Source: Conchocele bisecta
Lineage: Eukaryota > Mollusca > Bivalvia > Lucinida > Thyasiridae
Direction: 5' to 3'
Length of the DNA: 64,000 bases
Assembly (NCBI GenBank): GCA_029237695.1
Contig: CM055266.1
Coordinates: 6,768,064 to 6,832,063, forward strand
The number at the start of each line of letters is the position of its first letter. Within the stretch, counting starts at the first letter, position 1. This document shows, piece after piece, positions 1 through 64,000 of the stretch. The position numbers and the translations under genes are program-made. The notes below the pieces were generated by a model. The model saw only the letters and a list, made by a program, of their open reading frames with translations, was not told where the DNA came from and did no database searches.

Positions 1-174
1 ATGCAGAATTATCATACTGAATTTATTACATTATCACAGCCAAAATGGCTGTGATAATGTAATAAATTCAGTATAATAAAAGTTAATAAATTTATTCTTA
101 AATTGAAAATTTCTCCCTCAAAGTTTACTTTGCTGGAAAAGTATTCCTTGCAATTTTGATGAAATCGGCTGCTG
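1..174 (-). mobile_element. palindromic MITE family A, truncated by window edge
   Basis: Hairpin 'attacattatcacagcc'/'ggctgtgataatgtaat' plus the terminal part 'ttgcaattttgatgaaatcg'. Same family as 4354-4673, in the opposite orientation. Confidence 0.85.
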
Positions 175-410
175 GTATGTGAGAGTTGAATCCAGCTATA
201 CCCATTATAAAGGTAATAAGATTAGTACTAATCCTATTATTTTTGGGGAGTGGGGTTAGGTGACTGGTGTGGTTTGGACCTGGCACCAGATCAGGTTATT
301 CTAATTTCAGGGCTGAATATATTTTTTTTTCTGTAAATATCAGTTCTGATTGTGGGATTTACCCCATCACAACAGGTAAGATAATTATAGGACTCTGGAT
401 ACAATTCTTA
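165..410 (+). mobile_element. SINE-like element V fragment
   Basis: Shares 'gtgagagttgaatccagcta', 'ctggcaccagatcaggttat' and 'tctaatttcagggctgaata' with the copy at 5666. Confidence 0.6.
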
Positions 411-509
411 TTTTGACATACTGCTTTGTTCACTAAACCTTTTAAAATCTCAGATCCTGGTAACTATGTAAATTCTAAATGATCTAGCAAAATTGGTTCA
501 GTAGAACCA

Positions 510-868
510 GTGCTCCAGATAAGCTTCGTATCTAAAGCGTACTATACCCCCTGATTTCAAAATGATTGCGATTTTACTTTTGCAAATGGGTTATTGATTT
601 TTTTTTATTGCTAAATAGGGAACAAATTATAAAAAAAAATAACAAATTTAAACATTCAATTAATTGAGCTGCAAAAAGTGTTTGCTTTTTTGCAGATCAA
701 CTAAGTGAATTTTCAACTTTATGACAGTATTTTCACTACTCAATTTGAAAATCAATGCGTATTTTCACATTGCTGTGCGTATTTTGTACTCTCACCTTTG
801 ATAATCAATGCGTATTTAGCTACAATAATTGCGTAAAATACGCCAATACGCACCTTATCTGGAGCTCT
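510..868. mobile_element. diverged MITE with GCTCCAGATAAG ends
   Basis: Begins 'gtgctccagataagcttcgt' and ends 'cgcaccttatctggagctctg'. The ends match family M, but the interior (AT-rich, 'gcgtatttt' repeats) differs from the typical M body. Confidence 0.65.
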
Positions 869-944
869 GAGAACTGATGAAAATGGCCCACAAGAGATAA
901 CTAGAAAGGGAGAACAAGTCGAACCTTATTTTTTCTACAAAATC

Positions 945-987
945 ACCAGGTTGACTCGATGCCCAATGATGACTGTAGCCTGCTGAT
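945..987 (+). pseudogene. decayed partial duplicate of CCDC146 exon 5' end
   Basis: The 43 bases from 'caccag' match 1045-1087 (acceptor plus first 12 codons of the exon at 1050) with few differences, then diverge and soon meet a stop. The reading is VDSMPNDDCSLL against [12 protein letters not shown] in the exon. It is a tandem duplication of an intron-exon junction about 105 bp upstream of the active one. Confidence 0.8.
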
Positions 988-1049
988 GTATTGGTTGTCA
1001 CAGTAACTTACATGTGTACATAGTTGTTGAATGTTGTATATTTTACCAG

Positions 1050-1145
1050 GTGGACTCGATGCCCAAAGATGATGGCAGCCTGCTGAAAAAGAGGGAGGAG
1101 TTACAGAAGGAGGTGGAGCAAACAAAGAGGGCATTGGCCACTCAG
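1050..1145 (+). CDS. CCDC146: CCDC146 exon (first in window)
   Basis: A 96-bp, phase 0-0 exon between acceptor 'ttttaccag' and donor 'gtacac'. It reads [20 protein letters not shown] and ends LATQ. It is the start of a coiled-coil stretch. A decayed copy of its 5' end lies just upstream at about 945-987. Earlier exons are outside the window. Confidence 0.82.
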
Positions 1146-4100
1146 GTACACAGAATTTGGCGGGAAACAAACATTATTTTTATGTATGGGTACTTAACTT
1201 ATCAAAACCACAGTGAAAAAAATAGAAAAAAAAGAGCCAACAAAATTGTATTCAATGTTACAGGTGTTAACTGTCACATTTGGTCATCACGCATTTCATA
1301 TTTTCAGTGATTCTCTACTTTTACAACTGTTAAATGTGATGTGCCATGACTAAATAAGCGCAGCTGAAATTATGACCAAATCAGAGTCCATTATTATACA
1401 ATGCTCAACATCGGGTAGTTGGATTGGTCCATTGGCCGGCCAATACAATTGCGTGAATTTGAGGACAAATTTCGAAAACATGCTCAGAAGTCTTGACAAT
1501 CGCTGAGCCTACAAGCATGATGCAAGTAAAGTATCGGTCACGCCGTGTAGTAAGGGTGCCTGGCACCAGATCAGAACACTGTCTTTCAGTGCCGAATGTT
1601 TTAATTATGAATGTACGGTGTTCCCACACTGTTGAATGAATGTAAAACCCCATTCAATTAACCAATACAATCCACGAAATAAACCTCTGTATCGTTATAT
1701 GTGGTTATGACTGGAGAAATGGCGCTTATGGGTTTTGTGACTAGTGTAGATCCAGATCAGCCTGTGCATCCGCACAGTCTGATCAGGATCTGCACTAGTC
1801 GCCATTTCATCAATGAGTGCTACATGAGTGTGCTATTTGATCAGGAGCTACACTGGCCACGAATCGGAGAAGCCACATTTCTCACGTCACAGCCATACAT
1901 TTGGCCACTTACAGCCGATTTCCATTCCAGAACTCACTGACTGCCGTGGAACATGTGCGACTGGAGGCGAGTGCCGCCGAGGAGCAGAATCTCCTCTACA
2001 ACCAGAGTGACCTTCGTATAGAGGTCGTTGAACTCACCCGCCTCGCAGCAATCAAGGTATGCTCAACATGGGGGTTACAGAGCTCCAGATAAATTTTGTA
2101 CCTAAAGAGCAAAAACCACATTCAATTTGTGAATTCTGTAAGAGTTTCTCAATTCTGTCCTAGTAACTTTCATATGCCTTGAAGGATCACCCTAGGTACA
2201 TAGTTGTGCACAAATGCCACACACCCATACTGCTCTTAATATGACATTGAAATTTAGAAATTTTTATTTTTTACGAGTTTCTCAATTATGCTTGACCTTT
2301 CGACCTTCACAACTGTGCTTATGAATAAGTTTGCCACAATTTCTCCAATCTGCCACCGGAGGCATTCGTGTGCCGACAGGCCCACATTTTCTTTTTTTTT
2401 CTAATTGACTAACTTGCGATACTGTTAAACCCTCAAACAGGCAGATGAGCGGGAACAGAAAGCCAGAGACTTTATGAGAGCAGAAATGAGGTTCCACAAA
2501 GCCGTAGAAGACTTGAAGACCAAACAATTACAAATTCAGGACCATCAAAAGAAATACCAAGAAATGCAAATAAAGTAAATCATGTTAGTCACTGGTTGTA
2601 CATTGTTTTGACAATGTGCTGTAAACTTTAACAATCAAATAGTTATTAGAATGATAAACATGTTTATATCTCTGCCCAGATATAGCTATAATCGTGATTT
2701 GCCGCATGGTCTGAAGCAGACCATGCGGCAAATCATGATTATAGCTATATCTGGGCAGAGATATGAATTTATCCCGTCAACACAGTGCGTATGTGCCGTG
2801 AAACACGGTGCCGTGAAATATTTTTGATATCCAGTCAATACAATTTTTGCATTTTACAGCCATTTGTAGGTGTTGACGTGATAAATAGAATAGTAGGTTA
2901 GTGCCGTGAATGGGAAAAAATATCTGGCGCGGCACGGAAACGGGATGTGCTCGGCAGAGCCTCGCCCATCCCGTTTGCTGAGCCTTGCCAGATATTTTTT
3001 CCCATTCACGGCACTAACCTACTATTCTCTATCTATTTTCCTTATTTCTGAACCAAAGTATATGTTGTGACCACTCATTTGAACCGTCTTGGCGAGACGG
3101 TTCAAATGAGTGGTCACAACATATACTTCTGATGAGAAATAAAGAAATTCTTGAGCCTTGCCAGATATTTTTTCCCATTCACGGCACTAACCTACTATTC
3201 TCTATATCATGACCCTCTTAATTTTTCACCAGCTTGAATTTATGTATGTTAATTCACAGAAAATATCTCGAAATCATTTGTTTGCAGCAGAAATATATGA
3301 TGCGTTGATGCTTATGCAATTGTTTTGTTAATTTCCAGATTGCGTGATTTTGCCAAGTTGTACGATGTGATCAAGAATGAGCGAAACAAATGTGTGAACC
3401 TGATACAGACAAGCACACAGAAGGCCGCAGAGATGAGGGAGAAAATTAAAATTCTACAAAATGAAATAGAAATTCTACGCACTGCCGTAACACAAAAAGA
3501 CAGGTATACATTATTCAGTCTTTCTCGGGTGAGATTTTGTGTTTTCTAGTGAGCATTTTTTATGGTTATATAACTTTTACCTCAAATTATGTTCTGACCT
3601 GCATGAAAAAATAATCCGAAAATGTCTTAAGAATTAATTTGTTTCTAGCAAATGCATATTTTACCTTTTCCAACCAATGTTCATTATCGAGTCGCCTAAT
3701 CTTGTTAATTTAATAAAAAAAAAAAGGTTAAATATTCTACTTGATTATGGATAGAATCTTTACAGTTGTAAATCAAACACAGTACCTTTATTTCTCCCGT
3801 CAACACAGTGCGTATATGCCGTGAAACACGGTGCCATGAAACATTTTTGATATCCAGTCAATATTATTTTTGCACTTTACAGCCATTTGTAGGTGTTGAC
3901 GGGATAAATAGAATAGTAGGTTAGTGCCGTGAATGTGAAAAAATATCTGGCGCGGCACGGAAACGGGATGTGCTCGGCAGAGCCTCGCCCATCCCGTTTC
4001 CTGAGCCTTGCCAGATATTTTTTCCCATTCACGGCACTAACCTACTATTCTCTATTTCTGGTGACTTACCTGTTTCATTCTTACAGACACCTACAGAAAC

Positions 4101-7100
4101 AGAGATTAAAACACATGAACAGTATAGTAATGAGAGACAGTTTACGGAATGAAGTTGCTAAGCAACAGAGAATTGAAGAAGAAATGCACGACACACGTGA
4201 TCAACAGAAAATGGACATTTCCAAATTGAACGCTATGATAAATCATTCAGAAGAAATGATGACGAAATTGAGAAATCGGTATGAAAATTCAATCACACAC
4301 AGAAATGAAAGGTTAGTATGGCGCCACTAATGCTTCACATAGAGAATATATACCAGTAGCCTATTTCACCAAAATTGCAAAGTATACTTATCTCGCTAAG
4401 TATACTTTGAGGGCGAAATTTTCAATTTAAGGATAAATTTATTAATTTTTATTGTACTGAATTTATGACATTATCACGGCCATTTTTGGCTGTGATAATG
4501 ATAATGTAATAAATTCAGTATAATAATTCTGCATACTTTTAATCATCAAATATATGCAGTCGTTAGTTCTATATGAAATAATGCATTGCAGGAAAAATAA
4601 ATTATTACTCCCTCAAAGTACACTTTGCTAGATATATAAAGTATGCTTTGCAATTTTGGTGAAATTGGCTACAGGGTAGTCTCTTTTGATATCAAGTTTA
4701 TATGAGACAAGGCTAGGAAACGCGTAGGAATTCCTCGCTGAGTCTAATAACTTGATATCAACAGACACTAGGCTGGTATTCTATTTATCAGGAAACATTT
4801 TATGCTAGCCGATGGACATTTATAAAATAATTTTCATTGAAAAGAAGGCGGGCTTGGTTATGGTGTGTCATTACAATGTCATTGAGTAATGTCAGGTGAC
4901 GCAGTTCAACCAATATTATGTCGGTTTTCAATTTGTTGTAACCCGGATATTCATCAGGTCAATGCCTGATAGGTCATTATGTTATCAGTCAGTATGTATT
5001 CGGCCAAAACAACGTCGTTACTGAGAAACTGGATTTTGTAACATTTTGTTGCCAGTGTAGATCGTGTAGCCGATTTCACCAAAATATCATTTATTTTTCC
5101 CTGAAATGCATTATTTCATATAGAACTAACCGTTGCATATATTATTTGATGATTAAAAGTATGCAGAATTATTATACTGAATTTATTACATTATCACAGC
5201 CAAAATGGCTGTGATAATGTAATAAATTCAGTATAATAAAAATTAATAAATTTCTCCCTCAAATACTTTGCTAGAAAAGTATACTTTGCAATGTTGGTGA
5301 AATAGGCGACTGATCATCATGACATTGTGTTCTACAATCAGGTATTAACCCTTATACCGCTACTCACAACAATTGTCGTCTGCTGTTGCTTTTATATCTT
5401 GCCTTATTTCTCAATAAAAACATGGTTTGACAGCACTTCGGAAATGATTCTGAAGTGCTGTCAAAGCATGTTTTTGATGATAAAAATAGAAAATAAACAG
5501 CAGACGACAAAAGAAATAAGATAGCGGTCTAAGGGTTAACCATTACACCCCTAAATATAAATGACAAGCGATGTGTTTTGTACTTTAATAAGAAGATGTG
5601 ACGGTTTTCATGAAAAATATTATATTCCACATTTGCTCATTTTTCCCCAATTTGTGTAAGTATTCTTCTCCATGTCAACGCCCTGTGCAGGCACCGGGGC
5701 GGGATCAACTGATCCTGAGAATAGTGCTGCAGTAGCCATTGCTTGTCGTAAAAGGCAACTAAACTGGCTTAACGATTGGGTTCATACTTTCCGGAACCCA
5801 CTATACCGGATTTGGCCCTCACGTACATTTTTGGCTTTATTGTATGTGAGAGTTGAGTCAGGCTATGCCCCATATATAAAAGTAATATTAGCGCTAATCC
5901 TATTACTTTTAGGGGATGGGATAAATGATGCTGGTGTGGCGAGGGCCTGGCACCAGATCAGGTTGTTCTAATTTCAGGACTGAATATATATTTTGATTGT
6001 AAATATTGAGTTCTGAAGTTGGGATTTACCCCCCTCGGACAGGTGGATACGGGACACGACCCCGTTGACCCGTCTGCGTGTAGACTCCCTGAGGCTTGTA
6101 CCTCTATGTCAGAAAAGCGGACGTTAAACCCTATTCACTCACTCACTCTCCATGTCAACATGGTAGGTGGAGAGAGTATTTTATCCCGTCAACACAGTGT
6201 GTATGTGCCGTGAAACATTTTTGATATCCTGTCAATACGACCTAATCACTGCGTATGAATATGTGCGGTGGCTGGGGTTATATTTTTGCATTTTACAGCC
6301 ATTTGTAGGCGTTGACGGGATAAATGGAATAGTAGGTTAGTGCCGTGAATGGGAAAAAATATCTGGTGCGGCACGGAAACGGGATGTGCTCGGCAGAGCC
6401 TCGCCCATCCCGTTTCCTGAGCCTTGCCAGATATTTTTCCCATTTACGGCACTAACCTACTACATGTATTCTCTATTTAACCACATTTTATCAATTTGAT
6501 TAACATATCTCTATTTTCAGGGGTATAAAGTTGATTGAACGAAATGAAGAAGTTTGTATTTTCTATGAAAAAGTCAATATTCAAGGTAAGGATTGATTTA
6601 TGTGAATGTCGTGTGTCCAATTTATAATCATATTTGGAATGATCTCACATTTGCTGATATTATGATACTTTTTGTAAATGAGACACGCCATGTGCATTTG
6701 TACCTTCGGAAGTCTGCATAATTTCATTAAAGACGTTTACAAACTTTACAAGATTTTTTTCATAAATAAAGTCAAAAGTTGACAAAATTTTCAGAGTACA
6801 TGTGGAATATATTTCTGCATGTACCCTGCAAATTTTGTCAACTTATGATGTCATTTACAGAAAATATGACATTTTCTGTAATATATTTCATGAAATTACG
6901 CAGATGTCCAAAGGTACAAAGACACATGGCATGTCTCAATGATAACAGAATTTTCAGAGCACAGGTTCTATTATTTTAACCCCATGTAGTGGTTTAACCC
7001 TTACAGTGTTGAATTAAAATTTGTCGTCTGCTGTTTATTTTTTATTTTCCATTTTTCTTATCAAAAACATGCTTTGACAGCAGTTTAGAATCATTTCCAA

Positions 7101-10100
7101 TGGAAATGATTCTAAAGTGCTGTCAAACCAAGTTTTCATTGAGAAATAAGACAAAACATGAAACAAAAGCAGGCGACAATTTTCGTTTCCCGCATTCTAA
7201 GGTTTAACTCTGCAACTGAATAGTGGTTTTGGAAATTATTGTATTGTGTTGCAACAGACTTGGCACCAAACTCAGATATTGTCGATTCTAGTATTACAAT
7301 GTAAACTGTTTAATTTTCGCCATTAGTTGTGTACATGACAACTTATTGATTCTTGCTATGGCTGACTTGGATTTTTTTTATTGCGTTGTCAGGGGATGGG
7401 TCATTCACTTTTTCTTCATTCACTTTTTATTGTATTGTGATAGATTTAGCACCAGACTCCGATCTTGTCGATATAACTATTACAATTATAACTGTTTAAT
7501 TTTGGTCATTGTGAAACTAAACACTTATTGATTCTTGTTTCCACAGACCAGATGATCCGGAATGGCAACGTGGAGCTACAGGGCCGAGAGGAGGAAATTC
7601 GCTTCATCAATATGCAGATGAACGAGGAGAAACGCTCCATTGGCCTGCTCCGAGCTCAACTGCCGAATAAATGCAACCTCGAGGAGGAACAAGTCACACT
7701 ACAAGAACAGGTGAGATTTTTGAGAAAATTTCTGAGAATGCTCGAAATCAGCAAGTTGTATTGGTCGAGGCAGAGGTGTGCTCAGTCTTGGCCAATCAAA
7801 CTGCCTGATATGCCTGACATGCTGGATATAACCAAATACACAATATTGGAGATCCCAAACTAAATATAGCCCTTGTATATAACATATTTAGCAGTTCGAG
7901 GAGCCCATAGATGTATACACATGTGTAGTGATGGGGTTTACCAGAAAAATAATCTCGGATATCTCCATGCGAAATGTAGTCACTGTGTATAACAGATTCA
8001 TCAGTGCCAGGACCCCATAGATGTATATATGTGTGTTGTGATGAGTCTTTCCATAACAAAATGTTGGATATCCCCATGCTAAATATAGTCATTACGTATA
8101 TAACAATTGCAGCAATGCCAGTACATCAAAACAGATGGAAACATGTGTGTAGTGATGGGTTTTCCTATAACAAAATATTACAGCTGCAGCAGTGCCAGGA
8201 CCTCATAGATGTGTATGTGTGTAGGGATCGATTTTCCCCGAACAAAATATTGACTTTTCCCATGCTAAATAGGGTCATTGTGTATTACAGCTGCAGCAGT
8301 GCCAGGACCTCGTAGATGTGTATGTGTGTAGGGATCGATTTTCCCCGAACAAAATATTGAATTTTCCCGATGCTAAATAGGGCCATTGTGTATTACAGCT
8401 GCAGCATGCCAGGACCCTCGATGTGTATGTGTAGGGATCGATTTTCCCCGAACAAAATATTGAATCCTATGCGAATTTTCCCATGCTAAATAGGGCCATT
8501 GTATTACAGCTGCAGCAGTGCCAGGACCTCGTAGATGTAGTGTGTAGGGATCGATTTTCCCCGAATAACAAAATATTGAATTTTCCCATGCTAAATAGGG
8601 TCATTGTGTATTACAGCTGCGGCAGTGCCAGGACCTCATAGATGTGTATGTGTGTAGGGATCGATTTTCCCCGAACAAAATATTGAATTTTCCCATGCTA
8701 AATAGGGCCATTGTGTATTACAGCTGCAGCAGTGCCAGGACCTCGTAGATGTGTATGTGTGTAGGGATCGATCCCCGATCCCGAACAAAATATTGAATTT
8801 TTCCCATGCGAAATATGTCGTTTTTCCCCACAAAATTGTGTATACAGCTCTGCGCAGTGCCAGACCCTCATAGATGTGTATGTGTGTAGGGATCGATTTT
8901 CCCCGAACAAAATATTGAATTTTCCCATGCTAAATAGGGTCATTGTGTATTACAGCTGCGGCAGTGCCAGGACCTCATAGATGTGTATGTGTGTAGGGAT
9001 ACGATTTTCCCCGAACAAAATATTGAATTTTCCCATGCTAAATAGGGTCATTGTGTATTACAGCTGCGGCAGTGCCAGGACCTCATAGATGTGTATGTGT
9101 GTAGGGATCGATTTTCCCCGAACAAAATATTGAATTTTCCCATGCTAAATAGGGTCCATTGTGTATTACAGCTGCGGCAGTGCCAGGACCTCATAGATGT
9201 GTATGTGTGTAGGGATCGATTTTCCCCGAACAAAATATTGAATTTTCCCATGCTAAATAGGGTCATTGTGTATTACAGCTGCGGCAGTGCCAGGACCTCA
9301 TAGATGTGTATGTGTGTAGGGATCGATTTTCCCCGAATTCTAAAACAAAATATTGAATTTTTCCATGCTAAATAGGGTCATTGTGTATTACAGCTGCGGC
9401 AGTGCCAGGACCTCATAGATGTGTATGTGTGTAGTTTTGGATCAGATTTTCCCCGAACAAAATATGAATTTTATTCCCATAGCTAAATAGGGTCATTGTG
9501 TATTACAGCTGCGGCAGTGCCAGGACCTCATAAGGTGTATGTGTGTAGGGATCGATTTTCCCCGAAACAAAATATGAATCCATGCTAAATAGTCATTGTG
9601 TATTACAGCTGCGGCAGTGCCAGGACCTCATAGATGTGTATGTGTGTAGGGATCGATTTTCCCCGAACAAAATATTGAATTTTCCCATGCTAAATAGGGT
9701 CATTGTGTATTACAGCTGCGGCAGTGCCAGGACCTCATAGATGTGTATGTGTGTAGGGATCGATTTTCCCCGAACAAAATATTGAATTTTCCCATGCTAA
9801 ATAGGGTCCATTGTGTATTACAGCTGCGCAGTGCCAGGACCTCATAGATGTGTATGTGTGTAGGATCGATTTTCCCGAACAAAATATTGAATTTTCCCAT
9901 GCTAAATAGGGTCATTGTGAATTACAGCTGCGGTCAGTGCCAGGACCTCATAGATGTGTATGTGTGTAGGGATCGATTTTCCCCCGAACAAAATATTGAA
10001 TTTTCCCATGCTAAATAGTCATTGTATTACAGCTGCGGCAGTGCCAGGACCTCATAGATGTGTATGTGTGTAGGGATCGATTTTCCCCGAACAAAATATT

Positions 10101-13100
10101 GAATTTTCCCATGCTAAATAGGGCCATTGTGTATTACAGCTGCGGCAGTGCCAGGACCTCATAGATGTGTATGTGTGTAGGGATCGATTTTCCCCGAACA
10201 AAATATTGAATTTTCCCATGCTAAATAGGGTCATTGTGTATTACAGCTGCAGCAGTGCCAGGACCTCATAGATGTGTATGTGTGTAGGGATCGGTTTTCC
10301 CCGAACAAAATATTGAATTTTCCCATGCTAAATAGGGCCATTGTGTATTACAGCTGCAGCAGTGCCAGGACCTCGTAGATGTGTATGTGTGTAGGGATCG
10401 ATTTTCCCCCGAACAAAAATATTGAATTTCCCATGCTAAATAGCCATTGTGTATTACAGCTGCAGCAGTGCCGAGACCTCATAGATGTATGTGTGAAGGG
10501 ATCGGTTTTCCCCGAACAAAATATTGAATTTTCCCATGCTAAATAGGGCCATTGTGTATTACAGCTGCAGCAGTGCCAGGACCTCGTATGTGTAGTGTGT
10601 ATGGGATCGATCCCCGAACAAAATATTGAATTTTCCCATGCTAAATAGGGCCATTGTGTATTACAGCTGCAGCAGTGCCAGACCTCGTATGTGTATGTGT
10701 GTAGGGATCGATTTTCCCCGAACAAAAATATTGAATTTTCTATGCTATAGGGCCATTGTGTATTACAGCTGCAGCAGTGCCAGGACCTCGTAGATGTGTA
10801 TGTGTGTAGGGATCGGATTTTCCCCGAACAAAATATTGAATTTTCCCATGCTAAAATAGGGCCATTGTGTATTACAGCTGCAGCAGTGCCAGGACCTCAT
10901 AGATGTGTATGTGTGTAGGGATCGATTTTCCCCGAACAAAATATTGAATTTTCCCATGCTAAATAGGGCCATTGTGTATTACAGCTGCAGCAGTGCCAGG
11001 ACCTCGTAGATGTGTATGTGTGTAGGGATCGATTTTCCCGAACAAAATATTGAATTTTCCCATGCTAAATAGGGCATTGTGTATTACAGCTGCAGCAGTG
11101 CCAGGACCTCGTAAGATGTGTATTGTGTAGGGATCGATTTTTTCCCCGAACAAAATATTGAATTTTTTTTTTGCATGCTAAATAGGGCCATTGTGTATTA
11201 CAGCTGCAGCAGTGCCAGGACCTCGTAGATGTGTATGTGTGTAGGGATCGATTTTCCCCGAACAAAATATTGAATTTTCCCATGCTAAATAGGGTCATTG
11301 TGTATTACAGCTGCAGCAGTGCCAGGACCTCGTAGATGTGTATGTGTGTAGGGATCGATTTTCCCCGAACAAAATATTGAATTTTTCCCATGCTAAATAG
11401 GGTCATTGTGTATTACAGCTGCAGCAGTGCCAGGACCTCGTAGATGTGTATGTGTGTAGGGATCGGTTTTCCCCGAACAAAATATTGAATTTTCCCATGC
11501 TAAATAGGGTCATTGTGTATTACAGCTGCAGCAGTGCCAGGACCATCGAGATGTGTATGTGTAGGGATCGTCCCCCCGAACAAAATAGTTGATTTTCCCA
11601 TCTAGGTTTTCCATTGTGTATTACAAAAGCTGCAGCAGTGCCAAGGACCTTTTCCCGTATGTGTATGGTAGGGATCGTCCCCGAAACAAAATATGTATTT
11701 TCCATTGCTAAATAGGGTCATTGTTTTATTACAGCTGCAGCAGTGCCAGGACCTCGTAGATGTGTATGTGTGTAGGGATCGATTTTCCCCGAACAAAATA
11801 TTGAATTTTCCCATGCTAAATAGGGTCATTGTGTATTACAGCTGCAGCAGTGCCAGGACCTCGTAGATGTATGTGTGTAGGATCGTTTTCCTTTTTCCCC
11901 CGAACAAAATATTGAATTTTTCCCATGCTAAATAGGGTCATTGTGTATTACAGCTGCAGCAGTGCCAGGACCTCGTAGATGTGTATGTGTGTAGGGATCG
12001 ATTTTCCCCGAACAAAATATTGAATTTTCCCATGCTAAATAGGGTCATTGTGTATTACAGCTGCGGCAGTGCCAGGACCTCGTAGATGTGTATGTGTGTA
12101 GGGATCGATTTTCCCAGAACAAAATATTGAATTTTCCCATGCTAAATAGGGTCAATTGTGTATTACAGCTGCGGCAGTGCCAGGACCTCGTAGATGTTGT
12201 AGGATTCGTTTTCCCAACAAATATTGAATTTTCCCATGCATAGGGTCAGTGTATTACAGCTGCAGGCAGTGCCAGACCTCGTATGTTATTGTTTTTGATC
12301 GTTTTCCCCGAACAAAATATTGAATTTCATCTAAAATAGGGTCATTGTGTATTACAGCTGCAGCAGTGCCAGGACCTCATAGATGTGTAGTGTTGTAGGG
12401 ATCGATTTTCCCCGAACAAAATATTGAATTTTCCCATGCTAAATAGGGTCATTGTGTATTACAGCTGCAGCAGTGCCAGGACCTCATAGATGTGTAATGT
12501 GTGTAGGGATCGATTTTCCCCGAACAAAATATTGAATTTTCCCATGCTAAATAGGGCCATTGTGTATTACAGCTGCAGCAGTGCCAGGACCTCGTAGATG
12601 TGTATGTGTGTAGGGATCGATTTTCCCCGAACAAAATATTGAATTTTCCCATGCTAAATAGGGCCATTGTGTATTACAGCTGCAGCAGTGCCAGGACCTC
12701 GTAGATGTGTAATGTGTGAGGGATCGGTTTTCCCGAACAAAATACAAAAAAATTGTGAATTTTCCCATGCTAAATAGGGCCATTGTGTATTACAGCTGCA
12801 GCAGTGCCAGGACCTCGTAGATGTGTATGTGTGTAGGGATCGATTTTCCCCGAACAAAATATTGAATTTTCCCATGCTAAATAGGGTCATTGTGTATTAC
12901 AGCTGCAGCAGTGCCAGGAACCTCGTAGATGTGTATGTGTGTAGGGATCGATTTTCCCCGAACAAAATATTGAATTTTCCCATGCTAAATAGGGCCATTG
13001 TGTATTACAGCTGCAGCAGTGCCAGGACCTCATAGATGTGAAGGGATGTCCCCGAACAAAATATTGTAGAAATAGGGGCGATTCGTGCATCCCCAGACTA

Positions 13101-16100
13101 GAGTATTGAATCATTTTCCCCATGAACTAAATAGGGCCATTGTGTATTACAGCTGCAGCAGTGCCAGGACCTCATCCCCATGATTTTGTGTATAGTGTGT
13201 AGGGATCAGGTTTTCCCCAATCCCCTGAATAAAATATTCTTTTTTTTTTTTTTTTTTTTTTTTCCCCCTATTGAATTTTTCCCATGCTAAATAGGGCCAT
13301 TGTGTATTACAGCTGCAGCAGTGCCAGGACCTCGTAGATGTGTATGTGTGTAGGGATCGGTTTTCCCCGAACAAAATATTGAATTTTCCCATGCTAAATA
13401 GGGTCATTGTGTATTACAGCTGCAGCAGTGCCAGGACCGTATGCTGGAGCTGGAGAAGGAAGTGGAAAACCCGTACGATGAGAAACGTGTCCACTTTCTG
13501 CAGGGCAAGGATTTACCACCTGCAGAACTACATGAGAAGATTGAAGATGTAAGTCGGGGGCCCATTTCAGTAAACTTTGTACAACTAAGAAGTTTGTAAG
13601 TGCTAAACTAAAATTTACAACAAAATTTGCATTAGCTGTCCATTTTGAGAATCTTTGGTGAATTTGATCACTTGCTTGCGGACAGCACGATATAGTTGGC
13701 ACATTGGCGTATGTACGTACGTGCTATGTGCGTCCGGGTTTGGTGTTAATTTTTTATTTTTTTTAAATTTATGGTATAATTCCAGCACAAAAATATTTAC
13801 ACAATTCCCTAACATTTGATTGGCCCGTAGCAAGTCTCTGTCCAAAATTTATATCCCAGTAAACTCCCACGCCGAACTACTTTCCGTAACCGTGAGGTGC
13901 AGTTAAAATAATTCTTAAGAAAACGGAAAATAAACACCTTTTTTTTTATGAATGTATTTCAAATGCTGGAATTATAAGGAATGAATGACCTTTTTGTGGA
14001 ATTTATCGGGGATATAAACTTGGAAAAGTCGCGCGAATACTGGACGAGGCCTTCCGGCCTTCGTCCAGTATTCCCGCGACTTTTCCAAGTTTATACCCCG
14101 ATAAATTCCACAAAAAGGCCATTCATTCCTATAATATCAAAGCCTTGGCGGGCGCGACATGCGGGCCGCGGCCATCTCGTTAACATGATCGGCCATCACT
14201 GGCATGCATCCTGATACAGATCTAAGGTTTTCAGTAGGTACATTTTGATTTTTTTTCTTGTTAAATAACCTGTCGTGTAGCTACAAAACAGAATGCACAG
14301 TCTGACCTGTGTTGGCAAACCGAATAATTTGTTGTGGCGGATTCCATATGGCATGTGATAAGCAAATACTGGTTGGTTCGAATCTTATTTCAACCCTTGT
14401 ATCTGCAGGTCAGACCATCTTGTCATGTCCTACCCTCAAATTCAATATGAATTTATCGGAGAATCATCAGATTTTGTTTACGATCTTTTGTCGTGACACA
14501 GTCAGGTTAAGTGGAACTTATTACTATATAGTATTGTTCTTTTGACCAGTGTAGTTACTAATCGGGAAGCACTCTCGTACTGCATGTTACATTCTGTTTA
14601 AAAGACAATGCTGGTAGGGTACCATTATTTTAGTTCAGAATTTCTTTACAATGCCCTACTTAGTCCATGCAATCAATTAAAGGTACATGCCCACTCAGTA
14701 AGCACAAAATGTTCTTTATAGGAATTAAATAAGTGTATAATTGTGTCACTATTCCACCAGTTCTAAAAATTACAAGTGCCCGGAAAACAGATATAATCAT
14801 TTAGTAATATTTATTTTACGGATAGTGACGCGCGTTGGTATCAGGCTATTTTCATATGCAAATGAGGCATGATACTTTTTACTTATTTATACTAATGAAA
14901 TGCGTCACCTGAAAAAATAAATATTTTCGACAGATTATAAAGTACCGGTAAGATCATTGCACATCAAAAAATAAATACAGAGAATAAATAGTAATGTCTG
15001 TTAGCATTTTAAGGAAACACGGTTATCGCCCCTGATATCAGTGTGAAAATTTTCGTCTAAAATAAAATGTATAATAATGCCAATCAATATGTGGGGTAAT
15101 GGTGAATGAATGTTTTTTTGTCAGATGTCATATGTACAGAATATATAAAAGTATCTGTATCACTATAAGGTTTTATCATGTCCAGCCGTGTGCAAACGTT
15201 TGCTGTGGCCCGAGGGAACTGTTTGAACCCCAAGGCCGCAGGCCGCGGGTTCAAACAGTTCCCGAGGGCCACAGCAAACGTTTGCACACGGCTGGACATG
15301 ATCAAATGTTATTGTTACATTTCCAACAAAAAACTGATGTAATTTGAGTATTATATTCAGTATTTTCAGTACTTTTATAAAATCGTCCCATTCACGTAGA
15401 TAATTTTCGGTATTCATATTCCGGGGCCGCGTCATGAACGTCATGAAGTAGTGACGTCATGAAGGCACTTCCGCATAGTGACGTCATGAAGGCACTTCCA
15501 TTACGCGCGGCCCCGGAATGAGCATTGCCTAAAGCCATGTGCAAACAGCACGCGCTATTTGTTTGCACATATGTGCAAACAACGGAAACCATGTAACAAT
15601 ATATTATAACCTACTGCGTGGGCATGTACCTTCAACTATAAATGAAGCTCAACCTCAAACAATCCAAAATAGAGAACAAGATACGCAATGGAGACCCATG
15701 AACACATGATTATGGGTAAATATTTTACAGTGCAACCTCTACAACAGCCACCCATGGGAAGATGTAAAACTGGCTGTTGTAGAGAGGCGGCTGTTGTAGG
15801 CAGGTTAATGCTGAATTAAATTTTATCGTCTGATGTTTATTTATTTTCTTCGTTAATTCTCATCAAATACATGCTTTGACAGCATTTTAGAATCATTTCC
15901 AATGGAAATGATTCTAAAGTGCTGTCAAAACATGTTTTTATTGAGAAAGAATGCAACAGTAACATCAGACGATAATGTTCATGCTCAGCAGTCTAAGGGT
16001 TAGATATAGAGGAAATCATCCATTTGGGATATAAAATAGCGGCTGTTACAGAGAGGGTGTTGTTGTAGAGAGGTGGCCGTTCGGGGAGGTTCCACTGTAC

Positions 16101-19100
16101 AATCAAATAAATCAAATGTTTGGTAATAATACTGAACACAATCCAGTCACTGCTAATGAGTTTGCTAACAGACATAAATAAAGCATTTTGCAATCACTGA
16201 TCACTCCATGTATTTCAGTTGGAGGTTCGGCTGGCAGAGAAGGAAGAGCAGCTACTGGAGAAGGACCTTGTGTTTGAGCAGGTCACGCGGTTGGCAGGGC
16301 GTGTCCGCGGCAAGGCCGAGACCGGAAAGGAGGATACACTCGAACTCGCAAAGAAGGTGAGATTGGTTAATATTGAAGTGGTCTCTGTAAGAAGGGGGCT
16401 ATGTCCATAAATAATGGACTTCGCCCCCGCCCCCTTCATCCACTAACCTCCATCAATTTGCAACACAAATTTCAGGGACATGTTTACCCAGCTTTTCGAG
16501 TATGTTTTCTATTTTCATTCTCGAAATCAGACATGGCATCGAGTACAAATTTAGATAATGCACATATTAAGTTTTATAAACATATATAAAGAATATGACT
16601 TGACCTTTTTTGAATATTGTTAATAGGGTGGGGCGATTTGGTGGTTAAGACAAAATCCAAAACAGACATAAAATTCCAGTCCGCCATTCATTGTGACACA
16701 GTCATCTATTGCACAGGTTGAAGTAACGGACCGAGGTCTATAAATACATTAAATATGGCAAAAAGCATATATAAATGAAAAAGAAATATTAAAGCTAAAA
16801 AAATTATTTATATATGCTTTTAGGCATGTGTAATGTATTTATAGACCTCGGTCCGTTACTTCAACCTGTGACCTATTGGAGAGCTGAGTTCAGGACCAGC
16901 CATGCAGCAGCTGTTACAAGAAGGAACTTCGCAACAATTAAGTAACGCAGGTACCATTGTACATGGTCAGTCATAAACGGTGTTTGTCATAGGTGAACAA
17001 GATATCAATCCAGAAAGCCATTGAGATGCAATAAATCATACATTCAATACTGTCCCATGTCCATCACAGGTGAATGACCTGCAGTTTCGGATCAAAGACA
17101 CAACGAGGAAGATGATGGCGATGGTGTCGGAGGTTTCGATGAACCAGGCGACGGCCCTGAAGCTACAGCAGAGTCTGAAGGAGAAGGAGGGCGACCTGGA
17201 GCAGTGCTACATCCACATGGAGAAGGGCGAGCCGCCCAGCGTCGAGATCGAACGCGATTGGATGAAGCTGCTGCGTGACGACGATCGCCAAGCCATGGAA
17301 CATGAGGAGAAGAGACTGGTACGTTGTTTTGTGTATTTCATGAAGAAATATCTTCGTTCATGTGGTTGTTATACCCCTTGCTTATGAAATATACTGAGGG
17401 GTATATAGTTTTCGCCTTTCCGTACATCAATCGTCCGTCCATTTGCTCGTCCGTCCTTAACACAAAAACTTACGTTCAAAATTTGCGTTTTTGTTTGTCA
17501 GTGCAGGCGGCGGCTGGGAGTATTTGTGAGCCCCTGCCCACTTACTCTAGTTTAACATTGTTACATGGTTTCCATTGTTTGCACATATGTGCAAACATAT
17601 AGCGCGTGCTGTTTGCATATGGTTTTAGGCAATGCTCATTCCGGGGCCGCGCGTAATGGAAGTGCCTTCATGACGTCACTACTTCATGACGTTCATGATG
17701 CGGCCCCAGAATATGAATACCGAAAATTATCTACGTGAATGGGACGATTTTTAAAAGTACTGAAAATCTGAATAATAATGCCAATTACATCATTTTTTTG
17801 GGTTGGAAATGTTAACAATAACGATTTTTGATCATGTCCAGCCTGTTTCAAACGGTTTTGCTGTGGCCTGCGGCCTTTTGGGTTCAAAAGTTTCCCTCGA
17901 GCCACAGCAAACGTTTGCAAACGGCTGGACATGATCAAACCTTGTATTACACCCCAATCTGACATCGCCCATCTCGGTTAAACTTATTGATTTTTAGTTG
18001 ACTGATTTCGTACATAATTGCCATCAGTAATCAACATAACAATTTTCACTCTGCCTCCAATCCATTCAGAGTTGTGCCCCTTTTCTGACTTGGCGAATCT
18101 CATTTTTGCTTGTCCGGCTAACTAACCTACAGTTTTCAGCCGACTAGCTTCAAACTCTGCATATATTATCACCATCCATCAAGTGCTGCAGTGTGTAGGA
18201 AAAATAAAATCCCCTCCGTCTCTGTGTAGGGTAATCAAATTAAGTACATGTACATATACGTGTTCATAATTCCAGCACAAAAATATTTACACAATTCCCT
18301 AACATTTGATTGGCCCGTAGCAAGTCTCTGTCCAAAATTTATATCCCAGTAAACTCCCACACCGAACTACTTTCTACAGGTGCGCTGTCAGTGCTGTCGA
18401 TTTAACCAAATGGCTGCCGTCTGTCAAAATAAACACATTTTTCTTGATGAATTTATTTCAAATGCTGGAATTATAAGGAATGAACGGCCTTTTTGTGGAA
18501 TTTATCGGGGATATAAACTTGGAAAAGTCGCAAGAATACTGGACGAGGCCTTCCGGCCTTCGTCCAGTATTCCCGTGACTTTTCCAAGTTTATACCCCGA
18601 TAAATTCCACAAAAAGGCCATTCATTCCTATAATGAAAATCTGCAAAAGGGGCATTGTCTGTGTCTTGCAGTTCAATTTTGCAGTTTACGATGAATGTAT
18701 TGTGAACCGTATTCACCCATTGATGTCCATGTATACAATACTTTCTATATATAAAAATCTCATTATTTCTTTATAAAAGTATATATAACATACTAATACT
18801 ATACTATACTAATATTGAACAGAAATAGACAACAGAGCTCCAGATAAGCTGCGTATTTGTGTAAATACCCAATTAAAATGGCCAAAAACCCAATTGAAAT
18901 CAGAAGTAGTGAGTATCAGAAAGCAATGAGAACAATAATTTGTGGTACCTTTATCATGCTGCAGAAAACATCAACAGGCCACCAATATAGCATATTTAAT
19001 TCTAATGAAATCCCAAGACATGTTTTCATTTCGAAACAAACTATTCAATAATTGCTGTCTGTTGATGTGTAAACAGTAGTGTGATTTTATTTTTACCTAA

Positions 19101-19462
19101 TTAAAATTTTGAAATACCCAATTGCTTCAGAAATGATGGAGTAACAATACTCAATTACTAATTCCTTATCTGGAGCACTGAGACAAACTAGGGAGAAAAA
19201 AAATCAAAATTTTAATTTACATACTACCGGCTTATAATTGGTTAACTTTCCTGTTCAGATCGAGGAGGAAGAGGACCAGTACCAGATCGCGGGCGGAGTC
19301 ACGACGACGGCTGAGCCTCGGCCCAACGCCTATATTCCCGATGATGACAGTGAGCTGCCTATTCCACGACCGTATGGGAAACACGCTCCGTTCAAACCAA
19401 ACGAGCCCGGATCGACAATGCGCCATATCAGAAAACCTATTCCGAAGCCGATCGAAATTTAA
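1050..19462 (+). CDS. CCDC146: CCDC146 orthologue, 3' part of gene (11 exons, introns included in span)
   Basis: Eleven exons (1050-1145, 1931-2056, 2441-2574, 3339-3503, 4087-4311, 6521-6585, 7547-7710, 13420-13548, 16219-16356, 17070-17318, 19259-19462) join with consistent phases and GT-AG borders into 564 codons ending in TAA. The product is Glu/Lys/Gln-rich coiled coil almost throughout, followed by a non-coiled C-terminal tail with the motifs [30 protein letters not shown] and [14 protein letters not shown]. These, and the internal motifs DQMIRNG and [17 protein letters not shown], match my memory of vertebrate CCDC146 closely. The family protein (about 950 aa in human) sits at centrioles and axonemal doublet microtubules and is needed for sperm flagella; the Chlamydomonas counterpart is MBO2. 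The N-terminal third must lie upstream of the window. The identification is from recalled sequence, not a search. Confidence 0.92.
1699..1897 (+). mobile_element. hairpin element K, copy in CCDC146 intron
   Basis: Begins 'atgtggttatgactggagaa' with the core 'gtgtagatccagatcagcct'/'ctgatcaggatctgcacta', and ends with a diverged inverse (aagccacatttctcacgtcacagcca). Copies also at 20597-20850, 30855-30960, 38950-39183, 45728-45880, 52763-52972, 57000-57215, 57560-57672 and 58336-58412. Its end is about 33 bp from the acceptor of the exon at 1931. Confidence 0.85.
1931..2056 (+). CDS. CCDC146: CCDC146 exon
   Basis: A 126-bp, phase 0-0 exon after 'gatttccattccag' and before 'gtatgc'. It encodes 42 residues beginning [21 protein letters not shown] chose the acceptor at 1930 over the AG at 1914 because only it keeps phase 0 from the preceding exon. 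A hairpin element ends about 33 bp upstream. Confidence 0.82.
2441..2574 (+). CDS. CCDC146: CCDC146 exon
   Basis: Acceptor 'cctcaaacag', donor AA|gtaaat; 134 bp, phase 0 to 2. It encodes [20 protein letters not shown] and continues as charged coiled coil to EMQIK, whose last Lys codon is completed by the next exon. Confidence 0.85.
2665..2762. repeat. long near-perfect palindrome
   Basis: Arms of about 45 bp starting 'tatctctgcccagatatagc', meeting at 'gccgcatggtctgaagcagaccatgcggc'. It abuts composite element B at 2767. Confidence 0.88.
2767..3033 (+). mobile_element. composite two-hairpin element B, copy 1
   Basis: Module 1 has ends 'tttatcccgtcaacac' and 'gtgttgacgtgataaa'. Module 2 follows at once: 'agaatagtaggttagtgccg' ... 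'cggcactaacctactattct', with 'gatgtgctcggcagagcctcgcccatc' at the tip. The same two-module order occurs at 3789-4055 and 6180-6477. Confidence 0.88.
3041..3146. mobile_element. hairpin element C, copy 1
   Basis: Perfect hairpin 'aagtatatgttgtgaccact'...'gaccgtctc'-type core (here cgtcttggcgagacg). It is flanked by two copies of the right arm of element B (2984-3033 and 3152-3208). Other copies near 38099-38170, 40328-40400 and 51117-51171. Confidence 0.85.
3152..3208 (+). repeat. duplicated right arm of element B
   Basis: About 55 bp ('cttgagccttgccagatatt' onward) repeats 2980-3033 almost exactly without its inverted partner. Confidence 0.85.
3339..3503 (+). CDS. CCDC146: CCDC146 exon
   Basis: Acceptor 'taatttccag', donor AG|gtatac; 165 bp, phase 2 to 2. 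It begins [20 protein letters not shown], a segment of the kind seen in the middle of CCDC146 ([13 protein letters not shown]), and ends [10 protein letters not shown]. Confidence 0.87.
3789..4055 (+). mobile_element. composite two-hairpin element B, copy 2
   Basis: Same order and orientation as copy 1, in the next intron of CCDC146. It ends about 30 bp before the exon at 4087 and gives rise to spurious open frames. Confidence 0.88.
4087..4311 (+). CDS. CCDC146: CCDC146 exon
   Basis: Acceptor 'cattcttacag', donor AG|gttagt; 225 bp, phase 2 to 2. Encodes about 75 coiled-coil residues beginning [20 protein letters not shown]. The longer open frame that starts at 3929 upstream lies in a MITE and is not coding. 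That composite MITE ends only about 30 bp before the exon. Confidence 0.87.
4354..4673 (+). mobile_element. palindromic MITE family A, full length
   Basis: About 320 bp. Ends CAGTAGCCTATTTCACCAA and its inverted partner (ttggtgaaattggctac), a subterminal 'gcaaagtatactt' repeat on each side, and a central hairpin 'attatcacggcc'/'ggctgtgataat'. It lies in the CCDC146 intron 4312-6520. Other copies at 5064-5312 (-), 20200-20400 (3' truncated) and 51361-51668. Superfamily unknown. Confidence 0.9.
4676..5060 (-). mobile_element. element D (TCAAGTTTAT / AGGAATTCCTCGG hairpin)
   Basis: Shares 'cttttgatatcaagttta', 'gtaggaattcctcg' and 'ctggtattctatttatcagg' with 50130-50430 and 56140-56522. This copy is rearranged and diverged toward 5060. 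Confidence 0.65.
5064..5312 (-). mobile_element. palindromic MITE family A
   Basis: Inverted relative to the copy at 4354. Starts 'gtgtagccgatttcacc', ends 'ggtgaaataggcgactg', with a perfect central hairpin. Confidence 0.88.
5346..5541. mobile_element. MITE family E (AACCCTTA ends, ACAGCACTT core)
   Basis: Ends 'taacccttataccgcta' and 'tagcggtctaagggttaa', shoulder 'ccttatttctcaataaaaac', core 'tttgacagcacttc...gaagtgctgtcaaa'. Related copies at 6996-7206, 15803-16004, 48690-48942 and, diverged, 38240-38437 and 48955-49130. Confidence 0.85.
5666..6150 (+). mobile_element. SINE-like element V, longest copy
   Basis: Contains 'gtcgtaaaaggcaactaaac', 'ggcctggcaccagatcagg', 'ttctaatttcaggactgaat' and 'gggatttacccccctcg', ending 'gcggacgttaaaccc'. 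Shorter copies at 165-410, 25790-25995, 45440-45600 and 46390-46622 (+47811-47962), and diverged on the minus strand near 31700-31830. Dispersed and without terminal inverted repeats, hence SINE-like; no clear A/B box identified. Confidence 0.6.
6180..6477 (+). mobile_element. composite two-hairpin element B, copy 3
   Basis: Same order and orientation, in the third successive intron. It has about 25 extra bases near 6237-6275 and ends about 43 bp before the exon at 6521. Confidence 0.88.
6521..6585 (+). CDS. CCDC146: CCDC146 short exon
   Basis: A 65-bp exon too short for a simple ORF scan. Acceptor 'ctctattttcag', donor CAAG|gtaagg; phase 2 to 1. It encodes [20 protein letters not shown]. 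Both phases agree with the neighbouring exons, which is the main support. Confidence 0.87.
6680..6940. mobile_element. hairpin element F, copy 1
   Basis: Outer ends 'gacacgccatgtgcatttgt' and 'ggtacaaagacacatggcat'; inner 'gttgacaaaattttcagagt' pairs with 'gcaaattttgtcaac'. Second full copy at 58066-58330; fragments near 54713-54801 and 58430-58500. Confidence 0.82.
6996..7206. mobile_element. MITE family E
   Basis: Ends 'taacccttacagtg' / 'cattctaaggttta'; core 'ctttgacagcagtttagaat' with loop 'tttccaatggaaa'. In the CCDC146 intron before exon 7547. Confidence 0.82.
7547..7710 (+). CDS. CCDC146: CCDC146 exon
   Basis: Acceptor 'cttgtttccacag', donor CAG|gtgaga; 164 bp, phase 1 to 0. Begins [20 protein letters not shown] and ends [11 protein letters not shown]. 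The DQMI.NG...IRF pattern is one of the parts I recognise best as CCDC146. Its 3' intron holds the 107-bp array. Confidence 0.92.
7826..13437 (+). repeat. 107-bp tandem array, about 50 units, each with a 3' splice acceptor and exon start
   Basis: The consensus unit is 107 bp. It runs from 'ctgcagcagtgccaggacct' through 'cgtagatgtgtatgtgtgta', 'gggatcgattttccccgaac' and 'aaaatattgaattttcccat' to 'gtgtattacag'. Typical spacing between neighbouring 'attacag' sites is 107-108. Every intact unit carries a pyrimidine/AG acceptor followed by CTGCAGCAGTGCCAGGAC (or CTGCGG). The last copy leads straight into the true exon at 13420. Units at the left edge (7826-8160) are strongly diverged; the rest are near-identical. 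Variants (CTGCAG/CTGCGG, GTCATTG/GCCATTG, CTCGTAG/CTCATAG) occur in blocks. Indel-rich units lie near 8780-8860, 9330-9590, 11540-11700, 12190-12340 and 13030-13270, the last containing a 20-plus T run. Confidence 0.97.
13420..13548 (+). CDS. CCDC146: CCDC146 exon preceded by its own amplified acceptor
   Basis: A 129-bp, phase 0-0 exon after 'gtgtattacag' and before gtaagt. It begins [20 protein letters not shown], then [20 protein letters not shown]. Bases 13420 to about 13437 are the last, coding copy of the sequence repeated through the array upstream; sequence beyond that point is unique. Confidence 0.92.
13660..14220. mobile_element. element H interrupted by MITE G
   Basis: 13660-13777 and 14136-14220 match a continuous stretch at 21940-22090 ('acagcgtgatatagtcggca' ... 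'atcaaagcctcggcaggcgc'). Here the two halves are separated by the G element. Confidence 0.75.
13778..14135 (+). mobile_element. MITE family G, copy 1 (nested)
   Basis: Two modules: 'aattccagcacaaaaatatt' to 'aatgctggaattataagg', then a long hairpin 'ggaatgaatgacctttttgt' ... with tip 'ctggacgaggccttccggccttcgtccag'. Copies at 18268-18634, 28111-28527 (-) and 34545-34904. Inserted in element H. Confidence 0.9.
14679..15632. mobile_element. TTAA-flanked MITE family I, enlarged by insertion
   Basis: Starts TTAAAGGTACATGCCCACTC and ends 'gcgtgggcatgtaccttcaa'. Interior matches 21259-21747 in reverse up to about 15110, after which module J (15165-15600) replaces the expected sequence. The TTAA at the left end suggests a TTAA-targeting (piggyBac-like) origin; this is inference. 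Confidence 0.8.
15165..15600 (+). mobile_element. element J, two-part hairpin unit
   Basis: Hairpin 'tcatgtccagccgtgtgcaa' ... 'cacggctggacatgatca' followed by 'attccggggccgcg' ... 'cgcggccccggaat', then 'gtttgcacatatgtgcaaac'. The internal 'tgacgtcatgaaggcacttcc' is present twice. Inverted copy at 17565-17945, diverged copy at 36263-36765, fragment at 25405-25482. Confidence 0.82.
15728..16099. mobile_element. element with TACAGTG...CACTGTA ends, carrying a nested family E MITE
   Basis: Outer parts 'tacagtgcaacctctacaac' and 'gaggttccactgta' contain 'ggctgttgtagagaggcgg'-type repeats. The family E element at 15803-16004 sits inside. A related unit with 'gtacaattgaacctgtg' lies at 22771-22945. 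Confidence 0.75.
15803..16004. mobile_element. MITE family E, nested
   Basis: Core 'tgctttgacagcattttaga' with 'tttccaatggaaa' tip and 'tctaagggtta' end. Confidence 0.8.
16219..16356 (+). CDS. CCDC146: CCDC146 exon
   Basis: Acceptor 'catgtatttcag', donor AAG|gtgaga; 138 bp, phase 0-0, 46 residues. It contains [20 protein letters not shown] and ends DTLELAKK. This is highly typical of the family's C-terminal coiled coil, and it is GC-richer than the introns. Confidence 0.93.
16715..16872. mobile_element. hairpin MITE family O, copy 1
   Basis: Near-perfect inverted ends 'acaggttgaagtaacggacc' / 'ggtccgttacttcaacctgt', about 45 bp each. Enlarged copy at 26786-27180. Confidence 0.88.
17070..17318 (+). 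CDS. CCDC146: CCDC146 exon
   Basis: Acceptor 'ccatcacag', donor CTG|gtacgt; 249 bp, phase 0-0, 83 residues starting [20 protein letters not shown] and including [20 protein letters not shown]. The first codon is an internal GTG, not a start. Exon GC is markedly above that of the flanks. Confidence 0.93.
17565..17945 (-). mobile_element. element J, inverted copy
   Basis: Reverse of 15165-15600: 'gtttgcacatatgtgcaaac', then 'attccggggccgcgcg', then the 'tcatgtccagcc' hairpin. One copy of the 'gacgtcatgaaggcacttcc' motif instead of two. Confidence 0.82.
18268..18634 (+). mobile_element. MITE family G, copy 2
   Basis: Full two-module copy in the last CCDC146 intron; both modules and the 'gaggccttccggcctt' tip are intact. 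Part of it reads open in both directions but is not coding. Confidence 0.9.
18834..19183 (+). mobile_element. MITE family M (GAGCTCCAGATAAG ends)
   Basis: Starts 'gagctccagataagctgcgt' and ends 'ccttatctggagcact'; body 'acccaattgaaatcagaagt' and 'ttgcttcagaaatgatggag'. Lacks most of the usual central 'cattagaattgtctcc' hairpin. Confidence 0.88.
19259..19462 (+). CDS. CCDC146: CCDC146 terminal exon with stop
   Basis: Acceptor 'ctttcctgttcag', stop TAA at 19460-19462; 67 residues. It opens with an acidic run ([14 protein letters not shown]) and then the conserved tail [25 protein letters not shown], and a terminus ending KPIEI. No AATAAA was seen close by; the variant ATTAAA occurs at 19704, so the 3' end of the mRNA is undecided. 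Confidence 0.95.
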
Positions 19463-20196
19463 CATTTTCTGTCCATGATAATGTAATGTAATGTAATTAC
19501 TGTGATATTATACTTCACCAAAAAAAAGGCAAAACATGAAGTATGTTGTTATTTTTCAAGAAAACCTGTTAAATCCTTGTTTAGCAAGTTATGAAATATT
19601 AACTACATATGTATATTGAACATAATCTGACAAAATTGGGCTTATTGCAAGTTAGCTACAATAATTTGCCTCCGATAAGTTATCTACGGCTACAATTTGC
19701 CCCATTAAAAAAATGTGAGCAACCGAAGTGCATACCCAAACCTGTTGCATGTAGGTCAACATTTAGTAAACTGTATATTTTATACCTTTAAACAGATAAT
19801 ATTTGATGTAGAACTAGTAAATTGTCAAAAATAATAGAAAAGGGAAATCATTTTCCCATGGAAACCATCTTTTCTCTTGTTGTTCAACATTCAACATAAC
19901 GAAATGAAGCTTTCAAATTTACAAGATATATATGTAAATGTCGGATAAACACCTTGACACAGTACAACAACCAATTTCTGCATGTGTATGTTCTTTATTA
20001 GTCTTTTATTGATACAGCTTTGACAGTTTTATATCGCTAACATATCAAACATGCCGGATAACCGATTGCAAAAAATACTCTTCCATGTGTTACATTAAAG
20101 AGATGGGGTTAAATTGCTGCCCTCGCGAGAGGTATGGAGCGGGATAGCAATTTTGTTTCTAGTTGCAAGTGTAACCAGTGCAGATATTATCTGTGT
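19463..20196. other. intergenic, presumed CCDC146 3' UTR and flank
   Basis: AT-rich unique-looking sequence with 'aatgtaatgtaatgtaatt' just after the stop. ATTAAA at 19704 is a possible weak polyadenylation signal. Nothing else recognised. Confidence 0.5.
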
Positions 20197-20199
20197 TAC

Positions 20200-20400
20200 C
20201 AGTAGCCTATTTCACCAACATTGCAAAGTATACTTATCTAGCAAAGTATACTTTGCGGGAGAAATTTTCAATTTAAGAATAAATTTATTAATTTTTATTA
20301 TACTGAATTTATTACATTATCACAGCCATTTTGTCTGTGATAATGTAATAACTTCAGTATAATACTTCTGCATACTTATAATCATCAAATATATATATAA
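20200..20400 (+). mobile_element. palindromic MITE family A, truncated
   Basis: The left end 'cagtagcctatttcaccaa' and central hairpin are present; the right side breaks into 'atatatataacacttctgca'. Confidence 0.85.
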
Positions 20401-20596
20401 CACTTCTGCAGCCTGATAAACCTGCATATTCTTACAAAGGGCAGACAATCTGACTCGTGTGTATATCCTGATCGGATTGAGCACTTCTGCCGCCTGATCT
20501 GCATTGTTCACTGAAAGTTTTTATTGCTGAATGGAGAACACTGGACATATATCCAAATGTGCAGGTTGTGTAGGCTTTTCTTTGCTGTCAAAGGCA

Positions 20597-20850
20597 GTAT
20601 ATGTGACTGTGACTGGAGAAATGGGTATTACGGGTTTTGCGACCAGTGTAGATCCAGATCAGCCTGTGCATCCGCACAGTCTGATCCTGATCTACACTGT
20701 TCGCCATTCCATCAATGAAACACCCGTCATACTTTTTCTCACGAGCAATATACATGTAAATTGATCAGGTTACGTGACTGTACTATTTGATAAAGAGCTA
20801 CACTGGTCACAAATCCCTTAACCTCCATTTCTCCAGTCACAGCCACATAG
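20597..20850 (+). mobile_element. hairpin element K
   Basis: 'gtgactgtgactggagaaat' to 'atttctccagtcacagccac', with the core 'gtgtagatccagatcagcct' and 'cactggtcacaaatccctta'. Both outer arms present. Confidence 0.88.
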
Positions 20851-21065
20851 GTACACAATTCCTTGCCATCCTAACTGTAATTGTTAAGTGCCTTCTGTAA
20901 TAGCTTTCTTGTGTCTAAGACTAGAATGTGACGGACAAAACTATCTGTGATATCATTTTAAGCTTATTTTGAAACATTATTAGTTGTTATTGCCATTTAT
21001 CACAATGTACTTTATAGAATGTATGAACACATGTGTAAATCATCAAATCCTTTTATAATTTGTGC

Positions 21066-21198
21066 AACAATTCTGCAAAAACCAGGAACACTCTTTTACG
21101 ACGTTTCGGCACAAGGCCTTTATCAAGGAATTAGTTTCTACTGAACGCTAAGTGGCATCCATTTAAAAGTGGGTTCCTGGTTTTTGCAGAATTGTTAC
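21066..21198. mobile_element. short inverted-repeat element (AATTCTGCAAAAACCAGGAAC)
   Basis: Ends 'aattctgcaaaaaccaggaa' and 'ttcctggtttttgcagaatt' bound about 85 bp; internal 'aaggcctttatcaaggaatt'. Confidence 0.82.
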
Positions 21199-21258
21199 AC
21201 ATACTAATTGTATTATTGCGGAAAGATTACTTTTATCATTTTAAAAGTGTTTGCTAGT

Positions 21259-21747
21259 TAAAGGTACATGCCCACTCAGTCGGCACAAAATGTTCGTTTT
21301 ATCAGGGACACCATCCAAGACATTCCATGGCAAAATAAACTTCATTCACCATTACCCCACATATTGATTGGCATTATTATACATTTTATATCAGATGTAA
21401 ATTTCTACACTGATATCAGGGGCGATAACCGTGTTTCCTTAAAATGTTAACGGACATTACTAGTTATTGTCTGTATTTATATTTTGATGTGCAATGATCA
21501 TACTTTATAATTTGTCGAAAATGTAATTTTTTCAGGTCACCCATTTAATTAACATAAATAATTAAAAATAGCATGCCTCATTTGCATATGAAAATAGCCT
21601 AATACCATCGCGCGTCACTATCAGTAAAATATTTATTACTAAATGATTATATCTGTATAGCGGGCACTGGTGGAATGGCAACACAATTATGCTCTTATTT
21701 AATTCCTATAAAGAACATTTTGTGCCTACTGAGTGGGCATGTAGGAA
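21259..21747. mobile_element. TTAA-flanked MITE family I, uninterrupted copy
   Basis: 'ttaaaggtacatgcccactc' to 'gagtgggcatgtaggaaggg' then TTAA. Body contains 'gatatcaggggcgataaccg' and 'catttgcatatgaaaatagc', shared with 14679-15110 in reverse. Confidence 0.85.
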
Positions 21748-21939
21748 GGGTTAATATATGAATGTATGTGGCTGCAGATCAGTGGCTTGTTAGGACTATT
21801 TATTTAAAGACTTCTGGTGAAATGGTGTGATTTGTACTATGTAAATCCATAATGCGGAAATATTCTCATTTCCACTAAATCAATGTCAGAAGTGTTTTCA
21901 TAAATTTCATTCCACATAGACGTTTTCCTTTTTGTCGCG

Positions 21940-22090
21940 CCCGCTTGCAGACAGCGTGATATAGTCGGCACATTGGCATACGTACATCTGTCTGTATGTG
22001 CGTCTGGGTTAACGCTTTTTGGTTAAAGTTTTTTGATATACTATCAAAGCCTCGGCAGGCGCGACATGCGGGACACGGCCATCTAGTTTA
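21940..22090. mobile_element. element H, empty site copy
   Basis: 'gtcgcgcccgcttgcagaca' to 'gcctcggcaggcgcgacat'. Continuous where 13660-14220 is interrupted. Confidence 0.75.
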
Positions 22091-22594
22091 TAAATGCAGT
22101 CCACATCGGCATAAAATGTTTTTATGTAGAAAAATGCACCGGTTTCCTGACGAGATGTCATTCAGCTCTACTTACAGGCATCACAATAACACCTTTTTCA
22201 CCTCATCTGTGTTTATGCAGTAACTTTTGTATGTATATGTAACTAGATGGGAATTCATCACGAATCTGGCGCTCATTTTTGACATGAAACATTTTACACT
22301 GGCGCGGAATGCAGCACCAGTGAAATGAATAATCCTGCATGTGCTATGTGCCTATTCCTGATGGGAAAAAATACGTTTGTGGCTGTTACATTATCATGGT
22401 TGCACGTTATTTTGTGTGTACAACAATTGCATGGGAGTGAATTCTGGGATACAAAATTACAAAGTTTCAGGATACATAGGCATTAAATGTATAAATAAAA
22501 TACCGGTGTGTTGTTTTATTTCCATATAAGAGCAATTTATTTACATGTTCTGAATGCTAATGGATATATTTGCACTTGTGAATTAACCACTAAG

Positions 22595-22700
22595 AATTAA
22601 TTTAAATGCCGTAAAACACAGTAAAGTGCATTTCTGGACATCTAGATTTCAAAATTTGTCCTGGGGGCATGCCCCTGGACCCCCCTAGCATACTCGCTTC
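22595..22700 (+). mobile_element. fragment of element X
   Basis: 'gtaaagtgcatttctggaca' and 'tttgtcctgggggcatgccc' match 44120-44185. Confidence 0.75.
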
Positions 22701-22964
22701 TCTCTGTGGAGCTCGAAAATAGGATAACCCCCCCAAAAAAATGAAGAAAAAAAACATCCATAATGTTGTACAATTGAACCTGTGCTAAAGGCCACCTCCG
22801 AATAGCAATTACCTGTTTTTAGCAGCCAGGCTTTTGTTTCCCAATTATTCAATTACTACATAAATTTACCTATGAACAGAGACAACCTATGAATAAAGGC
22901 CAGATTTGTCTCTTCCTGTGGCTGGCCTTTATTCACAGGTTTGACTGTATATGTACACAGGTGA

Positions 22965-23395
22965 TTCTAGCGCGTCTTGGATGCTCAATTATTGTTTGTA
23001 TATACATAAAACACCTTTCTAAATAATGTACAAGACAATTAATATGTGTCCGGGTGTAAATATAATAGTACTTAGAAAGGTACAAAACTCCCATTCGCCA
23101 CCATTGTAACGAAAAGCCACGCGATGTAGTCATCTGGAACTGAAAAGCCACGCGATGTAGTCATCTGGAACTCGCCTATACAACGCATTACAGCCACAGG
23201 TGATTCTAGCGTGTCTTGGATGGTCAATTATTGTTTGTATATACATAAAACACCTTTCTAAACAATGTACAAAACAATTAATATGTGCCCGGGTGTAAAT
23301 ATAATAGTACTTAGTACTATTATATTTACACAGTATATACAAACAATAATTGACCATCCAAGACGCGATAGAATCACCTGTGTATATGGAGTGCA
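22965..23395. repeat. rearranged inverted repeat (CACAGGTGATTCTAGCG)
   Basis: The block 'acaggtgattctagcgcgtc' to 'gggtgtaaatataatagtac' (22968-23072) is repeated at 23208-23318 and then inverted at 23319-23390; 'aaaagccacgcgatgtagtc' is also tandemly duplicated at 23112-23160. Confidence 0.8.
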
Positions 23396-23817
23396 GATGT
23401 CTTCATCATGGCTAATGTGAAATGAAATCATGTCTATATCTATGGTCAGAATCATAGATATCGTATCATTCATGTGTACATAATATTGTCATTATAAATA
23501 AAGTGAATTTACTGTTACAACGTCTTAAACAGTTCTAATTATAATACCCACAACCACCCACAAGATCCTAGTTTGGTGCCAAGTCTATGACACAACTATG
23601 ACAGAATTTCCAAATCCATTATTCAGTTGCAGAGTTGAACCTCTATATGGATAAACTCCTATTGTATCATAGCCCAAAGACATTCAGCATTATACACGCA
23701 CCTGCTATAATTTCCAATATTTCCAATACCAAGTTGTTGTTTTGTGTATCTAAAGGGGTGGAGCTTAGAATGTAGTGTAACTAAAGGGGTGTAGCCTAAT
23801 TTAATGAGATGCCGTGC

Positions 23818-23882
23818 AATAATTTCCGTGCGTGTATCTGAAACGTATGGGCACTTACACGCACGGCAATTATTGCACGGCT
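23818..23882. repeat. short hairpin (GCCGTGCAATAATT)
   Basis: Arms 'gccgtgcaataatttccgtg' and 'cacggcaattattgcacggc' around 'tatctgaaacgtatggg'. Upstream, 'taaaggggtggagc' and 'taaaggggtgtagc' form a direct repeat. Confidence 0.75.
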
Positions 23883-24090
23883 GTTCCTCTCAATGACCGA
23901 ATGATGTCAACAGGAAATGTGCCAGACAACGCGTATATGACGATAGCAACGGCCTTCACGACGTAAACATGGCAGGTGAAGGGACCCCCCCCCCCACCTG
24001 GCACTAGAATTCTGATTTGACCGTGTCAATTCCGTGGCAGGTCGACACCATTCATTCATTCACTTCTTGTTTGAACACCGAGCTGTCAGG

Positions 24091-25057
24091 ATGTCGCTAA
24101 TTAGCACTCTGGACGCCGTGTTCACCATTTTGAAGCCACTGATGCCAGAGGGGGTAAATGCCAAACCGTTGTATCGCATACATCACGGGCATAAAACATT
24201 TACCCTAGAGGTCAATTGGAGTTTGAAACCACAGCAGCCTACCATAACTGCTGTGGTGAAGAAACCCAAACGATCTCGTCGTTCGAGGAAGGTTACTGGG
24301 ATTGAGAAGGCTCCCCTAGGGGAGTCACGCTCATCCGGTAACGGCCCTTCTCAGGGCCCCTCGACGACACTACACACCACCGTCGAGCCAGCACCCATGA
24401 TGCCACCGACGCCGACCACTACGACCACGACGACCACACCGACCACTCCTCCACGACGGGAGGAACAGAGTCCGGAGGCGAGCCCCTCGGGGAGCGCCAG
24501 CATAATCCCGGACGAGCTAAACTCGTCCCGGGAAATGCAACCGGACTCCGACAGCGACGACGAGTGGCACGATACGTCACTCGTCGTCCCACAGCCGCCT
24601 AGACGAACTCCGGAACCACCAACTACATCAATCGCCGGCACATCGACCGGCCGTTTCGACTACGACTGTGACTACAACGGACCCGAGATACTAAAAGTTG
24701 AGTTGCCGCCATCTACTGCCAGGAAGCACCACTACATCGTCAGAAACACGTCGACAGGACCCTTTCGAGCCATCGTTCACCCAACAACCGTCACAGACAT
24801 CAACGGATATACACAAGGGCTATCTGACCTGTACCTTCAATGACGGAGATTTACAGGGAGAAAGATACTACCAACACCAGATCACCAGCGAGAATGTCCG
24901 CGAGGTTAGAAAACAGATTCACCTCAGCAACAAGAACTACGGCGACGTGTCGGCAGAATTTGCCTCTTTAATGAGGAAACCAGGGCGGAAGCGAGGCGGC
25001 ATAGATCTCGGGGCCAGGATAGCCATGGAACGACCACCAATCACCACAGTATACTAG
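24091..25057 (+). CDS. unrecognised intronless ORF with +1 frameshift
   Basis: From ATG 24091 an open frame runs to TGA 24843 (about 250 residues). The +1 frame then gives good coding-like sequence to TAG 25055-25057, the switch being near 24815-24825. Visible parts: N-terminal MSLISTLDAVFTILKPLMPE with about 65 ordered-looking residues; basic KKPKRSRRSRK, possibly a nuclear localisation signal; a Thr/Pro-rich linker including an ACC/ACG run; acidic DSDSDDEW; and a C-terminal part with YIVRNTSTGPFRAIVHPTTV before the shift and KPGRKRGGIDLGARI after it. GC is far above its surroundings, there are no introns, and the area is transposon-rich. It may be a first ORF of a mobile element or a retrocopy. 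I do not recognise the family and assign no function. Confidence 0.5.
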
Positions 25058-26785
25058 GCGGCTGATTGCGAGCAGCAAACAACATACTCGGCGACCGTGC
25101 TCCGGATTACTGCGCGAAATTAGGTCATCAAATTGGTGACCGCCAGCAGTAATCCAATTCGCACATTTGTCTCTGGGGCCCTAAGCCCGCGAACTGGTTC
25201 TACCCAGATTGCACAATTTCAAAAATTCAAAATTCCCATTCGGCCCAAGTTTTTATTCCGCTTTTTGCGGACGGCGTGCAAGTCCATAGAGACAGTGCGG
25301 CCGTTAAACGTAAGCAAAAGAAAGAAAGAAAGTGGCAGGTCGAGCGATCAAAAACGGCTCCTGTCATTAATGAGCCGCGCCCACATAGAATTGCGCATGT
25401 GCCTACAGCCTTGGGGTTCAAACATTTCCCTCGTGCCACGGCAAACGTTTACACACGGCTGGACATGGTCGAACCTTATAATGCTGGGAATACTAATACA
25501 TGTACATGTATGTCACCTCCTTCCTATCTCCCATTCTTGGTCCGGACGCCCCCCCCCCCCCCCTCCCCTGCTCCCGGCCAAAAAAAAACAGAAGAAAATC
25601 TACAATACTAAATAGTTGGATGACTTTTTCGTGGCACTATGTGTCAGGAAATCGCATCTGCGGCGATCTAGTATTTAAAAATTTCCTGGGGAGGACCTCC
25701 AGACCCACCGGACTTTACGATTTCGTGCACGCGGAGGACGGGTACGCCAAATTTTAATTACAGACCCCCCCACCCCACCCAACTGCAATTATTTCTGTAT
25801 CCGCGCCTGGTATGGACCTGGAACCAGGTCATGTTATTCTAATTTCAGGGCTGAATATATTTGTTCTCGATGTAAATATTCCGTTCTGATTTTGGGATTT
25901 TCCCCCCAATGCAGCAGGTTAAAATGGGATCGAACCCGTTTGCCCGGCCTTACATGACCTTATAGCTGTTGATAGGCCGTAGGCGTTAAACACTAATAAA
26001 CAAACAAACAAACATACATAAGCCCTTCTCCAGTCACAGCCACATATGAGCATGGACCGCAATCTGACAAACCAGGTATTTACTGTAATTTACGACCTTT
26101 AAATATAAAGATCACAGTTCGCATTCACCATGTTCACGCAATTTACAATACAAAGGTCGCGTGAAGGCCTATATTTCATCCTAATAGACCCTACAATTAA
26201 TGAGAATAATATTTGTATTTTATGAATGAATACACATGTATGCAGGCTCATCAGGATCTGCACTTTTTGCAAGTAATTTTCATAATTTTGAGAACAAAAC
26301 TGGTGATGAACGTGGATGTGTCACATGGTGGTAGAGGACCATTTGAGCAATGCGTGTATGACATGAAGCAGATCCGTGCTAGGAAACGGAACGTACCCGA
26401 GCGTTAACGTTTTGTGACTGACAGTCGGACGGGATGGACAAGGATAACACTAAATGTCCCCTCCACTATCGTGGTGGGACATAAACACTTTAACAGTGAA
26501 ACAAGGTGAACAGAAGTCCTCAGTCATTTTGACCTTGGGCGATCGGACGTGGTATGCAAAACAAAGCACAATCCATAGACACACATTGTGGCCAAATATT
26601 ATCAAAATCGGTGAAGAGGTTCATAACTTATTGAAAGATGAAAGGTGTTACTGACGAACGCACGCACGCACATACATGGAATAACGCTTTTTTATCCTCT
26701 ATTGCCTATCGGCGATGGGATAACAGTAACAGTGATCACTATGCAACGTTGCCCTAGCTCTTTGATGGAAGTTCGTTGGTGCCAC
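25058..26785. other. intergenic, repeat fragments, no gene seen
   Basis: Holds a fragment of element J near 25405-25482, a C-run at 25548-25562, a unit with 'ggggaggacctccagaccca' at 25600-25770 and SINE-like V at 25790-25995. The rest is unassigned. The longer open frames here overlap on both strands and have no consistent protein character. Confidence 0.55.
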
Positions 26786-27180
26786 AGGTTGAAGTAACGG
26801 ACCGAGGTATATAAATACATTAAATATGCCTAAAAGTATCCATAAATGAAAAAAACAATAAGCTAAACAAATGTTTGTAACACATTTTTTTTTAGATACA
26901 TTGTACATTAAATATGCCTAAAAGCATCCATAAATGAAAAAAAAATAAGCTGAAAAATGTGTTACTCCCTCTATAACACTTAAAGCTAAAAGAAAAATGT
27001 GTTACTCCCTCTATAACACTTAAACAAAAAATGTGTTACTCCCTCTATAACACTTAAGTGTATGACATTAAGTGTTATAGAGGGAGTAACACATTTTTTT
27101 AGCTTATTTTGTTTTCATTTATGGATGCTTTTAGGCATATTTAATGTATTTATAGACCTCGTCCGTTACTTCAACCTGTG
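26786..27180. mobile_element. hairpin MITE family O, enlarged copy with one-arm tandem repeats
   Basis: Outer ends as in 16715-16872. The arm 'tgtgttactccctctataac' occurs three times in tandem (26957-27057) but only once, inverted, on the other side (27070-27100). Confidence 0.85.
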
Positions 27181-27477
27181 GTCGGTGTCATTACATGAAC
27201 GAGAACAGGATTGCTTTATTCTGTGCATTGAAATTTATTTTGTTATCTCGTTTAATTATGCTATGCTGACATATATCACCTCGTATTAACATGTACAATG
27301 AACGGAATGAAATAAAAATACTTTGTAGATCTACCACTGGCAATATGCCTATAAAATATAGGCTACATGTATCTAGCTATCTCAGGCTATGTTGGTTTTG
27401 TCAGATGTTGAAATACGTGTTGGGTTCCCGTGCTCCGGCGCCTTGAACGCAATATTCTAAAATATTTTCCCACTGTG

Positions 27478-27920
27478 AAGGTTGTTCGAATTTACACTTC
27501 GACCAGTCCACAGGAGATGTTCGAATTTACACTTCGACCTGTGGACTGGTCGAAGTGTGAATTCGAAAAACCTTCACAGTGGGAAAAGATGTTAGTTAGT
27601 CACAGGACCTGGGGGCCGTTTCACTGAACTGCTTACGACTAAATGTTCGTAAGTGCAAACTTATGATAGTCTGTAAATTTCATATTAACAATGATTTCTT
27701 GTAATCAATGATTGGATTTACATTTATTGAGCATCGGCTGCATATGCAGCCTATGCTCAATAAATGTAAATCCATCACTTGAAATTTACAGACGATCATA
27801 AAGTTGCACTTACGAACACTTTAGTCTTACGAAGTTTAGTGAAACGGGCCCCTGTGGACTGGTCGAAGTGTGAATTCGAACAGCCTTCACAGTTGGAAAA
27901 GACTTTAGTTAGTCACTGTC
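27478..27920. mobile_element. nested inverted-repeat elements
   Basis: The outer element has 'ttcgaatttacacttcgacc' (twice) pairing with 'ggtcgaagtgtgaattcgaa'. Inside lies MITE N (27609-27853), 'gggggccgtttcactgaact' to 'tagtgaaacgggcccc', with its own 'tgatggatttacatttattgagcat' hairpin. N also occurs at 45887-46090. Confidence 0.75.
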
Positions 27921-28110
27921 TTTGTTTTGTAACTTCGTAGCTCATTAAATCTAAATTAGCTGCACGTTTTCCGATTTATAGGCAATTGGTTGCACTATAT
28001 CGCTACACCACAGTCGGCGGTATAAATATGCGGAATAACATTTGCATTTCGCGCACTAAAATATAGCAACAGTCTGCAGGACGTTCACGTTCATACTTCG
28101 CTATATTGTT

Positions 28111-28527
28111 ATTATAGGAATGAATGGCCTTTTTGTGGAATTTATCGGGGTATAAACTTGGAAAAGTCGCGGGAATACTGGACGAAGGCCGGAATGCCTC
28201 GTCCAGTATTCCCGCGACTTTTCCAAGTTTATATCCCCGATGAATTCCACAAAAAGCTTCGTCCAGTATTCCCGCGACTTTTCCAAGTTTATACCCGATA
28301 AATTCCACAAAAAGGCCATTCATTCCTTATAATTCCAGCATTTGAAATAAATTCATCAAGAAAATGTGTTTATTTTCCGTTTTCTTAATAATTATTTTAA
28401 CTGCGCCTCACGGTTACGGAAAGTAGTTCGGCGTGGGAGTTTACTGGGATGTAAATTTTGGACAGAGACTTGCTACGAGCCAATCAAATGTTAGGGAATA
28501 GTGTAAATATTTTTGTGCTGGAATTAT
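28111..28527 (-). mobile_element. MITE family G, reverse copy with duplicated arm
   Basis: Full copy in reverse. The arm 'cgtccagtattcccgcgact' to 'gataaattccacaaaaa' is present twice (28199-28255 and 28259-28315). Confidence 0.88.
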
Positions 28528-29101
28528 TAAGAGACAATTCTACAATATGAGACAAATATATTATCATAAATTCAACTAAAAAAGTGTGTAATTGCATGTA
28601 GCAAACTTCTTAGGTCATTCTGTACGAAATAAAAAGTACACAATGCAAAGAATGCTTCAAATGCTAATTTGGAAATACTACTCCGTCATAACGCTCATGT
28701 AATACAATGCAATGTAATGTAATTAGAGTTATCACATGAAAACCGTGTTATGACGTGGTGTAACCCATTTCATAAGTGTGATATGACACATGTGTATATA
28801 ATCAGTAACACCTACAGCGAAGTTTATTGGCTGGCCGCATCACTCTAATTATATACGTATTCGTATTATGCGCCAACTGAACGATATGGAAAACAAAACG
28901 AAGACGTTCCACAAATGACGTCCCTAATGGCGCGACAAAGCAACGGTGTTTTGAAATTGACATCATCCTACTTTAAACGTCATTAGAGGCGTCCGTGACT
29001 CAGTAGAATCAATACAATTGTTAAAATGCGCTTCAGTTATGTATTAAGTGTTTGCAAAGAACGGGAGCCTATTATAATATGTCATATTTATAAATAGCCA
29101 T

Positions 29102-29164
29102 AGCTGGCAACAATATATTACATGTAGGCCTAATAGGCCTACATGTAATATATTGTTGCCAGCT
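29102..29164. repeat. perfect 30-bp-arm palindrome
   Basis: Arm 29102-29131 (agctggcaacaatatattac...) is exactly reverse-complemented at 29135-29164; the spacer is 3 bp. Confidence 0.95.
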
Positions 29165-29307
29165 AGTATTACAACTTTATTTCTTGGTGGAGCTTTTCAA
29201 CTCGTTGCGAAACTTATAGTGAATGGCGTCTTCTCACTGAAACGTATGAGATATATCCCAAGTTTACTGCTATTTGGAGTGTGAAGTCATTAATTGATAA
29301 ACATAAT

Positions 29308-29445
29308 CTCAAACTCGTTTCCATTTGATATTCATGAGATTTATGAAACACGTCAGCAATGTTATGCACCTCGCCAGATGCTCAGTGCATACGTTGTGCG
29401 TGACTCCGTTCATAAATCTCATATCAAATGGAAACTCGTTTGAGA
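29308..29445. repeat. inverted repeat with about 40-bp arms
   Basis: 'atctcaaactcgtttccatt' to 'gatttatgaa' pairs with 'ttcataaatctcatatcaaa' to 'cgtttgagat'; the loop contains 'agcaatgttatgcacctcgc'. Confidence 0.85.
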
Positions 29446-29517
29446 TCCTCCATTTGTGTCAGAACTAGATATAAATACTACGAGCTGTATCCCAAAAATT
29501 ATATTTATACATAATAC

Positions 29518-29830
29518 ACAGGGGCTGATCCAGCATTTGGGGAACGGGGGTGGGTATGGCGGGGGGGGGGGGGGGTGGTGTCTATTTTCGAAGGTAACTC
29601 TTGCACGTGAGTAATTGCAAGAGGTACCGTTCGCAACTAGGGAGTTGTCCTATTTTCGAGCTCTTCGACATGCACTTTCCTCAGTTTTAAAACGGCATTT
29701 AAACAACTCAGAGTCCAAATGGTAAACTGTGATCTATGTAAACTGGCTGAACGGGGGCGGGGGTGTTGCAACCCCGGACCCCCCCCCCCCCCCACCCCCC
29801 CCCCCCCCCCCCCCCCCACCAGATCAGCTC
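29518..29830. mobile_element. diverged element X with G- and C-runs
   Basis: 'caggggctgatccagcattt', a G-run at 29560-29573, 'gtaaactgtgatctatgtaa' and 'gttgcaaccccgg' match parts of 43994-44220 in mixed order; long C-runs at 29779-29817. Confidence 0.6.
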
Positions 29831-30095
29831 CGGATACATGTATTATTTGGACCAGATATATCGTAAATAGCCAGCTTCGTGTAATGTGCACGTGCACCAT
29901 CTTTGAAACAGACTATAGTTTGTGGAATGTTACCTGTATTGCAGACGCTTAGCTGGTATGATATTGTGTGTAATAAGCGTTTATCATGGCAGATCAATGT
30001 AGAGAACAACGTTATTCGATTACGCTACCCGAGTATAATCATTGTCGAATACGATCATTGTAGCCGTGTCAAATCGTCAGCGAGTCATCGGATGT

Positions 30096-30319
30096 TAAAG
30101 GTACATGCCCACTCCGTAGGCACAACACGTTCTTTGTATTAATTAAATAAGTGTGTAATTATGTCACTATTCCACCAGTTCTAAAAATTACGAGTGCCCA
30201 CTATACATATATATTCATTTAGTAATGTTTATTTTACTGATAGTGACTCGCGGTGGTATCAGGCTATTTTCATATGCAATTGCAACATTCTGTGCCTACT
30301 GAGTGGGCATGTACCTTTA
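30096..30319. mobile_element. TTAA-flanked MITE family I, internally deleted
   Basis: 'ttaaaggtacatgcccactc' to 'gagtgggcatgtacctttaa', 224 bp. Keeps only the sequences near both ends. TTAA at both borders. Confidence 0.88.
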
Positions 30320-33300
30320 ATTAAGTTTTGAAATATGATGGTCCGTGTGGGTAGTGTGCGTCTCCAAATTATTCATATTCAGGATGGTGTGAAAACCCAT
30401 TGGCATCATGAAGCAGTTAACTATCTGCAAAGTAAAAAGCAGTAGATCTATATTCAAAAGAGAAAGTAAAGAATGGCAAATTTAATGGTATGTGTCTCAC
30501 ATATGCACAGAACGTGATCCTCATGCTAGTAAAACGTAATTAAAGTGCAGAGCCATAATACAATTATGAACCCAATTGTACCTGTAAGTCGCCTGGGAAA
30601 AATCGTGGAATACTAAAAAAGTTGAGTTTTTTAATTGAAAAATAACTAGCATGACGAACGCTATTTGTTTTCTGCAGTTGATGGTTACTAATTTATTTTA
30701 TTTAAATTAATTATGCTGGTGCATAATATCTGGGTCTTGGAACCAGACATAATGAAAACTTCTTTCTAAAAGTAGTCCAGTATCATATCTGAGGCCCCAT
30801 CTGAGACACATTGCCTTTACGACTACTACATATAACATATATTTGTTCTGAATAAATGGGGCTTATGACATTTGCGACCAGCATCGACCCAGACCAGTAT
30901 GTACATCCATGTACTCTGATCAGTGTTTGTACTGTTCGACATTCAGTCGACGAAACGCCATATATATGCTTAAAACAAACAATCTACATTTTCTTTCATT
31001 TTTTTTAAAAAGAGTGATATTTAACAAGGATGTAGGGTCTATGCCTGTGTCTGTATTTAACTATTAATCGTAAACGAATGCAAGTAAATATCGCACGGTT
31101 ACATGCTATTATAAAATATCTTGCAGTATTATTAAATATTCATTAAGTATGACAGCGCATCATACACTTATCTATTGGTGAAAGAAGTATCCAAAATACG
31201 GACGCGTTTATAGGCGAAGATTATATTATGTTAGCAGTTGGTAGTTCCATCGCGCGGATAAACATGATTGATCGATCGAGTTTGATACATCCATTTAATT
31301 TTCAACACTGCACTCATTATGACCATATTTACCAAATCAACAATAAGTTAACGTACATGCAAGATTCACATTCTAATTTGTGTGATATTCCACTTTAATT
31401 TGGACATCTGCATGAAGTGGTATAACATATGCATACCACCACCATATTATTCCCATGCATACTATTCATGTAACCATATTAAATGATATATATGTATATA
31501 TATCCCTTGTCTAGAGCGATGGTGGAATCGATTCGATTCATACTGGGATTATTTTTGCAATATACTATGTCGTATACATGTATCAGATGAGACATGTTTC
31601 AACTCGTTCTGGTATGTGTGTTTTTGGACCTCTAGAATGCTAGATAGATGTTTGATTAATTGTGTTTAACGGGCTGTCAACAACTATGGTTATTTTTGGC
31701 ACCGATCACTTAGTCCCAGTGCCTCAACGTAATCCGAGTACACTAATATTACAACACGTACAACTGGGATAACCGGCTTCAACACTCACGTACAAGAAAG
31801 CCAAATTGTAAGTGAGTTCCAAATCAAAGAGATCACGATTCTGGTATGGATACCCCGCACCGCTAACTGCCCAGCCAACCATCCACAGCTTGTCAGTTAG
31901 AGTAAACATGTTCCCACGGACAGGAAACTTTTTAAACGTGTTTTGTCAACAGCAAGCTTCAAGGGCATAAGCCCTGAACAGTGTGCAACACATGAGAAGG
32001 TCATGCTATCTAACCTTTGATTAGTAGCATATGTTATGTACATGTATTATAATTTATCAAATATATCTTAAAATATAAGATCTGACAATATCATAATATA
32101 AACAATTGAAAGTAGGCATAGGTGTATACAAATATAGGCTGGCAGGCAAAACTACACATTTTTTCCTCACAAATAATTAGTTATTTCAAATGAAATGTAC
32201 TCGTATATAAATGTATACTAATTAAGGAAGATATTTTTGAAACATTATACACAGTTTGTTACTGATCAATATATTATACAAAGTAGCAGGTTTTGTCAGT
32301 TATATTGGAGGCCACATTGAATTAGATGGAGCTTACATACTGTATTGCAATATGCTTTATTTTATCAAATTTATAGTTAATGTGTACTAATTCCAGAAGA
32401 TAGACATATGCTAAAGTAATTGCTCATCGAGCCAATCGTGGAAAGTGAGACATATTGGTCATGATGACATATGTCCGTCCGTCCATGGGAGAGACTGTCT
32501 TAAATGTACATCACGTATATCTCTCCAATCATAATCAGATTGTTTTATAACGTTTTTCACAAAATTTCCGTTTTTTTCTTAAATACCTTATACGTAGATT
32601 TGCAACGCAGAGTCCCGTCAACTTGAACATGAAACGTCAAACTTTGTTTTGTTACCATCCATACATGATTCCGTAGATCATCCATTTGGCCTTCCTACAC
32701 AAGGTCAATATCAAATTATATTGCGTTAACGGTTTTACGAAATTTGACTTAAACATTTTAAGTACCATATATACATGTATATCTAACCACATACATACAC
32801 CCTGATACGATCATTAAATATTGGGACTATCAATATACACTCGGACTAGCACCAGCCTAGACGGGCTCAACATGCGGGCTGCTCCCTTCTGTATGCATAT
32901 TGAACAACGTTTTCAAGTTTTGGCGGCCATCTTGGACGCCATATTATTTCAAATATAAAATTATTAAAGCTTTAATATTATTGAATGTAACTCCAAGATA
33001 ATTAACACTCAATTCATATATGTTGTGAAGAAAATGTAACTTTTACCTATTTTGTTGGCATTCTTGGCACCCATATTGGATATTTGAAAGGTTAAGCAAC
33101 TCATACTTATTACAAATGTTAATATATGCATTGTTCAGTGATATGCTGCCACCCTATGTGTGAATATGTTCATTAATGTCAACTGTATGCGTTTAATAAT
33201 TTTATGGCCGCCATCATGGACGCCATCTTGAATTCTGGATTAAGCTCCAGTGGGATTCATGGGGAGTTTTGATATGTTTCTCCTAATGATATTTCGGACC

Positions 33301-33660
33301 TATACTGACCAATTCAGCTTTGTCTTATTTTTTCCGATTTTTGGCGAGTTTATGTCTAATACTATTCGCCTATTATGCGAATGTGTTCGTCAAAAATCGG
33401 TATAGCGTTGACGTCTATATATACTGTGCAGTTCAATAACGGAACAAAAATACATTAAATCATTACAATTTACAATTAAGCAATACATATTCTTAAGACC
33501 CAGGATATATAGACACATGCATGTCAGTCTAATGTCGAGTCAGTTGAACGGTTGAATAATATATAATTTACGCTTCAGCAACAACTTTGGCCAACTAATC
33601 CAGTGTAATGTTTGGACCCGGTGACTGTGGCCATACACATTGGTAACAATCGAATACGTC
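30320..33660. other. intergenic, no gene recognised
   Basis: AT-rich. Contains a degenerate K element (30855-30960), a minus-strand SINE-like V remnant (31700-31830), a W-like fragment 'gtggaaagtgagacatattg' at 32440, and repeated 'gccatcttggacgccat'-type stretches near 32930-33235. Nothing else supported. Confidence 0.5.
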
Positions 33661-33726
33661 TTACACAGGCCATGGCGGATTTTGTGTGAAGTGGTTGTGA
33701 AGTTTTAGCGTTGTTAGAAACGGAAA

Positions 33727-33947
33727 ATGAAAAAGATTAAAGGATTTTTCGCTGGCAAGGATAAGTCGCATCCTAGCACCCCAGCGGCCCGCGGGGCTAC
33801 CGGCTCGACCAGTTCGCTTAATATTAGTGGATATGACGTTCGTGAAAAAGATTTGCCTAAAATCCACAAAGCTGCTTGGACAGGTGATCTTGCAAAAGTG
33901 AAACAACTTTCCAAAAAAGATGCCAGTCCATTCGACAAAGAGAACAG
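33727..33947 (+). CDS. ANKRD26: ANKRD26-like exon 1 with start codon
   Basis: The ATG at 33727 begins MKKIKGFFAGKDKSHPSTPA; the exon ends DASPFDKEN plus two bases, AG|gtgtgg (phase 2). The start is chosen because the basic MKKI.. N-terminus resembles the family and the codons just upstream are less protein-like. Local GC is high, including 'cggcccgcggggctaccgg'. The donor gtgtgg is weak. Confidence 0.88.
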
Positions 33948-36900
33948 GTGTGGTAATTGTAACATTTGCCTATATGACATTTTAATGCAAAATGAATGAC
34001 TATGCAACTGTGTTTAATATTACATTCTGTCAGATTGGAGAATATTGTCTATCACAAACAAGATCTGACATGATCTATTATTAGTATTGAGCTGTGTATT
34101 GTTTTGTACTCACTTTTTGAAAACAAAATAGGTTTATTGTATTTGTAAACTGTAATAGGTAGAGACTTGGAACGTGGTGTGTGCCTTCCTTATGGTGTGT
34201 AGATCGTGTGTAAATGTGCAAAGTTGTGCAACGTCAAATGTGACGTGTAAACTTTTTGAAATCCAAATTACGCAGCTGTTTCTATGAGCCAGATATATTT
34301 GAGTGCATGTTTTGAAAGTGTTCAATCACATTAACATTCTAGATTAGTCGAGACCCTTTCCAAATTTTCAAATAACTTTAGTTTGACTGTAATAAAAATT
34401 AAACATTTTGCATGGTAGCTTGTGGTTTCCAATAAAACAGGCGCACAATTATGGGTGTTGTGTTCACGGTGTATTATTTGTAAGGAGTTGATTACGGGTT
34501 TTCTCTCACAGCGAAACCCATGCAAATAATTTGCAAGAGTCTAATAATTCCAGCACAAAAATATTTACACAATTCCCTAACATTTGATTGGTCCGTAGCA
34601 AGTCTCTGTCCAAAATTGATATCCCAGTAAACTCCCACGCCAAACTACTTTCCGTAACCGTGAGGCGCAGTTAAAATAATTCTTAAGAAAACGGAAAATA
34701 AACACATTTTCTTGATGAATTTATTTCAAATGCTGGAATTATAAGGAATGAATGGCCTTTTTGTGGAATTTATCGGGGATATATAAACTTGGAAAAGTCG
34801 CGGAAATACTGGACGAGGCCTTCCGGCCTTCGTCCAGTATTCCCGCGACTTTTCCAAGTTTATACCCCGATAAATTCCACAAAAAGGCCATTCATTCCTA
34901 TATTAAATCATGTGTATTACATGCAGTGTTTATGGTGATTATATAGAAGTGTGCAATGCTGACCATACATGTAGCTTGTAATAAAGCTTAGTAGCATTTA
35001 AAAAAGGTGTGTCATATCTGCAGCAAAATGGTAGTCAGTGGTAACATGAATCGCTGAAATGTATTACATGTACGTCATTACTCGCATGGTTTTCCGATAG
35101 ATCTATGACACAATATGCCTACAGCCAAGTTCAATTTAGCATGAAATTTCTTGTAGTTGATGTTTACGATATTGGAAGCTGACATTCAAATGCGATTATT
35201 AGCAGACAAACGCATATTTATGACCATGGCAGTGACAAATTGCTATATATTCATACAACATTCCATGACTTATTTCAACTGTTTTTGTGAAATGCCTTTT
35301 CGGAAATACCATCTGAGACACAGCCACTTTAATACTGAAAAATAACTCAACAGTTCAACACTACTGTCAGTATCCCTCTTAAAACCTGCCACCTGGTTTG
35401 GCCATAATATTAAAAGTGCAAATATACAACTTCAAGTAACTATTACAATTAATAAAAATAGTAGATCGCCTGTCCCAATTATTTTATTTTATGATATTCT
35501 GTCCAATTTTTACTTAATTTTTCTGCGTGATAAATTCTGTTATGAAATGGAGGAGGAGAGTCATGGCTACCAGGTGTGAAAATAAAATAAAAAGATCTTC
35601 GGAAACAAAAGATAATTTTTGAATCTCAGTCACAAATAAAATTAGTGTAAATGTTCTATTTTATCCGTCAAATTATAGTAGAATAAAATACAAATTCCTT
35701 TGAATTTAATCAAATAAATGGAGCGTTGGTATTCCAACTTGAGCTTCCTGATCAGTACAGTAATAACGGAAATACATTACCAAATTATGGCCCCTGCTTA
35801 TCACAGTCTATGATGGGATACAGGGCTCCAGATAAGGAATTAGTAATTGAGTATTGTTACGGTACTCCATCATTTCTGAAGCAATTGGGTATTTCAAAAT
35901 TTTAATTGGGTAAAATTAAATCACACTGCTGTTTACACATCAACAGGCAGCAATTATTGAATAGTTTGTTTCAAAATGAAAAATATCTTGGCATTTCATT
36001 AGAATTGTCTCCTTGGAGACAATTCTAATGAAATACCAAGATGTGTTTTCATGGAAAAATAAGAAAAATATGTTATTGGTGGTCTGTATATTGTTTTCTG
36101 CAGCATGATAAAGGTACCACAACTGTTCTCATTGTTTTTTGATACTCGCTACTTCTGATTTCAATTGGGTTTATGGCAATTTTATTTTGGTGTTTACGCA
36201 AATACGCAGCTTATCTGGAATGCTGGGATACAAACTATTTGGAATTTGATCACATAAAATATAAGGTTCGACAATGTCCAGCCGTCGGTAAACGTTTACC
36301 GTGGCATGAGGGATCTGTTTGAACCCCAAGGCCATCGGCCGCGGGTTCAAACCGTACCCGAGTGCCATGGCAAAAGTTTTCCCACGGCTGGACATGGTCG
36401 AACGTTATTGTTACATTTCCATCGGAATATCGTTTAATTTGAGCATATATACAGTACATTCGGTACTTTTCTCCATTCAAACATCTGATTTACAGATACA
36501 TATTCCGAGGTCACAGTATCGTCACGTCGCGTGATTCAGCCGCATCAATTTCAAAATTTCAATGCGACTGTTGTGAACTGGTCTAGTGATGTAATGGCTC
36601 GTTCTAGTAATGTCATGAGACACATGCATTACGTAGGTGTTAGCTTGGCCCCGAAATGAGCATTGTCTACAGCCATCGTCAAACAGCAGCCGCCGTACAT
36701 TTGAACACTGCTGTGATCGGTGTCGAACAACGGCAGTCATGTAACGATGATGCTTTGATAGCGGTCATTTACAGTAAATAAGTGAAATATCACAAAAATA
36801 GTGCGTCAATGGATTCTGTATACATTGATCATTCTACCTTTTCAGGACACCTCTACATTTAGCATGTGTCCAGGGGCACGCCAACGTGACACAGGAGTTG

Positions 36901-39900
36901 CTGGAGTGGAATGCGAAGCCAAATGTTGGCGACAACCAGGCAAAAACTCCGCTGATGAAGGTACGACATTTCAACCACAGGCGGTTGGTTGGCTTGGTGA
37001 TAGGAGGTATATATACATAATAACGAACGAAACATTTTGTTCTCACAAATAGAGTTAATATTACATTTTGTAACTCTACATGTGTATTTGTGAGAGAAAA
37101 AAGTTTTGTGTGTTTCTAATGTGTAGATGTGTAAACTGTATACTGTACATTGTAGCAGCACGCAGACTATCTGTGATTCAGGCTCACGTGGGCCAACCAG
37201 GTTGGGGGTGGGGGGGGGGGAGGGGTAGGTAGGGGGAATGTGGACATTCATGAATTGTGGACATTCATAAATTGTTGTTGTTTTGAGGACTTGCGGATTC
37301 CATGATCAATTGGAGTGGCAAGTACCGTAGTAGTGAACGGTAACTCTTGCAATCTACTCCCGTACCGTCCGTAGCTACGGACGGTACGGGAGTAGATTGC
37401 AAGAGTTACCGTTCACTACTAAGTGGCAAAGGCATCAGTTACCACATCAGGATATTGAGAAAACGCTGAATTTACTTCAACTGTATTCCCTCACACAGTT
37501 TCATATCTGAGAGTCTGAGACACCCATCAGGTTGGCGCTAGGATTTTGAGATTATAGTAGCTAAAATGAGTAAGTAAATAAGAAATACCAGGGCTCCAGA
37601 TAAGCTGCGTATTTGCTTAAATACCCAATTAAATGATAAGCGTACCATAAAATTTGTATTGCTTTTTGACACTCGCTACTTCTGATTTCAATTGGGTTTT
37701 TGGCAATTTTAATTGGATATTTAAGCAAATACGCAGCTTATCTGGAGCTCTCGGCTACTGCGGCTCTAGTAGCACTAATCTATGATCCGTTGACGGTTAT
37801 GACCTCCATGTTAAAGTGGGCATTTAACCCTCATTCAATCACAATTCCAAGTCATACCTGCGCTAGCACCACATTTCCCTGATTAATTTCATGGATTTTG
37901 TGTTGATCAACAGTTGCGCCAGCTGTTAAGGTGAAGATGGTGATGAATAATTAAAAGAAAGCGTCCTTGCATGCGGATAGTCAATACCTTTATAATCATA
38001 ATTACATGCCTGTGGTATTGATTTACCTGAACCCATTACATTCTGAGGATTTTACTGAACGAAAATTCTAAATATCAGTTTTCTTTATTTCTCATCAGAA
38101 GTATATGTTGTCACCACCATTTGAACCGTCTCGTTGAGACGGTTCAAATGAGTGGTCACAACATACACTTTATTTGAGAAATAAAATAATAGACAGGAAT
38201 ATATTTCAAACTTGAATGCACATACATGTACAAGTATATTCTCAATGCTGGAAATTAAAATTAAATTGTCATCTACTGTTGTTTCATATTTTACCTTAGG
38301 TGTAGTTAAAAACATGTTTTGTCAGCACCTTAGAATCATTTCCTAAAGTGCTGCCAAACTATGTTTTTGTTGATAAAAATGGAAATTGATCAATAAACAT
38401 CAGATGTCCAAATTGAATTCAGCATTGTAATGGTTAAAGGAAGGAACCAGAAGTAGTTTCCTCATTTAATTAATCAGTGTATTTCGTTTTCTGATTGTAA
38501 GCATGATTTATCAACTCGTTGTCTCCAATGGGCCTTTAAGACTTAATCAATTTCATGCTGAGGATATACCATTTTGTTTGTGGAAATTCCTAAATTGCGA
38601 CTCTTTCACGAATATCTATTACCGATAAATTAATAATTAAATGTTGCTATAAGTACAACATTATATTTATAACCAGAGGTCACTTCTTGTTGTCGTATGT
38701 TCACAAGGCGCGCACCATGTTACCACGAGTGCATGCACAACTCGGTGTCAAACCACCAATCACATAACAGCATTTCAATTCGATAGCGCTTGTACTTGTA
38801 TACATGTAATATGTATCAAAATCAGAAATGAAACAAGCCCGACTCTGTCCGATTGTCACCTGAATGTTATCTCCATTGATTTGCGCATCATGCATCAAGG
38901 TATCAGATTGCATAGCCAATCACACGAAAATGGATTTTCCAATAAGACCTGAATGTGGTTATGACTGGAGAAATGGGGCTTATGGGTTTTTCGACCAGTG
39001 TATATCCAGATCAGCCTGTGCATCCGCACAGTCTGATCAGGATCTGCACTGTTCACTATTCTATCAATGAAACAACCCACATGGTTCTAACAAGCAATGT
39101 AGACCAATATTATGCTACAGGAGAGTGTTATTGATCAGGAGTTACACTGGTCACAAATCCAATTAGCCGAATTTCTCCAGTCAACAGAGCTCCAGATAAG
39201 CTGCGTATTTGCTTAAATACCCAATTACATTTGCCAAAAACCCAAATTGAAATCAGAAGTAGTGAGTATCAAAAAGCAATAACAAAATTGTGGTACCTGC
39301 AGAAAACAATAACTAGACCACAAATATAGCATAATTTACTTATTTTCCATGAAAACCCATCTTGGTATTTCATTAGAATTGTCTCCAAGGAAATGCCAAG
39401 ACATGTTTTCAGTTTTCAGTTCGAAGCAAACTATTCAAGAATTGCTGTCTGTTGATGTGTGAAAAGTAGTGTGATTTTATTTTACCCAATTAATTTGAAA
39501 TACCCAATTGCTTCAGAAATGATGGAGTGACAATACTCAATTACTAATTCCTTATCTGGAGCCGTAAGTCAATATAGAGAACAGGATTTCTATGGCAGGG
39601 ATAACTGTTTACATTTTATCACAGTAACACATCGTATGCTAGAAGTTAAGGAGATAGACACTATTACAATATTATTCTCGTGTATGCATTCAGGAGGAAG
39701 TTTATTGCGCCAGTCCACGATAGACAATGATTGGTTATTGCCGATATTTTGCATGACTCTTACATTGTACATGCAGCGCTCCAGATAAGGAATTAGTAAT
39801 TGAGTATTTTCACTCCATCATTTCTGAGAAATTGGGTATTTCAAAACTTGAATTGGGTAAAATAAAATCACCTACTGTTAACACATCAACAGACCGCAAT

Positions 39901-42900
39901 TATTGAATAGTTTGCTTCCAAATAAAAACATGTCTTGGCATTTCATTAGAATTGTCTCCTTGGAGACAATTCTAATGAAATACCAAGATGTGTTTTCATG
40001 GAAAATAAGAAAAATATGCTATGTTTGTGGTCTGTTTATTGTTTTGTGCAGCATATGATAAAGGTACCACAAAATTGTTTTTGCTCTTTGATACTCGCTT
40101 CTGATTTCAATTGGGTTTTTGTCAAATTTAATTGGGTATTTACGCAAATACACAGCTTATCTGGAGCTCTGGTACATGTATATTCTAGCTCTCCACTGTG
40201 TTTAACCCAGGGGAGATTCTCCCACCTCAAACTGCCCATTTCCCTTAACCCATTACATGCGGAATACACCTTTACGGGGATTAATTTGTTTTAAAAGATA
40301 TTATTTTATTTTTCTTATTTGTCAATTAAAGTATATGTTGTGACCACTCATTTGAACCGTCTCGACGAGACGGTTCAAATGGTGGTCACGACATATACTT
40401 CTATGCACATGTGAAGAGAATATTTAGGATTTTCCAAAACACATAATGGCATATCCTCACATTAACTTATAATGGGGAAGGGGCACAGGCATTCGGCGTG
40501 TTTCGGCTTTCATCGGTATAACTCTAAATATATATGAACAAGGCTTCTAACTTTGGTCGGACACGACCTCGTATCATAACACATTCCGCGATTTTATTAA
40601 CGCTATTGTGAATATTTTGGCGGAAAATGCACATGTTCATTTGAGAATTATTGTTATCTTGCTAAAATAACTTAGTTAGAACATATTTATGCAAATAATA
40701 TCGAATTACAGCTCCTTTTCCTAGGTCGGACACAACCTCCTACCATAACAAATGAAATAATGTGTTTAAGGCTCTAACGTCAATATTGTAGTGGCAAGTT
40801 CATATGATCATTTGAGAATTATTGATATCCTGCAGAAATACATAGAATGCATAGAAAATTACAATTTTAAACATGTAATTTTGTTATGATACGAGGTCGG
40901 GTCCGACCAAAGTTAGAAGCCTTGTTCATATATATAGAGTTATACCGATGAAAGCCGAAACACACCGAATGCCTGTGGGAAGCGGCCCAAAACCTGGAAT
41001 TGTCCCATTGTAACTGAGACGAAGGCACAACTCTGACATTTAACATCAGTTGGCAGTATGACTCCGATCAGATATGCAGTCTTAACCCTTTGAACCCGAA
41101 AGCCCGCTATATCGGTTTATGCAAACAGTGCAGATCCAGATGAGCCGGCTCGTAACGAGCCGTCTCATCAGGATCTGCACTGTTTGAAAGTAATTTTCAT
41201 ATTTTTAAGAAAAACAAATACCCCCTTTTTATGCCACCGGGTTTCGAAGAAACGGGTGGCATATAGTGTTTGGACCGTCCGTCTGTCCGTCTGTCCGAGC
41301 AACCAAGGGTGTACATGGGGCCATGGGGCGGAGCCTAAGTCAAAAGAATCCTTTGATTTATTCCGTATGGCCCCTTGTTCTATTGTTTACAAGGGGCCAT
41401 CCCTTTGATCTAGAACAATGGAAATGGCCCCTTGTTCACCATTGGTGGCACGTCCGTCCGTCCGTCACACTTTTCGGTTAACCACTTTGTCACAGTTTCT
41501 CAAATATGCTGCAGGTGGCATCCGCATTCGACAGACGCATTTCTTGTTATAAATGGAATAGTCTGAAAATCATTTTGCGATGATTGGATTGGTTGCAAAA
41601 CGAACATATCGCAGCCCATTCAGTTACTTAGGGGTGAAAGGGTTAAACATCACATCAATATCCTTTTTGCCTTAGAAATTTTAGGACCTAATGCGACTGT
41701 TGGAATGTGCTTGACGATCACGATATTATAAAAAAAATGTTGTGCTATTTATACCTATGTACACAGCCTGGTATCAGCTTTCTATATCCTTGACTGTCTA
41801 AATGCTTGTCACCAGGGCTCCAGATAAGGAATTAGTAATTGAGTATTTTCACTCCATCACTTCTGAAGCAATTGGGTACTTAAAAAGTTTAATTGGGTAA
41901 AATAAAATCACACTACTGTTTACACAACAACAGGCAGCAATTATTGAATAGTTTGCTTCGAAATGAAAACATGTCTTGGCATTTCATTAGAATTGTCTCC
42001 TGGGAAATACCAAGATGTGTTGTCATGCAAAATAAGAAAAATATGCTATATTTGTTGTCTGTTTATTGTTTTCTGCAGCATGATCAAGGTACCACGCACA
42101 ATTGTTATTGCTTTTTGATACTCGCTACTTCTGATTTAAATTGGGTTATTGGTAATTTTAATTGGGTTTTTAAGCAAATACGCAGCTTATCTGGAGCTCT
42201 GTGTCACTATTCTCACAAGAGGAAGTAATGGCCCAATTGAACGTGATTTATGTCCATATACAGTTCTTTAAAAAATGTATTGGCAATTTCACACATCGTC
42301 AAACGGTGTAATAATTCCCCTTCCAGGGCCCGGTTGCTCAAAACATCCGTTAGCTTAACGGACTGTTAAATCCTTAACTGAATGGTTAAGACTGTTAAAT
42401 CCTTAACTGAATGGTTAAAATCTCTGTTTTAACAGAGATTTTAACCATTCAGTTAAGGATTTAACAGTCCGTTAAGCTAACTGATGTTTTGAACAACCGG
42501 GCCCAGGACATTAATGGTCTGCTTATGTTTTTCTCCATCATTTCTGAAGCAATTGGGTATTTCAAAATTTTAATTGGGTAAAATAAAATCACACTACTAG
42601 TATTGTTTACACATCAACAGACAGCAATTATTGAATAGTTTGCTTCGAAATGAAAACATGTCTTGGCATTTCATTTAGGAGACAATTCTAATAAAATACC
42701 AAGATGTGTTTTCATGGAAAATAAGAAAAATATGCTATATTTGTGTTCTGTTTATTGTTTTATGCAGCATGATAAAGGTACCACAGAATTTTTATTGCTT
42801 TTTGATACTCGCTACTTCTGATTTCAATTGGGTTTTTGGCAATTTTAATTGGGTATTTAAGGAAATACTCAGCTTATCTGGAGCTCTGTGGTAGCAATAC

Positions 42901-45900
42901 ATAAATGTCTCCCGAGAACAGGGTAGGTTATCATCAGGTGGCATGAATGTTTATGTCTAATCCAAAATCAATAGGACTAGTCCTCTCATCACCCCGGAAT
43001 ATTTCCTCCCCCTAATTCCCCTCCGAATATTTGCCATATATATTCACTTCACCAATGTTTATGTACCCGGAATAAAATTTGGGCTACATATAGTCGCAAA
43101 ACTGTCGGTCTGTTCATCTGTCCGCCTGTCCGAGATTTGCGTTAAAGCTTTTTTTCTGGTTACACCCATCAGTTTCCCAGCATGCAAAGAGTTAATTATG
43201 CATGGTAAGGATATATATGTCGCTGCGACTGGAGAAATGGGGCTTACCGGTTTTGCGACCAGTGTAGATCCAGTTCAGCCTGTGCATCTTTGCATGCTGG
43301 GAAACTTGTGGGCTATAAATAGTTTGAAACTAGCGGACAAGAATTCATCATATTTTCTTGTATTTCTCCCCGTAAATATCATGAATATGTCTTGGAATTT
43401 CATTAGAATTGAGTCCTGAGGACAGATTCTAATGAAATTTCAAGACATATTTACAGAGAGAAATAAAACATATACTCCTAATTCGTTTGGCGGATATTTT
43501 CACCGCTAGCATGCAAAGAGTTAAACACCCTTCCTGCAATTAGATCGTTATCAGGCTATAGGAGGGTATCATTTGATCAGAAGCTACACTGGTCACAAAT
43601 CCCATATGCCCCATTTCTCCAGTCACAAATTTGATTTATTAGGAACATGACAGATATTTCATTTCAAGACTCAATGTTGAACCTTGTAAGCCTCGGTCAG
43701 TCATCGCAGGCTGGGACTACTCTAATTGCAAATATCATAAGGCCCATTTCGTGTTACTGCCTCGAATGGTATACCCAACGTATGAATGAACATTTCAATA
43801 GTTTTAAAATGCCAGATATTTATATTTATTACCGATTTAATAGCTTTTCTATTGAATATGTGCATGTTAGAAAATGATTTGCTATTTATTCTTTTGCCCT
43901 TTCAATGTAGTTATTTAGACCACACAAATGTTTCTGTCTGAGTTTGTGGACCATATAAATATTCACATTGTCATACATGTACATTAGCAAGCCATGTACT
44001 CAGGGGCGGATCTGGAGGGTGGGGGGGGGAGGTTCTGGGGTTGCAACCCCCCGGTTCAGCCACGTAGTTTACATAGATCACAGTTTACCAACAGTTGGAG
44101 CATTAATTTAAATGCTGTAAAACACAGGAAAGTGCATTTCTGGACATCTAGATTGCAAAATTTGTCCTGGGGGCATGCCCCCGGACCCCCTAACACCTAG
44201 CATACTGGATCCGCCCCTGGTGCTTGTGCCATGTTTTGTGCTAGGTTGGCGCCACTGGTAGCTGCAGTCGCCATATGGCTACTAATATTTCAGAATGGAC
44301 ACTTTGGCTACTAAATATTTCAGAAATTGTTTGAAAAAATACATATTGGTGCAAGTGTAAAATACTATTGTCTTTTTTCGCGTTATCAGTTCACATTGTC
44401 TGCTAATTTCAAATTGGCATTCAGGTACATTTTGTCTCGCCCACGTTAGTGGAAAGTGAGACATAGCGTTCACAATTCTGGCGTACGTCCAAATTGTGTA
44501 TATCTTTTGATCCGTTAGTCAATAGCTTCCTCATATTTATAGATATCCATCCAGTGTCATTCAGGTGACGTTGACGCTCACCTTGTGACCTTAATTTTTG
44601 TGTCAATAATTATGGAAGTACGTCCAAATGTTATAAAGTTCCTATTCTAAACATCATTAATAGCTTCCTGACATTGATGGCTATCCACCCAGTGTCATTC
44701 AGGTAACCTTGACCTTGGTGTCAACAATTTCGGATGTACGTCCAAATGTTCAATATCTCCTGATCTGTTAGTCAGATCATTGCACAACTTCATAAATATC
44801 TTTGTCACATTGATTGCTATGGAGCCTATCCAACCAGTGTCATTCGGGTGATCATCACCTTGGTGACCTTCACCTTGGTGTCAACAATATTGGACGTACA
44901 TGTACGACCAAATGCTGAATATCTCTTGATCCGTTAGTCGGATCATTGTCAAACTTCAGCAATAGCTTCTTCACATTCATAGCTATCCATCAATTATTAT
45001 TCAGGTGACCTTGACCTTCACCGTGGTGACCTTGACCTTCATGTGAATAATTTTGAATTTTTCATGATCCGTTAGACATATCATTACCAAACTTCATAAA
45101 TAGCATCAGTCATATCATATCAGACTTCATAAATAGCTTCCTCATATTGATATCTATCCATCTAGTGTTATTTGGGTGACATTGACATTCACCATGGTGA
45201 CTGACCTTCGTGTCAATAATTTTGGATGTACAACCAAATTTTGAATATCTCCTGATACGTTAGTCGGATCATTACCAAACTTCACCAACAACTTCCTCAC
45301 ATTGATCCAGTGTCATTTGTGTGACCATAACCTTGTTGACTTTGACCTTCGTATCAATAATTTTGGACTTCCTCATATTGTGACTTTGTCCTTGGTGACC
45401 TTGACGTTCGTGGGTGAGACACTCGCAGGCGATCGCCTTTTTTGATTTCTTGTATGTGAGTGTTGAATCTGGTTATATCCATTATAAAAGTAGTAAGATT
45501 AGTATTAATCTATTACTTTTAGGGACTGCAGCTTAATGAATCCAGTGTGGTGAAGGCTAGCACAAGATCAGGATATTCTAATTTCACGGCTGAATATATA
45601 AATCAGTAAATAAATACTTGGGGCTTGTATGTTCATCAAATGGGAAGTAAAAAAATAAAACAGAATCTAATATCACAAATGATGCAGCTTTTGCTGAAAC
45701 AGCCCGTTGTGAGCCTGATCAGGTTATACATTGGCTGTGACTGGAGATATGGGTTTTGTGACCAGTGTAGATCCAGATCAGCCTATGCATCAGCACAGTC
45801 TGATCAGGAGATGCACAGTCTGATCAAGATCTATTTGATCTGGAGCTACACTGGTCACAAATCCCATAAACCTCGGTGGAGGGGAGGGCCGTTTCACTAA

Positions 45901-48900
45901 ACTTCGTACGACTAAAGTGCAAAGTTAGGATCATCTGGAAATTTCAATTGATGGATTTACATTTATTGAGCATAAATGTAAATCCAATAATTGTTTACAA
46001 GAAATAATTGTTAATGTGAAATTTACAGACTATCATAATTTTGCACTGACGAACATTTTCATCGTACGAAGTTCAGTAAAATGGCCCCCAGTTAAATAGT
46101 CACTGCCGCATATTTGCTTTCTGCCTTTCATGGGTTAATTTTCATTCCACATAATCCGTGCCACATTAAAATACTGTCACCGGTGTTGTAGGGTAGACTG
46201 CTCTATTCAATACATGACATTGATCTTATTCTATAGGATTACACACGTATTGGATTAGAAACCTATCCTGTTATTAAAAACCTATCCTGTTATTAAAAAC
46301 CTATTACCCGCTTTGTAGGAGACAGTTGATTGATTGTATAAATGTTTGCCAGTGCCATTGATTGTAAAATACTAGCGAGTATACATTCACCAGCCATAGT
46401 GAGGTAGGGTTCCTCCTTATAGGAATCACGATTTGCCTGGTTTGGCCCTCAGGTACGTTTTTATCTTTGGCTCTTTTGTTACCTGGGAGTTGAATTGGGT
46501 TATTGCCCATTATAAAAGTAGTAAGATTATTACTGATCCTGGGAGGGGCCCAAGTGATTCTGGTGTGGCGAAGACCTGGCATCAGATCAGGATTATTCTG
46601 ATTTCAGGGCTGAATATATAGTTTTTAGCTCACCTGAGCGAAGCTCATGAGCTATTGTTACCGCAACGTGTCCGTCGTCGTCCGTCGTTCATCCGTGAAC
46701 ATTTTCAAACGTATTCTCCTCGGTAACCATTGGGACTATAGTCACCAAACTTCTTGGTCATGGTCCTTAGGTAGGGGGATTACAAAATTGTTAAAATGAC
46801 GTCATTACGTAATCCAAGAAGGCTGCCGTCTAAAAATAGCACAAATTCTTCAAAAATCTTCTTCTCAAGAACCGCCAACCGGATTTCGACAAAACTTGGT
46901 AGGAATGATCGATGTACAATGCTCTTTCAAAGTTGTTAGAATGATAAACCCGGGGTCAAAAATGGGCGTGGCTAGTGGGGTCAAATTGGTGTCAAATTTT
47001 ATTTTTGGCCGAATATGGTCATGTCTATATCAAATCGAAGGTATCAAAGAGGCGATCGCTCTGGTACATTTTTTGTCGAAATTGGATGGTCATGTCATCC
47101 AAGATGGCCGCTGAAAGGTCAAAAGGTCGTTCTTTTATTAGAGATTTAAAAATTCTTCTTCACACGAACCGCTTGGCCCATGGTGGCCAAACTTCACAGT
47201 TATGGTCCATGGGTGAAGCCTTTTCAGATTTGTTAAAACGGAGGTCGTCGCTAATCCAAGATAGCCGACGTCTAAAAATAGCACAAATTCTTAAAAAATC
47301 TTCTTCTCATGAACCGCCAGCCGGATTTCGACGAAACTTGGTAGGAATGATCGATGTAGAATGCTCTTTCAAAGGTGTTAAAATGGTGACCCCGGGGTCA
47401 AAAATGGGCGTGGCCCTTGGGGTCAAATTTTATTTTTGACCGAATATGGTCATGTCATATATCAAATTGAAGGTATCGATGAGGCAATTGCTCTGGTGCA
47501 ATATTTGTCGGAATCGGATGATTATGTCATCCATGATGGCCGCCAAAAGGTCCATTTATTCGAGATTTTTAACGTCTTTTTCTCAGGAACCACATGGCCG
47601 ATGATGGCTAAACTTCATAGTAAGTTAAGATCCTTGGGTGAAGCAATTTCAGATTTGATAAAATGAGAGTCACCGCTTAATCCAAGATGACCGCCATCTA
47701 AAAATAGCACAATTTATTTTAAAACGCATATGAACTCAATGTCACATTCTCCTCTGGTGTTCATGAAGTCAGGTGAGCAAAATTAGGGCCATCATGGCCC
47801 TCTTGTTTATTGTAAATATTCAGTTCTGATTTTGAGATTTTCCCCCCATTTGCACATATACCGTACTTGAACATGTACATGTACTTGTATATGGGATTTA
47901 GTACTAAACTCATTGACACGGCCTTAAATTACTTTAGCTGTTGATAGGCCGTTAAACCCCAACAAACTAACACCAGCCATAGTTTGTTTAACTCTTTGCA
48001 TGCTGGGAAACTTGTGGGCTATAAATGGTTAAAAAATAGCATACAACAATTAATGATATTTTTTTTCATTCCTCCCTGTAAACATCGTGAATATGTCTTG
48101 AAATTTCATTAGAATTGAGTCCTCCGAAATATGTCTTGAAATTTCATTAGAATTGAGTCCTCCGGAATGTCTTGAAATTTCATTAGAATTGAGTCCTCCG
48201 GAATATGTCTTGAAATTTCATTAGAATTGAGTCCTCCGGAATATGTCTTGAAATTTCATTAGAATTGAGTCCGGAGGACTCAATTCTAATGAAATTTCAA
48301 GACATATTTACAGAGAGAAATTAGAAAAATAATGAAATTTTAAGACATATTTACAGAGAAATTAGAAAAATTATGAAATTTCACGACATACTTACAGAGA
48401 GAAATTAGAAAAATACTTCTCCAGCATGCGAAGAGTTAATTATGGCATTATATAATTGACATGTTATTGAAGATTTCGTTGATAATGTCAATGGTGGAGA
48501 GACATAGAGTAGCTATTGTATGGCTGGAACTTCTACGTGTATTCCAAATTAGAATATTTTTATATGGGTTTCCTTAAATCATCATGTACAATAAGGTACA
48601 TTGCACTTCTAAGCATTTAAAGAAAATATTTTCCACAGACAAAATGGCAATATCCTCAGCATGAAATGGACCCCTTAAAGAAAGTATACTCTTAACCCTT
48701 ACACCACTATCTTAATTTATTTGTCGTCTGCTGTTTACTTTCTATTTTACATTTTTATCATAAAAAACATGCTTTGACAGCACTTTTGAATAATTTACAA
48801 CATGCTTTGACAGCACTTGAGAATCAGTTCCATTGAAAATGATTCTGAAGTGCTGTAAGACCATGTTTTTTATTGAGAAAGAAGGCAAAATATAAAAGCA

Positions 48901-51900
48901 ACAGCAGACGTCAATTGTTGTGTGTAGCGGTCTAAGTCTTAAAAGGCAGGAACCTAATATCATCTGCTGCTTTTCTTTTTAAACATATTTCTTAACAGGA
49001 ACTTGTTCTGGGAGCACATGAGAATTGTCTCCATTGGAGACAATTCTCATGCGCTGTCAAAACAAGTTTTCATAGAGAAGAAAATTTAAAATACAAACTA
49101 AACAGCAACTCACAGCGTTGTAAGGGTTAACCCTAGCGACCATAAGGTCAACATTTGCAAACACTAGATACAGACGAGCTGGCTCGTAATAAACCATCTC
49201 ATCAGGATCTGCAGTTTTTAAGATTTTACAACAATAACCCTATTACCCCATTTTTTCATAAATGGAATAGTCCAACATATATTAAAACATGGAACATGTC
49301 ATGTTATACATCTACAGGTGAAATGGTTAAGAATGGTGGAAATTCTCGAGATATTACAATGACGATATAACAACCATATAGGTTAAACTTTGAAACAGAC
49401 TTTAACAATACAATGGTAGCATATTTTTCTTGTTTGAAAAGGTAAACATATAAATTCCTTAGACCATTTATCAATAGGAGGAGTCACACTTGCCAATAAA
49501 TTTTTTATCTCTCTGTACAAATCAAAGTGTTCGATATTTGCCCGGCGAGATAAAATTACGGTAATTTTGGCTCGGTAGTGATTTACATTGTATGGTGCTA
49601 ACCAGAGCATAGTCGTTACTTGTTTAATTGGGGCAACTTTTAATAGTCTGCGACTATATATAGTCCACAGAATCGGTCCCACCCATATCCATTCCAACAG
49701 GTCATTAGAAAAGAGGAAAATAGTCAATTTATAAATTGAAAGCCTTTGACCATGGTGGGTAATGCACATCACATGCTTGTGTTACTATCTATCCCTGTGT
49801 GTATATTTATCAGGTATTTTAACCCTTTCATCACCACATGCTTGTATAGTACGTGGTATTGGCAAAACGTGTAGATCCAGATGAGCCGGCTCGTGACGAG
49901 CCGTCTCATCAGGATCTGCACTTTTTTGCAAGTAATTTTCATATTTTTTAGAACAAAACATCCCCTTTTCATAAATGGACTAGTCTGAAAATCATTTTGT
50001 GACGATTGGAATGGTTGCAAAATTAACATATCAAAATCCATTCCAGTTAATTTGGGATGTAAGGGTTAATTTGCCTTGGCCACACACATTCTGACTGATC
50101 ACAATATGTCGTATCTTGCATCGACTAGATGTGCAAATCTGGTTCACAACGAATTGAAAACTGACGTTTTATGCGAATGGGGTCTATAATGATGCAAGGT
50201 AAACATGTCCGCATTCTTTTCGATGAAAACCACGTTATATGTGCTCATTCTGTGGCATAAAATGCTACCCAATAAATAAAATACCATGCTAGTGTCTTTT
50301 GTATCAAGTTTAATCATGTTAATAGGCTTGGCTTGGAAACAGTAGGAACTCCTCGGCAAACCTCGGAATTCCTACATGTTTCCTAGCCTTGCCTAATAAA
50401 CATTATATTAAAAGACACTAGCCTGGTACATGTACTCTCTATTATCTTGCTGTTGAATGCATGTAAAATCTCAGTCAATCAGTTGGTCAATCCGCCATCT
50501 GTCCATCCGAGTCCGTCAATCTGTCAATCCTACTGTTTAGGCCATCTTCAACTTACATTTTCCTAAACATCTCAGCAACTAGTGGGCAATTTTGCTTTGA
50601 TAACGGGCAGACAGGTACCCAAGGGAATTACATACTACAGGGATTCCGCTGGCAATCGCCACTTTCGCAATTGGCTATAAATATAAACAATTGGCGATAA
50701 AAAATTACAATTTTTGAAAAAAAAAAAAATAAAAAAAATTTGTTTTTGATTTTTTTTCTCGAAAATTGTAATTTTTTTGAAGTGGCGATTTTTTTATTTT
50801 CCCCAGCGGAATCCCTGATACTACCAGATGTGGATGATGCTTCCATAATGACTGCATTCAGGAGAGTATGTAAATATTCTGGAAATAATTCATGATGAGC
50901 TGAAATTAAGTATCATGCCACTGGCATGTGATATGCAATCCCCTGCACTATCTGTGCTTTATCGCATCAATTGCTGCTGTGGAAGCCTAAATAGCATACC
51001 TTATGTATTCTAATAGTAGCCCCCTCTCTAACAATAGACCCCCCCCCCCCCACATTTTCAGGCAAATTCTTTTATTTTCAAATAATAAAGTCATCTCAAA
51101 ATTCAAATTTATGTGTATATGTTGTGACCACCGTCTCGACGAGATGGTTCAAATGGTGGTCACAACATATACACATATAATGGCAAAACCAATGCAGAAA
51201 ATTGCATATCTCCATAGACGTTTATTAGAATAATTACGGTATGCATGCCCAGGATCACCAGGTATGCCAAACTTGTCAGAAACTAAACTGCAGAGGATAC
51301 TCAATTTGTATGGCCCCGGTCTCGGTAGAGCAGGGAGGCATATAGTTTGTGTCCATGTGTCAGTAGCCTATTTCACCAACATTGCAAAGCATACTTATCT
51401 TGCAAAGTACACTTTGAGGGAGAAATTTTCAATTTTATGATAAATTTATTATTTTTTATTATACTGAATTTATTACATTATCACAGCCATTTTGGCTGTG
51501 ATAATGTAATAAATTCAGTATAATAATGTTGCATACTTTTAATCATCAAATATATGCAGTCGTTAGTTCTATATGAAATAATGCATTTCGGGAAAAATAA
51601 ATGATTACTCCCTCAAAGTATACTTTGCTAGAAACGTATACTCTGCAATGTTGGTGAAATAGGCTACTCAGGTTAGGAAGTTTGCTAGAGTTTCTCTAAT
51701 CTTCCAACTGGGGGGGAATTTGTGAAGTAAGAATATTTTTTTTCATACCCCCATGAATTCACCTTTCAGCGGGTTAATTTTGCAACTTACTTTCAATTTT
51801 TATCAACATTTTCTGCAATTTAAGTTTTCTGGAAAATATCGCAATTGTGACGAGATAATCTCTCCCATGCACAAACTCAAAATCATTTGTGGAATGCCAG

Positions 51901-54900
51901 CAGTACCCTTTTTGTTGAAATTCAATTCCTTCATTGAAAGTATTAATAGATAGTTTTGTCACAGGATGTACAAATGTTTAAATATAAAAAGTATTCAAAA
52001 CGTTATGGTCTACACTTACACAGTGTAGTGTTAACTCTTTGCATGCTGGGAAATTTGTGGGCTATAAATAGTTCAAAAATAGCAGATGATAATTCATTAT
52101 ATTTACTTTTATTTCTCCTTATAAATGTCATGAATATGTCTTGGAATTTCATTAGAATTGTGTCCGGAGGACACAATTCTAATGAAATTTCAAGACATAT
52201 TTACAGAGAGAAATAAAACATATACTCCTAATTCGTTTGGCGGATATTTCTGCCGCTAGCATGCAAAACAATTTACGCCATTTTAATCAAAACAATTTAC
52301 GCCATACAGCTGCATATTTGAGAAGCACAAATCTTAAGTGCTCCTGTTAAATCGATCCTACTTCCATAGCATGGCAGATGTTCTTAACGAGATCATTACA
52401 GAATAATCTTATTTTCAAATGTTTCAGAAGATGATTAAAAAACAATTCCGCCTGCTGTTTGCATGCATTGGCACGTTAAGTTTTGATGTTACCTCATTGT
52501 ATATTTTCTTTTTTTGTTTGATGTTGTCCATAATTCATATTGTTGTCAATGTCAGAGGCATATATATCTGGCAATGTTTGAGTCTTTGACCAGTGTAGCT
52601 CCTGATCAGCTAGCGCAATCCGTCTACTAGCATGATTCAGGTCAAATGCAAACACAACAGGCCTTGGTCAGACTGTGTAGATGTGATAACTGATCTGTGT
52701 TACACCTGTTTGGAATGGCACAATGGGACAATTGTCTCGAGGAATGGCAACTAATCATTAGCTATATGTGGCTGTGACGGAGAAATGGGTCTTATGAGTT
52801 TTATCGCCAGGCTATCTCCTGATCTTCTAACACAGCCCTCGGCATGATAAGGATTTACACTGTTTGTTTGTCGGACAAGTTTTTCACTGACTGAATTGCG
52901 ATCAGTGCAGATCCTGGATCTACACTGATCTCAATGTCCATAAACACCATTTCCCGGTCGCAGTCACATATTTTGAGCGTACTCTGTATATAAAACAATA
53001 GTCGACCTACGTTTTGGTTGAATAGTCATACGTCTTGCTGTGTCATGTGACACCTTGCTTAATTGCCCTCAACTGTTGCAAGTTAATTTATTAACTGAAA
53101 TAGTATCGCTGTTTAAAATACAATTTTAACTGTTTCAAGAAAGCAATTTTACAAGTTCTCCTGTATTTTTTTCTGTTTTATTTTTCCCTTTCCATGCTGT
53201 TCCATTGTTCGCGACTACCTAATATAATATTGGACCTATGAATAAATGTATTGCTCACCTTTGGAGTAAAAAAAAAATTGACAATGTATTTTTTGTGTCT
53301 TTTATATCACGTTTATCAGACTTAGCTAATTTTCCGACCAGTGCAATCATCACAAAATGATTTTCCAACTAGCCCATATATAAAATGGGATGTTTTTTTT
53401 CTCTATTAAAAAATAAGAAAATTACTTGCAAAAAGTGTAGATCCTGATAAGACGGCTCGTCACGAGCCGGCTCATCTAGATCTACACTGTTTGCGTGCAC
53501 CGTTATCGAGGTCTGTAGTGTTGAAAGGGTTAACCATTAGTGTCAATTTTGGCAAATATCTCACACAAATATTATTACCTTTACAGGCTGTGGATTGCAA
53601 CCTGGAAGAGTGTGATATTGTCTATAGCCATTATACAAGGAATCAGCCACATCATTTTCAACCCAAACATTCAATTTTGCCGAAACACCTCACACAAATA
53701 TTATTCCCTTTACTGGCATGGGATGGGTTGTGGACTAGGGGTTAGAACAGCTGACTACCAATGCCTTAGGCATCAACAATACTTTCAGGGTATTTCCATC
53801 CCACTGGTCTTTCGGATGAGACTTGAAACTGAGGTCCTGACTCTAAATGGTATTCGCTGTTGCTGCGACGTTAACCCTTTCAACACCACACGCCTGTATA
53901 GTGATATTGGCAAAACGTGTAGATCCAGATGAGCCGGCTCTTGACGAGCCGTCTCATCAGGATCTGCACTTTTTGCAAGTAATTTTCATATTTTTGAGAG
54001 AGAAAAAACACCCTCTTTTCATAAATGGACTTGTCTGAAAATCATTTTGTGATTGGTTGCAAAATTAACACATTAAAATCCATGCAAGTTCCTTAGGGGG
54101 GAAAGGGTATACCCACTCACTTTCACTTTTCACTTTACAGGCGGTGGAGTGTAACCAAGATGAGTGTGTGCGGCTGCTCATCGAGTATCGGGCCGAGGTG
54201 GATGCCATTGACAGAGATGGCAATACGGCGCTACATCTCGCAGTCCGCGAGGGCTTCGCTAACATCGCCACCGTTCTCATCAACGGGGGCGCAAATTTCA
54301 ACCAGAAAAACAGGGTACGTTTACACTGCTGGAGGCAATATTGTCATGATGGTTTTATTTTTCTCATTTTCTCATGTGGCTTTTTTTTTGTTATTGAAGA
54401 AAAGCTGATCAAACAAAACATGAACAGCCGAAACTTGTTTTTTTTAATAGAAATATTGAGAATGAAAAAAAGAAGCAAATGACAAAATTGTAGTCGTCAC
54501 CTGTGAAAATGGATCTTTTTTCGCTTTGTGTTCCGTCTTCTGGCATAAATGTTGTGTGCGTGCGTGCATGCGTCTGTATGTGCATGCATGTGTGGTGTGA
54601 GTTTGTGGAAGTCAATTTAGCCCCATTTCTCCAGTCACGGCCACAAATAAGAACATCTACTAATGTAATTCAGACCGTACAATTCCAGTCCCCCGATGCC
54701 AGAGTTAATGCCGTCATTTATGGAAAATATCGTAAATTTTGTAAATATTTTTCAAGAGATACCGCACATGTTCTGAGGTACAAAATCTTAGGCACGTCTC
54801 AAATGTAATTCAGCCATACAATTCCAGTCCCCCGTGCCAGAGCTAATGCCTGTGGATGTTTTTGCAGATGGGCTACACCCCGCTACACCTGTCTGTGTTG

Positions 54901-57900
54901 GACACCAGTAAGCGAGATGACCTGACAAAACTCCTCTTGAAGAATGATGCTGACCCGAACATCGTCGACAACTTCATGAGGTGATACTTTTTGCGTAATT
55001 GAAGTAACGGTACCAAAGTTATTAAAGGTGTTAATGGAATAAGGGGACTAACCCCCATTTTCCACTGACCCCTTCACCTTCAACTCACATAATCTAAAAT
55101 TGCAATGAAAATTTCCTTTGCTTGAAGTTAATAACATATGTCCATTTCAGAGGGCTTGATATCACAATGACGTTCATGCGTTGATCTGTTTGCTTAGCCG
55201 AAATATGCAATAATCTTTTTAAATGTCTTATATCTCTGTAACATTTACATTTGAAACGTTAATTCTTCTTCCTTATTCGATAGCCAATATGACACCAATG
55301 CCCAAGTTCAAGGTTAAATGACTAAAAAATGTCTTTTATTGTCTCACCTATGTTAGTGGAAAGTTAGAAATAGTTGTCACAATTCTGTTGTAGGATTCCT
55401 CGTCATAGTTTGAGTCAACACTTTTGGACGTACATTGTATTTTTATGTTGAATATCTCCTGATACTTTAGTTGGATCATTACCAAACTTCATCAAATAGC
55501 TTCTTCACATTGCTGTCTACAGAGCTCCAGTTAAGGTGCGTAATTTGACCAACTTGGGGAGAAATTTTGTTATTTATCCATCAAAAATGGCAAGTTGGGA
55601 GTCCTTTAGAATCGTCTCTTTGAGACGATTCTAAAGCACTCCCAACTTGCCATTTTTGATGGAGAAATAAGAAATTTACCTCCAAATTACGCACCTTAAC
55701 TGGAGCTCTGTGTGTATCCACCTAGTCTCTTCATGTGACATTGACCTTGGAGACCTTGACCTTCATATCAACGATTTTGGAGGTACGTCCAGATGCTGCA
55801 TAACTCCTGATCCCTTAGTCAGATCATTACCAAACTCAGTGTCATTCCAGTTACCTTGACCTTGGTGGCTTTGAATTTCTTTTCACAATGATAGACGTAT
55901 ATCCGAATTTTGAATATCTCCTGATCCGTTAGTCAGATTTACCAAACTTCATCAATAGCTTCCTTATGACCTTGATCTTGGTGACATTAACCTTCATGGG
56001 TGAGACACTCGCCGGCGATCGTCTTGTTATTGCAATGCTGAACTTGCAGTGCTCCCACATACCGGTTAATTCATGTGACCTTGTTGGATGCTCATAAAAC
56101 CCCAATCAAATCAATCCATAAATACATTTATCAGGTAACCTGCCCTGTATTGACTGAATACGTACTCACTGATAACATGTTGTTGTATCAGACATTGACC
56201 TGATACAAACATCCAGCTTATAACGAAGGGAAAACTGACGTTCCATTGGTAGGATGACGTCACGTGACGTTACCAGATGACGTCAGTGTAATAACGCAAC
56301 GTAAACAAGTCCGCGTTCTGTCCATAGATAACAACATCATATGTGGTCATTTTCGAGCATAAAACGTTACCTGATAAATAGAATATCAGGCTACTGTCTT
56401 TTGATATCAAGTTTATCAGGCTCGGCTCGGAAACGGTAGGAATTCCTCGGCAAAGCCGAGGAATTCCTACACGTTTCCTAGCCGAGCCTGATAAACTTGA
56501 TACCAAATTAAACTAACCTGGTATCCTATATCTGCCTACAGGACCCCGCTACACCACGCCTGTAATGAAGACTGCCTCAATCAGGTGAAGTTACTGCTGC
56601 AGAAAGGTGTCAACACCACCATTAAGGACGTCAAAGGTAAATACTAATAAATGGTCATCCAAATAAGTAACATTTTTTATGTGAATTTGGTACCTGGCAC
56701 TAAATCAGCATCATATAAATTCTGTGTTTAATTAAAGTGACCTCCAAAACCATGTGTAAACTTGGGGATTGATTATTTAAAGTTTCCATAAATTACACCG
56801 AACATTTGTGAAATATTTCATAGAAAATGATTCATTAGAAAATGCTGTACCTTTGTGACCTTTGCAGACGAGATCTTGTCTGATTATGAACTGAACTGTT
56901 CACCATTATGTGAAAAAAGCATTCAGTAAGCTGCAAGCAAACATTGTGGACTATCAGACTGCATGGCTGGTAATTGATGAGGATCTACGCAGACTAAAAA
57001 TGTGACTGGAGAAATTGGGCTTATGACCTTTGCAGCCAATGTAGACCCAGATCAGAATGCATATCCACACATTCGGATCCGGGATTGCATTGATCATCAT
57101 TCAGTCAGTGAATTACATTATGTTTAAAATATTATGTTTTTTTACAGTGTTGGTTATTAGCTAGACTTGCATTAATTTTCATAAGCCCCATTTCTTCAGT
57201 CGCAGTTTCAAATGTGGCTGTGACTGAAGATAGACGTCTCATGTCTTTTGTGGATAATCTATCGTAACCACCACATGCCTGTATAGTGGTATTGGCAAAC
57301 AGTGTAGATCAAGATGAGCCGGCTCTCACGAGCCGTCTCATCAGGATCTGCACTTTTTACAAGTAATCTTTTGAGAGTGCAAACACCCCTTTTCATAAAG
57401 GTACTAGTCTGAAGATCATTTTGTGATGATTGGATTGGTAGGAAAATTAACATATCAACAACCATTTCAGTTATTTAGAGGTGAAAGGGTTGAGATCTGC
57501 TAGCTCCACCATGATATGGATAGTTCGTGTTTGTTAGAAGCATAATGAGTGTTTAACTGACTGGTTGGCTGCAATCAGTGCAGATCCTGATCAGACTGCG
57601 CGGATGCGCAGGCTGATCTGGATCTGTGCTGATCGCAAGAACCATAAGCTAGATTTTTGCCAGTCACAAATCACTCAACCAATCAACCAATCAACTTATT
57701 ACATAGGCATGACCTTGGCTGTTGCTTGGTTACTTCACTTTTTATGTGCTCCAAAGAATGATCTGAGTACATGCATTCACCACCCTGTTCATTTGTCTGT
57801 CTGTTCGTTTGTCTGTCCGAGATTTGCGTTTAAGTTTTCGACTGCCTACCATCTCTGTTACCGTAAGTCGGATTGGCTTGAAACTTCATATGCAGCATTA

Positions 57901-60900
57901 TGCTTATTTTTTATCATCCATATTATCATTCTATAGCCAACCCATGCGGTCTCTATGCTCAATGTCAAGGTTGAAATGAAATTTACGTTAAGAGTTCTGA
58001 GGGGTACATACTCCATCAATGTTGCTGATTTCTTGTGTCGCTGATTTCTTGTGTCACAGCTAAGGTTCCATCTCTATATGACACGCCATGTGATTAAGTA
58101 CCTTCGGACATCTGTGTATTTTCATGAAATACGGTTTACAAAATGTTCAATATTTTCCGTAAATGGTGTCAAAAGTTGACAAAATTTTCAGAGTACATGC
58201 AGGATTATATCCTGCATGTACTCTGAAAGTTTTGTCAACTTTTGACTTCATTTCTTAAAAATATTGTAAACGTATTTATTTAATGAAATTACACAGATGT
58301 CCGCAGGTACAAAATTGTATGGCATTTCTTATTATATGTGGTTGTGACTGGAGAAATAGGGCTTACTTGGTTTGCGACCAGTGTAGATCCAGATCAGCCT
58401 GTGCATCTGTCATTCGACAGATTATTTTTCTACGTCATTTACGGAAAATATTGTAAATATTGTTCACGAGCTATTGCACATGTTCTTAGGTGCAGAATAA
58501 CATGGTTGTTTCAGTGTTACATGTATCATCTCTAGGAGATGATTCAAGTGTGGCCTGACTTTGTAATGCATTTGCTCTTATATCAGCTTATAATGTCGTC
58601 AAAATTGACAATTTGACGTTAGCATATGAATTGTTTCTTCGCCGGAAATGACGTCAAAACATGACGTCAATTACGTCTCGCGAATGTCCTGTAGGAAATA
58701 TTACTTTCAAGGAAAAAATATCCCTCCAGATAAGGTGCGTATTTGCGTAAATACCCAATTAAAATTGCCAAAAACCCAATTGAAATCAGAAGTAGTGAGT
58801 ATCAAAAAGCAATGGAAAATTTGTGGTATCTTTATCATGCTACAGAAAAAAATAAACAAACCACAAATATAGCATATTTTCTTATTTTCCAATGAAAACA
58901 CATCTCGGTATTTCATTAGAATTGTCTCCAAGGAGACAATTCTAATGAAATACCGAGATGTGTTTTCATTTAGAAGCAAACTATTCAATAAGTGCGGTCT
59001 GCTGATGTGTAAACGGTAGTGTGATTCTATTTTACACAATTAAAATTTTGCAATATCTAATTGCTTCAGAAATGATGGAGTGACAATACTCAATTACTAA
59101 TTCCTTATCTGGAGCCCTGCCTCCAGAATCATGGTACATCATGGGGTAGCATGTAATATACAGCTTTAATATTTGCTAAACATCATAACTTGTTTTTCTG
59201 TTTTCGCACATGTAGGGTGGACAGCAGAGGACTGTGCAATGATGAAGGGCCACCACGGCAGCTCGCAGCTCGTGTTTGACCACTGCCTCACCCAGCGCCG
59301 TGCCATCTCCAACAGCGTGCCCTCCACCCCCCGGGCCCCCTCCCTGCCCCCCAGCAGCCACACCACGCCCCGCGATCACACAGAATCCTCCGTGTTTGGT
59401 ATGCCGGCACTTCCGGGAGACGAAGGTAAATGGGCGTCGCCGGAGACAATTGACTTTAAAACATTGTGATCAGTGTAGATCCTGAGTGTAATTGCATTAT
59501 TGCAGATCAGATCAGACTGCGCAGATGATACAAATTGATATTCATGAGCATACAGAAGGTTAGGATGGTTGAATGGTGACCAGTGTAGCCCCCATGCTGG
59601 TCACACACATTTTAGAGTACCTTTTGTGAACATGGTACCCAAGTAGTCTTCTTGAAACTTTAAGTTCTTGCTCATTGTTGCCTGTATGTTAATTGTGATG
59701 GAATCGTTAGAACATTGTGATAACTGTTCAGAGGTTACAACATCCAAGAAAATAGTTTGATTGGTCGAAGTTGTGACGTTACTGACGTCATTTCTCCATA
59801 TATGGTGAACACGAGTGTGGTGAAAACTGCTGCCACTTTACAGAACCAAGTGATGTAATTCTCCATTATATCTGGTTGAAATGCAAGAAATTTGTGTAAA
59901 CTACTGGTTGAAATGTAAGAAATTTGTGTAAACGACTGATTGAAACGTAAAACTATGTTGATTATAAGAAATGTGTAAGAATGTAAAACTTTGTATAAAC
60001 TACTGGTTGAAATATAAGAAATTTGTGTAAACTATTGATTGAAATGTAAGAAATTTGTGTAAACTACTGGTTGAAATATATGAAATTTGTGTAAACGACT
60101 GATTGAAATGTAAGAAATTTGTGTAAACTATTTATTGAAATGTAAGAAATCTGTTTAAACTATTGATTGAAAGGTAATAAATTTGTGTAAACTACTGGTT
60201 GAAATGTAAGAAATTTGTGTAAACGACAGATTGAAATGTAAGAACTTCGTGTAAACTACTGGTTGCAATATAAGAAATTTGTGTAAACTATTGATTGAAA
60301 TGTAAGAAATTTGTGTAAACTATTGATTGAAATGTAAGAAATTTGTGTAAACTACTGGTTGAAATGCAAGAAATTTGTGTAAACGACTGATGAAATGTAA
60401 GAAATTTGTGTAAACTACTGGTTGAAATGCAAGAAATTTGTGTAAACGACTGATGAAATGTAAGAAATTTGTGTAAACTATTGATTGAAATGTAACAAAT
60501 TTGTGTAAACTATCGATTGAAATGTAAGAAATTTGTGTAAACTACCGATTGAAATGTAAGAAATTTGTGTAAACTACTGGTTGAAATATAAGAAATTTGT
60601 GTAAACTATTGATTGAAATGTAAGAAATTTGTGTAAACTATTGATTGAAATGTAAGAAATTTGTGTAAACTACTGGTTGAAATGCAAGAAATTTGTGTAA
60701 ACGACTGATGAAATGTAAGAAATTTGTGTAAACTACTGGTTGAAATGCAAGAAATTTGTGTAAACGACTGATGAAATGTAAGAAATTTGTGTAAACTATT
60801 GATTGAAATGTAACAAATTTGTGTAAACTATCGATTGAAATGTAAGAAATTTGTGTAAACTACCGATTGAAATGTAAGAAATTTGTGTAAACTACTGGTT

Positions 60901-62934
60901 GAAATATAAGAAATTTGTGTAAACTATTATTGATAAAATGTAACAAATTTGTGTAAACTATTGATTGAAATGTAAGAAATTTGTGTAAACTACGATTAAA
61001 ATGTAAGAAATTTGTGTAAACTATCGATTGAAATGTAAGAAATTTGTGTAAACTACCGATTGAAATGTAAGAAATTTGTGTAAACTACTGGTTGAAATAT
61101 AAGAAATTTGTGTAAACTATCGATTGAAATATAAGAAATTTGTGTAAACTATTGATTAAAATGTAACAAATTTGTGTAAACTATTGATTGAAATGTAAGA
61201 AATTTGTGTAAACTACCGATTAAAATGTAAGAAATTTGTGTAAACTATCGATTGAAATGTAAGAAATTTGTGTAAACTACCGATTGAAATGTAAGAAATT
61301 TGTGTAAACTACTGGTTGAAATATAAGAAATTTGTGTAAACTATCGATTGAAATGTAAGAAATTTGTGTAAACTACCGATTGAAATGTAAGAAATTTGTG
61401 TAAACTACTGGTTGAAATATAAGAAATTTGTGTAAACTATTGATTAAAATGTAACAAATTTGTGTAAACTATTGATTGAAATGTAAGAAATTTGTGTAAA
61501 CTACCGATTAAAATGTAAGAAATTTGTGTAAACTATCGATTGAAATGTAAGAAATTTGTGTAAACCACTGATTGAAATGTAAGAAATTTGTGTAAACTAC
61601 CGATTGAAATGTAAGAAATTTGTGTAAACTACCGATTGAAATGTAAGAAATTTGTGTAAACTACTGGTTGAAATATAAGAAATTTGTGTAAACTATCAAT
61701 TGAAATGTAAGAAATGTGTGTAAACTACCGATTGAAATGTAAGAAATTTGTGTAATGTAAGAAATTTTGTAAACTATTGTTTGAAATGTAAGAAATTTGT
61801 GTAAACTACTGGTTGAAATATAAGAAATTTGTGTAAACTATTGATTGAAATGTAAGAAATTTGTGTAAACTACTGGTTGAAATATAAGAAATTTGTGTAA
61901 TGTAAGAAATTTTGTAAACTATTGTTTGAAATGTAAGAAATTTGTGTAAACTACTGGTTGAAATATAAGAAATTTGTGTAAACTATTGATTGAAATGTAA
62001 GAAATTTGTGTAAACTACTGGTTGAAATATAAGAAATTTGTGTAAACTATTGATTGAAATGTAACAAATTTGTGTAAACTATTGATTGAAATGTAAGAAA
62101 TTTGTGTAAACTACCGATTGAAATGTAAGAAATTTGTGTAAACTATCGATTGAAATGTAAGAAATTTGTGTAAACCACTGATTGAAATGTAGAAATTTGT
62201 GTAAACTACCGATTGAAATGTAAGAAATTTGTGTAAACTACCGATTGAAATGTAAGAAATTTGTGTAAACTATCGATTGAAATGTAAGAAATTTGTGTAA
62301 ACCACTGATTGAAATGTAAGAAATTTGTGTAAACTACCGATTGAAATGTAAGAAATTTGTGTAAACTACCGATTGAAATGTAAGAAATTTGTGTAAACTA
62401 TCGATTGAAATGTAAGAAATTTGTGTAAACCACTGATTGAAATGTAAGAAATGTGTAAACTACCGATTGAAATGTAAGAAATTTGTGTAAACTACCGATT
62501 GAAATGTAAGAAATTTGTGTAAACTACTGGTTGAAATATAAGAAAGTTGTGTAAACTATCGATTGAAATGTAAGAAATTTGTGTAAACTACCGATTGAAA
62601 TGTAAGAAATTTGTGTAAACCACTGATTGAAATGTAAGAAATTTTGTAAACTATTGTTTGAAATGTAAGAAATTTGTGTAAACTACTGGTTGAAATATAA
62701 GAAATTTGTGTAAACTATTGATTGAAATGTAACAAATTTGTGTAAACTATTGATTGAAATGTAAGAAATTTGAGTCAAATACTGGTTGAAACGTAAGTGA
62801 AGCACAGTTCTATATTTGTTGCAGAGGAGTCCGGTGATGAAACATTGAGCCGGGCATCGGGCGCCGGTGACCGCCACATTGATTCGTGGGCCGATGACAC
62901 CGATATCAGCTCCATGGAGGAACACAAGAAAAAG
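33727..62934 (+). CDS. ANKRD26: ANKRD26/POTE-type ankyrin repeat protein, 5' part of gene (7 exons)
   Basis: Exons 33727-33947, 36846-36960, 54141-54314, 54868-54980, 56542-56636, 59216-59425 and 62825-62934 join in phase into 346 codons with no stop, so the gene continues past the window. Order of parts: basic N-terminus MKKIKGFFAGKDK (1-13); Ser/Thr/Gly linker; YDVREKDLPKIHKAAWTGDL (about 38-57); five ankyrin repeats (about 73-241) with TPLHLA, TPLMKA, TALHLA, TPLHLS and TPLHHA cores; closing GWTAEDCAMM; then a Pro/Ser and acidic tail. The DLPKIHKAA entry and the GWTAED exit are hallmarks I recall from ANKRD26/POTE proteins. Vertebrate ANKRD26 lies at the distal appendages of centrioles. 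The large C-terminal coiled-coil part expected of the family would lie downstream, so orthology to ANKRD26 itself rather than a relative is inferred. Confidence 0.87.
34545..34904 (+). mobile_element. MITE family G, copy 4
   Basis: Complete copy in intron 1 of the ANKRD26-like gene, same orientation as 13778 and 18268. Confidence 0.9.
35826..36215 (-). mobile_element. MITE family M
   Basis: 'gctccagataaggaattagt' to 'cgcagcttatctgga'. Core 'cttggcatttcattagaatt' with tip 'gtctccttggagac'. Confidence 0.88.
36263..36765 (+). mobile_element. element J, diverged copy
   Basis: 'gacaatgtccagccgtcggt' hairpin, then 'attccgaggtcac' to 'ggccccgaaatgagcattgt'. The GC-rich second part is extensively mutated. 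It ends about 80 bp before exon 2 (36846). Confidence 0.75.
36846..36960 (+). CDS. ANKRD26: ANKRD26-like exon 2 (ankyrin repeat 1)
   Basis: Acceptor 'ctaccttttcag', donor AAG|gtacga; 115 bp, phase 2 to 0. It reads TPLHLACVQGHANVTQELLE then NAKPNVGDNQAKTPLMK: one full ankyrin repeat and the start of the second. The correct frame differs from the longer open frames across this stretch. Confidence 0.9.
37322..37428. repeat. near-perfect hairpin, about 47-bp arms
   Basis: 'agtagtgaacggtaactctt' to 'cggtacgggag' and its exact inverse meet at 'gtccgtagctacggac'. A shorter relative lies near 29595-29635. Confidence 0.93.
37590..37750. mobile_element. MITE family M, internally deleted (160 bp)
   Basis: Both ends 'gctccagataagctgcgtat' and 'atacgcagcttatctggagc' intact; the central hairpin is lost. 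Confidence 0.88.
38090..38190. mobile_element. hairpin element C
   Basis: 'ttatttctcatcagaagtat' and 'gagaaataaaat' shoulders around 'gaaccgtctcgttgagacggttc'. Confidence 0.85.
38240..38437. mobile_element. MITE family E, diverged
   Basis: 'aatgctggaaattaaaatta', core 'ttgtcagcaccttagaatca' / 'aaagtgctgccaaac', end 'ttcagcattgtaatggtta'. Confidence 0.7.
38950..39183 (+). mobile_element. hairpin element K
   Basis: 'atgtggttatgactggagaa' to 'gaatttctccagtca'. It directly abuts an M element at 39187. Confidence 0.88.
39187..39562 (+). mobile_element. MITE family M
   Basis: 'gagctccagataagctgcgt' to 'ttccttatctggagc', with part of the core deleted on one side. Confidence 0.88.
39778..40170 (-). 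mobile_element. MITE family M
   Basis: Full length, opposite orientation to 39187; perfect core with 'gtctccttggagac'. Confidence 0.9.
40310..40406. mobile_element. hairpin element C
   Basis: Core 'gaaccgtctcgacgagacggttc' in 'aagtatatgttgtgaccact' arms. Confidence 0.87.
40485..40980. mobile_element. MITE with about 95-bp terminal inverted repeats (element Q)
   Basis: 'cacaggcattcggcgtgttt' to 'gtcggacacgacctcgtatc' at the left is inverted at 40885-40978 with few changes. The interior has a second 'aggtcggacacaacctccta' and 'catttgagaattattg' repeated. Confidence 0.9.
41083..41645. mobile_element. MITE family R interrupted by element S
   Basis: R parts: 'aaccctttgaacccgaaagc' to 'caaataccccctttt' (41083-41230) and 'ataaatggaatagtctgaaa' to 'ggggtgaaagggtta' (41549-41645). 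Element S (41231-41548) is 'tgccaccgggtttcgaagaa' to 'gacgcatttcttgtt'. Confidence 0.85.
41815..42200 (-). mobile_element. MITE family M
   Basis: 'gggctccagataaggaatta' to 'cagcttatctggagc'; core 'cttggcatttcattagaatt' partly lost on one arm. Confidence 0.88.
42327..42506. mobile_element. inverted-repeat element P with duplicated left arm
   Basis: 'gggcccggttgctcaaaaca' and 'gttttgaacaaccgggccc' ends; 'actgttaaatccttaactga' occurs twice on the left and once on the right; tip 'aatctctgttttaacagagatt'. Confidence 0.9.
42530..42885 (-). mobile_element. MITE family M, one end lost
   Basis: Begins inside the element at 'ctccatcatttctgaagcaa' and ends 'cagcttatctggagc'. Confidence 0.85.
43213..43627 (+). 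mobile_element. element K carrying nested element L
   Basis: K starts 'gcgactggagaaatggggct', breaks at 43290 after 'cagcctgtgcatc', and resumes near 43555 to 'gccccatttctccagtcaca'. L (43290-43522) has 'tttgcatgctgggaaac' and 'gctagcatgcaaagagtta' ends. Confidence 0.75.
43994..44220. mobile_element. element X (CAGGGGCGGATC ends)
   Basis: 'caggggcggatctggagg' to 'actggatccgcccctg'. Interior 'ggttgcaaccccc', 'gtttacatagatcacagttt' and 'tgtcctgggggcatgccc'. Confidence 0.88.
44432..45440 (+). mobile_element. element W with internal direct repeats
   Basis: 'tgtctcgcccacgttagtgg' to 'gggtgagacactcgcaggcg'. Inside, a block with 'tccgttagtcggatcattac', 'aacttcataaatagcttcct' and 'gtgaccttgaccttc' recurs about seven times. 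A second copy lies at 55339-56030. Confidence 0.85.
45728..45880 (+). mobile_element. hairpin element K
   Basis: 'ggctgtgactggagatatgg' to 'cactggtcacaaatcccata'. Confidence 0.85.
46390..47962 (+). mobile_element. SINE-like V interrupted by element T
   Basis: V runs to 'tcagggctgaatatata' (46622) and resumes at 'tgtaaatattcagttctgat' (47811). T (46624-47810) is 'tagctcacctgagcgaagct' to 'gggccatcatggccctcttg', with two to three internal repeats of 'atggtgaccccggggtcaaa' and 'ggaatgatcgatgta'. Open frames inside T are not coding in any form I recognise. Confidence 0.82.
47988..48440. mobile_element. MITE family L with five-fold one-arm repeat
   Basis: Ends 'ttaactctttgcatgctggg' / 'ccagcatgcgaagagttaa'. 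The arm 'tgtcttgaaatttcattaga' + 'attgagtcctccgga' occurs five times in tandem (48092-48273) against one inverted full copy plus decayed partial copies on the right. Confidence 0.9.
48690..48942. mobile_element. MITE family E with duplicated arm
   Basis: 'taacccttacaccactatct' to 'agcggtctaagtctta'. 'acatgctttgacagcactt' appears twice on the left (48768 and 48800). Confidence 0.82.
49822..50068. mobile_element. MITE family R
   Basis: 'aaccctttcatcaccacatg' to 'ttgggatgtaagggttaa'; core 'atgagccggctcgtgacgag' with 'ccgtctcatcaggatctgca'. Other copies at 53325-53534 (-), 53873-54110, 57255-57490 and 63391-63626 (-). Confidence 0.88.
50130..50430 (+). mobile_element. element D
   Basis: Body with 'aaaactgacgttttatgcga' and hairpin 'gtaggaactcctcggcaaac' / 'ctcggaattcctac'. 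Confidence 0.78.
50635..50820. mobile_element. inverted-repeat element (AGGGATTCCGCTGG)
   Basis: Ends 'acagggattccgctgg' / 'ccagcggaatccctga'. The AT-only centre has A- and T-runs. Confidence 0.85.
51110..51180. mobile_element. hairpin element C, short copy
   Basis: 'tgtatatgttgtgaccaccg' and 'tggtcacaacatataca'; the core is partly deleted on one side. Confidence 0.82.
51361..51668 (+). mobile_element. palindromic MITE family A, full length
   Basis: Both ends intact (cagtagcctatttcacc / ggtgaaataggctact) with the central 'ttattacattatcacagcc' hairpin. It lies in intron 2 of the ANKRD26-like gene. Confidence 0.9.
52029..52268. mobile_element. MITE family L
   Basis: 'ttaactctttgcatgctggg' to 'gccgctagcatgcaaa'. 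Core 'attagaattgtgtccggaggacacaattctaat' (arms only partly quoted in the family description). Confidence 0.88.
53325..53534 (-). mobile_element. MITE family R
   Basis: Reverse copy: 'aatcatcacaaaatgatttt', 'cctgataagacggctcgtca' and 'gtgttgaaagggttaa'. Confidence 0.87.
53873..54110 (+). mobile_element. MITE family R next to an exon
   Basis: 'aaccctttcaacaccacacg' to 'ggggggaaagggta'. It ends about 30 bp before exon 3 of the ANKRD26-like gene. Confidence 0.88.
54141..54314 (+). CDS. ANKRD26: ANKRD26-like exon 3 (ankyrin repeats 2-3)
   Basis: Acceptor 'cactttacag', donor AGG|gtacgt; 174 bp, phase 0-0, 58 residues beginning AVECNQDECVRLLIEYRAEV, with GNTALHLAVREGFANI in repeat 3. It joins smoothly to LMK at the end of exon 2 across a 17-kb intron, so no exon appears to be missing between them. 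Confidence 0.92.
54663..54850. repeat. 48-bp direct repeat around a fragment of element F
   Basis: 'gtaattcagaccgtacaatt' to 'gccagagttaatgcc' (54665-54712) is repeated with few changes at 54804-54850. Between them is F-like sequence 'tttatggaaaatatcgtaaa' and 'cacatgttctgaggtacaaa'. Confidence 0.82.
54868..54980 (+). CDS. ANKRD26: ANKRD26-like exon 4 (ankyrin repeat 4)
   Basis: Acceptor 'gtttttgcag', donor AG|gtgata; 113 bp, phase 0 to 2. It encodes MGYTPLHLSVLDTSKRDDLT, then LLLKNDADPNIVDNFM. The first Met is internal. Confidence 0.9.
55339..56030 (+). mobile_element. element W with nested hairpin element
   Basis: 'tgtctcacctatgttagtgg' to 'gggtgagacactcgccggcg'. Inserted at 55519-55712 is a hairpin with ends 'agagctccagttaaggtgcg' / 'cgcaccttaactggagctct' and core 'agaatcgtctctttgagacg'. 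Confidence 0.83.
56140..56522 (+). mobile_element. element D next to an exon
   Basis: Perfect hairpin 'gtaggaattcctcggcaaag' / 'ccgaggaattcctac' in 'gatatcaagtttatcaggct' arms. It ends about 20 bp upstream of exon 5 (56542). Confidence 0.83.
56542..56636 (+). CDS. ANKRD26: ANKRD26-like exon 5 (ankyrin repeat 5)
   Basis: Acceptor 'tctgcctacag', donor G|gtaaat; 95 bp, phase 2 to 1. Encodes TPLHHACNEDCLNQVKLLLQ and KGVNTTIKDVK. Too short for the ORF scan; both phases match. A MITE ends about 20 bp upstream of the acceptor. Confidence 0.9.
57000..57215 (+). mobile_element. hairpin element K, diverged
   Basis: 'atgtgactggagaaattggg' to 'gccccatttcttcagtcgca', core mutated. Confidence 0.8.
57255..57490 (+). 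mobile_element. MITE family R
   Basis: 'aaccaccacatgcctgtata' to 'agaggtgaaagggttga'; core 'gagccggctctcacgagccg'. Confidence 0.86.
58066..58330. mobile_element. hairpin element F, copy 2
   Basis: Inner arms 'ttgacaaaattttcagagta' / 'tactctgaaagttttgtcaa' meet at 'catgcaggattatatcctgcatg'. A K fragment follows at 58336. Confidence 0.87.
58727..59118 (+). mobile_element. MITE family M with symmetric core change
   Basis: 'ctccagataaggtgcgtatt' to 'ttccttatctggagc'. The core arms read 'catctcggtatttc' and 'gaaataccgagatg': both differ from the usual cttgg/ccaag at the paired position. Confidence 0.88.
59216..59425 (+). CDS. ANKRD26: ANKRD26-like exon 6 (GWTAED motif, Pro/Ser region)
   Basis: Acceptor 'ttcgcacatgtag', donor G|gtaaat; 210 bp, phase 1 to 1. 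Begins GWTAEDCAMMKGHHGSSQLV (end of the ankyrin domain), then a Ser/Thr/Pro-rich linker containing PSTPRAPSLPPSSHTTPRD. High GC with C-rich third positions. Confidence 0.92.
59870..62795 (+). repeat. 32-bp minisatellite, about 90 units, with higher-order repeats
   Basis: The unit is 'ttgaaatgtaagaaattt' followed by 'gtgtaaactaccga', 32 bp, with variants at the end (ctactggt, ctattgat, ctatcgat, gactgat, ccactgat). A ten-unit block of 318 bp recurs (the 'gaaatgcaag' marker at 60361 and 60679). A ~130-bp period built on 'ccactgattg' recurs around 62172-62450. It lies in the intron between ANKRD26-like exons 6 and 7 and has no coding potential. Confidence 0.96.
62825..62934 (+). CDS. ANKRD26: ANKRD26-like exon 7 (acidic linker), last in window
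   Basis: Acceptor 'tttgttgcag', donor AAG|gtaacg; 110 bp, phase 1 to 0. Encodes EESGDETLSRASGAGDRHID, then an acidic stretch ending EEHKKK. The 32-bp minisatellite ends about 30 bp upstream. No further exon is evident to 64000. Confidence 0.85.
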
Positions 62935-63840
62935 GTAACGTTCGCCATGGCAATTTGTGCAGAATCTCTGAAATTAGGAATTTAAGGGGTTAGTGGGACA
63001 CAGGGGCTGATGGAAAAGAGTTTCCTGCATTTAATGGGTCCATATAATTATACCTAATTACATGGACAGTTTATTGTAATGGTGGACAACATTTGCTGAA
63101 AATTATTCACAAAATCCTAAAAAGTAGCAATATTTTGCTATGCTCAGAATTTTTTCTCCAAAATATCAATGCTATTTATCGAAAACATTCTCTGACACTG
63201 CATGCAATATAATGCTCCTGCTTTCAATGGGTAGATCTACATATTGGAAATAGTTGCATGAAAACCTGAACTGATGACGGCATTTCACTAACGCTTAACT
63301 TGAATGTGCTTTGATTTCAGTGTGTCACCCATGCATCCCACTGTACGCAGGACATTTTTTTGCACATCCACGGACAGACCTCTGCAGATTAACCCTCTCA
63401 CCCCTAAGTAACTGGAATGGATTTTGATATGTTAATTTTGCAACCAATCCAATCATCACAAAATGATTTTCAGACCAGTCCATTTATGAACATGGGGTGT
63501 TTTTGTTCTAAAAAATTTCTTGCAAAAAGTGCAGATCCTGATGAGACGGCTCGTCACGAGCCGGCTCATCTGGATCTACACTTTTTTCCAATACCACTAT
63601 ACAGGCTTGTGGTGTTGAAAGGGTTAAGGGGGATGCATACACACCCCCTCTGCGTACGGGCCTGGTCCCTCATGCATCCCACTGTGATGTCTTGCCATTG
63701 TTTTGTTTGCTGTATGCATTTCATGTCCACCTAATAACTGGTGAAGGAATTGCAGCTGTGAGTTGAACTTTCACAGACAGAGACAATCCTGGGCTTACTA
63801 CGGAGCCCCACAGGGGACGTAGAATTCTCTTTTTTATTAA
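62935..63840. other. intron sequence with MITE family R
   Basis: No exon recognised. A reverse family R copy spans 63391-63626 ('aaccctctcacccctaagta' to 'tgttgaaagggttaag'). The rest is unassigned AT-rich intron. Confidence 0.65.
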
Positions 63841-64000
63841 TTTGTGCCCATGAAATAACAATTTGTTCAAATGAAATAACAATTTGTTCCCACAAAATAA
63901 CAATTTGTTGCCTCAATTTAACAATTTGTTCCCACAAAATAACAATTTGTTCACACAAAATAACAATTTGTTTCCTCAGTTTAACAATTTGTTCCCATGA
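63841..64000 (+). repeat. 21-bp tandem repeat at right edge
   Basis: Unit 'acaaaataacaatttgttccc', about 7.6 copies, continuing past the window. The period is a multiple of three, so the minus strand stays open with a seven-residue EQIVILW-like repeat; with no other coding sign I treat it as a simple repeat. Confidence 0.9.

Follow-up and report, generated by a model that had tools for sequence, protein, structure and literature searches.

How does a gene splice correctly when the 3′ end of one of its introns, together with the start of the next exon, stands in about 50 tandem copies, and which of these acceptors is used? The question is raised by a locus of the bivalve Conchocele bisecta, contained in a window of 64,000 nucleotides (contig CM055266.1 of assembly GCA_029237695.1, positions 6,768,064 to 6,832,063). 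The window occupies 6.77-6.83 Mb on a sequence of 160.7 Mb, which belongs to an assembly of 1.89 Gb and 1,196 contigs. Positions below are those of the window, and the features involved are the following, with exon-intron boundaries marked by a slash:

1050..19462, forward strand: CCDC146/CFAP58-type gene, 11 exons in the window, GT-AG introns, a single frame open to the stop.
7547..7710, forward strand: exon 5′ of the array, donor CAG/GTGAGA, ending in phase 0, U1 pairing −11.1 kcal/mol.
7711..13419, forward strand: array-bearing intron, 5,709 nt, phase 0.
7833..8183, forward strand: diverged 5′ copies of the unit, acceptor AG lost in two of three, 77 substitutions in 328 aligned bases.
8184..13438, forward strand: homogeneous part of the array, in 107-bp units, of which the final one extends 19 nt into the real exon.
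13332..13438, forward strand: terminal unit, with 88 nt from the intron end and 19 nt from the exon start, identical to the consensus apart from a single common variant.
13420..13548, forward strand: real exon after the array, 129 nt, both ends in phase 0, donor GAT/GTAAGT.

The joined product of the 11 exons counts 564 residues (by eye, further exons of the gene lie upstream of the window). It matched the Pfam family CFAP58_CC (E 2e-12), and its residues 13-452 matched the CFAP58 chain of PDB 8glv (E 6.4e-38), while the one NCBIfam match, to a coiled coil, stayed below threshold (28.1 bits vs a cut-off of 567). CCDC146 and CFAP58 are related, and the C-terminal part of the product, past the CFAP58 match, presumably resembles CCDC146. 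The product is a flagellum-type protein. The first-pass annotation had proposed a coding gene around the array, in agreement with the open 11-exon frame, and had named it CCDC146: the name is plausible for a gene of this type, although the sequence match obtained is to the related CFAP58 only. In human and mouse, loss of CCDC146 is reported to cause male infertility, and MBO2 is given as its Chlamydomonas orthologue (PMC10942651). Other elements of the window were seen by eye: an inverted-repeat element occurs in three similar copies in the introns of the gene (2890-3030, 3900-4050, and 6320-6470), and an open frame at 54069-54482, with an ankyrin-repeat-like stretch, probably belongs to a second gene as one of its exons.

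The array fills about 5.6 kb of its intron, the longest of the ten of the gene in the window (the remaining ones span 384-2,670 nt). It consists of about 50 head-to-tail copies of a 107-bp unit (7833-13438), each made up of the 88 nt of the intron end and, after them, the 19 nt with which the exon opens (CTGCAGCAGTGCCAGGACC, corresponding to 13420-13438). After the shared GACC, the exon reads GTATGC and the array copies read TCGTAG or TCATAG. TRF found a period of 107 with 45.4 copies at 8176-13040 (score 7404), besides diverged copies at 7862-8176. A fuzzy scan allowing up to 8 differences located 51 acceptor/exon-start sites, the first at 7985 and the last, the real one, at 13420; one extra diverged copy, outside these 51, starts near 7838. 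Both methods thus recover the array of about 50 copies of 107 bp that had been described; its shared exon start, put at about 18-20 bases, measures 19 nt, and its start, placed at 7826, is close to the one found here. A search for older copies of the unit in the stretch from the donor to 7832 was negative: its best score was 12, against 21-25 for the five highest of 300 shuffles.

In a DNA search of the species' own 1.89-Gb assembly, which scored its best candidate regions (in this case one), all 51 matches listed were at the array locus. A dispersed repeat was rejected, there being no match elsewhere in the assembly among the matches listed, and 51 sites at one locus rule out a chance origin. 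No second haplotype was seen, as a protein search with the two flanking exons listed those two exons only. A heavily damaged copy, just before the penultimate acceptor, contains a T run of about two dozen (13239-13263).

To what extent do the copies resemble the real acceptor? An AG is present at 50 of the 51 sites, at one of them (11630) as AAAG; it is lacking at the remaining site and, outside the 51, in the oldest copy. In the homogeneous part, 45 of the 47 non-terminal copies read ACAG/CTGC. Over positions −20 to +3, the 49 upstream AG sites comprise 18 identical to the real site, 17 differing by one base, and 14 by at least two, so that 35/49 are within one base and the near-identity claimed for these 3′ splice sites is borne out. 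The real acceptor has the fewest pyrimidines among the 11 of the gene (8/16), and its longest run, of 2, is the shortest among them; site choice could therefore be leaky. Recursive splicing at AG/GT was discarded, as GT follows the acceptor in none of the 50 AG sites (−20 to +3 examined). A stable hairpin was not found in the unit, which is less stable than its shuffles (z +1.38), nor was a known RNA family found in 7500-13800 (no Rfam match at the gathering score).

The last acceptor, at 13420, appears to be the productive one, on the basis of the open 11-exon frame and of a gapless match: residues 642-734 of CFAP58 align, through the junction, with the exons joined at 7710/13420 (E 0.00038). 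Together with the donor at 7710, this evidence supports the junction previously annotated between the two positions. Skipping of the 129-nt exon would preserve the frame.

We translated all the 49 upstream AG acceptors through to a stop, and the frame is retained by the last acceptor only. An upstream acceptor would lengthen the exon by 107 to 5,424 nt: it measures 129 nt from the last site, 236, 396, and 538 nt from the next ones, and 5,553 nt at most. The exon would be extended rather than missing, a point on which the earlier reading is corrected. In each of the 49 cases the premature stop precedes the last exon junction by more than 55 nt. In 48 of them it lies within the array, whereas the reading from acceptor 13313 continues into the following exon in a wrong frame. 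The earlier reasoning on phase, frameshift, and early stop thus holds. Its expectation of a stop at the next TCG TAG describes the commonest outcome, an added reading of 43 residues ending at the next TCGTAG or TCATAG (14/49), but not the rule, the others ranging from 7 to 125 residues. Under the 55-nt rule for nonsense-mediated decay, the mis-spliced mRNA from all 49 acceptors is predicted to be degraded.

Since local sequence cannot separate most sites, and exon context can, exon definition is favored as the basis of the choice. It would pair acceptor 13420 with the donor at 13548, and the array would leave as intron: the last copy alone would have a proper exon behind it, with 129 nt of coding sequence and a donor of the type used. 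Occasional use of an upstream copy would give an early-stop mRNA, which would be degraded. The array multiplies the acceptor and not whole exons, and because the unit carries an acceptor but weak donor-like sites, exon definition would select the last copy. Indeed, U1 pairing of the ten GTs of the consensus unit ranges from −0.5 to −4.5 kcal/mol (the strongest being TGTGTAGGG, −4.5), and that of the ten donors of the gene from −1.8 to −11.1 kcal/mol. These donor scores are a crude measure: a few GTs of single copies reach −4.6 to −5.4 kcal/mol, so that the best ones in the array score like two real donors (−4.9, the donor of the array's exon, and −4.4), and one real donor scores −1.8. The picture of about 50 competing acceptors is correct for the near-identity of the sites, but they would be unequal competitors if exons are recognized as a whole, given their weak donor-like sites.

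In minigenes with identical duplicated acceptors, the nearer one tends to win unless the exon context differs, a preference that tends to count against the choice of the last site. Both these minigenes, built to see which site is chosen, and the present array have identical acceptors in tandem; the former contain a few engineered copies, whereas here about 50 natural copies occur in a gene whose frame is maintained.

In amphioxus (lancelet), intron-exon boundaries duplicated in the manner of a minisatellite are described under the name of mirages, and are reported not to disturb splicing (PMC3087553, PMC3902484). The mirage of the globin gene BflGb6 is described with units of 150-160 bp, in 6 and 3 copies in two haplotypes; RT-PCR suggested normal splicing, and the draft genome version was misassembled (PMC3087553). 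The PGBD5 mirage is reported as an imperfect 3 × 108 bp triplication, the Adh3 units as 10-72 bp long, and the Adh and TnC mirages are said to be without aberrant mRNAs (PMC3087553, PMC3902484). Mirages are also described as unstable in length, both from one haplotype to another and somatically; in the present assembly a single copy of the locus was found. The minisatellite presented in PMC3039753 concerns transcription starts and not copies of splice sites.

By its anatomical features, the present array is of the mirage kind: the tandem repeats span a boundary (88 nt of intron and 19 nt of exon), splice signals are found in many but not all repeats (AG at 50/51 sites), and a concerted interior, with blocks of variants, excludes the boundary copies (92/5,064 aligned bases substituted in the main array, about 98% alike, vs 77/328 in the 5′ copies). 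As in BflGb6, the intron 3′ end and exon start are copied in tandem, splice signals occur in many copies with the authentic exon last, and the center is homogenized with the boundary copies left out. The two differ in unit and copy number (107 bp and about 50 here) and in the evidence, as RT-PCR addressed splicing in BflGb6 whereas the present array is known from genome sequence alone. The Adh3, TnC, and PGBD5 mirages likewise have tandem repeats overlapping splice sites of working genes; PGBD5 has three copies and Adh3 shorter units, and these mirages can duplicate both donor and acceptor boundaries, whereas only the acceptor is duplicated here. The kind is thus already published, with splicing reported as normal. 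What is new is the length of the array, about 50 copies where the amphioxus mirage most like it has 3 or 6, and its occurrence in an assembly of 1.89 Gb, a size that makes Branchiostoma (about 0.5 Gb) unlikely. A limited search of the open-access literature, a weak guide in this respect, found no report of mirages outside amphioxus. Overall, we consider it probable that the array is a mirage-type minisatellite, with the last acceptor chosen by exon definition and the array removed, use of the last site being what the frame predicts.

The history of such an array would begin with a tandem duplication reaching from 88 nt before the intron end to 19 nt into the exon. The exon-derived part is still visible in the three drifted 5′ copies, two of which have no AG, so the founding duplication presumably already held the boundary. 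Unequal exchange and local amplification would then have raised the unit to about 50 copies, while coding selection would have held the exon-adjacent copy and the far 5′ copies drifted. Variants occur in blocks (in the 12 copies of the stretch 8956-10140, for instance, all but one have a G at unit position 93), a pattern of repeated local amplification. As a separate observation, the 3′ part of the intron just 5′ of exon 7547..7710 is directly duplicated as well, in an older event (7236-7355 and 7427-7537; local score 96, with a maximum of 34 in 300 shuffles). The match stops 9 nt short of the exon, and the upstream copy lacks an AG at this place; this is a second boundary-near duplication in this CCDC146/CFAP58-type gene.

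Among the alternatives, the one that survives best is that the copies are leaky decoys: a sizeable share of transcripts would use upstream copies and be degraded, and array length would set the amount of functional mRNA. The 18 identical and 17 nearly identical upstream copies, the weak pyrimidine tract, and the early stops from all 49 upstream acceptors are in its favor, as is the uneven damage across the unit. Of the 107 unit columns, the quietest 39 are 67-105, which cover the acceptor and exon start and contain 32 of the 166 events (8291-13438). When each of 47 units was rotated, leaving out the coding copy and correcting for window choice, p was 0.0002 for all events and 0.0064 for indels, but 0.19 for substitutions alone, which speaks against this explanation. 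For columns 69-107, a fixed window picked after the per-column table was seen, rotation of each of 48 units gave p 0.00015 for events and 0.0006 for units, and the binomial test gave p 5e-6 for all events (33/166), 0.021 for substitutions (6/35), and 0.0001 for indels (27/131); some one-base events at the unit border are assignable to either side. In the 32 cleaner units, however, columns 69-107 show no depletion (11/34 events, p 0.72). The sparing may reflect coding selection on lineages that went through the last position, sequencing-error context, or selection on the copies. Considering also that amphioxus mirages are reported without splicing disturbance (PMC3087553, PMC3902484), we regard leaky decoys as unlikely.

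The array could also be partly an assembly product, i.e., a real but shorter or cleaner array to which consensus errors added copies and many indels. The main array (8202-13438) is indel-rich, with 140 indel events and 92 substitutions, whereas the 5′ copies have 10 and 77; this excess, found in the main array only, suggests consensus errors or unusual slippage. Elsewhere in the window, a 32-bp array of about 91 copies (59872-62797) is substitution-rich, with 159 substitutions and 22 indel events. Furthermore, the amphioxus globin mirage is reported as misassembled in the draft genome (PMC3087553). On the other hand, 44 of the 48 units are distinct, the block-wise variants argue against one assembler loop, and the diverged 5′ copies show that an array is real and not young. 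This explanation appears quite improbable; nevertheless, as the homogeneous part is unusually indel-rich, its copy number and unit sequences should be read with caution and may contain assembly errors.

It is very doubtful that the copies are kept because they act, as a decoy of variable length that determines how much mRNA of this flagellar gene survives, a dosage rheostat of competing identical 3′ splice sites; if this were true, selection on the copies would have left its mark in the sparing of the acceptor and exon start. Tiny in-frame exons of 21, 27, or 33 nt, each adding about 7, 9, or 11 coiled-coil residues, are scarcely credible: a GT does occur at these frame-keeping distances after the acceptor in 21, 39, and 31 of the 49 copies, respectively, but these donor-like sites are weak (−0.5 to −1.6 kcal/mol) and CFAP58 aligns across the junction without any insertion. 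Mutually exclusive exons of the Dscam type were rejected, as the consensus-unit GTs are weak on the same crude U1 scale and 48 of the 49 read-throughs stop in the array.

Returning to the preferred reading, a mirage-type array removed by exon definition, the locus offers about 50 natural acceptors that are almost alike in local sequence, each at a different distance from the donor and in a different downstream context. These copies set the local strength of a site apart from exon context and transcription order within one gene whose frame is intact. The array would show that boundary-spanning minisatellites can far exceed the copy numbers of amphioxus, probably outside Branchiostoma, while leaving the frame of the gene intact.
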